Source of the DNA: Chytriomyces cf. hyalinus JEL632
Lineage: Eukaryota; Chytridiomycota; Chytridiomycetes; Chytridiales; Chytriomycetaceae
Length of the DNA: 64,000 bases
Direction: 5' to 3'
Assembly (NCBI GenBank): GCA_025435555.1
Contig: JAIWWG010000051.1
Span: 192,658 to 256,657 of the forward strand
The first letter of the stretch is position 1. Each line of letters starts with the position of its first letter. The notes beneath the pieces are model-generated. The model did not search any database, was not told the DNA's origin, and worked only from the letters and a program-made list of their open reading frames with translations. Below, one piece after another: positions 1 through 64,000 of the stretch. Made by a program: the position numbers and the translations under genes.

Positions 1-1841
1 TGGGAGATTGTAACGGACGTTGTGGGTGCATGGCTTGAAGGCGGAGACGGAATCACTCCGTACAAAGGATCCAATGATGCGAGTGGCTTATCTGGCAACA
101 AATTATGGCTCAAGAGCTACGGATTCAGGAACACTCTTGTTCCCAGGGTGAGATTATTTGATGTCCGTTTTGATGTGTTTAGCACTCATATTCCATGAAT
201 TCAGTGCATCATTGGGAAATGGCCGCGAGTCGAGGGACGGTTTGACATGGAAATGAAACCTGGGAAATGGAAACGGAGATACTTTATTCTACGAGAAGAT
301 TGCGTGTATTGGAAGGACCGCGAAAGTGATGTTAGTCTAGACCCTTTGCCCGTCACCTTTTCTGGATTAACTGAATTGTTTTGTTTGAAAAGACCCGTGA
401 CACATTGTTGTGTCGCCTTAACAGCTATGATGTTTACACGCTCCTTCAAGCGCGAAAGAAAGCACCGTCGCGATATTGCTTTGCGCTGCGATCCACGGCA
501 AGCATGACCATTTTTGAAAAGGCCGATGAATACGCACACTTTTTCTGCGTTGATACCCAGGATCAATTGGCTGATTGGGTTTTGGGGATTCGTCTCGCCA
601 AGGTAAAGGTTCCTTCATCAAAACACCGGTGGTGTTGCTGACATTATAATTTACAGAATGAGTGCATGTTTGCCGAATACCCTGATTTGTTTGCAGACTA
701 CGACGACATCCCCGCGCGCAAGCATCCACCTTTAAAACCTGCAGTTGTCAGTGCTGCCATTACAACCAGCGTTCAACAGCAGCAGCAAGCTTTGACATCC
801 GCAACCGGGCGAATAGCTGACGCGGCAGTGGTTGCGGCTGTAGAGAATGAACCTGTTCTTCCACCCACCTCGCTTTTAGCGCAGTCCCTTGCCAAAAAGA
901 AGGAAGCCATTACTTTGGTGAATCCTGTCATTGCAGCGGCTCAGCAAGCTGCTTTGACGGGAAAGCCGCTCTTGTCATTTGGAATGAGCCCGTTTGAACA
1001 AATGCAGCAGAATGACGGACCCACCCTTGTTTCAAGGTCGAAATCAAAACGAGCGAGCGGTGGCAACAACGCAAATGTACCTACCCCCGCTCTCGCTAAC
1101 AGCACTTTGAAACGAGGAATCGTGGGCGAATATTTCAACCAGCTTGCATATCATCAACAGCAGCAGCAGCAGCAACAACAACAACAGCAACATCATCACC
1201 AACATCAAACCGGAGCAGTGGCTGTTGAGCCGGCAACATTACTGCTTGACCAAATCACTGAGGCCGCCGAAATGCCGCGGTATCCAATGCAGCCAATGGA
1301 CGCTTCATATGACGACGCGTCTTTACGCGATCTACAAATACGGCTTGACCGCGCGTGGGAATTGGAACAACAGCAAGCTCTTGCGCTTGTGGAAGCTGTT
1401 AAAAGTGGAAGCGCGGTCGGAGCCGCAAGTGGTGGAAGCGGAATGGGACGACGAAGCAGCACGGGAGAAAGTGAGAAAGCCCCGCTTGGAAGGCGTTTTG
1501 AGCAGCACAAACAGCAGCAGCAACAGCAAAAGGAGCAGCAGCCCACAGCGATCCCTGGACCACAACAGCAACAACCGAAACAGCCACTTATCAATTTGGG
1601 ATTGCAGCGCAGCAAGAGTGTCGGTGGTTTGAAACAGAGACAACCTTCAGATGCGCAAGCTCCCGGCCCTGCCACACTCGGAAGAAGCAGCGGATCGAAA
1701 CCGTTGATTGACATGACCGACGCCAAAAACTGCAATATTTGCGGATGCAGCGAATTCAAAACAGTGTATAGCAGTGCAGGGACTATGCTGAATCGAGATG
1801 GGAAAAGAGTGTGTGGTAACTGCCGGCATGCGCATAAATGA
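1..1841 (+). CDS. PH-domain adaptor of MIG10/RIAM/lamellipodin type (5' end outside window)
   Basis: Exons seen: 1-147, 205-330, 393-602, 657-1841; the start lies upstream of base 1. Exons 2-3 encode a PH domain: GKWKRRYF strand, KAPSRYCF, and a C-terminal helix DQLADWVLGIRLAK. That pattern matches the PH domain of the MRL family (RA plus PH proteins linking Ras/Rap-type GTPases and phosphoinositides to actin); the partner RA domain would be in the missing 5' part. The long last exon is low complexity, with runs of Gln (one codon tract near 1155-1190) and Ser, and ends in a small Cys/His cluster (CNICGC ... CGNC) that looks like a zinc-binding tail. Introns are 57, 62 and 54 nt. The MRL assignment is inference from the PH domain only. 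The gene converges with NAF1. Confidence 0.75.
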
Positions 1842-2258
1842 CTTGCATTGTTTTTGATTTTTACCAGGATTTTTCATCACATTTTATTGTCACATTTTTT
1901 TTGGGTATTCCATTCAATTAAAAATCCAGTCGCATATCTAGTCAGAAATAATGTTTTTTTTTTACTTACCATCATTGGGTATCTCCCAGATTGTTCATGC
2001 TTCCAGTCGCACTCGTCGGAAACTGACTCGTGGGGTTCCCCATCGGATCAGACACTGTATGGTTCCAGTATACAACGGCGATTGCATCTTCACCATTCCA
2101 GGGTGAACCGGCAATCCACGAGCCATCGCCGCCGTGGCAAGCTGTAGTTGCTGTTGATGTTGACGCTGTAACTGAATTTGTTGCTGTTGCATAAGTGCAA
2201 GCATTTGCTGTTGAGTGATCATTGCTGGCATCCCGGGAATAGGGGCTTCGGTTGGACG
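1842..2258. other. Convergent 3' region with Q-rich readthrough frame
   Basis: Lies between the PH-gene stop and the NAF1 stop. On the minus strand the NAF1 frame stays open after its TAA (2259-2261) for about 88 further codons, to 1995, and is Gln-rich (repeated QQQ/QLQ). A GTAAGT ... CTGACTAG intron-like segment lies at about 1938-1969 (minus). No separate gene is supported. Confidence 0.4.
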
Positions 2259-3848
2259 TTACGGTAGATGCGAAGTCGCTGATTGCGGTTTTGGAGGAAG
2301 GCTGTGATGCATCGGTGCGGACGGTGCGGATGGTGCTTGTTTTTGGAATGAATTCGATGACGCTGAAACGGGACGAGGGAAATTTTCGTGTCCGTTTTGG
2401 TTCGAGGGAGTCTCGTGATTGCGATTGTGATCACTGCTATTTCTTCGGATACCACCACCGTGATTTTCGTAGCTACCATTATTGCCCCGAGATGGCAAGT
2501 CGTGTGTATATTGCCTAGGATCACTGTCGTGGAAACCGCCTCTTCCACCGCCACCGCGGGAAAACGCATCACCCCTGCCGCGACCGCCACCAGCGCCGCG
2601 ACCAACGCGGTTTCCTCGATCACTTCCTCGAGTGCTACGATCATTTCTGGTGGGACCATTATTTCGATGTTGAGTTGGGAAGCTTTCAGCGTCATCCACT
2701 ACTTGACCGTCTTCTTCCTCTTCTGGGTCATTGTGTTTCGTATTTTTCTTTCTTTCCAGCTTGCGTCGAGCGCGAAATTCTTGTTCTTGTTCGTCATCAG
2801 AGAATTCGCGTTCCTGATGTGAGAAATAGCAGGGTCCGAGGTGTTGGAAACGCACAATGCACAATAGAACAAGTGGACATACATGATCCGCCACCTCCTC
2901 GTCATAGAAATTTGAAGCGTCCGATCCCTTCATGGCTTTAAGTTGCGCGGCAAACACAAACTTGGCCATCTCAGAAACGTAAAACACCTTGTCACCCACC
3001 TCCACCTTGACATCATTCACATCCGGACTGTACAAGACAGAATACATGGGTTCCTTGACGGGTCCGAACGTTTCAAACACTTTTCCAAACACTTTTCTGT
3101 CTGCAGTGCATAGAATTGAGTCCGCGTCGAGAGTGATGGATTCGATGGGTGTGGATTGGATCACAAGAGTGTTGTTGACGAGGGCAAAAACTTCGCCAAT
3201 TTCTTTGAGGGCTGCGGTTTGTGGGATAACAATGCCCAGTTTTTCGATGGGCGGAAGCTGGGTGGGGGTAGATAAACAAAAGATAATGCATAAGGAACGA
3301 GAGATTGAAAACCGACGCGTCTTTCTGCTGAATATGCATTAAAAAGAAGATGTGTTTTACTTACATCCATTTCGTTCTTTGTTTTCAAGGGTCCAACGGG
3401 TGCAGGTCCATCTTCGTCCAAGTCATCGTCATCAAGATTTACCGCTTTTCTTTTCGGATTCGGTTTTGATTCTTGCTCCGATTCTTCAGAATCTGAGTCG
3501 GATGAAAATTCAAAGTCTGAAGTGTCCGAGCCGGAATCTGTTCTTGGCAGCGTCGGATGGATCTGTGTCCATCGCTTGAACGGCAGCATCGCCCTCAGAT
3601 GGAGTGTTTTCCGCCACAATTTCCCCGACGGCGGCAGGCCGGATGGGTTGAGCATCCGAAGTCTGGGCAGGCTGAGCAGCGTAGTCTGAACCCAGGATAT
3701 CTCGCTGAATCAAGAGCAGATCCTGGGAGACGGCCATTGCATGCTCCCATCCCACGGTCCACTTCTCCTTCTCAAGGGCTTCGTTTGAATCGTTCAGACC
3801 GTCTTTCGCCTGTGGATCGAGATCTGCGTAGATATCAAAGCCGTCCAT
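2259..3848 (-). CDS. NAF1: H/ACA RNP assembly factor NAF1
   Basis: NAF1 is the Gar1-like chaperone that helps load the pseudouridine synthase onto nascent H/ACA snoRNAs in the nucleoplasm. Exons on minus: 3848-3365 (with a frame switch, see below), 3257-2883, 2813-2259. Exon 2 holds the Gar1/Naf1 core: a stretch LPPIEKLGIVIP, then VNNTLVIQS, the conserved GKVFETFGPVKEPMYSVLYS, and a strand ending in VFYVSEMAKFV. It is preceded by an acidic Ser-rich region (SSDSDSEESEQE) and followed by a basic, RGG/Gly-rich tail, the usual family order; about 470 aa. The ATG at 3848 is chosen because it begins the acidic open frame. Between about 3540 and 3660 the frame must move by one base with no good intron. 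The 69-nt intron 2814-2882 is stop-free in frame. Head-to-head with the CKAP2-like gene (70 bp between start codons). Confidence 0.88.
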
Positions 3849-3918
3849 TTGTTGTTCAAAAACAAAAAACAAAGAAACTCGAATTTAACAACATACACAC
3901 GCGATCCTCAGCCAACGA

Positions 3919-5940
3919 ATGCTCGCTGCATCGACACTCACTGCGGCGCAGAAGGAGCGCCAGAGACAACTCGAGGAGTACAAGCGCAAAAAGGAGTTGG
4001 GCAAGAAGCAAGGCAAACCCATCGGTCGTGGCAGCATTGACACTCTGAACATGCAAACAGGGTCGTATCTCAGAAAACTTCTCGCTCGTTTGTTGTTCCG
4101 GTGACTAAGCGGGATCCCACATCAACCTTTGTTCCGTCCATCATCCGTCCATCAAGTCCGACAAAGACAGACACGAAGAAGAGTACGCTCAATCAGTCAC
4201 ACAAACGCTCTCAAAAAGACTCTCTCGAACTTAATTCCGTTCAGAAACACGCGCAGTTTGTTGCCTTGTTTCGACAAAGTCTCGATACTGCCTTGAACAG
4301 TGCTTCGGAATTGGCCGTGTCTGGGCAGGACAGGGCGTGCGTGTTAAAATGCAGGGACGCCGTTGACAAGGCCTTATCGAATTCATTTGTTCGTTCATCT
4401 CCATCTCATCGCAAAACTTCATTCGTGGAAAAAACGACCCCCATTCACGATGCCGTCTCAACAATGACACCTCTCACGACTCTACCTCCGACTCTCGCCT
4501 TTCTTGAATACCGGGAGACTAAGCGGGATGATGAGGACGTTGGTGATGAGGCTCCCACTGAAGCAGAAGATCAATTACTTTCCTCCAGCGAGATGCCAAA
4601 CTATAATGACGAAGATGACGAAGTAATCATGATTGGAATTGACGATGACGATGAAATTGCGTTTGATGCTACGCCCCCAAAATCAAAGTACTTCGATCTT
4701 CTCTTGGTAAACGATGAAATGGACGAATTTGATCCTGCCATGATTCCTCAAGACCGTCCTGATTTGGACGATTCTACCGTGAAAGAAATTAGCGATGCAT
4801 GGCCCAGATCTCCATCCAAAGAGTTGCTGGAAAAGTACAAAGCATTGGCAGCATTGGCAGCATTGGCAGCAAACAGCCCCGATTCATTGATGAATCGAAA
4901 TAGCCTTCCAGTTCATCCAACAAATGGCACCCCACATCCGAGAAAGATCGGCCTCCGAAGTCGAAATTCTTCTCCCACAATGAACAGCATCACGTCACTT
5001 CTGTCATCTGTAAAAATCAGCGCAAATGAACCAATGTCTCCCTCTATGAAGACAAAAACTCCAACCAACGCGCATTCTGTTCGCAAAATGCGGTCAGGGA
5101 AAGAAATGCGCGTTGGATTCAAAGATTCTCCAACAATTTTGAAAGTGAAACAAGAAGACCACGAAGAGGTTATTACCGGAGAACCCATTGCAGGCGGAAG
5201 CGTCATTGTTCTCACTCCCAGGAAAGCAAATCGAAAGGAGAAAGAAGGTGATGATTATTTATACCAAAATACATTGATCGATGTGTTAAAACAGATGTCA
5301 CCATTTCACATCAAAGAACTCGGAGTGGACTCTGTTGTGACTAATGCACGCCGCTCTACACGCTTCCTCCCCGCTGCTGTTGATTTGACTCAATCCCCGA
5401 CAGCCACGTCCTATTCCGGTTCAGACTCTGCTCACATCAAGTCAGAAAACAGCCCTTTCACTGCGTGTTCATTCAAGGCTGGCTGCCTTTGGCGTCACAA
5501 ACTGCCCACTCTCCGCTTTTGGACCCGATGCACGGGAGCGCGTGCAAAAACTCCTCGAAGAACATGGAAACGCGTTTGTACCCAACAAGGTGAGCCAAAA
5601 GAATTCTTTGAAAGCTCAAACATTGGTTTCGTGATTCAATGTTCCAGCTCATGGCATGGTTCAACCTCAAACAACGCCAAAGAGTGCATCCAAAGTTCGC
5701 ACTCCCATGACTGGATTATTCTCTGCGTCGGCTGGAAACACAACGCCTGGATCGCCATTCACTGTGCATTCGGTGGGAAAACTCGGTGGCAGCCAAGAAA
5801 CACTAGAGGAGGGCGAGTTGACGCCGCGTCCTAGAAATCCTAATTTAACAACCATTGTTACTGTTCAGCCGTTTATTGTTTCTTTCGTTTTGGAAAATGT
5901 TTTTTTACGAATAAAAAAGGACTTTTTAGTGATCGCATGA
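3919..5940 (+). CDS. CKAP2-like microtubule/spindle protein (two frame breaks)
   Basis: Segments: 3919-about 4060, about 4061-5450, about 5500-5589, intron 5590-5682, 5683-5940. The N terminus has a short basic KERQRQLEEYKRKKEL motif like the repeated motif of CKAP2/CKAP2L. The middle (FVALFRQSLDTALNSASELA ... RRSTRFLP) and the part reading GPDARERVQKLLEEHGNAFV resemble the CKAP2 C-terminal domain of mitotic spindle proteins. The central region is acidic and Ser/Thr-Pro rich. The reading frame breaks twice: at about 4061, where adding one G to a GGG run would restore it, and between about 5430 and 5500, where a 37-nt intron or a one-base loss are both possible. The family call is inference from motif order. 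The stop is 7 bp from the stop of BNA7 on the other strand. Confidence 0.55.
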
Positions 5941-5947
5941 ATATATT

Positions 5948-7035
5948 TCAGTGCGCGTGCATCCATTTGGACACCAGTTCAAAGAACGCGGCGTCTTTCA
6001 GAACGTCGTCGTGATTTGAAGAAAGCTGACCCACATTATAGTCAAGCGTCCACTTGTCCAGAGCACTTCCTCCATTCTTCTTGATGTCACTTAATGTGTC
6101 GAGCCAGCTCTTCGCTTGTGCAACATCGACAAGCTCGTCACCCACAGATTGGATAATCAAATGATCCGCTGGTGGCATGGAATGGAGCACAGCCGTGAGA
6201 CGCGTTGGAGACCCCAGAGCCCATGCACCTGTTTCCTCCTCCCCAAACGCATCCACAATAAACCAGTCTTTATACGTGGGAAAGTTTTTCACAAGCAACG
6301 GAATATCGTAGATCCCTTCCGCGCCAATGTAACCCTTGATTCGCGGGACCCATGCAGACGGTTGGATATTCTGGTGGGGAGTATCATTCAGAAGCAATTT
6401 GAGTGGAGCATGAATGTATTCGGAATCCATAAACAGCAGGGATCCAGTATGTGCACCGCATCTGCAATTCTCGCTGAGTTAATCTCTTGACCTAGAAGTC
6501 CGAAAGGAAAAAAGGGGGGGACTTACGAATGACCCAGCACAAATACACGCTGTGGATTCCACGAATTCAACACGCCTGCAGCCTTGTCCTTTGTCTCATT
6601 GCCAGTCGCAGTTGCTTGGCCGTCAAACAGGATGCTTGCCATAAGCCACGCCACTGCAGCACCGACATCGTGAGTGTGCGCAGGGTGTTTGATGGGCGCA
6701 GTAGCTGTGTCTTTGATGCGTGTCGAGAGTCTGTACCCGACGATTGCCACGCCCACAGAGTGGTTTTGAGAAAAGGTCACGCCAAGGTCTGCATAGCCGC
6801 TTGGCTTGTTACTGCGCCATGCGCCGCCGTGGATGAATCTGATTGAGATGACGAGGTGTTGAGAGTCATGCGCGAGGATAGGTCATGAAAGAGACACTCA
6901 CACAAGCAGCGGCGTCTCCTTCCCCACCCCTTCCGGCACGTACAAATCCACGGTCTGATACGCGGGACCGTGCTCTGCTTGGCTGCTTGGCACCTCAGCG
7001 TCTCCGGTCGTAATGGGGATGTCGAGCAGCTGCAT
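5948..7035 (-). CDS. BNA7: Kynurenine formamidase (arylformamidase)
   Basis: Hydrolyses N-formylkynurenine to kynurenine and formate in the tryptophan-to-NAD pathway; cytosolic alpha/beta hydrolase. Exons 7035-6902, 6838-6527, 6461-5948; all phases close, 319 aa, close to family length. The oxyanion motif HGGAW is at residues 48-52, the nucleophile elbow GHSCGAH at 147-153 (Ser149, split by intron 2), an acidic candidate at Asp257 (VGDELVD) and the catalytic His at 299 (NHDD). The ATG at 7035 is the first in frame after the upstream stops. The 3' end nearly touches the CKAP2-like gene (7 bp between stops), so the 3' UTRs must overlap. Confidence 0.93.
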
Positions 7036-7970
7036 ACAAGCCTGTTGGTTTGCAATGCTACAACCGGTTCATTGGATATTTATGCGTGGTGTGGTGAAGC
7101 CAAATACCATCAGGGTTCTGTCCGCTGCTCACTTGCGATGTCACGTGCACTCAGCCAGCAACAGCGTCTGCGAATGTCGATGGCAGGTGGAAGGGATCCC
7201 TGCGATGCCGCTGCTGCAGAGGGCCCGACGTACGAATCGCGCATCTTTGTCTTGTTCGAAGCTCGTCAGTGACGTCCTATACTCAATTATAGCTGCGGCC
7301 TTGTTGCACGCAGCAATACCCAGCAATGCCAACACATACGAACAACACCAATCGATGCCTCTGAAGCAGCGTCACAGCCCCCTCAAAGTTGCGCAGTCTC
7401 TTCAATACACTTGGAAGGGAGAAATCTTTTCGGCAGAATCGCTCGCAACAGTTGCGCGGCATCAGGGCCTCTCGGCAACCGTGGTTGAATGGCGCAACAG
7501 CACACAACTTGCTCAACATTTGCTGATGTGCGCGTTGTGTGTTGTTGCGCACGACAAGGGCCGGGAACCACGAACCGTGTTTAAAACGCGGGACGAACGC
7601 GCATTGGGCGTTGATCCATGGCAACCCTTCTTTTTGTTTTTTGCTCTTGTTTCCGTTGATTGTTTGATCGCCCGTCTGATTTCGAGAAAAGGCTTTGTTG
7701 CGATTCAGGACTTCCCGAATATCTGCTGTGCAAGCACGGCAAGTCCTTGCATGAGGCGGTGTGGTCTTCCAACGCCTTGTTCGAAAGCTGCTGGAACATG
7801 GAGAGTGTCGCGCGGTTTTCGGAATGTCTCATCTCAGACAAGTAACCCTCCACAAGATGACAACTACTTGGAACTGGATCAATCCATCAGTGCAGAAGAT
7901 ATCATAGACAACAATGCTGGTGATGGGTATGTGCTCCCCAGTGCGGATGGTTGTTTGAAACCCCTTCTGG

Positions 7971-8014
7971 CAGGCAAGATCGTTCTTCTCAATAAAGTGC
8001 CGCTGCAGTTGTGA
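7971..8014 (+). repeat. Small-protein 3' end, copy 1 (with 8490-8533)
   Basis: About 44 bp shared with 8490-8533 as a direct repeat, encoding AGKIVLLNKVPLQL and a stop. The upstream frame (from about 7840) is acidic: LELDQSISAEDIID. No start is evident, so this is a family remnant or the 3' end of an unresolved small gene. Confidence 0.45.
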
Positions 8015-8489
8015 GAAAAGGCGAATTGAGTTTCAATATGAGATTCTGAATGAACGCAATCCATCTGACTTCGACACCTGTGTCCGTAAAAACAGACTAC
8101 TCCAAGTAATCAATCAGGGTGCGCAAGCGAGACACGGTTAAGCTGCAACGATGCCGATGTTATTCTCTCTCCAAAGGTTCTGGATTGACAGCATGCCTTT
8201 GACAGCATGCATAAGAGGTCATTGTTGTCTTTTTTCAAATGTTTTTGTTTTTGTTTTACTGGATTTATTTACCTGTGGCTGATTTTAATTTTACTGCGAC
8301 TGTAAAGTGGGACTTGTAAGATGCAAAAGAATTAAGGTCAGTCTTTGACGCAGCAGCTGGTGCTCAAGCAGCAGATTCTACAGTACCACCAGCAAACGGC
8401 CAAGAGGTTACTCTTTGAGGTTGTTTCGGTTCGTTGGGGGGGTGAGGTAAACAGATAAACAGTCAAAGAATTTCGACCAATGCCGAAGC

Positions 8490-8533
8490 CAGGCAAGATT
8501 GTTCTTCTCAATAAAGGGCTCGTGCAGCTGTGA
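8490..8533 (+). repeat. Small-protein 3' end, copy 2
   Basis: Encodes PGKIVLLNKGLVQL and a stop, nearly identical at DNA level to 7971-8014. The frame before it is interrupted (TAA close upstream), so this copy looks decayed. Confidence 0.45.
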
Positions 8534-8636
8534 TAAGACACTGAGAGATGTAAGCTGCCTCGCTTCTTCGCCCCACTTTCAGTCTGCCAAGGAAATGTTT
8601 GCCTGTCCTGGTGACAGTGCTCCCATATTTATTTGC

Positions 8637-11600
8637 TCATTCTTCCGCTTCATGCCCACGCATCCGCGTTTCGTGAATACCCTGCTCCACCGTATTTTCT
8701 ACGTAAAAACGAACGATTTTGACAGTCTTCTCCTGGCCTTTCCTCAGCACCCGAGCAACCCCTTGCTTCTCTGATGCGATTGCGTGCTCATCATTCTGAG
8801 AATAGAATGGATGAAGGATGATACAGTGCGATGCTGCGGATTCATAGTCAATGCACAGAGTTAGAAGGGATCCAGGGAGTGAAATCCATTACCTTCGGTC
8901 AAGTTCAATCCACTGACAGAATCACGTGCAGAAAGCATAAGAACTTTCACTGGCTTCTTTCCCTTCTTTTCGGAGGATGAGTCTGTTTTAGCAGCCTTCT
9001 TTGGTGCTTCGTCTTCATTGAAGGCTTCCGTTGCAACACGCTTGCCCTTCCCTTTTGGGTCCGAAACATCTTCCGGCGCCTTAACCACATCATTTACATC
9101 GACAGGTTTTTCGCCATCAGCAGCTGTAATGTCCACGGTTTTCGCTGGTATTGGCTTCGATAATCCCGCTCGGAAGAGCTTGAGCGCGTTTTCTCGTTCG
9201 CGCCACCCTCGCTTCACGCGTGCCGTCAGCACTCCGTATGTGTTAAGTGCTGCAGAGACAAGGTCCGCCAAATCAGAAAACTGAATAAAAACAATGAATC
9301 GGTGCTCATCGGACTTGGTAGTCTCTTGTCGAATGTATTTGACCATTTCTCGAATTTTGGAACCAAACTGGAATGATTTTGATAACATTTTAGGAATGCT
9401 CTTTGACAACCAATGAGAGGAAGGAAATATCAGTTACCATATCTGGATCCAGTTTCTCGCCTCCATCCGAACCTTCTCCATCTTGCTCGCCATTCGCATC
9501 ATTGTCAGGAGTAACATCTGGTGCTGGCGGCTGAACGCGCATGATTTCGCCAGCCTGAATTGGCTGTCGGCAACTCGGACATTTTCCTTGCATTTTGAAC
9601 GCCTCTTCAGCGCAAGAGTGGCAGAACGAATGTCCGCATGGAACAATCCCAATGTCTCCTTGAATATCATCGTCCAGGCAAATGTTGCATTCGATTTTCT
9701 GACCTCCTTTCGACAGGTATGTGCTCACGAAATTCTCGAAAAAGTTGTATTGCCCTTGCAGCGTCATCAAGTTGCCTTCAGAGGCTTCGAGCAATTGGTT
9801 GCAAGTCTTGATTTTGGCCTTGATGGTCTTTTCTTTTGCTGCGTGTTTGTCTGCATCCAAGGTTTTAGATCCTGACTTGTAAAGCAACGCCAAGTCCGCA
9901 TCCAGTTGAGCCAGCTCCGCCAGCGTCTTTTCGATTTGCCGCTTCAATGCATCGATTTCGGTTTTTCGCGTCTTTTGCACAAGCTCCGTCACTTTTTCAA
10001 TGGACATGGCTTCGAACGCACCCAACCCGGCTGCATGGTTCCCGATTTGGTAATGGTTGCACAGTTTGAGTAAATTCGAGACGCTCAAGTTTAAACTCGA
10101 CTGGTAAAACGCACGTTCCATTGGAGTTTGTTGGCATTTGAACGTCTCGTAGTCAGGTGCAGGGAATGTCACGTCGGGCTCGTTGCGGCGCACGCGGTTT
10201 TGGATGAAGCGGAATGATTCTTCTTCGGGTGTGATCCAGGTATTTGTCGCGTCAATGTTCAAGAAGTCTGCAAACTTGCAAACAGTTTCTGTGTTGTTAA
10301 AACATGGGGTTCCTGTAAGTCCCCATAGGCTCTCTGCTTGCATGTTTCGAATTTGTGTCTGAAAAACAAATTGCGTAAATACAATGCCCTTCCAACAATT
10401 TCCGAATGTTGAAGTAGCAATTCCGCTTACTTTGATGGCAGCGGTTTTCGACAACACTTCGTGGAACTCGTCGCAAACAACGCGATGAAAATGCACCCAA
10501 GTGAACGAAAAGTCTCCTTTTCTCCCCTTCACAAACTTTTTACAATCTTCGACGCTTGTATCCAGGTTCAAGTTGGCGCCGAAATTTCCTACATGGCGTC
10601 CATGATCTTTGCAGCCTTTGTAGGCGGGATTTATCAGAAACTGATATGAAACAATCAGGTAATCACACATTAAAATATCTTCGAGACTGGTTTTCATGTA
10701 AGCTGCTTTTCCTTTGATTTGGATCACAGACACTGTGTCTCCGAGGCATTTTCGGATTTCCTGTTCCCATTGGTCGGCAATATTGTTGGGAACAAACAGC
10801 GCCGTCGCCTTGGATCGAAAGAGTCCAGCTTTCATGGTGTAGAGGTAATCGGGAGAATCAAAGGGTCGCGTGTGGCAGAGAGCAAGCGTTGTGATTGTTT
10901 TTCCGACACCTGGTTTGTCCTGTCAAATCCAATCAGAATGATGACTTCGCAATGCGCACATCGGAGAGATTAAACTTACTGCAATAATCCCACTTCGCAC
11001 GTATTGAGTTTTCAGCATTTCCGAATCCGCCTTCAGAAACTGTCTCCCACGCAAGTCGACAAACATATCGTCATACTCTTCGCCCAAGGGGATGATGCTG
11101 GACGCATAAAACAAGGCGGCTTCACCATCTTCGATTCCTTGCATCCATGCGAGTGTGCGAAGCTGATAGTCATACAGTTCCAGAGCAAACGGCTTATCAG
11201 GCCCAACACAAGGAGCAATATCAAACGTGGCTGGAACCTTGAGACTTTCGAGAGTGCAATCCACACCACCTTCGGCGTTGTGCGACCACACAAGTTTGTG
11301 ATCCACGATCAAGAACGGCATCCCACCATTCGCCCAATATCGAGCAACAAAGCCGTCTTGCAAGGCTTCAGGCGTTTTCAAAGCATCCTGGTCATTGTCT
11401 TTCCAGCGGACTTGCAATTCCAGGTTGGCCCTGTAGTAGCCATCCTGATTCCCGAGAGTTCTTTTCAACCAGAACTCTGTGCCGTTGACATTCACGGCTG
11501 CCTCGCAAGCCATCTGCCTGAAAGCTGTGGAAGCCAGGTTGGCTCTCTTGTGGCCCTTTTCGTACCCAACCAATGCGAATCCAGACACAAGTTGCCTCAC

Positions 11601-11888
11601 ACTGACACGGACATAGTCGCCTTTGTTGCCTGCTTTTTCATATTCCTCAAACTCATAGCGTGTCGTGTAGAGGTCGGACGTGCACATTGTCCCGAGCAAG
11701 ATCTGCTCTTTCTCGACCTTGGCAACGGGTTTTGTTGGTTTGGCCTTCTGCTTCTTCCTTTGCTTTTGGTCTTCGTATTCGGCGAGGTCCTCGTCTTCGT
11801 TCACTTCGAAGGTCGCGGATCTGCTGAGCGTGCGCTTGAGTGGGACGGTGGTGGATGGGCCAGCATCGGACACGGCTCCTGCTCCCAT
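8637..11888 (-). CDS. SNF2-family ATPase with internal RING finger (SHPRH/IRC20/RAD5 type)
   Basis: Nuclear ATP-dependent translocase with a RING E3 module; this class acts in ubiquitin-linked DNA repair and chromatin work. Exons 11888-10980, 10919-10431, 10358-9438, 9367-8893, 8833-8637; phases close, 996 aa. Helicase motif I is GVGKT at about residues 307-311, the first residues of exon 2; motif II is DEFH at about 453; LWGLTGTP follows. A coiled region precedes a C3HC4 RING (CNIC ... CGHSFCHSC ... CPSC, about 690-735). The C-terminal lobe ends with GLNLTEASHCIILHPF and an EKQGVARVLRKGQ stretch, found only by including the small last exon. The start could also be the upstream in-frame ATG at 11933. 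Which of SHPRH, IRC20 or RAD5 it is cannot be settled here. Confidence 0.88.
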
Positions 11889-12004
11889 TTTTTTTGGATG
11901 CTGTTCTTGGAAACAAAAACTGTGACTGGGCATAGCGAAATAAATCAGTCCATTTTTATGCTCAGTCTTTGTTTATTCTCCCATTGGCTGAAACCTTGGT
12001 GCCA

Positions 12005-14020
12005 TCAGTGCTTCCATCTGTTGAGCAGGAAATGTGAACAACGAGGTTCAAACACATTGAAACCAACACTTACATTTTGACGACACGGTCTTTGCCCCCA
12101 CTTGCCACTTTGTCACCGCCGGGACTCCAATCCACGCTGAACACTTCGTCTGCATGACCTGGTAGATCCATTTTAAGCTTACGCGTTTTTAGATCCCACA
12201 CCTTCAGCGTCGAATCTCGCGAGCCAGAGAGCACTTGCCGAGAGTCGCTCGAAAATGTGACTTGATATACTGCGCCGACGTGCCCTCGAAGAGTGTCGAT
12301 GAACCTGGAATGGAAGAAATCTTGAATAAACAATTTCTTTTGTGTGTCAGAACTTACTTTCCGGTAAATCCATCCCATAATTTCACAGATTTGTCAAAAC
12401 TCGCGCTGGCTAAAGTTCGGCCGTCTGGAGAAAAGCTAATATGGTTCACCAGCTGCATATGACCTGTGATAACGAGCAGAGACATGTTGGTAAACCAAAA
12501 ACAGGCGCCGAAAACTCGCTAAGTCAAACCTGTCATTCTGGCGATAGGCTTTTTGCTTGTTTCAGGATTCCACAGAAAAATGGTGAAATCGTCCGAGCAT
12601 GATGCCAAACGCTCTGGTCCTGTTCCTTTGTTGCTGTTATACCGTTCAACGGCGGCTTGGTGGGCTATTTTTGACAAGAAATCTTGAGAATGCCATAAAA
12701 ACAATCGGACGGAGTGCATACCTTCTTCAGCATTCTCGAATTTCTTGCTCGTGTGGTCCCAACCTCCAGTTCTCACCAAGAATTCACTGCTGACAGCAAG
12801 ACTGTTTACCCAATGTCCATGTCCTTCCAGAACACGTACAAGCTTTCCATCCTTCGAATCCCACACACGAACAGTCTTGTCCCGGGACGCACTGTACAAC
12901 AGTCCGCTTCCACCCCATTTGATGCAAGTCACGGGTGCGGTGTGCGATGTCATTGTGATGATGACTTGTCGTGTGATTGCGTTCCAGATTTTGATAGATT
13001 GATCTTTCGAGCTGGACGCGAAGCGGTTGCATTGTGCGTTCCTAAATTTTAACCGTAACAAGTTCTAATAATTAATCGATTCGTCCATTTATCCCAGAAG
13101 ATTATTCCATACAAGTGAAGAGGCTCCCAGGCAAGTCCAGTAATTAGTTGCGTGTGCGACTTCAACGCATCTCCCATCGCCTTTCCAGTTTTAGGGTTCC
13201 AGATTCGAATTGTTTTGTCCATGCTTCCAGAAGTCAGCATTTTTGCGTCAGGACTCCAAGCGAGCATCTGGACCCAGTTGGTGTGCCCTGTGTTGTTTCG
13301 ACAGTTTAGAAACGTGTGATTGATATAATTGAGCATCTGAAAAGACGGATCTCCACCTTGCAGAGTGTGACGCGGAGTCTCAGTGTTCAAGTCCCAGATT
13401 CGGATAGTTGTATCGCCTGAGTGCGCAGTGTTTAGTAAATAACTCCTCTTGCGGACATTCATTCAATCCACCTGATCCCGTCGCCAGCATCGATCCGTCC
13501 GGACTGAAAGACACAATCAAAACAGCTTCCGTGTGTCCATTGAGACTGCTCGAGCATCGAGTCACGGTTCGGACTTTGAACACGGCTTGTGGTCGATACG
13601 TAATCGTGATCATTTCTTCGGACGACTTTCCTTGGTTCACGATAATGTCCTCGTGAATTGTCGAAGACAGTTCTTTCGAATCGACAAAGAAGGCGTACGG
13701 CAGTGGGTCCTCCTGTCAGCAATATTAGCATCCATTGCGCGCATTTCCATCGACAGCAAGATTACATTCAGAAGCAGTTGGTTGACTATCTCTGCCAATT
13801 GCTGGATTGTGGATCCCACAGGTAAGTTGAGCAACGGTCCCAGCACGGAATCATCCTCGTCAGACTTCAACTGGGCAACAATCTTCCTGTCCGGGTCGAT
13901 GTCTGCAAGGGCAGCGTCCCTCGCGGCCTTGTCCAGCTGCTTCTTGATCCGTGGCTTTACGTATCTCTCGCCTGGCGTCAGTGCCTGGGGTGCTGGCTCG
14001 TCGTCCATGCGGTGTTTCAT
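12005..14020 (-). CDS. RSA4: Notchless homologue, 60S ribosome assembly WD40 protein
   Basis: NLE1/Rsa4 binds pre-60S particles and presents its N-terminal ubiquitin-like NLE domain to the MIDAS site of the AAA-ATPase Rea1/Midasin, driving 60S remodelling. Nine exons: 14020-13766, 13712-13472, 13416-13357, 13287-13113, 13041-12722, 12655-12530, 12463-12358, 12304-12074, 12017-12005; all phases close, 508 aa. The NLE domain lies at about residues 50-130, followed by eight WD repeats (e.g. [47 protein letters not shown]). The last exon supplies only 13 coding bases and finishes the last repeat as VVKIWKH-stop; without it the protein ends prematurely at VVKM. Introns are 53-71 nt. Separated by 116 bp from the SNF2 gene start and divergent from the folate gene. 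Confidence 0.93.
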
Positions 14021-14454
14021 TTCTGGCAGTTGTAAGTATTTGCTTGGGGAAAAACAAAAAGAAAAAGAAAACAAGCTCGTGTGCTTTCACCCAAAACAGC
14101 TGGCATGAACTGTCGTTGCATTTACTCACAAGTAACTCAATAGATGGCTAGTAGCCACCACGAGTAGTCCCCACTCATACACAGCTGCCACTGTGCACAC
14201 TCACCTGTCTCTACGAACACTTCCCATGTCTCTTCCAGTATCCTCCACTTAATATACACAGCCCCTCAATGCGCCGCCAAGGGCTGATCAACCACAAAAC
14301 ATGGGGCGGTACAAACCCTAAACCAAGGCAAAAAAGAAATAAAATGAAGCGCGAATGCGACTAAATCCACTCCGATTTAAACTCTTGCCTGCACCCTCGT
14401 TCCCTCGCTTCTTCCCCCGCTTCGTCACCCAGCCTCGTCGATACTCTGCTGCCA
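14021..14454. promoter_or_regulatory. Divergent promoter region between RSA4 and ADE3
   Basis: 434 bp between two divergently transcribed start codons. No ORF or RNA gene is seen. Short pyrimidine runs (TCTTTTTCT-type) lie upstream of the RSA4 ATG and a CT-rich stretch lies upstream of the ADE3 ATG (about 14395-14450). No specific factor site can be assigned. Confidence 0.4.
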
Positions 14455-17400
14455 TGACAAATCCCATCATTCTTGACGGAAAGTCCATTGCAGAGTGAGT
14501 TGCTTAGCGTGATCGAATAGTGGACCGTTGCCAACCAGTCTCGTGCGCCAGATCCATTCGGGAAAAGCTGCACAAGGAGATTGCTGAACTCTCTGCAGCA
14601 ACAAACGGTCACTTCCAGCCCCATCTTACAATCATCCAGGTTTCAATTCCACACGCCACATGCGAATCCCCAATGCAAACTATTCAACGATACAACTATC
14701 CAACTATCGAAACCAGGTCGGTGCCAGAGAGGACTCGAGCGTTTATGTCCGCATGAAGCAACAAGCAGCCCAGAAGGTTCGTATTCATGGCCACCTTGCA
14801 ACTGCGTTTGCGATGCTTATCGGCTCCCTCTTCCACTTTGTCCAGGCAGGCATCAAATTCTCTTTGCACAAGCTACCCGAAGACGTGTCTCAAACTGAGG
14901 TTTGCTCTCTTCACTTTTTTACGTGACCATTTCTCATATTTGAGTGCAGTTGCTCGCTCTTGTCGCATCGCTGAACGCGGATCCATCCCTGCACGGAATC
15001 CTTGTCCAACTTCCTCTGCCAAAAGGATTCGATGAGCGACTCGTCACGGAATCGATCGATCCCAAAAAAGATGTCGATGGGTACGAAAAAAAGGAACGCC
15101 TTCAAAAGAAATCATGCTCACTCCCATTTCTACGCGCATGCAAACTATACAGCTTCCACTCCATGAACATGGGTGAACTCGTAAAGCGTGACTCCGAGCC
15201 CATGTTTATCCCATGCACACCAAAGGGAGTCATGGTCCTTCTCGAACACGCCAAGGTCGATCTCTCAGGGAAAACTGCAGTCGTTTTGGGCCGCTCGAAC
15301 ATTGTGGGATCTCCCGTTGCAACGCTGCTCACTGCGAAGGATGCGACCGTTACCATTTGCCACTCTCGAACCAAAAACATTGAAGAGATAGTCAGAACTG
15401 CGGATGTGCTTGTTGCAGCTGTCGGAAGACCCGAAATGGTCAAGGGTTCTTGGCTGAAGCCGGGATGTGTTGTGATTGACGTGGGAACGAATGCTATTCC
15501 TGGTAATGCGTTCCTTTTGTTTGGAATATGCACAAAAATTGAATTCCGACTCGTTTCTACAGATGCCACTAAAAAGGCTGGCGTTCGTTGGGTAGGCGAT
15601 GTTGCTTACAATGAAGCCTTGCCCATCGTTTCTGCCATCACGCCTGTCCCAGGCGGTGTCGGACCAATGACTGTCGCAATGCTCCTGGACAACACTGTTC
15701 TTTCTGCCAAGCGATTCTTGAAAGGATTTAAGGCACCTTTGGAGCCTTTGCGATTGAAACTCCTGGAACCCGTTCCTAGCGACATCGAAATCGCAATGGC
15801 GCAAAGGCCCAAACCAATCAAGCGAATCGCCGAAGAGCTCGGATTATTTCCTAATGAGTTTGAAGAGTATGGTCCTTCGAAAGCCAAGATTTCTCTGTCG
15901 ATTTTGGACCGTTTGAAGCACAAGAAGGATGGAAAGTACATTGTAGTGACTGGGTAAGCAACCGGGTGTTCATATTCTCCCGTGTCTCTCGTGTCGAAAC
16001 TCAAATTTTGTGCGTCTTAGAATCACTCCAACCCCACTTGGTGAGGGAAAGTCCACAACCACCATCGGTCTTGTCCAAGCACTCGGTGCACACCTGCGTA
16101 AAACTGCTTTCGCTTGCGTTCGTCAGCCTTCGCAAGGCCCCACATTTGGAATCAAAGGAGGCGCAGCAGGTGGTGGTTATTCGCAAGTGATCCCCATGGA
16201 CGAATTCAACCTTCACCTCACCGGCGATATTCATGCCATCACTGCCGCCAACAACTTGCTCGCTGCTGCGATCGACGCGCGTATTTTCCATGAAGCGACT
16301 CAATCCGACACGGCCCTGTTTGACCGTCTATGCCCCAAAAAGAAGGGTGTGCGTTCGTTCAGCGAGGTCATGAAGGGTCGATTGGCGAGGTTGGGAATTT
16401 CTGAAGAAAAGTGGAGTAACCCGGAGCTTTTGAGTGCCGAGGAGCGATCTGCGTTTGTGCGGTTGGACATTAACTTGGAGACGATCACCTGGCAACGTGT
16501 TTTGGACACGAATGACCGCTTTTTGAGAAAAATCATGGTGGGTCTTGGACCTCAGGAGCAAGGAAAGACTCGGGAGACTGGGTTTGATATTGCTGTTGCG
16601 AGTGAGTGCATGGCTGTGTTGGCCTTGACGGCAGACATGAAGGACATGAGGGAGAGGTGCGTTTTGTTGTTAACTTTTCTTCAAAGTCACTGCTGCTCAT
16701 TCTCACTCTGGGATTTGACAGACTTGGAAAAATGGTCGTTGCAAGCAGCAAGAGTGGCCGTCCAGTCACTGCAGATGACATTGGCGTCGGCGGTGCACTG
16801 ACTGTTTTGATGAAAGATGCCATCAAACCAAACTTGATGCAAACCATTGAGGGAACCCCTGTTCTTGTGCACGCGGGACCCTTTGCAAACATTGCGCACG
16901 GAAACAGCTCCATTCTCGCCGATCGTATCGCATTAAAACTCGCCGGAACCGACCCAGCTCTGACGGGCGCCGATACCGAAGAAGTTGGATACGTAATCAC
17001 TGAAGCTGGATTCGGCGCGGACATTGGAATGGAAAAGTTTTTTGACATCAAGTGCCGTTACTCGGGTTTGGTTCCAGACGCTGTCGTTCTTGTTGCGACT
17101 GTTCGTTCGTTGAAAATGCACGGCGGTGGCCCTGAAGTTATTGCTGGAAAGCCATTGTCGGAAGTGTACCAGACTGAAAACTTGGCGTTGTTGGAGGTTG
17201 GATGCGCTAATATGATGAAGCATGTGGCGAATGCGCGCAAGTTTGGCATTTCTGTCATTGTTGGAATCAACAAGTTCAGTTCTGACACAGACGCGGAATT
17301 GCAGCTTGTGCGTCAAAAGGCGTTGGATGCTGGCGCTGCGGACGCCGTCATTTGTAACCACTGGGCTAAAGGTGGCGCCGGTGCCATTGACCTTGCAAAC

Positions 17401-17820
17401 GCCGTGATTCAAGTCACTAACGCGCCCAAGCCAGTCGACGGCGGATTCCGCTTCCTGTACGACTTGGACCTTCCAATCGAACAAAAAATTGAAATCATTG
17501 CCAAAGAAATGTACGGCGCCGATGGAATCGAGTTGAGCGAGCTTGCAAAGACCAAGATTGAAGTCTACACGCGTCAAGGCTTTTCCAAGCTTCCCATTTG
17601 CATGGCCAAGACCCATCTGTCGTTTTCGCATAACCCCAAGTTGAAGGGTGTTCCCACTGGGTTTGTTGTTCCTGTGCGGGATATTCGTGCATCTGTAGGG
17701 GCTGGGTTTTTGTACCCGCTTCTGGGCGAGATGAGCACAATGCCTGGGTTGAGCACGAGACCTGCGTTCTTTGACATGGATGTTGATATTGAATCAGGCC
17801 AGATTCAAGGGCTTTTCTAA
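14455..17820 (+). CDS. ADE3: Trifunctional C1-tetrahydrofolate synthase
   Basis: Methylene-THF dehydrogenase, methenyl-THF cyclohydrolase and 10-formyl-THF synthetase in one protein; supplies one-carbon units for purines, thymidylate and methionine. Nine exons: 14455-14495, 14552-14639, 14717-14776, 14846-14899, 14950-15080, 15153-15502, 15563-15953, 16021-16656, 16722-17820; all phases close, 949 aa, matching the family. The N-terminal domain has Tyr53/Lys57 in [16 protein letters not shown], and the NADP-binding GRSNIVGSP at about 171-180. The synthetase domain has the ATP loop [11 protein letters not shown] (about 374-384) and ends with the conserved [11 protein letters not shown]-like tail. 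The first ATG has no mitochondrial-type leader, which favours the cytosolic enzyme over MIS1, but this is inference. Converges with RBX1. Confidence 0.96.
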
Positions 17821-17978
17821 GAAAGTGACTTTTTTTCCCATGCGAAGGAAACCCCAGCATATGAACATGAATAAAAACGCCATGTTTTGATATTGTTTTA
17901 TGTATGTTGCACATTTTTGTCATCGCGCGTTTCCGAAGTTTGAGAAGCCATCCTTCCGTGACGAGCGCGGCGTAATCT

Positions 17979-18692
<714 letters not shown>

Positions 18693-18792
18693 TTTTGATT
18701 TTATTTATTTTCTCGTCAGTGACCTGCCCTTGCCACAAACTTCGGCGATCGAGATACAATGTCGCCTTCGAATGCGGGTACATATAAAAGAC

Positions 18793-20114
18793 TCAGTGCT
18801 GATGCTCATCCTTCTTCAACTCGGCCAAATTCTTTGTAACCTCTACAGGACTTCCAAACAGCGCCAACTTATTAATCACAGTCGTCTCTTCGCCGCCTAG
18901 ATTCTGCCCTACAAACAGCGTAATACTGTTGACGCTCTGGTACTTTACAAAACGCAGCGGAACTGTGGCTGAGACGAGATCGCCCTCTGCGGTATAGACG
19001 GCTGAGAGGTCGATCACTTCGATAGGTTCGATCGAGTCTCCTTCTTCGAAGGACAGCGTTGTGGCGCGGTTGATGTAGGTTTTGATTGATTTGGGAGCCT
19101 TGTCTGTAAGTTTGTTTTGTTTTGTTATTCGTGGCTTCAGCAACTGTATCAGCGGTGCCGAAATAATAGAGTGAACGAAACCTTTTGGCCCCGAGATCAC
19201 CAACGAATGCAGTTTGACAACTTGATTGAACGGAACCACGAGAATGATTTGCTCGTCCACGTCAGACTCCAGAAACTGCTTCGCGTCTGTTCCAAAGATG
19301 CTTCCGACTGTATGGTCGTCTGATTGGTTCAGGCATTCGATTTGACGCGCGTCAATAAACTGTGTAAGGTTGCCCTGGGGAAAAAAGATTTGTTTTTTGG
19401 TCCCAGAGCACACAGATTTTGTAAAAATCTCTTTATACGAACATGTGGACCGACAGAAGGACCCGCAGAGCTCTCATTTTTCGGGCCTTGATGTTGTTCG
19501 ACAAGTGTCTGGAATACAAAAAAAAAAAAGTTGTGGACGCGTTCATGAAGTTTTTTTAGTTGAGAAAAAAAAAGAATCTGGGGTACAAGTTCATGTACCT
19601 GCAATTGACGGGGATCAGCTCCCTTCATACTCGCCACGAGTTCACCGCCTTTGTAAAAATGGAATGTTGGAACAGACTGAATCGAGTTTTTCGCAGCAGT
19701 TTCCTGGTTTTTTCATGGTGGGGAAAGATACGTATTGCGTCCCATCAGCAATTCCATCCGCATTAACGAACGACAGTATATGAAACCTTCAACTGATCGA
19801 TATCGACTGTGACGAAAGTAACGTGTTTGTATTTTGAAGCGAGTTCAGCGTAGAGCGGCTTGATAGCTTTGCACTGAAAGAATACACTTAGATGGGATGC
19901 GAATATAATTCGGGATGCAGAGAGCCACTCACGGGTCCGCACCAAGTGGCTGTAAAGTCAGCGACAACCTGCACAAAAGAACACCGGTTAGTTCACACGC
20001 ATTCACGGCATGCAACGCAAATACAAAAAAGCTACAAACAAGTTGCGTCGGTGCAGCCGTTGAGATGGTCTCGTTGAACTGGGCGTCCGTCGCCATGCTC
20101 TTTACAAACGCCAT
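18793..20114 (-). CDS. TXNL1: Thioredoxin-like protein 1 (Trx + PITH domain)
   Basis: Cytosolic thioredoxin that associates with the 26S proteasome. Exons 20114-20040, 19968-19933, 19873-19787, 19703-19599, 19508-19443, 19374-19182, 19103-18793; phases close, 290 aa, the family length. The N-terminal thioredoxin fold has WCGPC at 34-38 and the cis-Pro region SVPTFHFYKGG. The C-terminal PITH domain runs from GNLTQFIDARQIECLNQ to the end, with KSIKTYINR and LRFVKYQSVNSITLFV. An alternative start is Met7 (20096). Its stop is 100 bp from the RBX1 start on the same strand. Confidence 0.93.
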
Positions 20115-20162
20115 TTCCGAATATTTTTTTTTATTTGTTTTACTTTTACTTTTTATCTTCCT

Positions 20163-20204
20163 CTCTCTTTATCCCTCTCTCTTTATCCCTCTCTCTTTAT
20201 CCCT
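20163..20204. repeat. Tandem repeat, 14-bp pyrimidine unit x 3
   Basis: Three perfect copies of CTCTCTTTATCCCT between the TXNL1 start codon and the stop of the methyltransferase gene, so it sits in the 94-bp gap that must hold both the terminator of one gene and the promoter of the next. Confidence 0.85.
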
Positions 20205-20208
20205 CTTC

Positions 20209-21011
20209 TCACAATCTCTCCCAAACGGAAATCTTTTGCGCGCCATAATCGTCTCGGTTAATTCCCACTTTCGGCTTCTCAGACTCTTCTACTTCGCGAA
20301 TGTAGATTTGCTTAAAATTGGGCGACAGCAATTCTTGGTACACTTCAACAGACAGCGCGTACGGTGGCCCCTTTTCGTCTGCATCACGCAGTGGGAACAT
20401 GAGGCATATTAAATGGCCTCCCTTGTTGACAAGGTCGCTCATTCGTTTGGCCCACGCAGATCGCAGCGCCGGCACCAATGCGCACAGGAACCTGGGGGGG
20501 TTGGATACACGCCATTGAGTTCACGCATTCATTAATAGAAGCAGAGAGAGAGAGCAAAGTCTCACGTATGATCAAAGATGATGTCAAACGGAGCAGATGG
20601 ACTGAATTCGAAAAAGTCGGCAAGTTGAACTCGCACAGTCTCCTGAGAAAGACCCCGCACTTGATGTAATTCCTTGTCTGCCTCAGCGACTCCCTGTGTT
20701 TTGCGTCAACTATAAGCCAAAAAAAAACAAACGCGCGCGACAACGGTAAAGAGACATACAGTTGGACTAATGTCAAGCCCAACTGCCGAGACACCCTTCT
20801 TTGCAGCGAATGCGGCTAGATCGTATCCTCGTCCGCATCCAGGAATGAGCACAGACCATTGCGACTTTGAAGTTGGGAAGAGAACTGATTCATGCGACTG
20901 AAGGACGGACAGAAGCGCTGGAGTGGCATCGCCCAGGTCCCATCCAGTGCGGCCTTCCTGCCACGCAGACTCCCACCGTTCCAGGTTCACGTGTGCTTTG
21001 ATGTCTGTCAT
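20209..21011 (-). CDS. SAM-dependent thiol methyltransferase (TPMT family)
   Basis: Class I methyltransferase related to thiopurine S-methyltransferase and to fungal/plant thiol and halide methyltransferases. Exons 21011-20760, 20693-20566, 20491-20209; phases close, 220 aa. Family signatures: GRTGWDLGDATPALL near residues 19-33, SAM-binding loop VLIPGCGRGYDLAAFA, the acidic LDISPT after strand beta2, ADFFEF, and DHTFLCALVPALR (spanning intron 2) followed by KGGHLICLMFP. The substrate cannot be told from sequence; detoxification of small thiols or sulphide is the usual role. Tightly packed between TXNL1 and TFIIE-alpha on the same strand. Confidence 0.88.
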
Positions 21012-21100
21012 GATTTTGTGTGGAGATTTGCCTTGTTGCGGTTGGAATTTATTTTTCTCGTTTTGATCAATTCGAAATCCAACAACATTAACCGCTTTTT

Positions 21101-22533
21101 TTAGATTTCTTCAAACACTTCGTCGTCGTCGCTGTCCTCTTCATTCGGCCGCTGCTTCTTTGTGGTGCTGTCGCCAAAGTCTTCCTCGCGTTTTCCAAAA
21201 ATATTAAAGTTGGAACTGCCAAGAATACTCTGAGGCGGTAATGCTGTGGATGACAACATGGACGATGAAACTGCAACAGGTGCTGGCTGTGCACTCTTGA
21301 CTTGCTCTTGCAATCGTTGATAGTATTCTTGCATCACTGAATGAATAACAAAAATAGAAAAAGACATCAGCAACGATAAAAAATGAAAAAGCAGAATTTA
21401 AACTTACGCGCATCCTTGTCATCCACTTTACTTTCATATTCATCAAACCCATTTTCAAATTGGTCTCCCCGTGACACATCGTTCCCGTCATCCCCATCGA
21501 GTTCAACTTTGACTTGATTCGGGAGTGCGTATGCTTGAGCGGCGGCTCCTAGTTTTTTCAAGTTGGGGAATATTTCATTTTCATGGATCTCGATGTAATT
21601 CATGGACAAGTCTTACCCGCAGCGGAGGTTGTCGCAATTTCAGCATCTGAGGGTGGCACAAATTCTGGAATATCGCGTCCTTCCGTTTGTCGCAAAAGAT
21701 TGAGAATCGGTGTTCGTTCCGTGTTGAATCTGCGCGTATTGCGCCATTCGTGTTATTTTTAATATTTCAATGTCTCGCATGCGAAAAAAAAAGGATTTAC
21801 CTTCGTGACAAGTCGTTTTCAAAGTCGGTTCCTTTTTCCTGCTCGAGAACAACTTGGCAATGCTCACATACAAACATGCCATCTTCTGGACGAATCATTC
21901 GAAGCACTTGGAACGGGTCGTATTTGCTGGTGCATTTCGGACAAAAGTACGAGAGATTCTTGTTGTGCTGGAGAGAGGATCGAAAAATAAATGAATACAA
22001 AAAAAAAAAAAAAAAAAGAAAATAACAAAGAAAAAGATAGATGAATAGAATACCTCGTCAATCTCCTTCTTGATCAGGTCCTGAATCATGACCATTTTGT
22101 ACTTGATGACATTGAGAAACGATTTGTAGTCAATGTAGTAATACGTCTTGGTCGTCTTTTTGGCGTACTTTCCGTGGTTTAGAACAATCATTGTCGAGTT
22201 TGCTTTGATGATGCGGTCCAGTTCGAGCTTTTTGCACATTTTGCGCGTGTCCAGGGGTGAGATGCGCAGAGCTGCAGCCATGTCTTCTTCTTTTACGGCC
22301 CTGGTTATGTTTTTGTTGAAAGTTTGATGGATGGGTTGGATGAGTTCGAGAGGGTTTTTGGATGGGATGAGTTGAATCATTCTGTGAGAGCATGCATGCA
22401 GAGATGTGTGTGTTTACCCGCGCAGAGCGAGAATGTCCAATATGATGATAAAGTGCTGCTGGTAATAGTTGCGTGCTACAGTCATGATGAGCTCTGTGAG
22501 GACGGTTTTGACGGGTCGTTCTTCGACAGACAT
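21101..22533 (-). CDS. TFA1: TFIIE alpha subunit (general transcription factor)
   Basis: Large subunit of TFIIE, which recruits TFIIH to the RNA polymerase II preinitiation complex. Exons 22533-22418, 22300-22054, 21967-21801, 21729-21617, 21548-21408, 21336-21101; phases close, 339 aa. The N-terminal winged helix contains FIIILDILALRG and DMAAALRISPLDTRKMCKKL. The zinc ribbon is YFCPKC ... FVCEHC, four cysteines. The C-terminal part is acidic and ends EEDSDDDEVFEEI, as in other TFIIE-alpha chains. The acceptor of intron 4 is ambiguous by one codon. A (TG)n microsatellite abuts the start codon. Confidence 0.93.
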
Positions 22534-22553
22534 GTGTGTGTGTGTGTGTGTGT
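22534..22553. repeat. (TG)n microsatellite at the TFIIE-alpha 5' end
   Basis: An uninterrupted TG run followed by a T tract directly upstream (minus-strand sense) of the TFIIE-alpha ATG; it would form a CA-rich 5' UTR. Confidence 0.85.
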
Positions 22554-23375
22554 TTTTTTTACTTTAAATATTTATTTTTATTTACTGTGATTATTTACCA
22601 TTAAATCTGGACCGAAGCATTGGGCTGTCAAAATAAAGTGACGCTCACAATAACAATACAGCATGAAGGGCATCGACGGCAGTGGCCGCAGTGACCATAT
22701 GTTCTTTACATTCCTTTCGTTAAAATCAAGTGCAAACGCGCGCGTGTTCAAATCATGGCAACAGTGTTTTATACTCGCAAGAGCAGTTTGTCTTTCATCG
22801 GGGGGTTCATATGACGAGGGCGTTTGTTTTTGGCACGCGTTGACAAAGACGGAAAGACGGATTTAGGCTCGCCGGATTTAGCGCTTGTGGGATATGTGAT
22901 ATGGGTGGAATTGAAATCTTTTTTAATTTTTTTTTTAAAATGGGCATTTTTGCGATGGATTACTTGATACACACTTGATACGGGCTTTTACGTGAAATTC
23001 TTGATGAAATGGGGGGGGCAATGAATACAGATGCTGTACGTATGCTCATGTTGCTCTGAACTAAATCTGAGAGAGAGAGGGTATGCGATGCGATGCGACT
23101 AAACAGTTCATGTTCATGCCCATCTTCTGACAATACAATCTGATCTGATCTGTCCCCCATTGGTTGAAGCAAGTGGAGATGCCGAATAAAAAGTGTTTCA
23201 CAAAATATTTATAAATATATCCCAAAATGACTTTTGTCTAAAATTATTAATCTGTTTTGTGGCTTGAACAAACTTAAACACTCACTCGCATTCCATATAT
23301 ACACATACACACATACATCCATCACACACACATACACACACACACATACACACACATACACATACACTCGCATAC
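22554..23375. other. Intergenic region with CA-rich 5' leader of the 7TM gene
   Basis: No ORF with recognisable features. AT-rich stretches lie at 22915-22945 and 23200-23250. From about 23296 to 23370 the plus strand is a degenerate (CA)n/(CATA)n tract ending 6 bp before the 7TM start codon, so it is likely transcribed as leader. Both genes flanking this region carry a dinucleotide repeat at their start. Confidence 0.5.
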
Positions 23376-24320
23376 ATGAAGAACACCACCGTCACGGCAA
23401 TCTTCATTGCAGCCATGGCATTCGAGCTGAGTCTCAAGGGTCTCATCATGTCCATCCGCAAGGTCATGACCGGCCATCTCATGGCACCAAAGATTATGGT
23501 CGCCGTCAACTTTCTCGGTCTGATGTATGCCCCGCTGTTTGTACTGAGCAACTTTGGTGCTGCCAACTGCCAGCACAATGCCCTTCTGTTCAAATTCAAC
23601 ATGCATGCATTCTTTCTTTGCTTCGGTATGTGCTTGCGCCTGTTTCCATGTTGTGCAGTGCCCTTAACTCTTTACGAAAAACAAACAGACTTGTTTCTTC
23701 TCTACAAGACGTGGGTCGTTGCCCAAAAGCGAAAGTCCGTGGCCATTCTCGGAGTACTCCTTCTCATCCATCGAACAGCTTGGGCGTGTGTAGACTGCCT
23801 CAGATCATACGCATTCACAGATGACACCACTGGAATGTGTCTGTATTCGCAAGACCAGCTCGGCGCAGTTGGGTTTCTGTTGGGCGACTTGTTTGTCGAT
23901 ATTTTCTGCACAGCGACAACAATCTACAGCGCCAACAAAGACGTCGACCAAACTTCAACAAAGATGCAGAGACTGTATGCAGTGCTGATTGCAGATAACG
24001 GTGACTAGTTTCTCTACTGATGGGTCCAATTCTAAAATCAAGTTTTGTACAGTAATTCGCACAGTGCTCACTCTGACATCCAACATTGTACTGCTGTGGT
24101 TTGGTCTGTACGGGTCGCTGAAAACAGACGCATCTGCGAATTCAAACGCAACGCTGCTGATCATGCCGTGTCTCACATACTGTGAGTTGTTCTGATTTTT
24201 AGCAACTCCGCACTTTGACCCCACTAAAACTCTTTGACAGACACGTACGCTTTAGCACTGAATCTCGAGTATTTCTGGATGGCTGTTCGATCGAATCTGA
24301 TGCGTTCAAAATACGTTTAA
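23376..24320 (+). CDS. Seven-transmembrane protein, family 7TM-1, member A
   Basis: Not recognised as a named family. Exons 23376-23625, 23689-24000, 24053-24181, 24241-24320; phases close, 256 aa. About seven hydrophobic segments are visible: AIFIAAMAFELSL, VAVNFLGLMYAPLFVL, FNMHAFFLCF, VAILGVLLLIHRTAWACVD, GAVGFLLGDLFVDIFCTATTI, VLTLTSNIVLLWFGL, YALALNLEYFWMAV. Shared with member B (25228): the E2 start (LLYKTW-V-x-QKR), GDLFVDIFCT/GGIAVDIFCT, the exon 2/3 boundary at ADN, and EYFW/EFFW near the end, with all four introns at the same places and in the same phase. A sensory or receptor role is plausible for a motile fungus but is only inference. Confidence 0.82.
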
Positions 24321-24540
24321 CGTTTTGTACATAGCAAATAAATATTACTAATCAGAAAGAGCCATAATGAATCGGGCACTTTACTCATGGGTTCATGAAT
24401 TTTACCGAAATCACAATTTTTCATTCGACAAGAATGACAGCATAAAAGGAGTCGTCTCCATTCTTGCATCACGCCCGCATCATCTCGCCAAATATATACA
24501 GACATCCTTCTTCCTCAAATGGCAACCTCCATCCGATAAC

Positions 24541-24778
24541 GTTCTGAGAAGCGTATCAATCATGGCGGTGAATGGGTTCACGTTGAATTATGCAGTGTGT
24601 TCCAGTTTGCAGGTGATTCCGGGGACTCCGAGTGTCATGATTTTGATTCCGTCCGTGTGCGCTGAATGTCGAGTTTTTCTGGTCGAGTGTTTGGAATGGG
24701 ATTTTGAGGGGGGATGATGAGGGGCGGGAGATTCGGATCACGTCGGCGCGGCTTGTTGATGAGAAGGATGGATCTAGA
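24541..24778 (+). pseudogene. Intronless 3' remnant of a 7TM-1 gene
   Basis: Reads DNVLRSVSIMAVNGFTLNYA ... VMILIPSV and, one frame over, LNVEFFW ... NGILRGDDEGREIRITSARL, matching exons 3 and 4 of member B (VLRTLSVMAVNAFTLNYA; INIEFFWINVRNDIL). The copy starts at the position of the exon 2/3 junction (GAT AAC GTT with no intron) and has no intron at the exon 3/4 position, where a small deletion shifts the frame. A 5'-truncated reverse-transcribed copy would look like this. An ORF upstream (24367-24540) shows no similarity to exon 2. Confidence 0.7.
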
Positions 24779-25227
24779 TGCTGAAAGTGCCTGAAACGCG
24801 TGTTTAAATAAAATGTAGAAAGCGCCGAATCACTCACAGCTGAGGTCCTTGTACAACAGGTGCACTTATTTGTGACAAACGATGTGTAGACACATGCACA
24901 GACGGTGGGAGGGAGTTGTTGGTTGTCGGCTTCATGTTCGTACGTTCAGACGGCACCGGCAAAGCATGTTCAGCTGGTGTCTAAGATCAGAGTTTAACAC
25001 AAGCATAAACAGAAACGAATAAATTCTGGATAACAAACCAATATAACAAATCCAGGGCTGGCGGATTAAAAGATTTCCCACGTGAGCAATTTCAAGATTG
25101 GAAATCTCATTTCCAAAAGACATCTCCAACAACCCAGTCACAAAAACAACCAGCTGACCCCCATCCATCTGACCCCATTCTTCTACCCATCAAACAACCT
25201 ACCAAGCAAACAACAACAACAGCAACC
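24779..25227. promoter_or_regulatory. Upstream region of 7TM-1 member B
   Basis: About 450 bp with no supported gene. The last 100 bases before the ATG are rich in CAA/CCA triplets, resembling the leaders of other genes in this window. Confidence 0.35.
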
Positions 25228-26312
25228 ATGTCCATGTCTCTCGAAGCCCCCATTGTCACCGCCATCTTTCTCTGCGCCATGGCCTTTGAGAACGCATCCA
25301 AGGGTCTCATTCTGTCCATCCAAAAGTTTGGCCAGAGCAAGACCCCTGTCCCAGCCATCATGATTGTCGCCAACATCCTGTCGCTGGCATTCGGTCCCAT
25401 GTATATCTGGTCCATCCTTGCAAAGACGGACTGTCAGGACTCTTCGCTGGCTTTTAAAGTTGTGATGCACTTGTTCTTTACGTCGTTTTGTAAGTGTGTT
25501 GTGTCTACTGTTTCTTGAAGGGGCTGTTTTAAGACTCACACGGTTCAAATTCGCAGCCTTCTTTCTGCTGTACAAAACCTGGATTGTCTCCCAGAAACGC
25601 ACGTTGGTAGCAGTTGGTGCTGTGATTCTCATTCTGAACCGAGCGTCATGGACAGTGCTCGACTGGATGTGGTCCAAGAGTGAGGAAACTAAATTTGGAT
25701 GCCATTACATTCAGGACAAGACTGCGATTGTGGGAATCTCGACTGGAGGCATTGCTGTCGACATTTTCTGTACGGGAGCAACCATCATTAGCGCTTTCAG
25801 GGATGTGGATGATGATGCTTCGTCCAAGATGCAGCGTATTTATCGGGTACTGATTGCTGACAATGGTGAGATTTGCTTTTTGGTGACGGTGGTTGTGCTG
25901 GATACTGAACAGCACTCATGCTTGATCAGTGCTGCGCACACTCTCAGTCATGGCCGTCAACGCATTCACACTCAATTACGCAATGTACTCGAACCTGTCC
26001 ATCGTGCCTGGCAATCCGACCATTATGGTTGTTATTCCAGCCATCTCCAACTGTGAGTTATATTTTTTATTTTAACTTCCACTTTAACGTTATACTCACC
26101 AACGCTCACAACCACACGCAGTTGTGTACACGCAGGCAATCAACATTGAGTTCTTCTGGATCAATGTCCGAAACGACATCTTAAAGACGCCCGAGCACGA
26201 AAACGAGCACGAACGAGAAAACATTCGAATGACGAGCGTCCAGATTCGTTACAACGACGACAACGAGAACGAGAAGCGGCCCAACCCCGTCTTTCCACCA
26301 AGAAACCATTGA
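25228..26312 (+). CDS. Seven-transmembrane protein, family 7TM-1, member B
   Basis: Exons 25228-25489, 25557-25865, 25930-26052, 26122-26312; phases close, 294 aa. Same exon plan and membrane topology as member A, but with a longer cytoplasmic tail that is highly charged (EHENEHERENIRM ... YNDDNENEKRPNP). Hydrophobic segments: TAIFLCAMAFENA, IMIVANILSLAFGPMYI, VVMHLFFTSF, LVAVGAVILILNRASWTVLD, AIVGISTGGIAVDIFCTGATI, SVMAVNAFTLNYAMY, and IMVVIPAIS leading into INIEFFW. Start: the second in-frame Met (codon 3) is equally possible. Function unknown. Confidence 0.83.
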
Positions 26313-26449
26313 TTTTTGATTTAACAAAAATCTTTTTTTTCATTGTAGAATAACTTGCGCTTTCCCACCCTTTTTGTTTTTTTGTATTCTGTGTGTGTGT
26401 GGAGCTGGGGCGGAAAAACGCGAAAATAAAATTAAAATACATCTGGAGT

Positions 26450-27080
26450 ATGCAGGGTCTCCATGAAGCCCAGGTTCTCAGTGTTGTGCATGGTCCCACC
26501 GGGTCGGGCGGATCACCCTTTGACGACCTATCTGCTGTTCCCGGTGGAAGGACCATCGCATACATTCATCGCATCACCGGATCCTCTGGACTCTTTTGGT
26601 GCGTAAGCTAAACACGGTCAAGGCACTTGTGCACAATTGCATGTCTTTCAGCAAGCAACAAGCATATCAAATACAGGAACACCCACGCACTGAGTTTGCA
26701 GTTCTTTTATATCCTCGACGACGGGTCTGAATGGACGCCAGGTCCTCGCGGGATCCTGCAAACTCACGGCATGCTCAACCGTTCGATCTTGTCTTTCCAT
26801 CAAACTGACGACATTGAAAGTGCAACAGTCTGGAACGCGTACTTGCACGAAATTGGCCGTATCGTGTCGGGATCGAGTTTCATTGCACAAACAAAACAAG
26901 GCCGAGGTTTAAGAGCAAGACTGGTATCATGTTGGTTATCATGACGTCGATGCTCACTCCTCAGTGGGCTCTTTTCGCAAACATTGTTCTTCCCGGTCGC
27001 GTTGTTTGCAACAATGGAAGAGCGGGTATGGTCTTGGATGGTCTTCAGTTTTACCACTTGTCGGGAACTTGTGCATAAAC
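26450..27080 (+). CDS. Jacalin-like lectin-type protein (3' part uncertain, possibly decayed)
   Basis: Exons 26450-26598 and 26656-26906, then an unresolved last part up to about 27080. The opening VVHGPTGSGGSPFDDLSAVPGG matches the first strand and loop of jacalin-type beta-prism lectins, followed by LSLQFFYILDDGSEW, also typical. A further fragment, NNGRAGMVLDGLQFYHL at about 27015-27065, fits the last strand (GRSG-type loop plus LDxLxF) but is one frame off from the exon end at 26906. At the first intron the acceptor is CAGCAAG, where only the second AG keeps the frame. Either a frame error or gene decay explains this; carbohydrate binding is inferred from family. Confidence 0.5.
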
Positions 27081-27184
27081 TGTGTGAGCTTGAAACAACA
27101 AAGAAACGCTGACGCAAAGCCTTATTCACCCGCACTCCTCCTCACGCATCTATCCTCTGATTCCTGCCATCGATTCACCTCAAA

Positions 27185-28526
27185 ATGTCTCTAAAGGCTG
27201 CAGTTTCTCTCGGAAAACGGCGCAGGAAATATGCCCAACTTGGAACAGATCTTGATCTCGCATGTATTCTTGACTACCTTTTTGTTTTTCAGAGCGGTGC
27301 CTTATCCATCCATCTAATTTTATCAACAGACTTGACTCCAACACTGATTGCGATGGGATTCCCGTGCCCAAGTCTGCCAAAAACTTTGTATCGAAACAGC
27401 ATAAACCAGGTTCGTAATCCATGTGCGCACTCTGGCTCTCTCTCGATATCTTTTGTCCCATCGATTAAGTACTCTGACTGTAACCAGGCTCTCAAGTTTC
27501 CAGATTCGAAACACGGCCCAGACCATTACTTTGTCTTTAACCTATGTTCTGAGCCAGGATGGTCGTACCCTTCAAACTCTTTTCATGGAAACTGTACGCG
27601 CGCAAATTCAAATCATGTATACTCTGTCCAACCACTAAAAAACCCTGCACACTCAAATCACTACAAAAGATGTCCAATACCCTTTCGACGACCACCAACC
27701 CCCACCCTTCCACCTCCTCCTCCAAATACTCCACCACATTCACACATGGCTCCAACGCGATCCACGTAACATTGCCGCAGTACATTGTAAAGCGGAAAAA
27801 GGCCGAACAGGTGTCATACGTTGCGCGTACTTGCTCTTGACGCGCGTTTTTCAAGATGCAGATGCAGTGCTTGCCGGGTACACGAGGTTACGCATGTTGG
27901 AGGGATGGGGGGATGGATTGACTGTTGCGGGGGCAGGTGAGATGGGTAAGGTATTTTGATGGGGGTTTTTTTTTTGAAAAGGGTGGTGTTGGGGAGATGC
28001 TTTCGAGGGAGATTCGTCGGGGTGACGTGGAAGTGTTGCAGAGCTGTTGGAAGATTAGGTGGAGGGCGGGACCTGAAAATGGGGATGCAGGTTTCGGAAT
28101 GTATCGGCCGATACAGCGTACAGTTTCGAAAATTGGGTTGCGAGGAGGTTCCAGGCCGCAAGGTGAGATATTCAAATGAACGCCTTGGTCGCGATTTATC
28201 TAATTCAGCCTGACTTGGACATTATTTTCGAAATTGCGTCCAATGACCAGATTGTGTGGTCATCAGTTGGTACTGATCCTCAAATCGGTGAAACACAAAT
28301 CTGCTTCACGCCCAAAGACTCTTTAAGATTGGAGGGAGATGTTTGCATCCATGTGTACCTGTCCACGAAAAGAAGGCGAATTTGTCGAGCGTGGTTCAAT
28401 ACGTTTTTCATTGGAACTGCCATCCATCCTGGGAACCAGATATTGCTTCAGAAATTGGATGTGGATGGATGGAGACGGTACAGACGGGTTGATCCGAGTG
28501 TGTTTGAAATCGCCATTGACTTTTAA
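27185..28526 (+). CDS. PTEN: PTEN-type phosphoinositide phosphatase (frame-disrupted)
   Basis: PTEN removes the 3-phosphate from PtdIns(3,4,5)P3. Exons 27185-27263, 27330-27409, 27488-27593, 27670-about 28162, 28209-28526. Order: basic N terminus GKRRRKYAQLGTDLDLAY, IAMGFP, PDSKHGPDHYFVFNLCSE, VQYPFDDHQPP, P-loop HCKAEKGRTG (Cys128, Arg134), then a C2 domain ending ICFTPKDSLRLEGDVCIHVY, WFNTFFI and DPSVFEIAIDF. Two oddities. The P-loop has Glu131 where PTEN has Gly. Exon 4 is out of frame: removing one G from the run at 27928-27933 restores GQVRWVRYFD after the catalytic domain, and at least one more shift is needed before exon 5. No C-terminal tail or PDZ motif is visible. Confidence 0.8.
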
Positions 28527-28634
28527 TCGCTTTTGTGAGCAAATATATCAGCAATAAGACTTATAATATGTTTTCGAAAAAGTTTCGAATAGAATTCAGT
28601 TGGGCAAGGGCAAAAAAGACTCAACGAAAAAGGA

Positions 28635-28707
28635 TGTTCTCGCCCGGGATCGAACCGGGGACCACAAGTGTGTTGGACTTGTGTGATAACCACTACACCA
28701 CGAGAAC
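28635..28707 (-). tRNA. tRNA-Val (anticodon AAC) with C33
   Basis: 73 nt, no intron, CCA not encoded. Acceptor stem 7 bp (GTTCTCG/CGAGAAC), discriminator A, D-loop with GG, anticodon stem CAAGT/ACTTG closing the loop CCAACAC, T-stem CCCGG/CCGGG with TTCGATC loop. The body closely resembles eukaryotic tRNA-Val. The base before the anticodon is C instead of the near-universal U33. Confidence 0.93.
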
Positions 28708-28912
28708 TTGGAATCATCACATAGTTTGGTACACTATTAAATTAAAATCAATAGACCTGTCACAACTTCAAGAACCTAAATTTCAAGTTTGGAACAGTAA
28801 AAGTCGATGAGTTTTGTGTGTTTATTGATCAAGGAATAGAGTTGCGCACATGTGTAGCGGCAGAAGACACATAATTTCCGCAAACGTGTCGACGCAATCC
28901 GCAGGAGTCCAG

Positions 28913-29716
28913 CTATTTTCTCTTGATTGATTTTCTGGCATGGAAACCTTCCGTCTTGATCCGATACTGTAAAAGAATCAAGAGAACAAGTTGAGAAAAA
29001 AAAACGCGATGTGATTTTGAATGTCAGGAATTATACATTTCGCTGCTTCTTCAACCATGCACGGTACCCTTGTACGGATTTGATGCTTTCTCCGTAGTAG
29101 TCTGGCATAGGGTTCTATTTTCATATCAACGGAGTTGGGAGGTTAAACATTACCGATGAGTCGAAAGAAAAAAATGGCAGATACAAACATCGACAGACAA
29201 GCGAAGCTGGCCTTGAGGTCTGTACTGCTGAATACGTTTAAAGAATTCAACGTCTTTCGCGTCGATCGCATCGAGAATTCGCCTGTTACAGGACATGAAA
29301 TGTTGTTTTTAGTTCAAAGTCTCGAAACTCGATTGAAATCAGTCACACCTGTTTGTGACTGTTCTCCATACAGCTGTTCCAGCAAACACACCCGCGACAC
29401 CGCCCAACACACCCACACCGAGAGCTCCCAGCGAATAAGCCATACTAGCATCCATCACGCCAAACACCAATTCGGTTGGGTCAAACTCGGCAACCGCCAT
29501 GAAATAGTAAGATCCGCCGAAAAAGAAGAGGGAAAATCCGGCGATGGATGAAATGCGTTCGAATGTTTTGAGTTTGCTTTTTTGGTCAAAGTATTGGGTC
29601 CATGAGAGAGAGACTGGCGATGATGCTGATGATGCGAGGCTGCGGGCATGGAATGGAGTAATGGCAGGGTTGAGGCGCATCCTGGCCGACTGCGTAAAGA
29701 GGCGAACGAGACTCAT
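28913..29716 (-). CDS. PAM17: Mitochondrial import motor subunit PAM17
   Basis: Inner-membrane subunit of the presequence translocase-associated motor (TIM23/PAM). Exons 29716-29349, 29282-29189, 29114-29037, 28966-28913; phases close, 197 aa, the usual length. An N-terminal presequence rich in Arg/Ser precedes SLSWTQYFDQKSKLK. Two membrane spans follow: IAGFSLFFFGGSYYFMAV and AMAYSLGALGVGVLGGVAGVF. The C-terminal matrix part has KDVEFFKRIQQYR and the signature NPMPDYYGESIKSVQGYRAW. The end of exon 2 (GAT before GTTTGT) is my choice among weak donors. Divergent from the uL6m gene with 87 bp between starts; both products are mitochondrial. Confidence 0.88.
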
Positions 29717-29803
29717 GACTGTGACAGTGTTTAGGCGATTTAAATTGGAGAAATATATTTTCAGTTTTTCTGGTCTATTTGAAGCAGCTTTACTTGTCGA
29801 TAA

Positions 29804-30457
29804 ATGCACGTCTCCCTTGTTGCTCTCAGCAAAGTGGGCAAACAGCTGCTCCGACTGCCAGTTGGCGTGACAATCACACGGCAGCCACTGACGAAAACTC
29901 TGCTGACGAATGTTCCGCTCGGTGTCAAGAGCGCCGTTGTTGTCAGCGGCGCTCTCGGGACTCTCGCAATGCCTGTTGCACCGTGCGTCTCTCTCGAACT
30001 TCCGCTATTGGAGAAGAAGGATTCCTCGGATGAGAAGAAGGGGGTTGAGAAGGTGGCAAAACGGTTCGTTCGTGTCTCTGTCAAAGATCCCAAGGACAAG
30101 AGACACAAGTCAATGTGGGGAACTACTAGGAGGCTCATCGAAAACATGGTTACGGGAGTTTCTGAAGGCTTCGTCATTCCTATTAAGCTGGTCGGTGTCG
30201 GATACAGGGCCGCGCTTGAGGATCAGAAAGTCTTTCTCAAACTGGGACACTCGCATCCAATCACTGTCAACGTGCCGCAAGGTGTTGATGTTAACGTCCC
30301 CGCTCCGCAGCGTTTGATTTTGCGGGGCATTGATCTCCAAGTCGTTTCGCAATTTGCCGCAAATATTAGAAAGCACAGGCCGCCTGAACCTTACAACCAA
30401 AAGGGCGTATTCGTCGGTGACGAAACCATCAAGAAGAAGGAGGGAAAGAAGCGTTAA
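29804..30457 (+). CDS. MRPL6: Mitochondrial ribosomal protein uL6 (bacterial L6 type)
   Basis: Large-subunit protein near the GTPase centre of the mitoribosome. Single exon, 217 aa. N-terminal half: VGKQLLRLPVGVTI ... GVKSAVVVSGALGTL; C-terminal half: MVTGVSEGFVIPIKLVGVGYRA, the conserved L6 core, then HPITVNVPQGVDV and RKHRPPEPYNQKGVF, the bacterial-type L6 signature. Start at 29804 keeps a short hydrophobic leader. One of few intronless genes here, paired head-to-head with PAM17. Confidence 0.93.
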   Translation: MHVSLVALSKVGKQLLRLPVGVTITRQPLTKTLLTNVPLGVKSAVVVSGALGTLAMPVAPCVSLELPLLEKKDSSDEKKGVEKVAKRFVRVSVKDPKDKRHKSMWGTTRRLIENMVTGVSEGFVIPIKLVGVGYRAALEDQKVFLKLGHSHPITVNVPQGVDVNVPAPQRLILRGIDLQVVSQFAANIRKHRPPEPYNQKGVFVGDETIKKKEGKKR

Positions 30458-30601
30458 TAATACCACTCGAAATACATACGAAAATAAAAAACGTGCATGT
30501 GAGCTGCGACAGATGGATTCGGGGCATATATTAAACACGCATTTGTATGGCGACAAAATTAAAATGATAGCGTTCCAGTTCACTTGAACAAGTCGCGTTT
30601 T

Positions 30602-32819
30602 CTAGTTGTTAGGCTTCCCTCCGAACTTTTTAAACTTGTGGAACATGGCCGCCTTGTTTCCGCCGGTTTGCTCGGCTGCTTTCGCACCGGCTGCATCCAC
30701 TGCAAACGAAGTCACAACAGCGCCAGAAGAAGCTACGGATACAGGGGGTTGCCCCAATCCAGACATGGCACCAGCACTTGCAAACTTGGCCAGCTCCAAC
30801 TCATGAATCTCGAGCAACACGTCATCGTCATCCTCTTCTTGTTGACAACCTTCAAGTTTCCTTTTTTGCTCTGCCGCACGCATTCCCCTGATTTCTCTCA
30901 AAACTTCTTCAGCGTCCAGAAACTGCACATCCAAATCATCCATGCGCAGCGCACGCTTTCCATCGCGTTCGTACCACTTGACCCAGCGCGGAGGAATTGG
31001 GTCGTCTGGAATGGCATCATTTCCTGCAGCTGCAGCATCGCGCCTTCGACACTCCATCAGTGCCTTCAACACTGCCTCACCAACTGGACTTGCACTCAGC
31101 GCTTCCTTTTGCGCTAGCGTTGCCACGCGTCGGCTCAGACTTGGGAACATGTCCAGCACTTCCCGCCCACTCTTTTTCTTCAAGTAGAACGCAACTTGCA
31201 AGTCCACAAAGAAGAATTGCTTTGAGCCGGCTTGTGATGTTGCCTCTATGTTTGCAGTGCCAGTTGTAGTGCTTGCGGCAGATGGCGCCATTTTAAATGC
31301 TTTTTTCGGCAGAGTTAATGCTGCCGTTGATGGTTGAGGTGGGGCAAGTGGAATTTTGTACAATGGAAGGCAATGGTATCGTCTGTGGGATGCTTTTTGT
31401 TGCGTTTTCTTCGAAGTCGGGGGCTGAGATACAGGGATTGGAATTTGCTGCTGTGGTATTGGTGCTTTCGTTTCAGGTGTCGATGCGACTGATATTGAAA
31501 GCGCAGATTTTGATTCGATCGTGGGAGCAATGATGATGTCTTCTGATTTAAAAAGATCAGTTGACGAGACGTTCGAAGAAAGGGTGCCAGTCGCTGCGTT
31601 ATCTTCGTCATCTGCTTTCACAGAAGCGACGGGATTGCTTGATTGCGCTTCATTTCCGGCTCGTTGGTATCCAGATATTCCAAACAGATTCTTCTTTTTG
31701 GGCTTCTTTTTAGGCGGAGAAACGGGGGCTGTCGCCAATGAATTTGCTGCAGGTGCGTGCGATGGTAGAGGAGGTATCGGGGTATTTTGCTTTCGTTGAA
31801 GACCATCCGCTAGCGGTAAATGCTGCCGTGCCTGATGCGAAGAGCGAAGTTAATTTTAAGGCGAGAGATCATTCCGAAAGCAAACGTATCCAGACCTCGG
31901 AATGTTTTGATGTCGGTCCTAATGCAGACAATGAAGTCGATTTTAAAAGTCCCTTTTCTTTTCCTTTGGGAGCACTTGCAGGCACAGACTTTCCAGCTTC
32001 TTTTTTGACTGAGTCTTCGTCAACTGGCATTTTGTCCCTCATGGGGGATCTGTTTGCGGACACAGCATCTTCTTTCCCAGTGCCAACGCTCGTCGAGGAA
32101 GGAAACTTTTTGAATTTCAATCCAGCGGTGACTGCATCCTGGGTGTTCGCAGCAGCCTTTTTTTTCAGAGCTCGCACGGTATCCTCATCAGAAGAGTGAC
32201 CTGCAACTTCTCGCGCCCGCGACCTCTTCAATCCTTTTCCTGCAACCTCTTCGCCAGCGCTTTCGTCCATATCGTCGTCTTCGTCGCTTTTGCTAATGCT
32301 GCTACTGCTACTACTGGTACTTCGTTTCTTCACACGCTTATACCGACTTTCTTTCTCGACTGCAGATTCGGAATCATCACCCGAGTCTCTATCAGATTTT
32401 CGTCCGCGCTTGCTTGCACGGCCGCCACCATCTTCATCTTCCTCATTGTCACTTTCCGATGATTCGTCCTTGTGCTTCTTGTATTTTCTCTGAGCAACAG
32501 ACTCGTCTGATGAATGTTTTTTCGGCTTCGGACCCGTTTTTGCTTTCAACGGCGCAGGCGCCATTGCCTGGAAATGAGCATGCGCAGACACTGAATACGG
32601 CCCACCGCCAATGACCCCAGCCCCGGGTTCAACACCACTTCCATTGCCCCCGCCGAGCGTTTTTAGCAACGCGTTGAATTTTCGCTCTTCGCGTGAACTC
32701 ACAAAGGGACCTTCACGATCGCGAGGGTCCAAACCACCCCAGCTGAAGCTATTGGGTCCACCCAGACCAACTGCAGCTGCAGTTGTGGCGGATATGGATG
32801 GACCTTTTGAGCCTGGCAT
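30602..32819 (-). CDS. Unrecognised Lys/Ser-rich nuclear-type protein
   Basis: Not recognised. Exons 32819-31896 and 31831-30602 (intron 64 nt), phases close, 717 aa. N terminus: VGLGGPNSFSWGGLDPRDRE then EERKFNALLKTLGGG, which could be a ligand-binding motif. Residues about 90-230 are very basic and acidic in turn (KKHKDESSESDNEEDEDG, SSSSSSISKSDEDDDMDE), typical of nucleolar or chromatin proteins. The second half holds a globular stretch: FFFVDLQVAFYLKKKSGREVLDMFPSLS ... WVKWYERDGKRALRMDDLDVQFLD, and ends KFKKFGGKPNN. Starts 51 bp from the end of the HOS4-like gene on the same strand. Confidence 0.7.
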
Positions 32820-32870
32820 TTAAATATTGCGTGAGCTGAGTTGTGGGGGAAATAAAATGCGCGAAAACGA

Positions 32871-35108
32871 TTATGTACCGTTCATGTTGGTGGAGTGCGA
32901 TGTATCTGAACTGACTGAAGCCTTTCGTGTTATTTCAAATCTGAAAGGGTTCGGGGAATTACGAAATGCGCGAAGACAAGAAAAATAAAGGATATTACCT
33001 CGGATCTTTGCTTCCCATCGCCGCCTCATTTTTTGCGAGCATAGCTGAAGCTTGATCTCGAATATGTGCCATCATTCCTCCAGTACCAATCTTTGATTTG
33101 ACAAAATCTGGTTTTCGAACAGGAGTCCAGCTGCTTGCAGGTCGATTCAGCAGCTGCATCACTTCTGCCGCAGCTTTTGCATTTTCGCTGGCCGTGAATT
33201 CAGGAACATAGTCTCGTGCAAGTTTTCCAGATGAGTCCGACATTTCAGGGTCCGCGCCAAATTCCAAAAGCAACCGCACAGTCTCAACAAAGCATCCTGA
33301 CGCAGCATCCATCAAAGGCGTCACTCCATGCGGAACCACATCCCCACCTTTTCCCAGCAGTAACGGATTCGAAGATGATGAAACAGAGGCACGTGATCTG
33401 GGATTCAAATCTGCGCCGTATCGACACAGTTCTTCCACAATTGAGGAGTATCCTTTTGATGCAGCCTCATGCAACGGTGTCCATCCCGCATTGCAGGCGA
33501 AATCAACTTCAGCACCGTATTTGAGCACGCGTTTAACATGTTTCAATTCGCCCTTCATTGCATATTGATGCAACAGTGTAATTCCGTGTTCATCGACTTC
33601 CAGAACTTTGGCGGTCATGCGTTTCCACAGATTCAAAATTTGAAGCATAGTTTCATCTTCGACATCATCCATGGGTGTCTGTCCTTCCTTATTCACAGCC
33701 GTCAGACTGGCGCCATGGCTTAAAAGCAATTCCACGACTTCATAGTGATTCGCTCCAACTGCATCGTGAAGCGGAGTTTGATTATCGAATCCGAGCGCAT
33801 TCACATCGGCTCCATAGGAAATTAAAAGTGTCGCTGTTTGTAGTTGGCCTTCAATACATGCTTCGTGAATTGGGGACCATCCCGCGTTGTCTTTCGCATT
33901 TACATCAGCACCAGCACGAATAAGAGCTGTGACAGCGTTTACATCCCCAGTACCGCTTACTCGGAAAAGTGGAGTTCGTCCAGATCGGTCCGTGTTGTTT
34001 ATTGCCGAGTCTGGTGATGTTAAAATAAGTTTAGATTTTGCAATAACTTATTATGATGGCATACATGGTATAGCCTTATTCGCAATCATGATGACATCTG
34101 TCCGATTCTATTTTGGAATAATTATTTAGTGACGGCACACAAGCAAGTTCAGCGACAAACTGACCTGCGCATTTCGAGCTGTTCGAGCCGCTGATTTTCG
34201 TGCCCTTTCGTCCATTTTCCTTGCATGCTCTCGCTCACTTTCTTCATCTGGGACTTTGCCGACAGATTCCAATTCCGTAACATTTGCGTTTTTGGGTATC
34301 GCCGCATCCTCGCGTTTTGAATCCGATAAAGAAATTTCTGCGCCAGAGTTTGCAGGTGCTGTTTTTTTCTGCGCAGAAACAGGCTGCGAAAGATGCTGTT
34401 TGAGTTGCAGCCTCCGAAATGCGTCCTCTTGCTTGCGAATAAATTCAGCGCGAGCAGCAGCCACTTCCTCAGCCGTCTTGTTCTTGAGCGGAGTTTCTGC
34501 CGGGCTCTCGTTTTACCCTGCGTCGGGCTGTCCGTAATCCCCAAGGATGCCGATAAAGCGACCGGCGATGGGGACACAAACACAGACACCGATGGAGACG
34601 CATTCAAACTGAGATGAACTTGTTGATCGCTGGTTCGTAATTTTCTTGGTCGACCCACCTTGCGTTTCACAGAGTCAGTGCTCGCGGCTGAGGAAGTTCG
34701 CTGTTTTTTTTGGGTATTTGCGTCGTTGTAGTCCGTGTCGTCGACATCCGAGTTGGGTAAAGGTACTGAACGGAAGATGGATTCAATGTCGAATTCGTCC
34801 GTGATTGTGCGGAACCGAGGCTCTTTGGGCTTCTTCTTTTTGCCGAGTGAGGACGCTGAGTGCGATGAGAGAGTTGACTGTGTTGAGTGCGGAGAGTTGA
34901 GGGGTATGGATTCGATGGATTGTGGGACAGGCTGAGAGATAGGAGGTGGGATGGTGGGCTGAGGGTGGCTGGGGGTGGCTGTGGGACGGGTGTTGACCGG
35001 CGCCGACTGTTCCTCTGGATCCGGCCTCCGTTCTTGCGAGATCCTCTGTAATGTTATCTCTTCGTTCTCCGGGACGGGAGGGTCTATCCTGGCGACCCCG
35101 TTGTGCAT
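32871..35108 (-). CDS. Ankyrin-repeat protein, HOS4-like (SET3 histone deacetylase complex candidate)
   Basis: Exons 35108-34165, micro-exon 34107-34065, 34010-32999, 32940-32871. The N-terminal part is disordered, Ser/Pro-rich, with an AT-hook-like KVGRPRKL and a basic coiled region AEEVAAARAEFIRKQEDAFRR. The large exon encodes ankyrin repeats (GRTPLFR, NAGWSPIHEAC, DNQTPLHDAVGANHYEVVELLL, GWTPLHEAASKGYSSIVEEL, GVTPLMDAASG) with an acidic insert DDVEDETM resembling Hos4. The micro-exon of 43 nt restores the phase between exon 1 and the repeats. In exon 1 the frame slips by one near 34500, where one extra G in a GG run would fix it. The HOS4 assignment is inference; other ankyrin families remain possible. 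The true start may lie upstream of a GTGAGT donor-like site near 35116. Confidence 0.65.
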
Positions 35109-35362
35109 CGGTGACTCACGAGCGTTGAGGATTTTATTCTATTTGTTGGCGCTGTTTTACGAAAGAAACTCCTTCAAACTGGTGGCACAGCAGTCGTCGC
35201 TTCCTCCTTCTCCAAGAGTTTCTAAATTCAAAATCTCGACGCATGTTGTTGAAAAACTTTGATGCATTTTCTGTGTCTGTCGGAGCCGTAATTTTTTGAA
35301 AAAAGCATCAAAACAACTGCGCGCAACAAGCCAACTGTCAAACACAAACAACCACCGCACAC
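35109..35362. promoter_or_regulatory. Divergent promoter region between HOS4-like and b561 genes
   Basis: 254 bp between divergent starts. Contains A-rich stretches (GAAAAAAGCATC at about 35297) and a CAAACAACCACC leader before the b561 ATG. No specific site assigned. Confidence 0.3.
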
Positions 35363-37475
35363 ATGCGATCTGCTGCATTGTGGTCCCTTGCCATTAGCGC
35401 ATTCTTGGTTGCCGCGGTACCCCAAAAGACGATCATGTAAGCTGCCTTACACAGGAAAACGCGTCCCATTTCAACTCACAAGCCAATCGGTTGCAGCATC
35501 ACCATCGATGGACCCGCTCCCGTAATGGGAAATCTGGACCGTGTATCGATCAAAACTTCCGCATCATCAACAAGCAAGAGTACAATGCGGGCATCATTTA
35601 TTCTGTCGTCGGTGGAAACTGGATTTCCTGCATCGCAGACAGGCTCGGCCACAAATTCCGATTCAGCCACTATATCAGGCTCCGCAACTCGTCCTGAGCT
35701 TTCCAAAACAATGAACTCCATTACAATTGATGATGAAAGCGATGATGGGACAGCCAGTGTCACTTCTTCACGAGCAGCGACAGGTTCTGCCATTCTCTCA
35801 TCAACCACATCCATTCTTGACACAACTGCCACGAAAACTTCGGCCCTTGCTTCACGTACTACTGCTTTAACTCGAGCGAAACAGGCTCCTGCAACCGTTG
35901 TTCTGACAAACACTCGAGGCCTCGCAGTCGATAACAACAGTGATCAGAACACAAGCACCATAATTGAAGATTCTGCTTCCGACAGCAACAAAAATAACGC
36001 GTCGCAGAACTCTCTTCAACTTCATAATGCTCATTACGATGCCATGATAAAAGCGCATGGGATTCTCATGTTCATTGCCTGGGCCGTGCTCTGTCCGTTT
36101 AGCATTATTGCAGCTCGGTACTATAAGAAGTCATCCCGAGGGGAAGGCATCTGGAAGTCCGTGCATATCGGGTTGTTTGTTGGGTGCATGTTGCTGACAG
36201 CAATCGCGTTCGGTCTGGGCGTCGCTGCAACAAGCGAGCATCATTTCAGTTTCACCAGCAAGGGTTGGCATCCGGTAAATCTGATTCATATTCGTCTTCA
36301 AACTTGTTTAAACGCGACTCATGAAATAAAACCAACTCAGGTCCTTGGACTCGCAATGATAGTGTTGCTTGTGCTGCAACTTGCATTCGGCAGCGTCAGT
36401 CTAGCAATGTCTCATTCGCTCATTCGCCAAGGTTTTTATTTTCAAATCTGCCGCATTCAAACCCTATCCAATTAATCAAACACTCTAAATCTCACCAGCC
36501 CATCATTGGATCGGCCGCACTCTATTTCTGCTCGGTCTGGTCACCGTCCCACTGGGAATAAGTCTTTACGCAAAAGACCTGCCAATTGAAAGCGGCATCA
36601 ACTCTTGGATCTGGATTACGTGTCAACTGTGGGCTGTGCTTCTCTTTGCCTTGTTTGGTTTCTGCGAAGGATACATGCGCGCGTATCCCATTCCTACTCG
36701 TGATGATGACCCTCGCCCTGCAACAACGACCGACCCTGGTTTAGACGCCGATGAGCGTGGCATAATGCAGAGAGGAAGAGACGCCAGCGCCGCAACTCTC
36801 CACTCACAAGTGGGCACAAAGAACGTCGATACTTGCTTCAAAGACGCAATCGAGAAAGACGACGCGAGCGGCGAGTTTGACAGCATCGATCGCGCAGAGA
36901 CGTTGGACAATGTCGCGGATGTTTTGGCTGTTCGTAAACTTTGTGAATCGGATGTCGGGTTTGATTTGGAAGGAAACCGGGGAAGTGTGATTCGGTGTGG
37001 CGGAAGTGAATTCGGAACAAGCTGCGTGGGAGGGGATGCGGCCATGTCTGCGGAAAACAGAAGCCAAGTTTATTCGTGGCATGATTATTCGGACAGACAG
37101 AGTGTCTCTGGGTTAACTGCGCACGCAAGAAGATTCGACCCAATCCCAAAGGAAAGGCAGAATTACAATGCTGACGATGTGACCCAAAAATCCCTCAACC
37201 TGGCGCTCAGCACAAACATCCGCCCCGTAAAACAGCAAGTGGACAGAGACAGCTACAGCATCGTCACAACTGTGCTGGACAACTACGGCGACAACGAGTC
37301 CAGCTTGTTTGAGCCGTGCAAATCCGAGCAGGATAAACCCCAGCCAGGAAATACTGGCACCATTAAAACAGTGACTTTCGACGATCGTGTTGAAAGAATC
37401 GACGTTTATGATGTGTCTTCAAGTTTGGGCCCTTCTCCTGTCGTGACTTTGGACCGCTGCCAGAAGGCAGCATGA
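35363..37475 (+). CDS. Membrane cytochrome b561-type protein with Ser/Thr-rich ectodomain
   Basis: Exons 35363-35436, 35497-36274, 36341-36431, 36499-37475; phases close, 639 aa. A signal peptide (WSLAISAFLVAAVP) is followed by about 180 residues rich in Ser/Thr/Ala, likely O-glycosylated. Five hydrophobic spans follow with the four conserved b561 histidines: AHG (about 212), VHIG (about 248), WHP (about 283) and AHHW (about 316). b561 proteins pass electrons across membranes for ferric-reductase or ascorbate recycling roles. A DOMON domain is not seen. The cytoplasmic tail of about 250 residues is polar with no recognised domain. Introns fall between the histidine-bearing helices; the 66-nt intron 36275-36340 is open in frame. 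Confidence 0.83.
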
Positions 37476-37598
37476 AACTTCTTTTATATGTTTGTTACTT
37501 AGTTTGTATGTGTTGTTATGATGAAACAATAGATTTGGAAGTGCGCAAGTGCGAATTGCGTCTACTTTGGTTAAAGGGACAATACGAGAAGAAAAAAG
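37476..37598. other. Short AT-rich spacer
   Basis: 3' flank of the b561 gene and 3' flank of tRNA-Asp. A TTTTATATGTTTG stretch may serve polyadenylation. No gene seen. Confidence 0.3.
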
Positions 37599-37670
37599 CT
37601 CCCAGACGGGGAATTGAACCCCGGTCTCGCCCGTGACAGGGGCGGATACTAGCCACTATACTATCTGGGA
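37599..37670 (-). tRNA. tRNA-Asp (anticodon GTC)
   Basis: 72 nt, no intron. Acceptor TCCCAGA/TCTGGGA with discriminator G, D-loop with GG, anticodon arm CGCCC-CTGTCAC-GGGCG (U33, GTC), T-arm CGGGG-TTCAATT-CCCCG. All four arms pair well. Confidence 0.96.
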
Positions 37671-37818
37671 TCAGAAACGATGTAAAATTTGATATATATA
37701 TATCTAAAGACTGTCTCACCATTGGAACTTCACACTTGCCCCTCACTGCATCCAACTCGCTTACTTAAGCAATATATGAGACCACAGGCACCTATAACTG
37801 TTGAAGTGGTTGATATAA

Positions 37819-39152
<1,334 letters not shown>

Positions 39153-39569
39153 TAGCCTTTGTCGAAATTATGTGTTTTTGCGGATTTGCGTTGCTGATGA
39201 GTGAAATAAACGCTACTCCCATCGAGTGTTGATTGTGGGAGTGTCATGTGCTTAAATGCTCTCTGGTGTTGCTGAGCACCATGCTTCGGAAACATGTCAT
39301 AACTGCCGACCGAAATGCACGTAACTGTTCCTGCGGTTGCCTTCAATTCTGAGACACGCTTTATGTGGATGACCCCACAGGATACAGTGTTTTATTGCGT
39401 TTGTTCATCAACTAAAATAGTAGTGTCAGCATTCCAATCAGCCGATCATATTCGATACAACCCAGGATTGCATTCAAATCCCCATTGCTGCCGTGTATGT
39501 CTCAGATACGTGCGGTAGGCATGTTTGCCAATATGCAGAGTTGAAGATTTCGAGTAGAACAGACCCGCT
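39153..39569. other. Intergenic, start of the small-gene region
   Basis: No ORF with support. The part next to S1a (about 39500-39570) is its 3' flank and resembles the flank of S1c. Confidence 0.35.
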
Positions 39570-39791
39570 TCAAATGAACTTGTTGCCGACGAAAAGTGCC
39601 GAAGCTGTCATGGACTGCTGGCTCAGAATACTTGCAATGGATGCAGTTGAAGACTCTGATGTAGTGGAGACCGGTGACTCGGCACGGGTTTTGGATGCAA
39701 GCTGTGGTTTCGGCGATCCCATTGAAAGAGCTTGGGCACTTGGGAACATGCAGGAGGACTGGGCACCGGTGGAGAAAGGAATAGCTGGCAT
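39570..39791 (-). CDS. Small Ser/Thr-rich protein S1a
   Basis: Unrecognised family, named S1 here. 73 aa, single exon. Begins MPAIPFSTGAQSS, has SMGSPKPQ and AESPVSTTSESS, and ends ILSQQSMTASALFVGNKFI. No signal peptide or membrane segment. Other copies at 40292, 41231, 43424 and a decayed one at 46695. The ATG is the point where similarity between copies becomes in-frame and strong. Upstream it shares with S1c and S1d a block at 39881-39931 and a TATA-like TATATAAAC close to 39852. Confidence 0.72.
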   Translation of the reverse strand: MPAIPFSTGAQSSCMFPSAQALSMGSPKPQLASKTRAESPVSTTSESSTASIASILSQQSMTASALFVGNKFI

Positions 39792-39880
39792 GTTTGGGTT
39801 GTTGTTGGTTGCTGTTGCTTTGATGGAGGATTCAGACAGTCGCCTTTGTTTATATATTGATTGAAGTGTGGTGAAGCTGC

Positions 39881-39931
39881 CCAAGATAATGAAATTCATG
39901 GAAACAACACCCTCGTTTTTGGTCACTCCGC
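39881..39931 (-). promoter_or_regulatory. Shared S1 upstream block, copy at S1a
   Basis: On the minus strand reads GGAGTGACCAAAAACGAGGG, then a GTTTCCATG-like part. The same block lies at a similar distance (about 90-180 bp) upstream of S1c and S1d. Confidence 0.65.
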
Positions 39932-40291
39932 TAAACCTGCTTTTCCACACAGCCAGCCATTTTCGCAGATAGAACTCGCTCTGCTCTCAGCGTTACTTGC
40001 AGCACTTGAGCGACAGTAGGCTTGGTTCAGGATTGGAATGCCACAATGTCTTGCAAACGCGCGTTGCATGAAAGCTGTTCACACAGCGAGCCGGGCATCG
40101 CCAGAGTCTTGCAATACGAGGACTGCTGCTGCCTGTTTCCCAAAATGAAAATCATACACGCGGATTGACGGGAATTTCATTGCCCACGATTTAATTTGTT
40201 GAATTTTTCGTGGGAAAGATTCGCCGTCACTACATAAACGCCGCCTCTGGCTGCCATCACAAAACAGCAAAAACATCCAACAACAAGAAAT
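39932..40291. other. Spacer between S1a and S1b
   Basis: No gene seen. Contains the S1b promoter; the S1 upstream block of the other copies is not evident here. A CGTCACTACATAAACG stretch may supply the TATA element of S1b. Confidence 0.3.
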
Positions 40292-40513
40292 ATGCCAGCC
40301 ATCTCCAACTCTGCTTCTGCCCAGTCCTCCATGTTCCCAAGTTCTCGAACCCTATCCATGGGATCCACCAAGTCCGACCAACAAACGCGTGTGGGGTCTC
40401 CCGATTCTGTCCCGTCCGCAATTTCTACTGGCACATTCAAGTCCATTGCGAGCATCCAGAATCAGCAATCCATGACAGCCTCGACTTTGTTTCTCGGAAG
40501 CAAGGTTTTGTGA
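40292..40513 (+). CDS. Small Ser/Thr-rich protein S1b (divergent copy)
   Basis: 73 aa, single exon, most divergent S1 copy: MPAISNSASAQSSMFPSS, LSMGST, VGSPDSVPS, then SIASIQNQQSMTASTLFLGSKVL. Conservation of both ends with a changed middle suggests an older duplicate still under selection, but that is inference. Confidence 0.62.
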   Translation: MPAISNSASAQSSMFPSSRTLSMGSTKSDQQTRVGSPDSVPSAISTGTFKSIASIQNQQSMTASTLFLGSKVL

Positions 40514-41230
40514 GCAGTAACATGGGGCTGGCGCAGGCCAAACCTTCCCAGCACTACCTGAGCAACAGCGTACCATTTTGGGCAGCTCATATCATACCAA
40601 TAGTCATGCCAATAGCTGGAAAAACTTCTATCCCCCAAGGAGAAAAACTATCCCCATTTTCAGCAGCATAAATAAAAAGATAAATGTCAAACCATTTGAT
40701 GCATTGCGATGTGTATGGATTGCTACTTTGATTATTTTCCACCTTTTTTGCAACCGATGCTGTGAACTGCGCTCGCAAAATTGATGTTTCAAAAACACCA
40801 TCAACGAGACCTGAAGAAGACGAGACTCGGCATTTGACTCGTGATTTGAACGACGATTGAAATGAACCGCACATGAAAGAGAGGACGTGGGGAGGGCGCT
40901 TTGTCTTCTGTTGCTCCTGAGGCCATTGGTCGTTAAAAGAAGAATATAATCATAGCCAGCTACTAATCTTGCCCATCAGTCGCTTTGAACGCAACAGTCG
41001 ATCACAGTTTCCATAATTCAGGTCTTGGGTGAAATAGAAAGTATCAGTTGGATTTTATTGTAATGGGTTGAAAGATGAATCATGCTGGCGCAGGCAGGCG
41101 CCAAAAAGGCGATCGAGAAATTTTATGCCGTTAGGCCCTCTTTTTTGCGCAGGGTATTGCTGTTGGATACGAATATTGCTTGTTGGATACGAGCATTGGC
41201 GCTAGAATATGGATTTATCGCTGAAGCGCT
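40514..41230. other. Spacer between S1b and S1c
   Basis: About 700 bp without a supported gene. The last 80 bp (41150-41230) is the 3' flank of S1c and matches the S1d 3' flank (around 43650-43700) in the order ATCCATA, CTGGC/CTAGC, CAATGCTCGTA, CCAACAA. Confidence 0.4.
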
Positions 41231-41449
41231 TCAAATGAACTTGTTGCCGAGGAACAGGGCCGAAGCTGTCAACGGCTGCTGGCTTAAGATGCTTGCAGTG
41301 GATTTGGTTGAAGACTCTGAAGTAGTGGAGGCGGGCGACTCGGCACGTGTGTCGTATGCTGCTTGTGGTTTCGGCGATCCCATGGAAAGAGCTTGGGCAT
41401 GTGGGAACATGGAGGACTGGGCACCGGTGGAGGAAGCAATGGCTGGCAT
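41231..41449 (-). CDS. Small Ser/Thr-rich protein S1c
   Basis: 72 aa, single exon. MPAIASSTGAQSSMFPHAQA, SMGSPKPQ, AESPASTTSESS, ILSQQPLTASALFLGNKFI. Very close to S1a and S1d including 5' and 3' flanks. The upstream block is at 41541-41601. Divergent from the S2 copy at 42675, with an orphan S2-type upstream region between them. Confidence 0.74.
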   Translation of the reverse strand: MPAIASSTGAQSSMFPHAQALSMGSPKPQAAYDTRAESPASTTSESSTKSTASILSQQPLTASALFLGNKFI

Positions 41450-41540
41450 GTTTGTTGTTGGTTGTTGGTTGTTGTTTGTGATGGAGGATTCAGTTGGTCG
41501 CCCTTTTTCTATTCTAGATTGAAGTGTGGCGAAGCAACCA

Positions 41541-41601
41541 CCCACGATAAAAATTCATGAAAAATCATGGAAACAAAACCCTCGTTTTTGGTCACTCCGC
41601 C
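41541..41601 (-). promoter_or_regulatory. Shared S1 upstream block, copy at S1c
   Basis: Minus strand reads GGAGTGACCAAAAACGAGGG, then TTTTGTTTCCATGATTTTTC and TTTTTATCGTGGG, the same order as at S1d. Confidence 0.7.
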
Positions 41602-42194
41602 GAACGTATCAATACGCTGTTGGTGCTCACTCACACGAACAAGTCGAGAGAAACTCAGCATCCGGAGACGCGGATTTTTGTGCTGGGTGAGTGGGTTCAT
41701 TCTAAAGGCACGTACGGCATTGTTTTTTTTCCTTCGCTTACACACCATCAAGTTATTGCATAAACGGCCAGCGAGCAAAGATAATTTTGTCAAGGGCAGC
41801 GGCTTAAACTTTACCATGAGCAGAGTCTTGGTTTGATGTGAAGGGTTGCTACTTGGCGTCAATAGTTTCAGACTGGCTCTTTCCAAGTTTGGACAGCAGC
41901 AAATTGCCAAGACGCAACAAGCGAGAAGTAGCAAAGAACCAACAGCAATGCCGCCAATCTCAATCCAGGAGAAGTTTAGCCCGACTTCAAAGTACTCGCA
42001 ATAGAGAGACAGAGCGTCTTGTTGAGTGCCAGATATGTCAAGGGACCAAGCAGGCAGGGCGACCTCATATTAAAAAATGTAATACAATCTGTGCAGCTAC
42101 AGCATGAGATATTCTTCATCCAGCGTGTTTCTGTGTCTTGGAGCAGCATCCCACTGCTTCAGTTGTGCGGATGTTCCACCCGTAACTTGTATTT

Positions 42195-42305
42195 ACCCTT
42201 GGAATACAAAAGTGAGGATTATGTGGTACTTCAACGACGTGGCACAACCGCTCAATTGAAACTCACAAAACCTTCCCAAGATAAGTTGATTCAGGGTGGT
42301 TATGG
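42195..42305 (+). promoter_or_regulatory. Orphan S2-type upstream region
   Basis: Contains AAAAGTGAGGATTATGTGGTAC, TTCAACGACGTGGCACAACCGC and CCTTCCCAAG in the same order as upstream of both S2 genes, but no S2 coding sequence follows within 350 bp. A relic of a third S2 copy is the simplest reading. Confidence 0.6.
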
Positions 42306-42529
42306 CTGACAATTGGCCTGAGTTTTAAGAGAAGACGAGGAGGAAAATGAGTCCGTGACAATGAGCAAATTTGTTGGCATGTTGGGTCGCCCCTGTTGCG
42401 CAGCAGTTGCAGTGGTGCAGTAGCTTTCTGTCGCTTTAGTCTGCAACTTGTCTCATGAGGATGGTTCTTGAATGATCGTTCTTCTCAGAAGCCCTTCTCA
42501 GAAGGGATGTTCAACGCGTGAAATCCCAA

Positions 42530-42674
42530 AATGAGGGTTGTGTGGCACTGCAATGACGTGGCGCAGTCGCTTTGCCTGTGACAATTTTCAACAAGGTTCA
42601 ACTCCCTTCCAAAGGTATAAAAGGAGCATGCACCCATCGAATAGCAGCATCCAACAACCAACGAACCAAGCAAA
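42530..42674 (+). promoter_or_regulatory. S2a promoter with TATA box
   Basis: TATAAAAG at 42616-42623, 52 bp before the ATG. Upstream: AAATGAGGGTTGTGTGGCAC, GACGTGGCGCAGTCGC and AAGGTTCAACTCCCTTCC, all conserved at S2b. The GTGGCGCAGTCG and GGTTCAACTCC parts resemble the A and B boxes of tRNA genes. Confidence 0.65.
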
Positions 42675-42851
42675 ATGCACAAGAACTCTCCAGCTGCCGT
42701 CGCTTCCTTCACCAGCAAGAACCTCGTCTTTACCCACAATGACAGCACGGGTCTTCCCTTGTCACGCAACGGCACCGCCGACTCGACGCAGTCGCGCAGC
42801 AGTCTCAAGTCATTGCGCTCTGTGTGGGCCACTCTGTTTCGCAGAAACTGA
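42675..42851 (+). CDS. Small basic protein S2a
   Basis: Unrecognised family, named S2 here. 58 aa, single exon: MHKNSPAAVASFTSKNL, FTHNDSTGLPLSRNGTADS, then SLKSLRSVWATLFRRN. The copy at 47338 differs at only 5 residues. Codons end in C or G far more than neighbours (TTC, ACC, AAC, CTC), suggesting high expression. The 3' flank is also conserved (CCAACAGCCAGCA-AAGCAAG, later GTAAAATAAACAA). Confidence 0.78.
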   Translation: MHKNSPAAVASFTSKNLVFTHNDSTGLPLSRNGTADSTQSRSSLKSLRSVWATLFRRN

Positions 42852-43277
42852 GCGTGTCCAACAAGACCAAACGTCGTCGGCGGACAGCTCTCCTAAAAAT
42901 GATGGCGGATGAAGTGTCTGCCAACAGCCAGCACAAGCAAGATGTCCAACGACCACTGAAAACAAGAGCCGCGTATTCATTGACAGATTACTGGAGTTTT
43001 GATTCTGTAAAATAAACAACACCAATATCTGCATCAACGCTCAATGAAACTGTTTAATTTTAAGAAAGCGGAGTTGTGACAACGCACCAAGGCTGGATAT
43101 GTGTAAAGCAAGGATAGGTCCCATTGAACGTGTCTTGCGTCTTGCAATTCGTTCCCTTGACGATTTGGTTTCAAGCGCAGTCACTGGAGTTTCTCTGACA
43201 CAAAAACTGATACGCAAACGCGACAGCAATGCCGAAGCAGAGCCAATCATTGGCAAACATGAGACTGGAAGTTCGGC
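42852..43277. other. S2a 3' flank and spacer
   Basis: AATAAAC at about 43012 could be the polyadenylation signal. A 61-codon ORF at 43099-43284 (+) has no counterpart near other S1/S2 copies, so it is not called. Confidence 0.4.
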
Positions 43278-43335
43278 GGAGTGACCAAAAACGGGGGTTT
43301 TGTTTCCATGATTTTCCATGAATTTTTATCGTGGG
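43278..43335 (+). promoter_or_regulatory. Shared S1 upstream block, copy at S1d
   Basis: GGAGTGACCAAAAACGGGGG, TTTTGTTTCCATG, ATTTTTATCGTGGG; followed by a TATA element TATAAACAAG at 43351, 73 bp before the S1d start. Confidence 0.7.
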
Positions 43336-43423
43336 CACATTCCAATCCAGTATAAACAAGGGCGGTCAACCATCCCTCCATCAAAACAACGACAACAACC
43401 AACAACCCCACAACAATTCAAAT

Positions 43424-43645
43424 ATGCCAGCTATTGCTTCCTCCGCCGGTGCTCAGTCCTCCTCCATGTTCCCATGTGCCCAAGCTCTTTCCATGGGATC
43501 GCCGAAACCACAACCAGCATCTGAGACCCGTGCCGAGTCACCTGTTTCCACTGCTTCAGAGTCTTCAACTACATCCATTGCAAGTATTCTGAGCCAGCAG
43601 TCCATGACGGCGTCTGCGCTTTTCCTCGGCAACAAGGTTATCTGA
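43424..43645 (+). CDS. Small Ser/Thr-rich protein S1d
   Basis: 73 aa, single exon: MPAIASSAGAQSSSMFPCAQ, SMGSPKPQPAS, AESPVSTASESS, ILSQQSMTASALFLGNKVI. The S1 C-terminus (S-I-x-S-I ... A-x-LF-x-x-N) resembles that of S2 (S-L-x-S-L ... A-T-LF-x-x-N), so the two families may be related. Placed 570 bp downstream of S2a on the same strand. Confidence 0.75.
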   Translation: MPAIASSAGAQSSSMFPCAQALSMGSPKPQPASETRAESPVSTASESSTTSIASILSQQSMTASALFLGNKVI

Positions 43646-46600
43646 AGCATTTCTCTGGCGAATCCATACTCTGGCAGCAATGCTCGTAACCAACAATGAT
43701 GCCCCCTGCGAAATAATAATGCCCGACGGCAAAGAATTCCTAGCTGGCATTTTTTAGATTCCCTTTCTGTTCCACCTGTCGCCGACGACTTGGAGCAGCT
43801 TCTCTTGCATCAACACATTACAATAAAATGCAACTGATATTTCACCATGTTTAAACAAGAAATGCCAGTGTGCAAACATCTCATAAAACGTTGGTAGCCT
43901 TAGTAGCCATTGTCATAAATCGCGGACATTGTTCTTGTGCAGACGCCACAAGAAGATCAAGAGGGTTGGATGTGTGTGGTGCGCAACTGTCACCGTCAGT
44001 TTTAAGGAAATGATCCGCATGTTTGGCACAGTCTCTGCAAGTCTTAAATTAGTGGTGACGAAATAGACAGTGTTGAAATCTGGGAAAAACAAACCAACGG
44101 TGCGTGTGATCGAAACTTGCATTCAGAAAAACAACCTGAACGAAGAAAGTTGAGCAGAAATGTACTAACCAATGAGGAATCAATACCTAGTGAGTACAAT
44201 TGTCCTTCAACCCTAACTAATGTAGCCATGGGTCATGTACTCTATCTAAGCAATCTATACCTTCTACTGTCTGGTGGGACAGATTACCTACACTGGATGA
44301 AATTCCTAAACATGTAGCCTGCTGACTGAATTTGCGTGTACAGTTCCTTCTCGATTCGATATTCATGATCTCATTGTTTTCGATCTTCAACTTTGAACAG
44401 GACGCCCATCTCTTGGTCCGTCCATCAAATGCCAACAACTTGCCCCCAACTTTCGCCCATCCGATCCCAGAGGTGCGCCAACAAACGCGCTGAAAGGGTC
44501 GCTGTATCGCTGCCGTTACGGTGCGAGGATCCCTTCAATGGAACCTTCGAAGCAACGACGTGAGACACAAGCAATCGTTCTGTTCATGCACCCACAGACC
44601 AATGTTTTCTCAGGAAATCCACTCGTTGATTACGCAATAATTGCCAAAGGATGGCTTGCGAACTGAGCATCTTCACGTCAGACCAACTGGCTTGCCTGCC
44701 TGTCAATGATCGAAATATTCCAGCCTGCTCAATGCGACGGCCACTCGAAGAACTATTTCAAGGGTGACTTGTTCGGCCAGTTGAATTTATTCCGGATCAG
44801 CTTTCAAATCTGCGAAACCAGCTACAAAGTGCGATGTTTGTTGCATTGCCTGGCGCTCATATTCTGAAGAGAGGAGCCAATCTAGTCAGGCCTTTACATC
44901 ATTTGTTTTTGATTCTTGATACTGCTGTGGTTCGGAGAGTGTGGCAGAAGGGGATTCTTGGTTGTGGCTCCAAGCAATACATCGCAATTCGACAACAACA
45001 CCCGCAGCTGTTTATCGCATCATTTCATCTGTCCTGGAACCATTCAATGCGTTGGAATGTGCATGATATTTCAGCTGCCGTCGATTCTTTGCTTGACGAA
45101 AAGGAAACCATCCAGGAGGAGTGAATCAACTGCGGAATTGATTCAAACGACAGCAACATCAGTAAGCTTACCGCATGAATTTTCCGTGCATTTGTTTGTG
45201 CTCGCAGGTGTTGATGAGACGCGTGAATATGTCGGCTGAGGAGTTTCGGTGCAAACCGCTCTTTCGAATCCCTCGCTGAGTTTAAAGCATTCGGCATATG
45301 CTTACTCATTTGGTTTAAAACCACGTATGCCGTTCACTGGATCGTTTCGAAGGTACGCGTAATTTCTCGATTCATCAGAGTGCTGATCCTCATTGGGGTT
45401 GCGCGAGGGGTGCGGACAAGGAGCGAAGATAGGGAACACAATGCAGTTTGGGATGCGTTGGCGACAGTACTGCTGGTGCTGGTGTCGGTGTCTGTCCTGG
45501 CGGTGCAGTTTGAATGGGTGTTGGTGCAGTCTGCTCAGATGTCGTTGGGGTGCTGGTGTTGGTGACACTGCCTGCTCAGGTTGCGCAAGGGGGGGCTGCT
45601 TTGCTTTTTGGCGGGGTACTGATCGGAGAATTTCAATGCAGGTATAAATGGCAGCCTCTTGACGTCAAAATGTTGTCAAAAAAACTTGCCCAAAAACAAA
45701 GTGAGCACATCAAAACAAACTTCCCCACATCCGCCCACACTCTGCTAATCGACACCACACCACCTCTCTGTTGTATACACAGGCATCCACTCGCTCTTCC
45801 ATGACCTCTTCTCGCGTTGAAGCAACTTGAACCCTCAAGTCCTCACGCACCCCACACCCACCCAAGCAAGTCATCTCCTCGTCACCATTACGTCGTCATC
45901 ACAAGACCCGCTCGTCGTCGCGCCCCGCCCTTTCAAAATCAAACTGTTAAGAGCAAAACCACACATACAAGAGCAGAGGGCACTGCACACCCAACACACA
46001 AGAGCAAAGCGCACTGCACACCCAACACACAAGAGCAGAGGGCACTGCACACCCACATACAAGAGCAAAGGGCACTGCACACCCACTCACAAGAGCAAAA
46101 AGTGGTTCCAGCACCGAAGGCGCGGGGCCATGTTGACGACGCGTCGGTTGGTGATGACATGGTGTCGCACACAAGATGGGCAGGCAGCCGGTAGGTATCT
46201 GAGATGGGGGAGGGCACTCAGGTAGTCAACTGGGTGGCTCTCCCTTATCCGATTTCCTTGCTCTCTCCTGTTTTCGTTGGATACAACGTGCTTGCTATGT
46301 GGCTACTTGGGATTCGACGCAGCGGTTTCAGGTGATGAGTTGGATATGTGACGCATAGTCGATGCAACCAAACTGGATGGGCTCTTGTCGGTCGTCCCAT
46401 CCGTTCGAGCTGCATTGTACTCGCATATCCAACTGTTTCTTTTATTTTATTCATGTTCCTCTATCTAATATCTTTGCAAAAGCCGAAACGACGGTATACG
46501 ACCGGGCATGATCCAGAGAGTTGGAGACCGGAGCCGGAGCCCGTGGCCTGTATGGCAGTATGTAGTCAGCGTTCATGTTTTTGTTTTCTTTGTTTTGAAT

Positions 46601-46694
46601 AAAAAGATATTTCTGCGTGCCTGTTTGCTTCTTGTCCTCGTCACCATCTTTTCACAGCTTTTAAATGAATACATGGAACATAAACTTACGAAAG
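43646..46694. other. 3 kb region without a supported gene
   Basis: Starts with the S1d 3' flank. Open frames such as 44834-45124 (+, 96 codons) and 45380-45565 carry no domain, intron or repeat support. 45400-45600 is a GGTG/TGGTG-rich strand-biased stretch. A minisatellite lies at 45967-46100. No tRNA, rRNA or transposase is seen. Confidence 0.45.
45967..46100. repeat. Minisatellite, 30-31 bp unit x 4.4
   Basis: Head-to-tail units of the form ACAAGAGCARAGSGCACTGC plus ACACCCA and a variable 3-5 bp end; unit lengths 31, 31, 30, 30, then a partial copy. No spacers, so not CRISPR. Confidence 0.9.
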
Positions 46695-46905
46695 ATGCCA
46701 GTCAGAACCACTTCCACCCATGCCCAGTACTCCGTGTTCCCACGCGTCTCATCTCTTTCGGCGGGATCACCTAATCCAGTGCCGAGTCACCCATTTCTGC
46801 TGCGTCAGAATATTCAGCCGTATCGAACAAATCCGGTACAAGCATTCCAAGCCAGCTGCCATGACAGCTTCGGCGCCTTTCTCGGCAATGAGTTCATCTG
46901 GAAAA
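46695..46905 (+). pseudogene. Decayed S1 copy (S1e)
   Basis: Aligns with S1d from the start codon to the end: ATGCCAGTCAGAACC, then GGGATCACCTAATCCAG, GCCGAGTCACCCATTTCTGC, AAGCATTCCAAGCCAGCTGC, CATGACAGCTTCGGCGCCTT, GGCAATGAGTTCATCTGG. Several one-base shifts break the frame and the stop is lost (TGA to TGGA). It lies upstream of S2b, whereas S1d lies downstream of S2a. Confidence 0.65.
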
Positions 46906-47154
46906 TGTCCCTGCTTCTGCCTGAATCGTCAACTCCAAGAGTTGGTTACACTTTACCTGCTGCGCTCATCTGGAGCATGCGATACCAGTAATGGTCAGAT
47001 GGTGCTGTGTCGCCCGCAAGTCTTCCATCACTGCAGTCATGCTTCTGCTCATGCACCGTCTATCACGGTATTAAGCATTTCTGTCATGGGGTTATTCAAT
47101 ACTGGATGGTTCTGGAATGATCCTCGTCCTTCTCCGGGATTAAGTTCAACGCGC

Positions 47155-47337
47155 GGAACAAGTTGATCCAAAAGTGAGGGTTATGTGGCACTTCAAGTGA
47201 CGTGCGTGGCACAGTCGCTTCACTTTTCGACTGGGTTCAAATCCCTTCCAAAGAAAAAACCATATAAAAGGCCGGCACCCCTCTCCATCAAACAACAGCA
47301 TAAAACCAACAAACTAACCAACGACCAAATCAAAAGA
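47155..47337 (+). promoter_or_regulatory. S2b promoter with TATA box
   Basis: TATAAAAG at 47263-47270, 68 bp before the ATG. Upstream it matches the S2a region: AAAGTGAGGGTTATGTGGCAC, GTGGCACAGTCGCTT (47206-47220) and GGTTCAAATCCCTTCC (47234-47249). Confidence 0.65.
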
Positions 47338-47514
47338 ATGCACAAGAACTCTCCCGCCGCCGTTGCTTCCTTCACCAGCAAGAATCTGGCCTTTACCCAC
47401 GCCGATACAACGGGTCTTCCCTTGTCGCGCAACGGCACCGCCGACTCGAAGCAGTCGCGCCGCAGTCTCAAGTCGTTGCGCTCTGTATGGGCGACCCTGT
47501 TTCGAAGAAACTGA
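47338..47514 (+). CDS. Small basic protein S2b
   Basis: 58 aa, single exon: MHKNSPAAVASFTSKNL, FTHADTTGLPLSRNGTADS, SLKSLRSVWATLFRRN. Differs from S2a by five substitutions and no indels, indicating purifying selection or recent duplication. The 5' flank over about 180 bp and the 3' flank over about 200 bp are recognisably shared with S2a. Confidence 0.78.
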   Translation: MHKNSPAAVASFTSKNLAFTHADTTGLPLSRNGTADSKQSRRSLKSLRSVWATLFRRN

Positions 47515-47961
47515 GTTCCGTCCTGCAAGCCCAACATCATAAGCGGCAGCTTCCCTTAAAATGTTGAGCCTGCCAACAGCCAGCATAAGCAAGCAGTTTA
47601 ACGACACCCGAAAATGAGAGCTTCTTTTTCACATGGATGGATTCATTTAACTCTTAATCCTGTTAAAATAAACAATATCATTAACTATACCTACATCTTC
47701 ATGCACACGTCATGAAACTATTCGACCTGAAGAGGCTTTTCTTCTTCTGTCAACGCGTCTTTATGTTACTTTACCATCTGGTTTCCTGCAAGGAAGGTTT
47801 CTGACTGCAGAAGCCCTTCACCGTTCCACACGTCATCCGGCCATTTAAAATTAAGTGTACAAGAATATCTGATTTATTTTTTTGCGACGCACACAGGGGC
47901 ATGGCTACTGCATGCGAACCACTGGAATTTTGCCGCTTAAAAAACTCATCTTCCTCTATCT
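47515..47961. other. S2b 3' flank and 3' region of the OPT gene
   Basis: GTTAAAATAAACAATATC at about 47664 parallels the S2a 3' flank. No gene seen. Confidence 0.4.
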
Positions 47962-50463
47962 CTAATTACAAGCAGGGTCCTGTTCAGGGTCGTACTCAAA
48001 TCCGTACGCGTTGCCCATAGTTCCATGGTCCATACAGTCAAGCACATCAGTTGGCAGACATCTCTCAATGTCACCAGAGTTCATGAACCAAGATGGGAAC
48101 GGCATCTGGTACTTGGGGTTGAACTGCACCATGAAGAAGAGAATCAACAGCATCACACCGGTTCCAGAGTCAAACGCAGCAGACATGACGTATGCGTACT
48201 TCTTCCACCAAGTGTGGCGGTACTTTTTGACAAAGTAGTTGACAATGACGGAGATGGCCAAGGGAGTGATCAAGTCGGATCTACGGGCACCAGCGTAGGC
48301 GGGGAAGATGAAGATGAGGGGAATGTTGACCAAGTGCCAGAAGGAGTTGGGTTGGAGTTTGTGCAGGTACCATGGGATAACTGGCAAGATACCACCAATC
48401 AGGAATCCAAGGAGGGTCTTGAAGTATGGAGATTCGGGTCCAAAGAAACGAGCTGGGGCAATAGCTCCCCAAATGGCACCGGCGGACAAGAAGGTGTTGT
48501 AGTTGTTGGAGGACCAACCGGAGGCTGGGTCGTTGGCCTGGACTTGCATCAACCATTGGAATCCAGCTGGGAATTCCGCAGAGACTGGCTTGTCAATTTT
48601 ACCAAAGGACTCGTAAATGGCAGCGGCGGTACCAGTGGAGACAAGGGCTCCCGCGATGGTAGAGACCAACTGAGCCATGAACATGACTCTGGGTGGAACC
48701 TTAAGGTAGTGACCAAGCTTCAAGTCAGCAACAAGGTAGAGACCTTGGTACATGGCCATGTAAGAGAAGGTCTTGAAAGCCATGACGGCAGAGATACGAC
48801 CGGGGAGGAGAAGTCCAATAAGGAACTCGGACATGACGTTGAGACCAATTTGCTGACCAGAGATAGCCTGGATGGTTCCGATGGGAATAATGGAAACCAA
48901 AGCGAGCAACATGGCCAAGATGGTACCCCACCATGGCAGGTCGAATCCTCCCCACTGGCAGACAACGATGGCAATAACCGTGTTGATAACAAGAATAACC
49001 ATGAACCACCAGTCAGGCACGTCTGGGTAGGCGTCCATGAGAGTAGCGTGAATGTCGTTTCTGTCCAAGTCCTTCAATGTGGCTCTGAAACGGTGCCAAA
49101 TGTCCTTTCCGTACCACAGACCGACGTGAACCAAGGCAGCAATGAACACGACAAAGGAGTTGGCGTACTCAAGGGCAAAGTAGGTGGTGATAAGGATGGG
49201 CTTGTTCTCGTCGTAGAAGGTTTGATTGAGAATCAATGAGTTGCGGTCATCTGGGCTACGGATGACAAACTTGGTGTTGGGGATACGAATACCCTTCTTG
49301 TTGTAGGTAGATGGAGCGTTGATGGTGAATCCATAGGTGGACTTGGCTCCAATGGACTTGTCGTTGTAGAAGGCCTCGCTGTACCAAAGAATGGGGGTAA
49401 CAATCCACAAGAACAACCAGAGACCCAAGAACTGGTTCATCATGGCCCAAAGTGGGGTAGTGATTGGAGCGTAGACGTTGCAGAGGGACCAGTCAAGGGT
49501 GAAGGAAAGGAGACCGACACCACCACCGTAGGAACCACTTCCAAGAACGAGAGCCATCTGGTTGTCCTTCTTGTTGTTGGTGAACCAGCAGATGACTGAA
49601 AGGGCACCAAGCATTGGGGCAACGTAACTTGGCAAGAGCTGGTAGAAGAACATGGCGGAAGCGGCGAGCCAGAAGAACTTGTAACGGCTCATTGGGTAGC
49701 GAGAGTTGGTACCGTCGTCTCTTCCGTGCAGGGAGTTCAACATGGCGATGGTAGCCAAGTTGGATGGCCACAGCATAGCGGCTGGGCGGACCAAGTAACG
49801 ACGCGTAAGACCTGTTTCAAGTACAATTGAGCAATGATTCTCAGAAAGAAGGAATTCAATTTTTCTCACCAGCAAATCCGTAACCGAAACATTGGGTCAC
49901 AATTGCGAATCCAAAACCGCTGAGGAGAGACAAGTCAGTTTGGTACAGCTGGTACTTTTGACCGACAATGTTGTACAGAGCGTAAGGGGGCGAAGCCATG
50001 CAGGAAGTCATGACGAAAATAAGCGCATGCTCCTTGTAGTTAAAAGCACCGGGGTTCAAAAAACCGCTGGGAAGGAACTTGGCCATGGCCAAACCGCATG
50101 GGTATGCCAACAGCACCGTCACGAAGGGAGAGACGGCAAAGTAGTTGGAACGGAAAGTGAAAATGGTGTTGGCGCAGCAAATCATCACTCCGAACGTGAG
50201 ACCAAGGAACCACACACGGAATGTGTTGGATGGAAGGGTGGTGTCATCGGTACGTGGAACGACCGCATCACTGGACAAGAGCAAGTTAGTCACTGTCACT
50301 GATGCATCCACGATAGGGATCAGACTTACATAATGTCATAGATTTCGTCAATGTAGTCGTCTTCCTGGTCGGCAATGGCCTGGATCTTCTCCTCGGTCAC
50401 GAACTGGGGTTCGTCGGCCTTGTCGCCTGGGACCTGGTGAGCGCGTTCTGTGTCTGCAGTCAT
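47962..50463 (-). CDS. Oligopeptide transporter, OPT family
   Basis: Proton-coupled importer of small peptides (or glutathione) in the plasma membrane. Exons 50463-50330, 50270-49870, 49811-47962; phases close, 794 aa, the family size. An acidic cytosolic N terminus (DQEDDYIDEIYD) leads to many membrane spans: FRVWFLGLTFGVMICCANTI, SPFVTVLLAYPCGLAMAKFLP, LNPGAFNYKEH, RPAAMLWPSNLATIAMLNSL, and later GLNVMSEFLIGLLLPGR, a region conserved in OPT proteins. It ends YDPEQDPACN. Codon use favours C/G-ending codons, as in well-expressed genes. Which substrate is carried cannot be told. Confidence 0.94.
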
Positions 50464-50846
50464 AGTCTTCACACTGTCTGACACCGCCTCTCTGGTGAGG
50501 GTTTATATATTGTTTGAGTTGGCTCAAATTGGAATTTTTTTGGAGTATTTGCCGGTATTTAAAAAAACTAAAGATACTGTATTTGCCGTTTTCAATCGTC
50601 CGTGGCCCAATCTGAAAGGGTGGCGCTGTGGCGACGGGCTGTGATTTGAGAGTGGCGAAGGCTCGTCGTGTTTCGAGTTCGAGGCTGAGATGGCGAGGCT
50701 GAGATGGTGATGTGTGAACATGTTCGGACAGTCTGCCTCAGTCGTTTAGTTTATTTAAATAGCTGTCCATCGTGTCCACACGGGATATCAGTTGCATGAA
50801 AAAGAGAAGAATAATTATCTTGATGGAAATAGGAGGGAGAAGAACG
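50464..50846. promoter_or_regulatory. OPT promoter region
   Basis: 383 bp upstream of the OPT start and downstream of the BCAS3-like stop. A TATATA element is at about 50504-50510 (minus), roughly 45 bp before the ATG. No further gene. Confidence 0.45.
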
Positions 50847-53800
50847 TTACTGCGTTGTGTATTTTTTCGCCATTTTATATAAATTGTACCCGAACTGCGA
50901 TTCGGAGAGATGGTTGCCCAATTCAGGAGGTGCGATGGTATTGTCAACGACAAGTGCATCTTCGAAGGATAGACCTTCTTTTCGCCAGACTGGTGTCGTT
51001 ACACCACTTGCGCCAGAAAATGGCTGATCCCCCATAGCGCTTGAAATGTCATTATCAACGAATACGCTGTCTCGAAGGGATGGATACGTGTCTGCGCGTG
51101 TGCTGGGTAGGGTTTTGTTCGAATCATAAGTACTTTGCCGTAAAAAAAACAGCGCATAAGTGAAAGCGTGATACCCAGCAGGTTTTACAATCTCACGCGC
51201 TGCCTCTAACGCGTGGAAAGTGGGAAGATCAGATAAATCAGGACCTTGCACTGGTTTGCTCAGACCGCGTTTCGCTGGGTCCATGGAATACATGTGGAGT
51301 TTGAATACAGGGTCGGCCCAAATGGGAGGTCCAAACGCAATGGTATCATATGTGGTGGTTTCAATTTGTGAGGCCCAAGTGCTGCGAAAGCAATGATTAA
51401 AATGGAGTTTGGGAAGAGTCCAATTCAAAATTTCAAACCCTAATTTCCAAGGCGGGGACTTTGCTCTTGATGCCTGATTTAAGTTTCATCAGATCATTGA
51501 TCGAAAGCGCAGGTCAGAGTCAATGCAAACTCCGAGTTACCTGCAAGTCCGGTTTGTACTCTGCCCAATCCCGACAACGATTGATGTCCCACTGCATCAC
51601 ATCTTTCACTTGAGTCTTTGCTGCACCATGGTGATGTTGATGCAGTCCAGCCCAGCTGCCATTTTTGGGGCTTGCTGAAAACCCGACTCCAGGGGAGTTT
51701 CCATAAGAGCCAACTGACGCATTCGGCGAGTGATCCGCTCCATGTACGTACGCTCCGACATCCAAATGATGTAACGTGGCGAACCCAGATGGATGCACTG
51801 AAACCATACGTTGACGAAACAGTTTTGTAAAGTCGGAATCAAGGATGCCACCGCCCAAAAATCCAGGCAAATTCGGGCTGGCGGCGAGACCGCTCACTGC
51901 ATTCGCCAGCATCCCTGCTCCGCTGTCTCTTCGACCCGACGCGCCATTTGCAGGAACATTGGATGAAACGCGGTCGAAAAAAAACGCAACGCTCAACGCT
52001 GCTCTTCCACTGGCAGCAGCATCGACAACGTCTTTCGAGCTGTTCTTATCACTACCATCAGGTACGGAAACAGTGGCTAGCGGAGAGTTTTGCTTCAATC
52101 TTGCTGCAGGGTATATCGAAACGCCTTCCCAAGGGTTCGCAACGGCATTCCCGGCTCCACTAACGGAATATAGCGCTGTATTGACAGCGTCTACGTTTCC
52201 CGCTTTTGCATCGGTCCATCCATTTATGACTCCAAGCTCGTACACCTTTTCAAGGTTCTTCCCGCCGTTGCGGACTTGAGGAAGAGCGTACACATGCGTG
52301 GTTCCTCGAGCTGTACTGACAGCACACCATTTCCCGTTCGAACTGAAGGATACGCTTTCGATTGTTGCGGGTGTGAAGCCGCGTTCAAGTTTGTACAGGC
52401 AATTTTGCGGCGTCAGGGTATTCACGGATCGGTTACGCGGTAAGTTGCGTTCAAGCGGAGATGCGAAATTGAGCGAAAATATAAAAAATGTGTTTGCACT
52501 TGTTGATGAAGTAAATAGGAGCGTCTGTGCTTCGTTTAAAGTCAAGTATGAAATTTTGTTGGTGTGCGCCTTCCAGTGCGTTATGAGGGGTGCTTGTTCG
52601 TCCAAAGAGAGTTCATCAGACGATGATGACTCAAAGTGAATGTCGAGGGGAAATTCACGAATTGCAATCTGGAATGGGTGCGAGGTTTCAGAACAACAAT
52701 CGCAGACATGCGGCAAACGTACCACTCCTGCCGCCTTCGAATTATCTATGTGAGGAAGTGCATTCGATGCGTCTGTTGCTTGAGTTACAGAAATTTCCTC
52801 TGCTCCAGTTGTTGTAGTGCCATTCTGCAGATAATTCTGCACGGCCGTATACCCAACTGCGCCCAAATAATTCGCGCCTCCCAGTACCTCTTTCACCACT
52901 TTACCAGTAGCGCGTTTCAACCCATCAATCGCTTTATCACCAACACTCGGCTGGGAGCCTGCTCCCATAATGTTTTGGTGACTGTGCAGAACCCACTCAT
53001 CAAAGTCTTCTCCATCTTTTGTGTTTGCATTTGATTTCGAGAGTGGTTGAGGTTTCGGTGGTTTAACGGTCGATGCATAAATCAGGAGACGCGAGCCAAC
53101 TGTGAAAACAGAATACGCGTCAGGGATGCAAGATATTGGTTTCAGTGAAAGCGCTGAATAGATTTGGATGGTATTATCGGAAAGACCCTGATTGAAAAAT
53201 GATTTAAGTGGGATTCTTTCGCCAAGCAAAATCAGAGGTTTACCACAGCAATCAGATTACTGCTGCATTTGACACTCAAAACATTCGCGCTGAAATTCCA
53301 TTCTTCTACGACGCGGTGAGAATTGAGCGAGTACAGCTTGACTGCGTAAGCATTGCTTGGATTTTCGGAGGCTGATTCACTATTTTTGTTGACACTCGTT
53401 AAGCGCGCAAGGCCTCTCACGAACGAAAAAGTATTTTGCTTACACCAATGCTATAAGAGGAAAAGAGGGTACCATGTCCGTGTTGGCAATCTCTTTTTGA
53501 AGCTCGACGGATGGATATGGCACCACCTACGCCGCGCAACCGACAAAGTGTTTCTTCTCGTAAGAATTTCGTTTTATACCAAACTGATATTCTTACATCC
53601 AAGTCAATGACTCTCTCAAGTTCATTTCGCACAGAGACAAGCTGAGAGAATTCAGTCCCCAAACTCGAAGAGATGGACCAGACCTGAAATCCGCGCTCAT
53701 AACCAACAAGTAGACACATGTTTCTTTCAATATATGACAATGAGTATAAACGCGTGGAATTTACAGCTTGTTTCAAGTGCATACCCATCATCTGTGAGAT

Positions 53801-54472
53801 TGGCGACATTTTTTTCTCGCTGCGAGTCCCAAAACCCGATGCGCACAAACTTCGCGCATAGAATCGATTCGGGGCTTTTGGCATTGAAAGGGGGTGATTG
53901 CGGCGACGTGGAGGATGTGCCTGTCAAGGAGCCTGTCCGAATCATCAATGAGCTCTTTTCGATTTGCATTTCTCTCAAACCAAGTGCAAACCTTTAACAA
54001 TCGATCCCAGCTGTGATATAAGCGAACTGGATGGTGGGTTTCGTTGCTTCGCCGTGCGTCTCGCTGACTGTTTTATAGGAGCGTTTCGCGCGAGAGACTG
54101 GGGCATTTGAAAATGCGCGGCGGAGAGAGAAACGGGAGTGCTTTCGATTGTTTCGACATTGTTTCGAGAGTGGGAAGGCAATTGCGCAGTGTCTGACTCC
54201 CGGTCTGGAGGTGGTTGTGATGGCTGGTCGGATTTGGACATTGGCGCCTCGTCAAACTCAAGAGCAAAGACATCCTCATGCTCAGTGTCGGCACCGCAAG
54301 GAGTAGCATCCACAGTATCAAGGTCGATTTGCAGCGTGTCTTCGTGAGAGACGGTGTTTGCTGATTCGATGCTTGTCGGCTCCTCATCCTCGTGCTGGGG
54401 TGGTGTTGGATTAAGCGCAGGTGCGATTGCGATTGGTGCTGCGGGTGGAGCGCGGTTCTTCTTCTTTCCCAT
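50847..54472 (-). CDS. BCAS3-like WD40/PROPPIN-related protein
   Basis: BCAS3 family members have a WD40-type propeller and act at phagophore/endomembrane sites. Exons 54472-53992, 53932-53785, 53723-53597, 53526-53444, 53394-53244, 53187-51541, 51458-50847; phases close, 1082 aa. Signatures: ILCAKFVRIGFWD, NMCLLVGYERGFQVWSI, SFPLIALVV (split over introns), NAYAVKLYSLNSHRVVEEW, LSDNTIQIYSALSLKPI, YKLERGFTPATIESVSFS, KWCAVSTARGTTHVYAL, and the C-terminal WASQIETTTYD with FGPPIWADPVFKL as in the BCAS3 domain. A propeller blade carries a Ser/Asp-rich insert (ESSSSDELSLDEQ). The 49-nt intron 53395-53443 is the shortest seen. The 160-residue N terminus is disordered. Confidence 0.82.
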
Positions 54473-54655
54473 GGCTTTCTGTTTATCAGTGAATGTTATT
54501 TTGTGGCTGTTGTGCAAGTGTCTTTGGCATAAAATCACGATGTTTATTTTAGCTTTGCATTCACGATCTCAAACAGGCAGTACCACAAAATAAGAAGGCG
54601 ATTACAACAGCAAGAGAGCAGCAGCAAATTCGTCAGACAATGTTTCCCTCAGGAT

Positions 54656-55630
54656 TCACAAAAGAGCATCTCCGGCACCGCGTCTGAAGGCAAGGGAAAC
54701 GGAACCCGCATCGCATCCAAACACGGCCTTCTCGCCATTCTTGAGCAAAGCTGCATTCCAAACACGTTCCAATCCAAACTCCAATTTATGCTCCACGGCA
54801 AGCGTGTTGCCGTTCATGACTAACACTTTTCCATCTTCGCCGCCAGTGAAGAACACGTCGAGATTGCGGTGGTATGCAATCGTGGTGATGTTGTTTTCGT
54901 GCAAGTTGCTCAGAGTTTGGATGGACGATCCATCGGCCAAGCTCCACACACGAATGGTTGTGTCGTCAGATCCGGTCACGATCCAATCCTTCACAAACTC
55001 GACAGTGTTGACACCCTTCGAGTGACCCTTCAAGACAAACTTGGGCGCGGAACTGTCCAGATTCCAGACACGCGCTGTTTGATCCAATGAAGCGGTTGCG
55101 AATTCATCCGCCTTCAATGGGTTGAATACGACTTGCATCACGTAGTGTTCGTGGCCTTCAAAGGACTTGACTAAGGCCCAGTCCTTGGACCAGTCCCACA
55201 TTTGAACGAGCTTGTCGTCTCCACAGGACAAGAGGCATGGCTTCGTAGCATGGGGAGCAAGGCTGCGGATAAAGTCCTTGTGCGCAGCAAAAGAAGTGAC
55301 TTTGGTGCCGGTAGTGTAGTTGTACACGTGAATACTAAGATCATCACCACCGGTAGCAACCCATTCGGTGTTTGGGATGAACTTGACGGAGCGCACTGCA
55401 AAAATGGAATGGTTTTAGCTGTTGCCATCAAGATGGAGAGTTCATGAGTGCTGCTCACATGGCTTCTCGCTGGCCTGTATGCGCTTGATCAAAGTCTGTT
55501 GGACGCTGTCCCAAAGCTCCAAGGAGCCGTTGTGAAGCGCCGTTGCGAACAAAGACTCTGAGGAGTGAAAGTCGACGGCCTTGACGCGTTCGGACTTTGC
55601 AACGAGTTTGTTTTCAGTAATTTGAACCAT
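54656..55630 (-). CDS. Single-propeller beta'-COP (COPB2/SEC27) relative
   Basis: Exons 55630-55459 and 55395-54656; phases close, 303 aa. Residues 1-295 match the first WD40 propeller of beta'-COP, the COPI subunit that binds dilysine cargo tails: ERVKAVDFHSSESLFATALH, IRSLAPHATKPCLLSCGDD, MWDWSKDWALVKSFEGHEHYV, HSKGVNTVEFV, ENNITTIAYHRNLDVFFTGGEDG. The protein stops at GCDAGSVSLAFRRGAGDALL, just where the first propeller ends; the second propeller and solenoid (about 600 residues in the full protein) are absent. The next gene starts only 184 bp downstream, so there is no room for the missing part. It may be a paralogue or a truncated gene; a full-length SEC27 should exist elsewhere. Confidence 0.82.
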
Positions 55631-56047
55631 GATTGTAACTGCCTTTTCTGTTGATTATTTGGGGTGGGGAATGGGTCCCGTTTTTAACACTGAAGAAAAT
55701 TGATTTTCAACCATGACGTGGAACAGCAAACTTGTGCATTCCGACCCCAAATATTGGGATGCTTCCAGCGACATCATAACAAACGCGACTAATGACTACG
55801 GGAGCATACTTGTTAGCCTTTGGCTTTAACACAGACACGGTACCGGCGCCACATTCTGACATCAACACCGCCAACGACATCATTTGCAGCCATTCCCAAA
55901 ACTCTCCCAACCATCTTAAGCATCTTTCGAACTCACGCTCATCATAAAAATTGTCCAGTATACGCTCCAAGCGTTGCGCAAAAGTGGTGACAAAAGTGGT
56001 GCAGCTTGGGATTTTTGCTTGAAGCAAACACTTGACCACAAAGGAAA
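55631..56047. promoter_or_regulatory. Divergent promoter region (COPB2-like / GNAT)
   Basis: 417 bp between divergent starts. A 115-codon minus-strand ORF (55707-56054) crosses the GNAT start and has no supporting features, so it is not called. Confidence 0.35.
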
Positions 56048-56749
56048 ATGCCATCCTTCACCATCGAGCCCGCAGTCCCCGCCGACATCCCCGTCCTTGC
56101 ATACATCGCAGGTTCTTCCTTCCAAAGCGACAGACATACTCAGATGAAGATGAAGGGCGCCAAACCGTATAACCATGAAGAGGGTATGACGGGTGCTTTG
56201 ACCCACTGGATGGACAGACCTGCCAAATGCACGGTTTTGAAGGTTGTTGATGCTGAGAGTGGTGCTATTGCGGGATGGGTTTGCTGGGCAATGTCCGGGT
56301 ACGAGGCTGAACCTGTCGTTGTGACGGCAGTGCCTGCACCGGATGAACCAAGCCAAGCCGAAGAAGCTGCAGTGCCAGAAGACCCCATCGAACGCCTCGA
56401 AGCCATGACCAACGCCGACATGAACAACTGGTACACTAAGTTGACCCCACCTCACAAAAAGGTCCGCTTCATTGCGTCTATTTGTGTGGACCCCAAGTTT
56501 CAGTCCAAAGGTGTTGGGTCAATGTTGATCACGTGGGGTACGTCCAAGGCAGACACTGAGGGGGGCACAGCCTGGGTACATGCCTCAGAGGCTGGAAGGG
56601 GCATGTTTGCAAAGATGGGTTTTGAGCCAGTCGGCACTTTGGACGTGGATTTGGACCTGTACTCACCTGCTCCTGCCGATGACGGCAAAAAGTGGGGAAG
56701 ATACGTGTTTACATACATGCAGAGGCAACCACGTGTTGCAAATGAATAA
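56048..56749 (+). CDS. GNAT-family N-acetyltransferase
   Basis: Single exon, 233 aa. GNAT fold: N-terminal strand FTIEPAVPADIPVLAYIAGS, central AIAGWVCWAMSG, then the acetyl-CoA loop IASICVDPKFQSKGVGSMLITWG (Q-x-x-G-x-G), AWVHASEAGRGMFAKMGFEPVG, the last motif typical of fungal small-molecule acetyltransferases. Substrate unknown. Converges with the broken chitinase. Confidence 0.88.
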   Translation: MPSFTIEPAVPADIPVLAYIAGSSFQSDRHTQMKMKGAKPYNHEEGMTGALTHWMDRPAKCTVLKVVDAESGAIAGWVCWAMSGYEAEPVVVTAVPAPDEPSQAEEAAVPEDPIERLEAMTNADMNNWYTKLTPPHKKVRFIASICVDPKFQSKGVGSMLITWGTSKADTEGGTAWVHASEAGRGMFAKMGFEPVGTLDVDLDLYSPAPADDGKKWGRYVFTYMQRQPRVANE

Positions 56750-56859
56750 AAATGAACGCATGCGTTTGTTTTATTAGATGGCACCAAATACTGGTTGCTG
56801 ATGGAGTAAAAAAAAACGACAGTCCTGCTGCCCTTAGGCAGATCATCCCCTCAACATGG

Positions 56860-58160
56860 CATTGGTAAGCTCATTGTTGTAATCCAAACTGATTTCCTAC
56901 ACCATCACACCTCCAAAACCTTGCGCCTTGCCCCACTTGGACTTTGTCGCATGAAATAAACGTATTGCCCAACCTCAAAGTCGCGCTCTCAAAGATTCTA
57001 AAATACTTGCGCGTCCAGCCTGTTCGAGGAGTCGTTTGGCTCAAAGGCGCGTTTGTCTGACTACGCATGTTTCTCCAGCTCCAAACACCAGAATACGACG
57101 TTGCTCCAGTGCATTTATCGGCTTCAAGAGCATCATCCTTGTCTCCTTTAATAGCAACGCATGCTCCGTTCAGAGGATTTGGAGAAGTGTGTCAATAGTT
57201 TTGACCTGCCAAGATCGTCCGTAAATACGAAACACCAGGAACAAGCTTTTTCTTTGAGACCCCGGCTTGAATATGCGTTCATGGCAGAAGAGATGGAACT
57301 TTGTCCAGGGTTTCGATCAATGAGTTTAGGATCCGCGCTCAAAACCGAGTTAAAGTCCGAGAATTTGGACCATGGACCGTTGAAATCGTACGGCATGACA
57401 GTCATGTAGCTCACTTCATTCTCAATCGCTTTCAGGTTCAAACCGTATGGAGTCACACTGGACGAGACGGCGATTGAAATCACAATAGTGCGACCCAACT
57501 TGACACGCAATTGTTGGAGCAGCAGAACAAAGTTGTTGGCATCATCATTTTCACGTTTCGAGTTGCAGGAGAGGCCGTTGTTGCCGCCAGGGTATTCTCA
57601 GTCCAAGTCGACGCCATCGAAGCCTGATAAGAAATTTTTAATGGACTGCTGGGTGTCACAAAGGACAATCAGCCACCATTCGCATCCAGCAGTTGAAGCA
57701 CATTGTCCCCAAACGCGCCCCGCATTTCAACAATTGATGCCATGTCGGAAAAGTATCTTGATCCCGTCCATCCCCCGATCGCCGCAACTGTGCGCAACTC
57801 TGTGCGCGAAATGCCGGCAGATTCAGAGAGTCTCCCAAGCATCCGATGATGTAACGGCACCTTGGCCGTCAACAAAATAGAATGCGTAGTTAACCACGTT
57901 GATGCCAGTCAGAGTAAGGTCTTCGGGCTTGTTACGGGAGTAGCGTGCCCAGTTGGCGTAGTAGACGACGGTTTCTGGTGTGCCTGCGGACGGGCGGTAA
58001 TCGAATGCCGCTGCTAGGGTCGTGCTGGAGACTGTGCAAGAGTCAGTGGGAGCAACAGTGGGAGAAACTTGAGAAACATGTTGGTTCGTCTTTGCGAGGA
58101 GCAGCAGTGTCACCCCAGCAACAGCGAGTGCGATCCAAACTTTGGTTCGGCATTTTCATC
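56860..58160 (-). pseudogene. Broken GH18 chitinase gene
   Basis: Glycoside hydrolase 18 (chitinase) remnants in order on minus: a hydrophobic leader VWIALAVAGVTLLLLA; ETVVYYANWARYSRNK and INVVNYAFYFVD (barrel strands 1-2); AAIGGWTGSRYFSDMAS; active site FDGVDLD-stop-EYPGG (57600-57598 is TGA where the family has TGG, Trp); ISIAVSSSVTPYGLNL; SYMTVMPYDFNGPW; NAPLSQTTPRTGWTRKYF. The frame changes between most blocks, the ATG is out of frame with the leader, and the 3' end decays. GH18 enzymes cut chitin using the Glu after this Trp. Several independent lesions make sequencing error alone unlikely. Confidence 0.8.
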
Positions 58161-58213
58161 TCTTCTTTTTTTTTTTTATCACCCGCGAAATGAATTGAAC
58201 ACGCCAGCAGCTT

Positions 58214-60154
58214 TTAGATGTACTTCTTTGGCTGGTTGTTTGATCGCATCCGAAGAACCACTGACACCGCATAGACAGCCACACCGCCAATCATGAAAAA
58301 GAGTCCGTACATGGCGATACTTCCAACACCCGCTCCACCCTTCCCTTGAGAGCTCGCAATTGCATCATGCGCACTCTTGATTTTGTTATGCGACTCATCC
58401 AACTTTCGCGCAACTTCACTCATCTTCATCTGTCCCTGCGAGTTCCCCGTCCGAATCACGTTAAACAGTTCTTTAATGTCCCGATCCAGAGTCACGAGTT
58501 TGTCCTCGAGTTCGAGAATTTTGCTGCGGATTGATTCAACTTTTGCGTCGACGGGTGCGACAGCGCTTGCGACTCCGGCGCTAGCTTTTTCGTGCGAATT
58601 TGTTGCGGCGATTTGCGGCGAATTGATTACTTTTTGTTCGAGCACGTTAAGCGCTTCAATAATTTTGAATTGGTTTTCTTGGAGATGTTGCACGATTGCT
58701 GGCTGCGGTGTTCAGGTTATCAGATGGAGAGCAGCGAGAAGAAGTTGACGTCCAGATTTCTTATTTTTCTCACGTTAAAAGTTTCAGCCTCAGATCCTTC
58801 ATAGGTTTGCTCAGCGTTCAAATCATGTTCGACATCTTCGATTGCTTTCTTGGCTTCTTCGAATGACTGGAAAAAAAAGACATAGTGTCAGCACCGTGTT
58901 TGACCCAGAATTCGCAAGCACGCTCACCTGTTTTACGTCATTCGAGATTTTGTATTCGTCCTGAAATTTGCTTTTCTGAATAGGATTTGATCATTTCAGA
59001 GATGCGCACTTTTGCGTCTGCGCAAAAAAGTCCTTACACTTTTCCTTGGATGTGGGTTCACTTCAAACACCTCCAGTCCAAGAATATCGTGGTCGTCTGA
59101 TAGGCAAAAACACATTTAGCCGTGTTCGACGATACTGTCGTTCAATTCTCTTCTTACCGTGCATGGTCTGTCCAGTAGATGCAGAGACTCCAAAAAAGTA
59201 ACCAGGCGGCAAGTCAATATCCTTGGCTCGGAAACATTCGATAAACTGGTATCCATCCTTGTACAAGTCCACATCCACCTGACAGGAATTTCGGGTGCAC
59301 TTGTTGAGCGCGCCATATTTGATGCAAAGAAAGATTCGATTGAACATACTCTGAGTTGGCGTTTCTTGTAAGTAACGCGAACCCACACTGCGTGTGGAGT
59401 ATTTCTGTAGTCGCGTAAACAGCTTCCTGCCGCAGACTGCATGTAATCCGTGCGTCCATTGACTTCCTTGTTACCGTCATTCACAATCCCATAGATCAGT
59501 GGGCTGTAACGATTCTCCAGTTTCGACGATGTCGAGAAAACGAGCCCAAGACCTGCGCATCCACAAGTCAGTTTGCCCCAGCCCTGGAATGAAAACTGGC
59601 AATAAAATATTCACCATTCCATTTGTCTTTGCTGCCCATCACGGGGCCTTTAACGCCCTTTTCTTTCGAGTACCACAGCGCGAGACCGTCCCCGCCGGCG
59701 TAACCTCTTCCCGCGGCTCTGAATGAAAAATGCATCTGCCAGTCCTTGTGCGTGTTTGGTTCGTCGGCCCAGATGGAACCCGAATGCATTGGCAGAGACG
59801 GTGTCAATCGAATGTTGGCGTTTGAAGCCATGGTATCTGTTCATGTGTTCCAATTAAGCCCCAGAGCCCAATAAAATCCAAAGAAACACGCATACCTCCA
59901 GAGTAAGTAAAAAACGGCACTTTCTTGTCGGAGGAATCCGGGAATATGAAAAACGGCTTCTTGAAGGACTGGGTAAAGTCGTAGCGCCTGTCAATTTGTC
60001 CATGTCCAACATTGGCCAAGTCATCGTCTGTCTCGACGTCAATCTTTTCCACGACCCGTGCCAGCTTTTGACCCTCGCGTGGCGGTTCGACGGCCAGACA
60101 GACTGGGGCGAGTATCGATGCGATGACTGCCGCAATGAGAGGCAGGGACCGCAT
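58214..60154 (-). CDS. ERGIC-53/Emp46-47-type L-type lectin cargo receptor
   Basis: Type I membrane lectin that carries N-glycosylated cargo from ER to Golgi. Eight exons: 60154-59896, 59836-59615, 59552-59350, 59278-59158, 59096-59038, 58975-58928, 58866-58774, 58702-58214; phases close, 497 aa. Signal peptide 1-21; legume-lectin domain with FFTYSGDTMASNANIRLTPS, GYAGGDGLALWYS, YGIVNDGN, VDLYKDGYQFIECF; coiled coil VESIRSKILELEDKLVTLDR; one membrane span GLFFMIGGVAVYAVSVVL; cytosolic tail RMRSNNQPKKYI, a dilysine KKxx COPI retrieval signal. Introns are 59-71 nt. The neighbouring COPB2-like gene encodes the domain type that binds such tails. Starts 22 bp after the 7TM gene stop. Confidence 0.93.
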
Positions 60155-60176
60155 TTATTTACTTTTCCTGAATTAT

Positions 60177-61256
60177 TTATCCATTGGAACTGTTGCCCGT
60201 CTCCTTCTCCACGCGCAACTGGAATCCGCTCATCCAGTGCGTCGATAGACCGGAGAAGTCTTTTGCATCAGCAAACGCAGTCTCAGGCACTGTCAGGTTG
60301 CCCAACGACCGTCCAGACCCAGGCGTCACGAGCGACACGCTGCCTTGCACACTGTCATGCATTGATCTCGATGCCGCCCTCTCATCTCCAAAGACACTAC
60401 CCTCCAGCTCTGCCCGTGCCATGGATATCTCCTTCCCCAAATCATTCGCAGCTTCCTTGTCCCTTGACTCCAGCTTTTGCACAACCATAAACTTCATGCG
60501 CGTGAGTCCCAGTCCAACGCCAAACAAGAACACGTTGCTGCACTTCATTAAAACAACAAATGTGAGCTCTTCACTCGCAAATAAGCAAAACGCTGCGCTG
60601 AAATACGAAGCCGACATTAACGCCGTCGAAATCAATCCGTATCGCGAAATTATGCCCAGTTGTCCAACTTCGCGTCCGGTTCCGCGCTGCAATGTTCGAA
60701 TCTGCCACGAAAACTGGAAGGCGAAGAAGCCGTTGAGAACAAGGGCGGCCAAACTTGTAAAGGCTCCGCAGAAGGAAATAATCAGTTTCTTGGTGTCGGA
60801 GGGGATAAAGTTGTCGGTCTGGAGACAGATGAGGACTCCAGGTACTAGTGCGACGATGGGTGTCGAGTAAAGCGTAGTTGTGGCCATGCCAACTATGAGC
60901 CGGTGGGATTGACGCCGAATAATGTCGTAGGAGCAAAGCCAAATGAATATAGAAAACATGCTCGCGACACTGACAAACGCGCAGTAGCAAACGCTATTGA
61001 GAATCAACACCTCGTAGTCCATATATACAGTGGCTGCCTGGACAGCGTAGAATAGGATACCCAGTGTGTAAAAGACGCTCAAGAGTATGTTGATTGGCGA
61101 CGCTGCGTTGGCAACGGTGACAGGAAGACGCCTTGCAGGCAGCTCTTTGAAGATAACAAAGAATCCGAGCCATGCGAGGAGGAAGCAGTTTCCGTGTGCT
61201 AGGCAAACGGGGATGATGAAGTCCACCAGATGAAGGATGGATGCCATTCCCTTCAA
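60177..61256 (-). CDS. Seven-transmembrane protein, unrelated to 7TM-1
   Basis: Single exon, 359 aa (Met4 at 61247 is an alternative start). Seven hydrophobic segments are clear: IIPVCLAHGNCFLLAWLGFFVIF, NILLSVFYTLGILFYAV, LILNSVCYCAFVSVASMFSI, IVGMATTTLYSTPIVALVPG, LIISFCGAFTSLAALVLNGF, ISTALMSASYFSAAFCLFA, FVVLMKCSNVFLFGVGLG. A cytosolic tail of about 100 residues is rich in Ser/Thr/Gly and acidic residues. No retinal Lys, GPCR DRY or glutamate-receptor signature is visible. Its function is unknown; it could be a receptor. Confidence 0.75.
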   Translation of the reverse strand: MKGMASILHLVDFIIPVCLAHGNCFLLAWLGFFVIFKELPARRLPVTVANAASPINILLSVFYTLGILFYAVQAATVYMDYEVLILNSVCYCAFVSVASMFSIFIWLCSYDIIRRQSHRLIVGMATTTLYSTPIVALVPGVLICLQTDNFIPSDTKKLIISFCGAFTSLAALVLNGFFAFQFSWQIRTLQRGTGREVGQLGIISRYGLISTALMSASYFSAAFCLFASEELTFVVLMKCSNVFLFGVGLGLTRMKFMVVQKLESRDKEAANDLGKEISMARAELEGSVFGDERAASRSMHDSVQGSVSLVTPGSGRSLGNLTVPETAFADAKDFSGLSTHWMSGFQLRVEKETGNSSNG

Positions 61257-61382
61257 ATGACAACAATGGGATTTACCAGCACCGTTCTACCCGGCTAATG
61301 CCCGCCCGCAAAAACAGACATTCCATCCGTTAATACAAGGGAGATCAACGGCGCTTTTAAATCGCTTCTCTTTTTTAAATCG

Positions 61383-63017
61383 ATGCATTCCCTCGAAAGG
61401 AAGACCCTGCGCTCCATCACCCTGCTGCGCTGCAGGCTACCATGGATTCCCATTCGGAGCTATGCTTGCTGTCCACCTGCATCATCAACCACACAGCCGT
61501 CACCCTCAAAGCAGCTAAATCTCCAGCAGTTCTCATATGCTCAACACATCCTTGTCTCCACCGGCACTCCCGACTGGGGACCCATCCCGCAAGCGATGGA
61601 CCCATATCTTGCAGCCGTGACATCGGCAACTTCCATCCTTGCCGGCCTCAAAGTGACAGCAACCTCCGGATCATCCATTGACACCCCAGACGAGAACACG
61701 CGCAACATCCTCGTTCTCCCCGATGGACTCTTGTTTAAAAACGTGCCTCTGGATCAGCGTGCGTTCGATGTGTTTGTGCGCTATCTCGTCGAAACCAGAC
61801 TTGGCGTATTTGACAAGACCCCTCTTGCCACGAAGGAGCTGCATGTCGAACGATTGAAGGGCGAACATCTAGTTGTATGCACACATGGTGTGAGTGCCTC
61901 TTTGTATTTGTAGTGTGTATGTTAAGCAACACTGACGGACTCTTGCTCCAAAAAGAACAAAGACTCTCGGTGCGGCACGCGTGGAAACAATCTCATCCAA
62001 GCCTTAAACTCCCTCCTATCCACCACAAAAACAACCAAACAATACACGGTCCACGATAGCTCGCACGTGGGCGGGCATGACTTTGCAGCCAATCTGATTG
62101 CGTACCCGAAAGGCGACTGGTACGGAAACTTGGCCCAAAACAACGACGCAGAAGAGGACGCGAAAGCTGTCATTGAATCTTTGGAAAGCAACACTGTTCT
62201 TTGGGAGAACTGGCGCGGACGCTTGGAACTTGATGTTTCGATAGCAAAGAGAATGCTTGCGGCGCGGAGTGAAGATGTCGCCGGTGCCGGAGGATGTGGT
62301 TCTAAAAAGAATGCGGAAGCACCCGCTGAAACGGATGCGGCGAAAAAGGAAACAGTGAAAGTCACATACGTGCTTCAGAATGGACAACGAATTGAAGTCG
62401 ATGCAGAGTTGTCTGAGTTCACCCCTTCGGATCCCGAGAACCCATACTTTCCTGCACCAGAGAGTGCGGCATCTGAAGCAACTGCGCCTTCGTCTGAAAT
62501 CTCCCTTTCGGATCCAAGCTATGATGCCAAACCTGCCGTGAGTGACGAAACAGTTTCGATTACATTTGTGTTGGGAAGAACTGGTGCGAAGGAGACGCGC
62601 CAAACTGTTTACGTCAAGCTGGGCGACCGGCTGCTCGAAGTCGCTCAAAAACTCAATATTCCTTCCATTGATGGTGTATGCGGAGGCAACATGGAGTGCG
62701 CAACCTGCCACGTTATCGGTAATTGCGATATTTGAAGGTTTCATTTTTTGGTAACTCATGATTCTTTTTATTTTTTCAGTCGATCAGAAGCATTTTGATG
62801 TTTTACCCCGTGCATCTGATGGCGAAGAAGACATGCTAGAGTACGCAATCGGCCGAGTAGACTGGTACGTTTCTGGTCATTGATTTCTAGCACTGCGGTC
62901 CTGAGCATCTTTTTGTTCACCAGTTCTCGATTGGCATGCCAACTGAAAGCGTCCAAAGAGATGGATGGAATGGAGCTTCGTATCCATTCAACAACACCAG
63001 ATACCTTCTCAATATAA
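61383..63017 (+). CDS. AIM32/Apd1-type thioredoxin-like ferredoxin fused to an adrenodoxin-type ferredoxin
   Basis: Exons 61383-61889, 61956-62718, 62780-62864, 62924-63017; phases close, 482 aa. Residues about 45-260 are a thioredoxin-like [2Fe-2S] protein of the AIM32/Apd1 (Suc_Fer-like) family: SYAQHILVSTGTPDWGPIPQ, the cysteine pair Cys166/Cys175 (CTHGNKDSRC) and the His pair His206/His210 (HVGGHDFA), the spacing known for the Cys2His2 cluster of Apd1. A linker rich in Ala/Glu/Ser follows, then from about 345 an adrenodoxin-type domain with Cys411, Cys417, Cys420 (CGGNMECATC) and Cys457, the C-x5-C-x2-C ... C pattern, and DGEEDMLEYA typical of this class. An Arg/Ser-rich N terminus suggests mitochondrial targeting. 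Divergent from the 7TM gene. Confidence 0.88.
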
Positions 63018-64000
63018 TTTAAATAGTTAAGACAGATTGTGTATTTGGAGAATGCTCCAAACATTTTGCGGGTGAGCAGATTCCAAATAATAAAGCCTGG
63101 GTAAATAAATCCCGAGAAAAAGGCAACAAAAACGAAAAATGAACAACAATAAAAAAAATCGAACTTGTGAAATCGCTCGATCATCGCGTTGAATACAATT
63201 GAGGAGTCCCGACGCTGCCTGAATTGCCGGATCGATTCCGATGCAAAGTTGAATCGAAACTGCCTCGATTTAAAATTGTTTTTCCTGAAAACACAGCAGT
63301 TAGTACAACAAAAATCTTTCGGGATACACCAACCGCCTTGAAATCCAGAAGCCTCCGGCGCCAACGACCCAGCACGCATCCGCCCACCGTGCTGCCCATT
63401 CACACGACTCCCACCGCCCTGTCCTCGAATACCACCTTCAATATCTCTCTGCTGTTGCTGCTGTTTCCGCATTTGAAACGCGACGGCATCATCCAAATCT
63501 GGAATATCAATCACCATGGAAACTGCACGCTGTCGATGTGCTGATACGATATTTGGGATCGAGTTGGATTGTTGGCGTTGTTGATGATGGTGTTGAGGGA
63601 TTGGTTGAATTTGCTGGCGATGTTGTTGTTGGCTGTTTTTGTTTTTGAACGTATAAACCCATGCTGCCGGTTGTCTCGGGTCTCGACATCTGCAACACCA
63701 AATGAACACGAATTAAAAGTACAAAAACAGATGACGAAGGAATAGGCCAGGCCATATTCACGTTATTCGATCCAAACGTATTCATTTGATTGTGATTTTG
63801 AGGTCCAGTTAGTTTTCCAGGCGAATTCGACTGAAACGACTGCTGACTCGACGTCCCACTCATGGCACTCGATGGCCGTGATCCTTGCGGGAGACTCAAC
63901 CGTGTTGGAGGCATCGGAGTCGTGACATGAGATTGATGTGTAATTTGTTGCTGTTGAAACCGCTGCTGAGATTGAAGCGATTGATGACCTTGGTATTCAT
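63018..64000 (-). CDS. Partial Gln-rich protein with possible membrane segment (5' end outside window)
   Basis: Not recognised. From the window edge inward: a Gln/Ser/Pro-rich exon (RLSLPQGSRPSSAMSG, SNSPGKLTGPQNHNQ) to about 63771, an intron with GTGAATATGG donor and TTGCAG acceptor to about 63700, then a His/Gln-rich exon (QIQPIPQHHHQQRQQ) containing SMVIDIPDLDDAVAFQMRKQ, a GTGGTTGG...TTTTCAG intron near 63285-63345, then SRQFRFNFASESIRQFRQRR and a hydrophobic FFVFVAFFSGFIYPGFIIW. Exon phases could not all be reconciled and the stop is unclear; it overlaps the 3' region of the ferredoxin gene. Confidence 0.4.

Follow-up and report, generated by a model that had tools for sequence, protein, structure and literature searches.

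Two families of very short, clustered protein genes in the chytrid Chytriomyces cf. hyalinus JEL632

The window analysed here, a stretch of 64,000 nucleotides from one contig (C190) of the Chytriomyces cf. hyalinus JEL632 assembly, contains an island at 39153-47961 that is flanked by a THI4 gene (Pfam PF01946, 2e-25) and an OPT transporter gene (PF03169, 4e-101). The island holds four intact copies and one decayed copy of a small protein family, S1, together with two copies of a second family, S2. A preliminary description of the window had reported these copies, and open reading frames and tblastn searches locate every one of them. The features of the island, with the strand in brackets, are:

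39570-39791 (-): S1a, intact, 73 aa, found as an ORF and by tblastn; family under purifying selection
39849-39856 (-): TATA-like box of S1a, 63-65 bp upstream of the ATG
40292-40513 (+): S1b, intact, 73 aa, of a divergent S1b lineage; ORF and tblastn
40365-47564: near-identical tract shared with contig C2 (~467.4-474.7k), 7200 bases, 26 mismatches, no gaps
41231-41449 (-): S1c, intact, 72 aa; ORF and tblastn
42616-42621 (+): TATA-like box of S2a, 59 bp upstream of the ATG
42675-42851 (+): S2a, intact, 58 aa, with a predicted C-terminal basic amphipathic helix; ORF and tblastn
43329-43336 (+): TCGTGGGC, upstream element of S1d, from an upstream word search
43351-43356 (+): TATA-like box of S1d, 73 bp upstream of the ATG
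43424-43645 (+): S1d, intact, 73 aa, with an identical protein encoded on contig C2; ORF and tblastn
45644-46272, approximate (+): S3, a dispersed repeat with a TATA-like start and related pieces on other contigs
45962-46099 (no strand): tandem array inside S3, period 31, 4.5 copies
46687-46913, start and end approximate (+): S1e, a decayed S1 with a broken frame; tblastn and DNA match
47263-47268 (+): TATA-like box of S2b, 75 bp upstream of the ATG
47338-47514 (+): S2b, intact, 58 aa; ORF and tblastn

In tblastn searches inside the window, the intact S1 copies match each other at E-values of 3e-10 to 6e-27 and the two S2 copies match each other at 6e-26 and 3e-32, and these repeats are therefore not chance resemblances. 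S2a and S2b share 53 of 58 residues (91% identity) without an indel, just as first described, and the decayed S1e is recovered by both protein search (E 5e-5 to 0.03) and DNA search (E 5e-13 to 3e-10). Of the island's other ORFs, six were scanned, two of which run antisense to S1; none passes its Pfam cut-off, the best score being to TMEM18 (E 0.015; 15.6 bits, cut-off 26.9), and Rfam at gathering thresholds gives no match over 39153-47961.

From the whole genome we extracted 27 intact S1 genes and 15 intact S2 genes; many further copies of both families lie elsewhere in the genome, beyond the window to which the preliminary description was confined. Copies were picked singly because an iterative S1 profile drifted into S2 through ORFs that hold decayed S1. 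Selection tests were run on the unique sequences (23 S1, 13 S2) and exclude fragments and broken copies of S1 (on C204, C99 and C163, at C198:230.7k and C111:168.0k, and the S1e-like copies) and of S2 (C13:251.5k and C202:202.6k), as well as S1 matches on C187, C177 and C199 that were found later. Maximum-likelihood codon models give an omega of 0.298 for S1 and 0.149 for S2, with omega = 1 rejected in each case (2dlnL 137.4 and 99.9); for the island copies alone the values are 0.298 and 0.195 (2dlnL 69.4 and 50.8). Median pairwise dN/dS is 0.24 for S1 (219 of 253 pairs used) and 0.33 for S2 (76 of 78). By both approaches, dN/dS between copies is far under 1 in both families, and this purifying selection in the sense frame bears out the earlier proposal that S1 and S2 are maintained protein genes. 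The preference for C- or G-ending codons noted in S2 also holds, with GC3 at 0.53-0.78 across the 13 unique copies (median 0.74), compared with 0.58 in a ribosomal-protein exon and 0.66 in the OPT gene. We read S1 and S2 as real gene families, probably two separate ones, whose products are very short; their standing as genes is well supported.

Pfam searches with S1 and S2 returned no convincing match, in keeping with the initial view that neither family carries a known domain. The best Pfam match for S1, EMC1_C, reached E 0.014 in 4 of 18 S1 members and was taken as chance, as were matches to histone H2B (E 0.085) and uracil-DNA glycosylase (0.2) in a PDB profile search; a second PDB profile search gave no match. 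All seven S1 matches in a protein database (7985 candidates scored) are Chytriomyces proteins, entered as hypothetical proteins, and a single S2 query found no match there. Literature titles and abstract openings contained no description of either family. As far as is now visible from sequence searches, both families are apparently restricted to Chytriomyces, an appearance that poor annotation of short ORFs may itself produce. Many genes of early-diverging fungi have no known counterpart, and those that are very short readily escape annotation or are modelled wrongly. Among the seven public S1 models retrieved, three (P0003, P0004 and P0007) fuse two S1 copies, P0002 lacks the usual end and P0001 adds an extra start. 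S1 and S2 genes are apparently single-exon, although several S1 genes are given as spliced or fused in the public models.

The S1 protein is built from two conserved blocks, SMFPRAxxLSM and SQQSMTAxxLFVGNK, joined by a Ser/Thr-rich linker that varies freely; both blocks remain recognisable in the S1 copies on C210, C111, C16 and C90, which are 38-56% identical to S1d. The four S1 proteins tested show no amphipathic signal (whole-shuffle p 0.41-0.94), and an internal repeat relating the N-terminal to the C-terminal half is unsupported (p 0.058). An AlphaFold model from seven sequences is weak (mean pLDDT 56.5, pTM 0.12); S1 looks disordered, with the caveat that low model confidence alone is no proof of disorder.

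S2 pairs a conserved N-terminus (NSPAAVASxTSKN..FTH and LPLSR) with a C-terminus in which an 18-residue segment has a hydrophobic moment of 0.50-0.66 and a net charge of +3 to +6 in the five proteins tested of 13 unique. The moment exceeds that of whole-protein shuffles in all five (p 0.002-0.048 each, uncorrected), and is highest in the two most diverged of them. The AlphaFold model of S2, drawn from two sequences and weak overall (mean pLDDT 62.7), places a helix at residues 37-57, with pLDDT 76-80 over residues 41-58. The preliminary description had not noticed this helix. No signal peptide is visible by eye in either family. The similar C-terminal pattern once seen in S1 and S2 is weaker than claimed: profile comparison with hhalign gives a probability of 2.2 and an E-value of 0.021, and the column-shuffle p of 0.02 is uncorrected and comes from families of similar composition. 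A single family embracing S1 and S2 is unsupported by that profile comparison.

The conserved TATA elements attributed to the island genes proved only partly so. Four of the six intact window genes have a TATAWA box within 100 bp of their ATG, S1b and S1c being without one; genome-wide the count is 15 of 27 for S1 and 12 of 15 for S2. Of 10 S1 representatives tested, 6, among them some at distant loci, have the element TCGTGGGC upstream on one strand or the other, and shuffles give equal counts. No upstream word common to S1 and S2 rises above the shuffle maximum.

A second locus, on contig C2 and outside the stretch first described, shares an abruptly bounded tract with the island. Identity over the tract is 99.6%, with 11 of the 26 mismatches in its last 300 bases, and falls abruptly on both sides, to 65-84% in 39465-40364. 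The C2 island sits between other genes than the window island, and the C2 flanks find no match in window positions 33000-58000. Two copies on C13 form an inverted pair, 99.5% alike over 4 kb, whereas C13 and C190 are ~79-84% alike; two island copies on C198 (~77-90%) are not homogenised. Because some 7.2 kb are ~99.6% identical and end abruptly, the sequences suggest recent ectopic gene conversion or copying.

The same tract could instead be an artefact of assembly or phasing, in which case the claim of concerted evolution would be wrong and the genes would still be real. Three other window regions that we tried have two to four copies in the assembly at 82-94% identity, the setting in which assemblers misjoin, and the abrupt tract edges fit such an error; on the other side, the tract is imperfect, with mismatches concentrated toward one end, and the separate C13 pair is nearly as alike, though the same cause could apply there. 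We consider an artefact rather unlikely. In a different account the island is a transposon insertion, and S1 and S2 belong to a mobile element, either as passengers or as part of its coding sequence. It draws on the sharp edges of the block and its unrelated surroundings, on left edges of several copies that coincide within a few bases (window 39564-39568, a zone adjoining the S1a stop codon), on the dispersed repeat S3 within the island, and on a truncated S1 piece that adjoins an S3-related copy on C163. Yet S1, S2 and the six other island ORFs scanned have no mobile-element Pfam match, and the right edges differ, those on C13 (190603), C2 (467436) and C198 (168179) corresponding to window 43036, 47596 and 47575. 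Gene order is broadly common to the copies, and the S1 loci on C111, C210, C16 and C90 have no S3-region match among the matches listed. As far as Pfam and copy structure tell, the genes show no sign of belonging to a known transposon, and we find this account quite improbable.

The remaining alternatives concern what the genes encode. An arms race among diversifying small effectors or toxins that leave the cell without a signal peptide would suit the lineage restriction and multicopy clusters of S1 and S2, and the cationic amphipathic helix of S2 would recall that of some antimicrobial peptides. However, overall selection is purifying rather than diversifying (as a family-wide omega), no signal peptide is seen by eye, and Chytriomyces hyalinus is known as a saprotroph; we regard an effector role as distinctly unlikely. 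A reading in which both strands code, or in which the true gene is an ORF antisense to S1 (such as 39574-39861, +), is very improbable indeed. Read antisense, 15 of 23 unique S1 copies and 12 of 13 unique S2 copies have an open frame, and the best antisense frame reaches a mean amino-acid similarity z of 2.96 and 1.81; since the two frames have their third codon positions in common, such constraint should arise as a by-product. All 23 S1 and all 13 S2 copies, chosen as intact, have an open sense frame, which scores higher (z 4.90 and 4.01), leaving the antisense ORF unsupported as a gene. Sense position 1 of S1 varies more than position 2 (6098 versus 4232 summed differences), a pattern typical of genuine codons, and the scan for TATA boxes, which covered the sense side, detected them there.

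We favour, by a small measure of confidence over doubt, a joint reading in which S1 and S2 are lineage-restricted, multicopy small-protein genes evolving in concert, S2 binding membranes and S1 carrying motifs. The genes would multiply by local inverted and tandem duplication, and the island would be kept at a second locus and homogenised by ectopic copying or by conversion, the putative cause of the identity. Short promoters with CAA-rich leaders would drive expression of the small proteins. The basic amphipathic C-terminal helix of S2 may attach it to negatively charged membranes, where it would present its conserved N-terminus, and S1 may be a disordered protein that bears two short binding motifs joined by a Ser/Thr-rich linker. 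A further conjecture, which we regard as a long shot, unites S1 and S2 as the halves of a single system specific to Chytriomyces: S2 would coat a particular membrane, for instance the one around the zoospore lipid globule, and use the short motifs to recruit partners bound to S1, with cluster-to-cluster conversion holding the copy number and sequence of both together.

The island has parallels in three known kinds of system. Like the orphan multicopy families of small-protein genes known from fungi, S1 and S2 are short, Ser-rich, clustered, without a domain match, under purifying selection and found in one genus in the searched data; unlike them, two families with no demonstrable relation share one cluster, and two loci carry near-identical stretches. 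Gene families can also be homogenised by ectopic conversion between duplicated loci, and here too two-locus copies are closer to each other than to those on other contigs, as on C13. The cargo, in contrast, is small genes, the C198 pair has escaped homogenisation, and conversion is a candidate cause beside possible assembly error. A terminal amphipathic helix is also a feature of certain small proteins that bind membranes; S2 resembles these in its C-terminal moment and charge, with membrane binding predicted, but no sequence relation of S2 to a Pfam or PDB entry was found. The S1/S2 case alone settles no long-standing question; at least two very short families here are selected genes, and exact motifs are now available for testing. 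Provided that the identity between the two loci is real, the cluster would also offer a compact natural example of gene copying and homogenisation between fungal loci.

S3 had gone unremarked within the island; related pieces occur on C228, C163, C22, C13, C198, C41, C2, C222, C164, C1, C193 and C34. S1e-like decayed copies are also present in the islands on C2, C13 and C198, and the S1b copies of these three contigs and of C190 form one group in the tree.

Evolutionary evidence makes it very nearly certain that S1 and S2, two families of very short proteins, are encoded by genuine genes. All the copies listed in the preliminary description of the island (four intact S1, one decayed S1 and two S2, on both strands) are present in 39153-47961, where the local arrangement is as follows:

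37942-39152: THI4 gene on one side of the island, with PF01946 on the first part of the gene
About 45644-46272: S3, a dispersed repeat inside the island with related pieces on twelve other contigs
47962-49776: OPT transporter gene (PF03169) on the other side of the island

A Pfam scan of six further island ORFs, two of them antisense to S1, gave nothing at the cut-off, and an Rfam search of the island returned no family at the gathering score. Across the 37.8-Mb, 242-contig assembly of this chytrid, genome searches locate at least 32 S1 places (E <= 0.001) and at least 16 S2 places (E <= 1), and queries with diverged S1 members add places on contigs C187 and C177 and a broken copy on C199; these lower bounds take in alleles or homeologues. 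Intact genes extracted with their flanks number 27 for S1 and 15 for S2, representing 23 and 13 unique coding sequences.

Because the selection and reading-frame tests use intact copies only, and conversion between copies makes these non-independent, their statistics are indicative: maximum-likelihood codon models give omega of 0.298 for S1 and 0.149 for S2 and reject omega = 1 (2dlnL 137.4 and 99.9; tree taken from the free model, null run at five kappa values). Island copies alone give 0.298 and 0.195 (2dlnL 69.4 and 50.8), and pairwise NG86 medians are 0.24 for S1 (219 of 253 pairs usable) and 0.33 for S2 (76 of 78). The dN/dS comparison between copies proposed in the preliminary description thus puts both families well under 1. 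An open antisense frame occurs in 15 of 23 S1 and 12 of 13 S2 copies, but third positions are shared between it and the sense frame, and amino-acid similarity is better preserved in sense: mean z is 4.90 in sense versus 2.96 in antisense for S1 (59 pairs scored, 60 sampled from 253), and 4.01 versus 1.81 for S2 (57 scored, 60 sampled from 78). GC3 in S2 spans 0.53-0.78 and is at least 0.69 in 12 of 13 unique copies, mostly above the 0.40-0.66 of six local genes or exons, while S1 (0.50-0.63) falls inside that range.

Upstream, counting by eye, TATAWA lies less than 100 bp from the ATG in 15 of 27 S1 and 12 of 15 S2 copies, and many leaders are CAA-rich. TCGTGGGC or its complement precedes 6 of 10 S1 and 0 of 4 S2 representatives, about 92-97 bp before the ATG in several copies, a frequency not significant on its own because 8-letter words reach up to 7 in shuffles of the same upstream set. 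No word among the S1 and S2 representatives exceeds the shuffle maximum (10 for 7 letters, 7 for 8, 4 for 9), and upstream words therefore do not support S1/S2 co-regulation.

S2 proteins conserve MHxNSPxAxASxT.KN, VFTH, LPLSR and a basic C-terminal stretch, whose hydrophobic moment marks it as an amphipathic helix in all five S2s tested. The moment is highest in the two most diverged copies (C202 and C156), where residues are altered and the pattern kept, and a structure predicted from only two sequences places a helix at residues 37-57 (pLDDT 76-80 over 41-58). Membrane binding through this helix is a plausible role for S2, at somewhat less than an even chance, and is the best-supported functional piece. 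In S1 the conserved elements are MPA (in most copies), SMFPxAxxLSM and SQQSMTAxxLFVGNK, around a variable, Ser/Thr-rich middle, and these motifs are still recognisable in copies 38-56% identical to S1d. Two members carry a second motif block:

C210 (locus L034), 524572-524901 and 525427-525753: two S1 proteins, 109 and 108 aa long, each with a duplicated MFPRA/LFPRA...LSM block

This duplication suggests that the S1 motif itself may be the functional unit. Confidence in the predicted S1 structure is low along its whole length (mean pLDDT 56.5, pTM 0.12), a result consistent with disorder. That S1 serves as a disordered motif carrier is a tentative proposal, less well supported than membrane binding by S2.

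Copies of the island on other contigs bear on its origin. On C2 its flanks are, by eye, M20-peptidase/pectate-lyase-like and SH3-like, versus THI4 and OPT in the window, and they have no match in window 33000-58000. Window-C2 identity in 300-bp steps is 98.7-100% over 40365-47264 and 96% over 47265-47564, and leftward it is 84% at 40065-40364 and about 65% beyond. C13 holds two inverted island copies 99.5% alike over 4 kb; its islands are about 79-84% alike to that of the window's contig, C190, versus 90-93% for common flanks, and since these flanks hold constrained genes a faster-evolving island is partly expected. The two copies on C198 are un-homogenised (about 77-90%). The simplest account is that the island was duplicated once, long ago, to occupy two loci, and that some chromosomes have since undergone recent ectopic conversion or copying; a caveat is that this assembly, in which other window regions recur in diverged copies, invites misjoins. 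Within the inverted duplication on C13 (loci L027-L030), 187006-190990 pairs with 266812-262829 (99.5%) and 190989-193000 pairs with 255681-253670 (99.4%), one arm lacking about 7 kb.

If the island were a transposon, this could account for several left edges of its copies coinciding to within a few bases; however, right edges vary, gene order is broadly common to the copies, and the scanned S1, S2 and island ORFs contain no mobile-element domain, so that as far as seen the island is probably not one. S3 starts TATA-like and contains a 31-bp tandem array (45962-46099), and in most of the aligned copies its conserved stretch finishes with a splice-donor-like GTGAGT/GTAAGC. Frameshifts between copies in the first ATG-led stretch mean that S3 is probably not a protein gene; it may be a non-coding transcript or else a non-autonomous element.

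S1 and S2 thus stand as genuine small-protein gene families under selection, apparently confined to one lineage and lying in a probably recombining cluster. A single S1 query of the protein database found two matches and an S1 profile seven (7985 candidates scored), all from Chytriomyces: JEL632, plus C. hyalinus entries bearing the tag prefixes HDU77, HDU78 and HDU81. One S2 query found none. Since the search depends on exact words in common and on proteins that have been annotated, a lack of matches elsewhere counts only as weak evidence. Five public models holding S1 sequence look wrong. P0003, P0004 and P0007 each fuse two S1 copies, P0002 has the usual C-terminus replaced, and P0001 has an extra N-terminus.

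The assembly seems to contain diverged haplotypes or homeologues as well as segmental copies. Three other window regions (9400-11900, 29000-31300 and 55800-58300) each occur 2-4 times at 82-94% identity. ORFs on the minus strand of 9390-11933 are SNF2/RING-type-like by eye, with numerous partial relatives at the DNA level on C169, C176, C180, C216 and C222.
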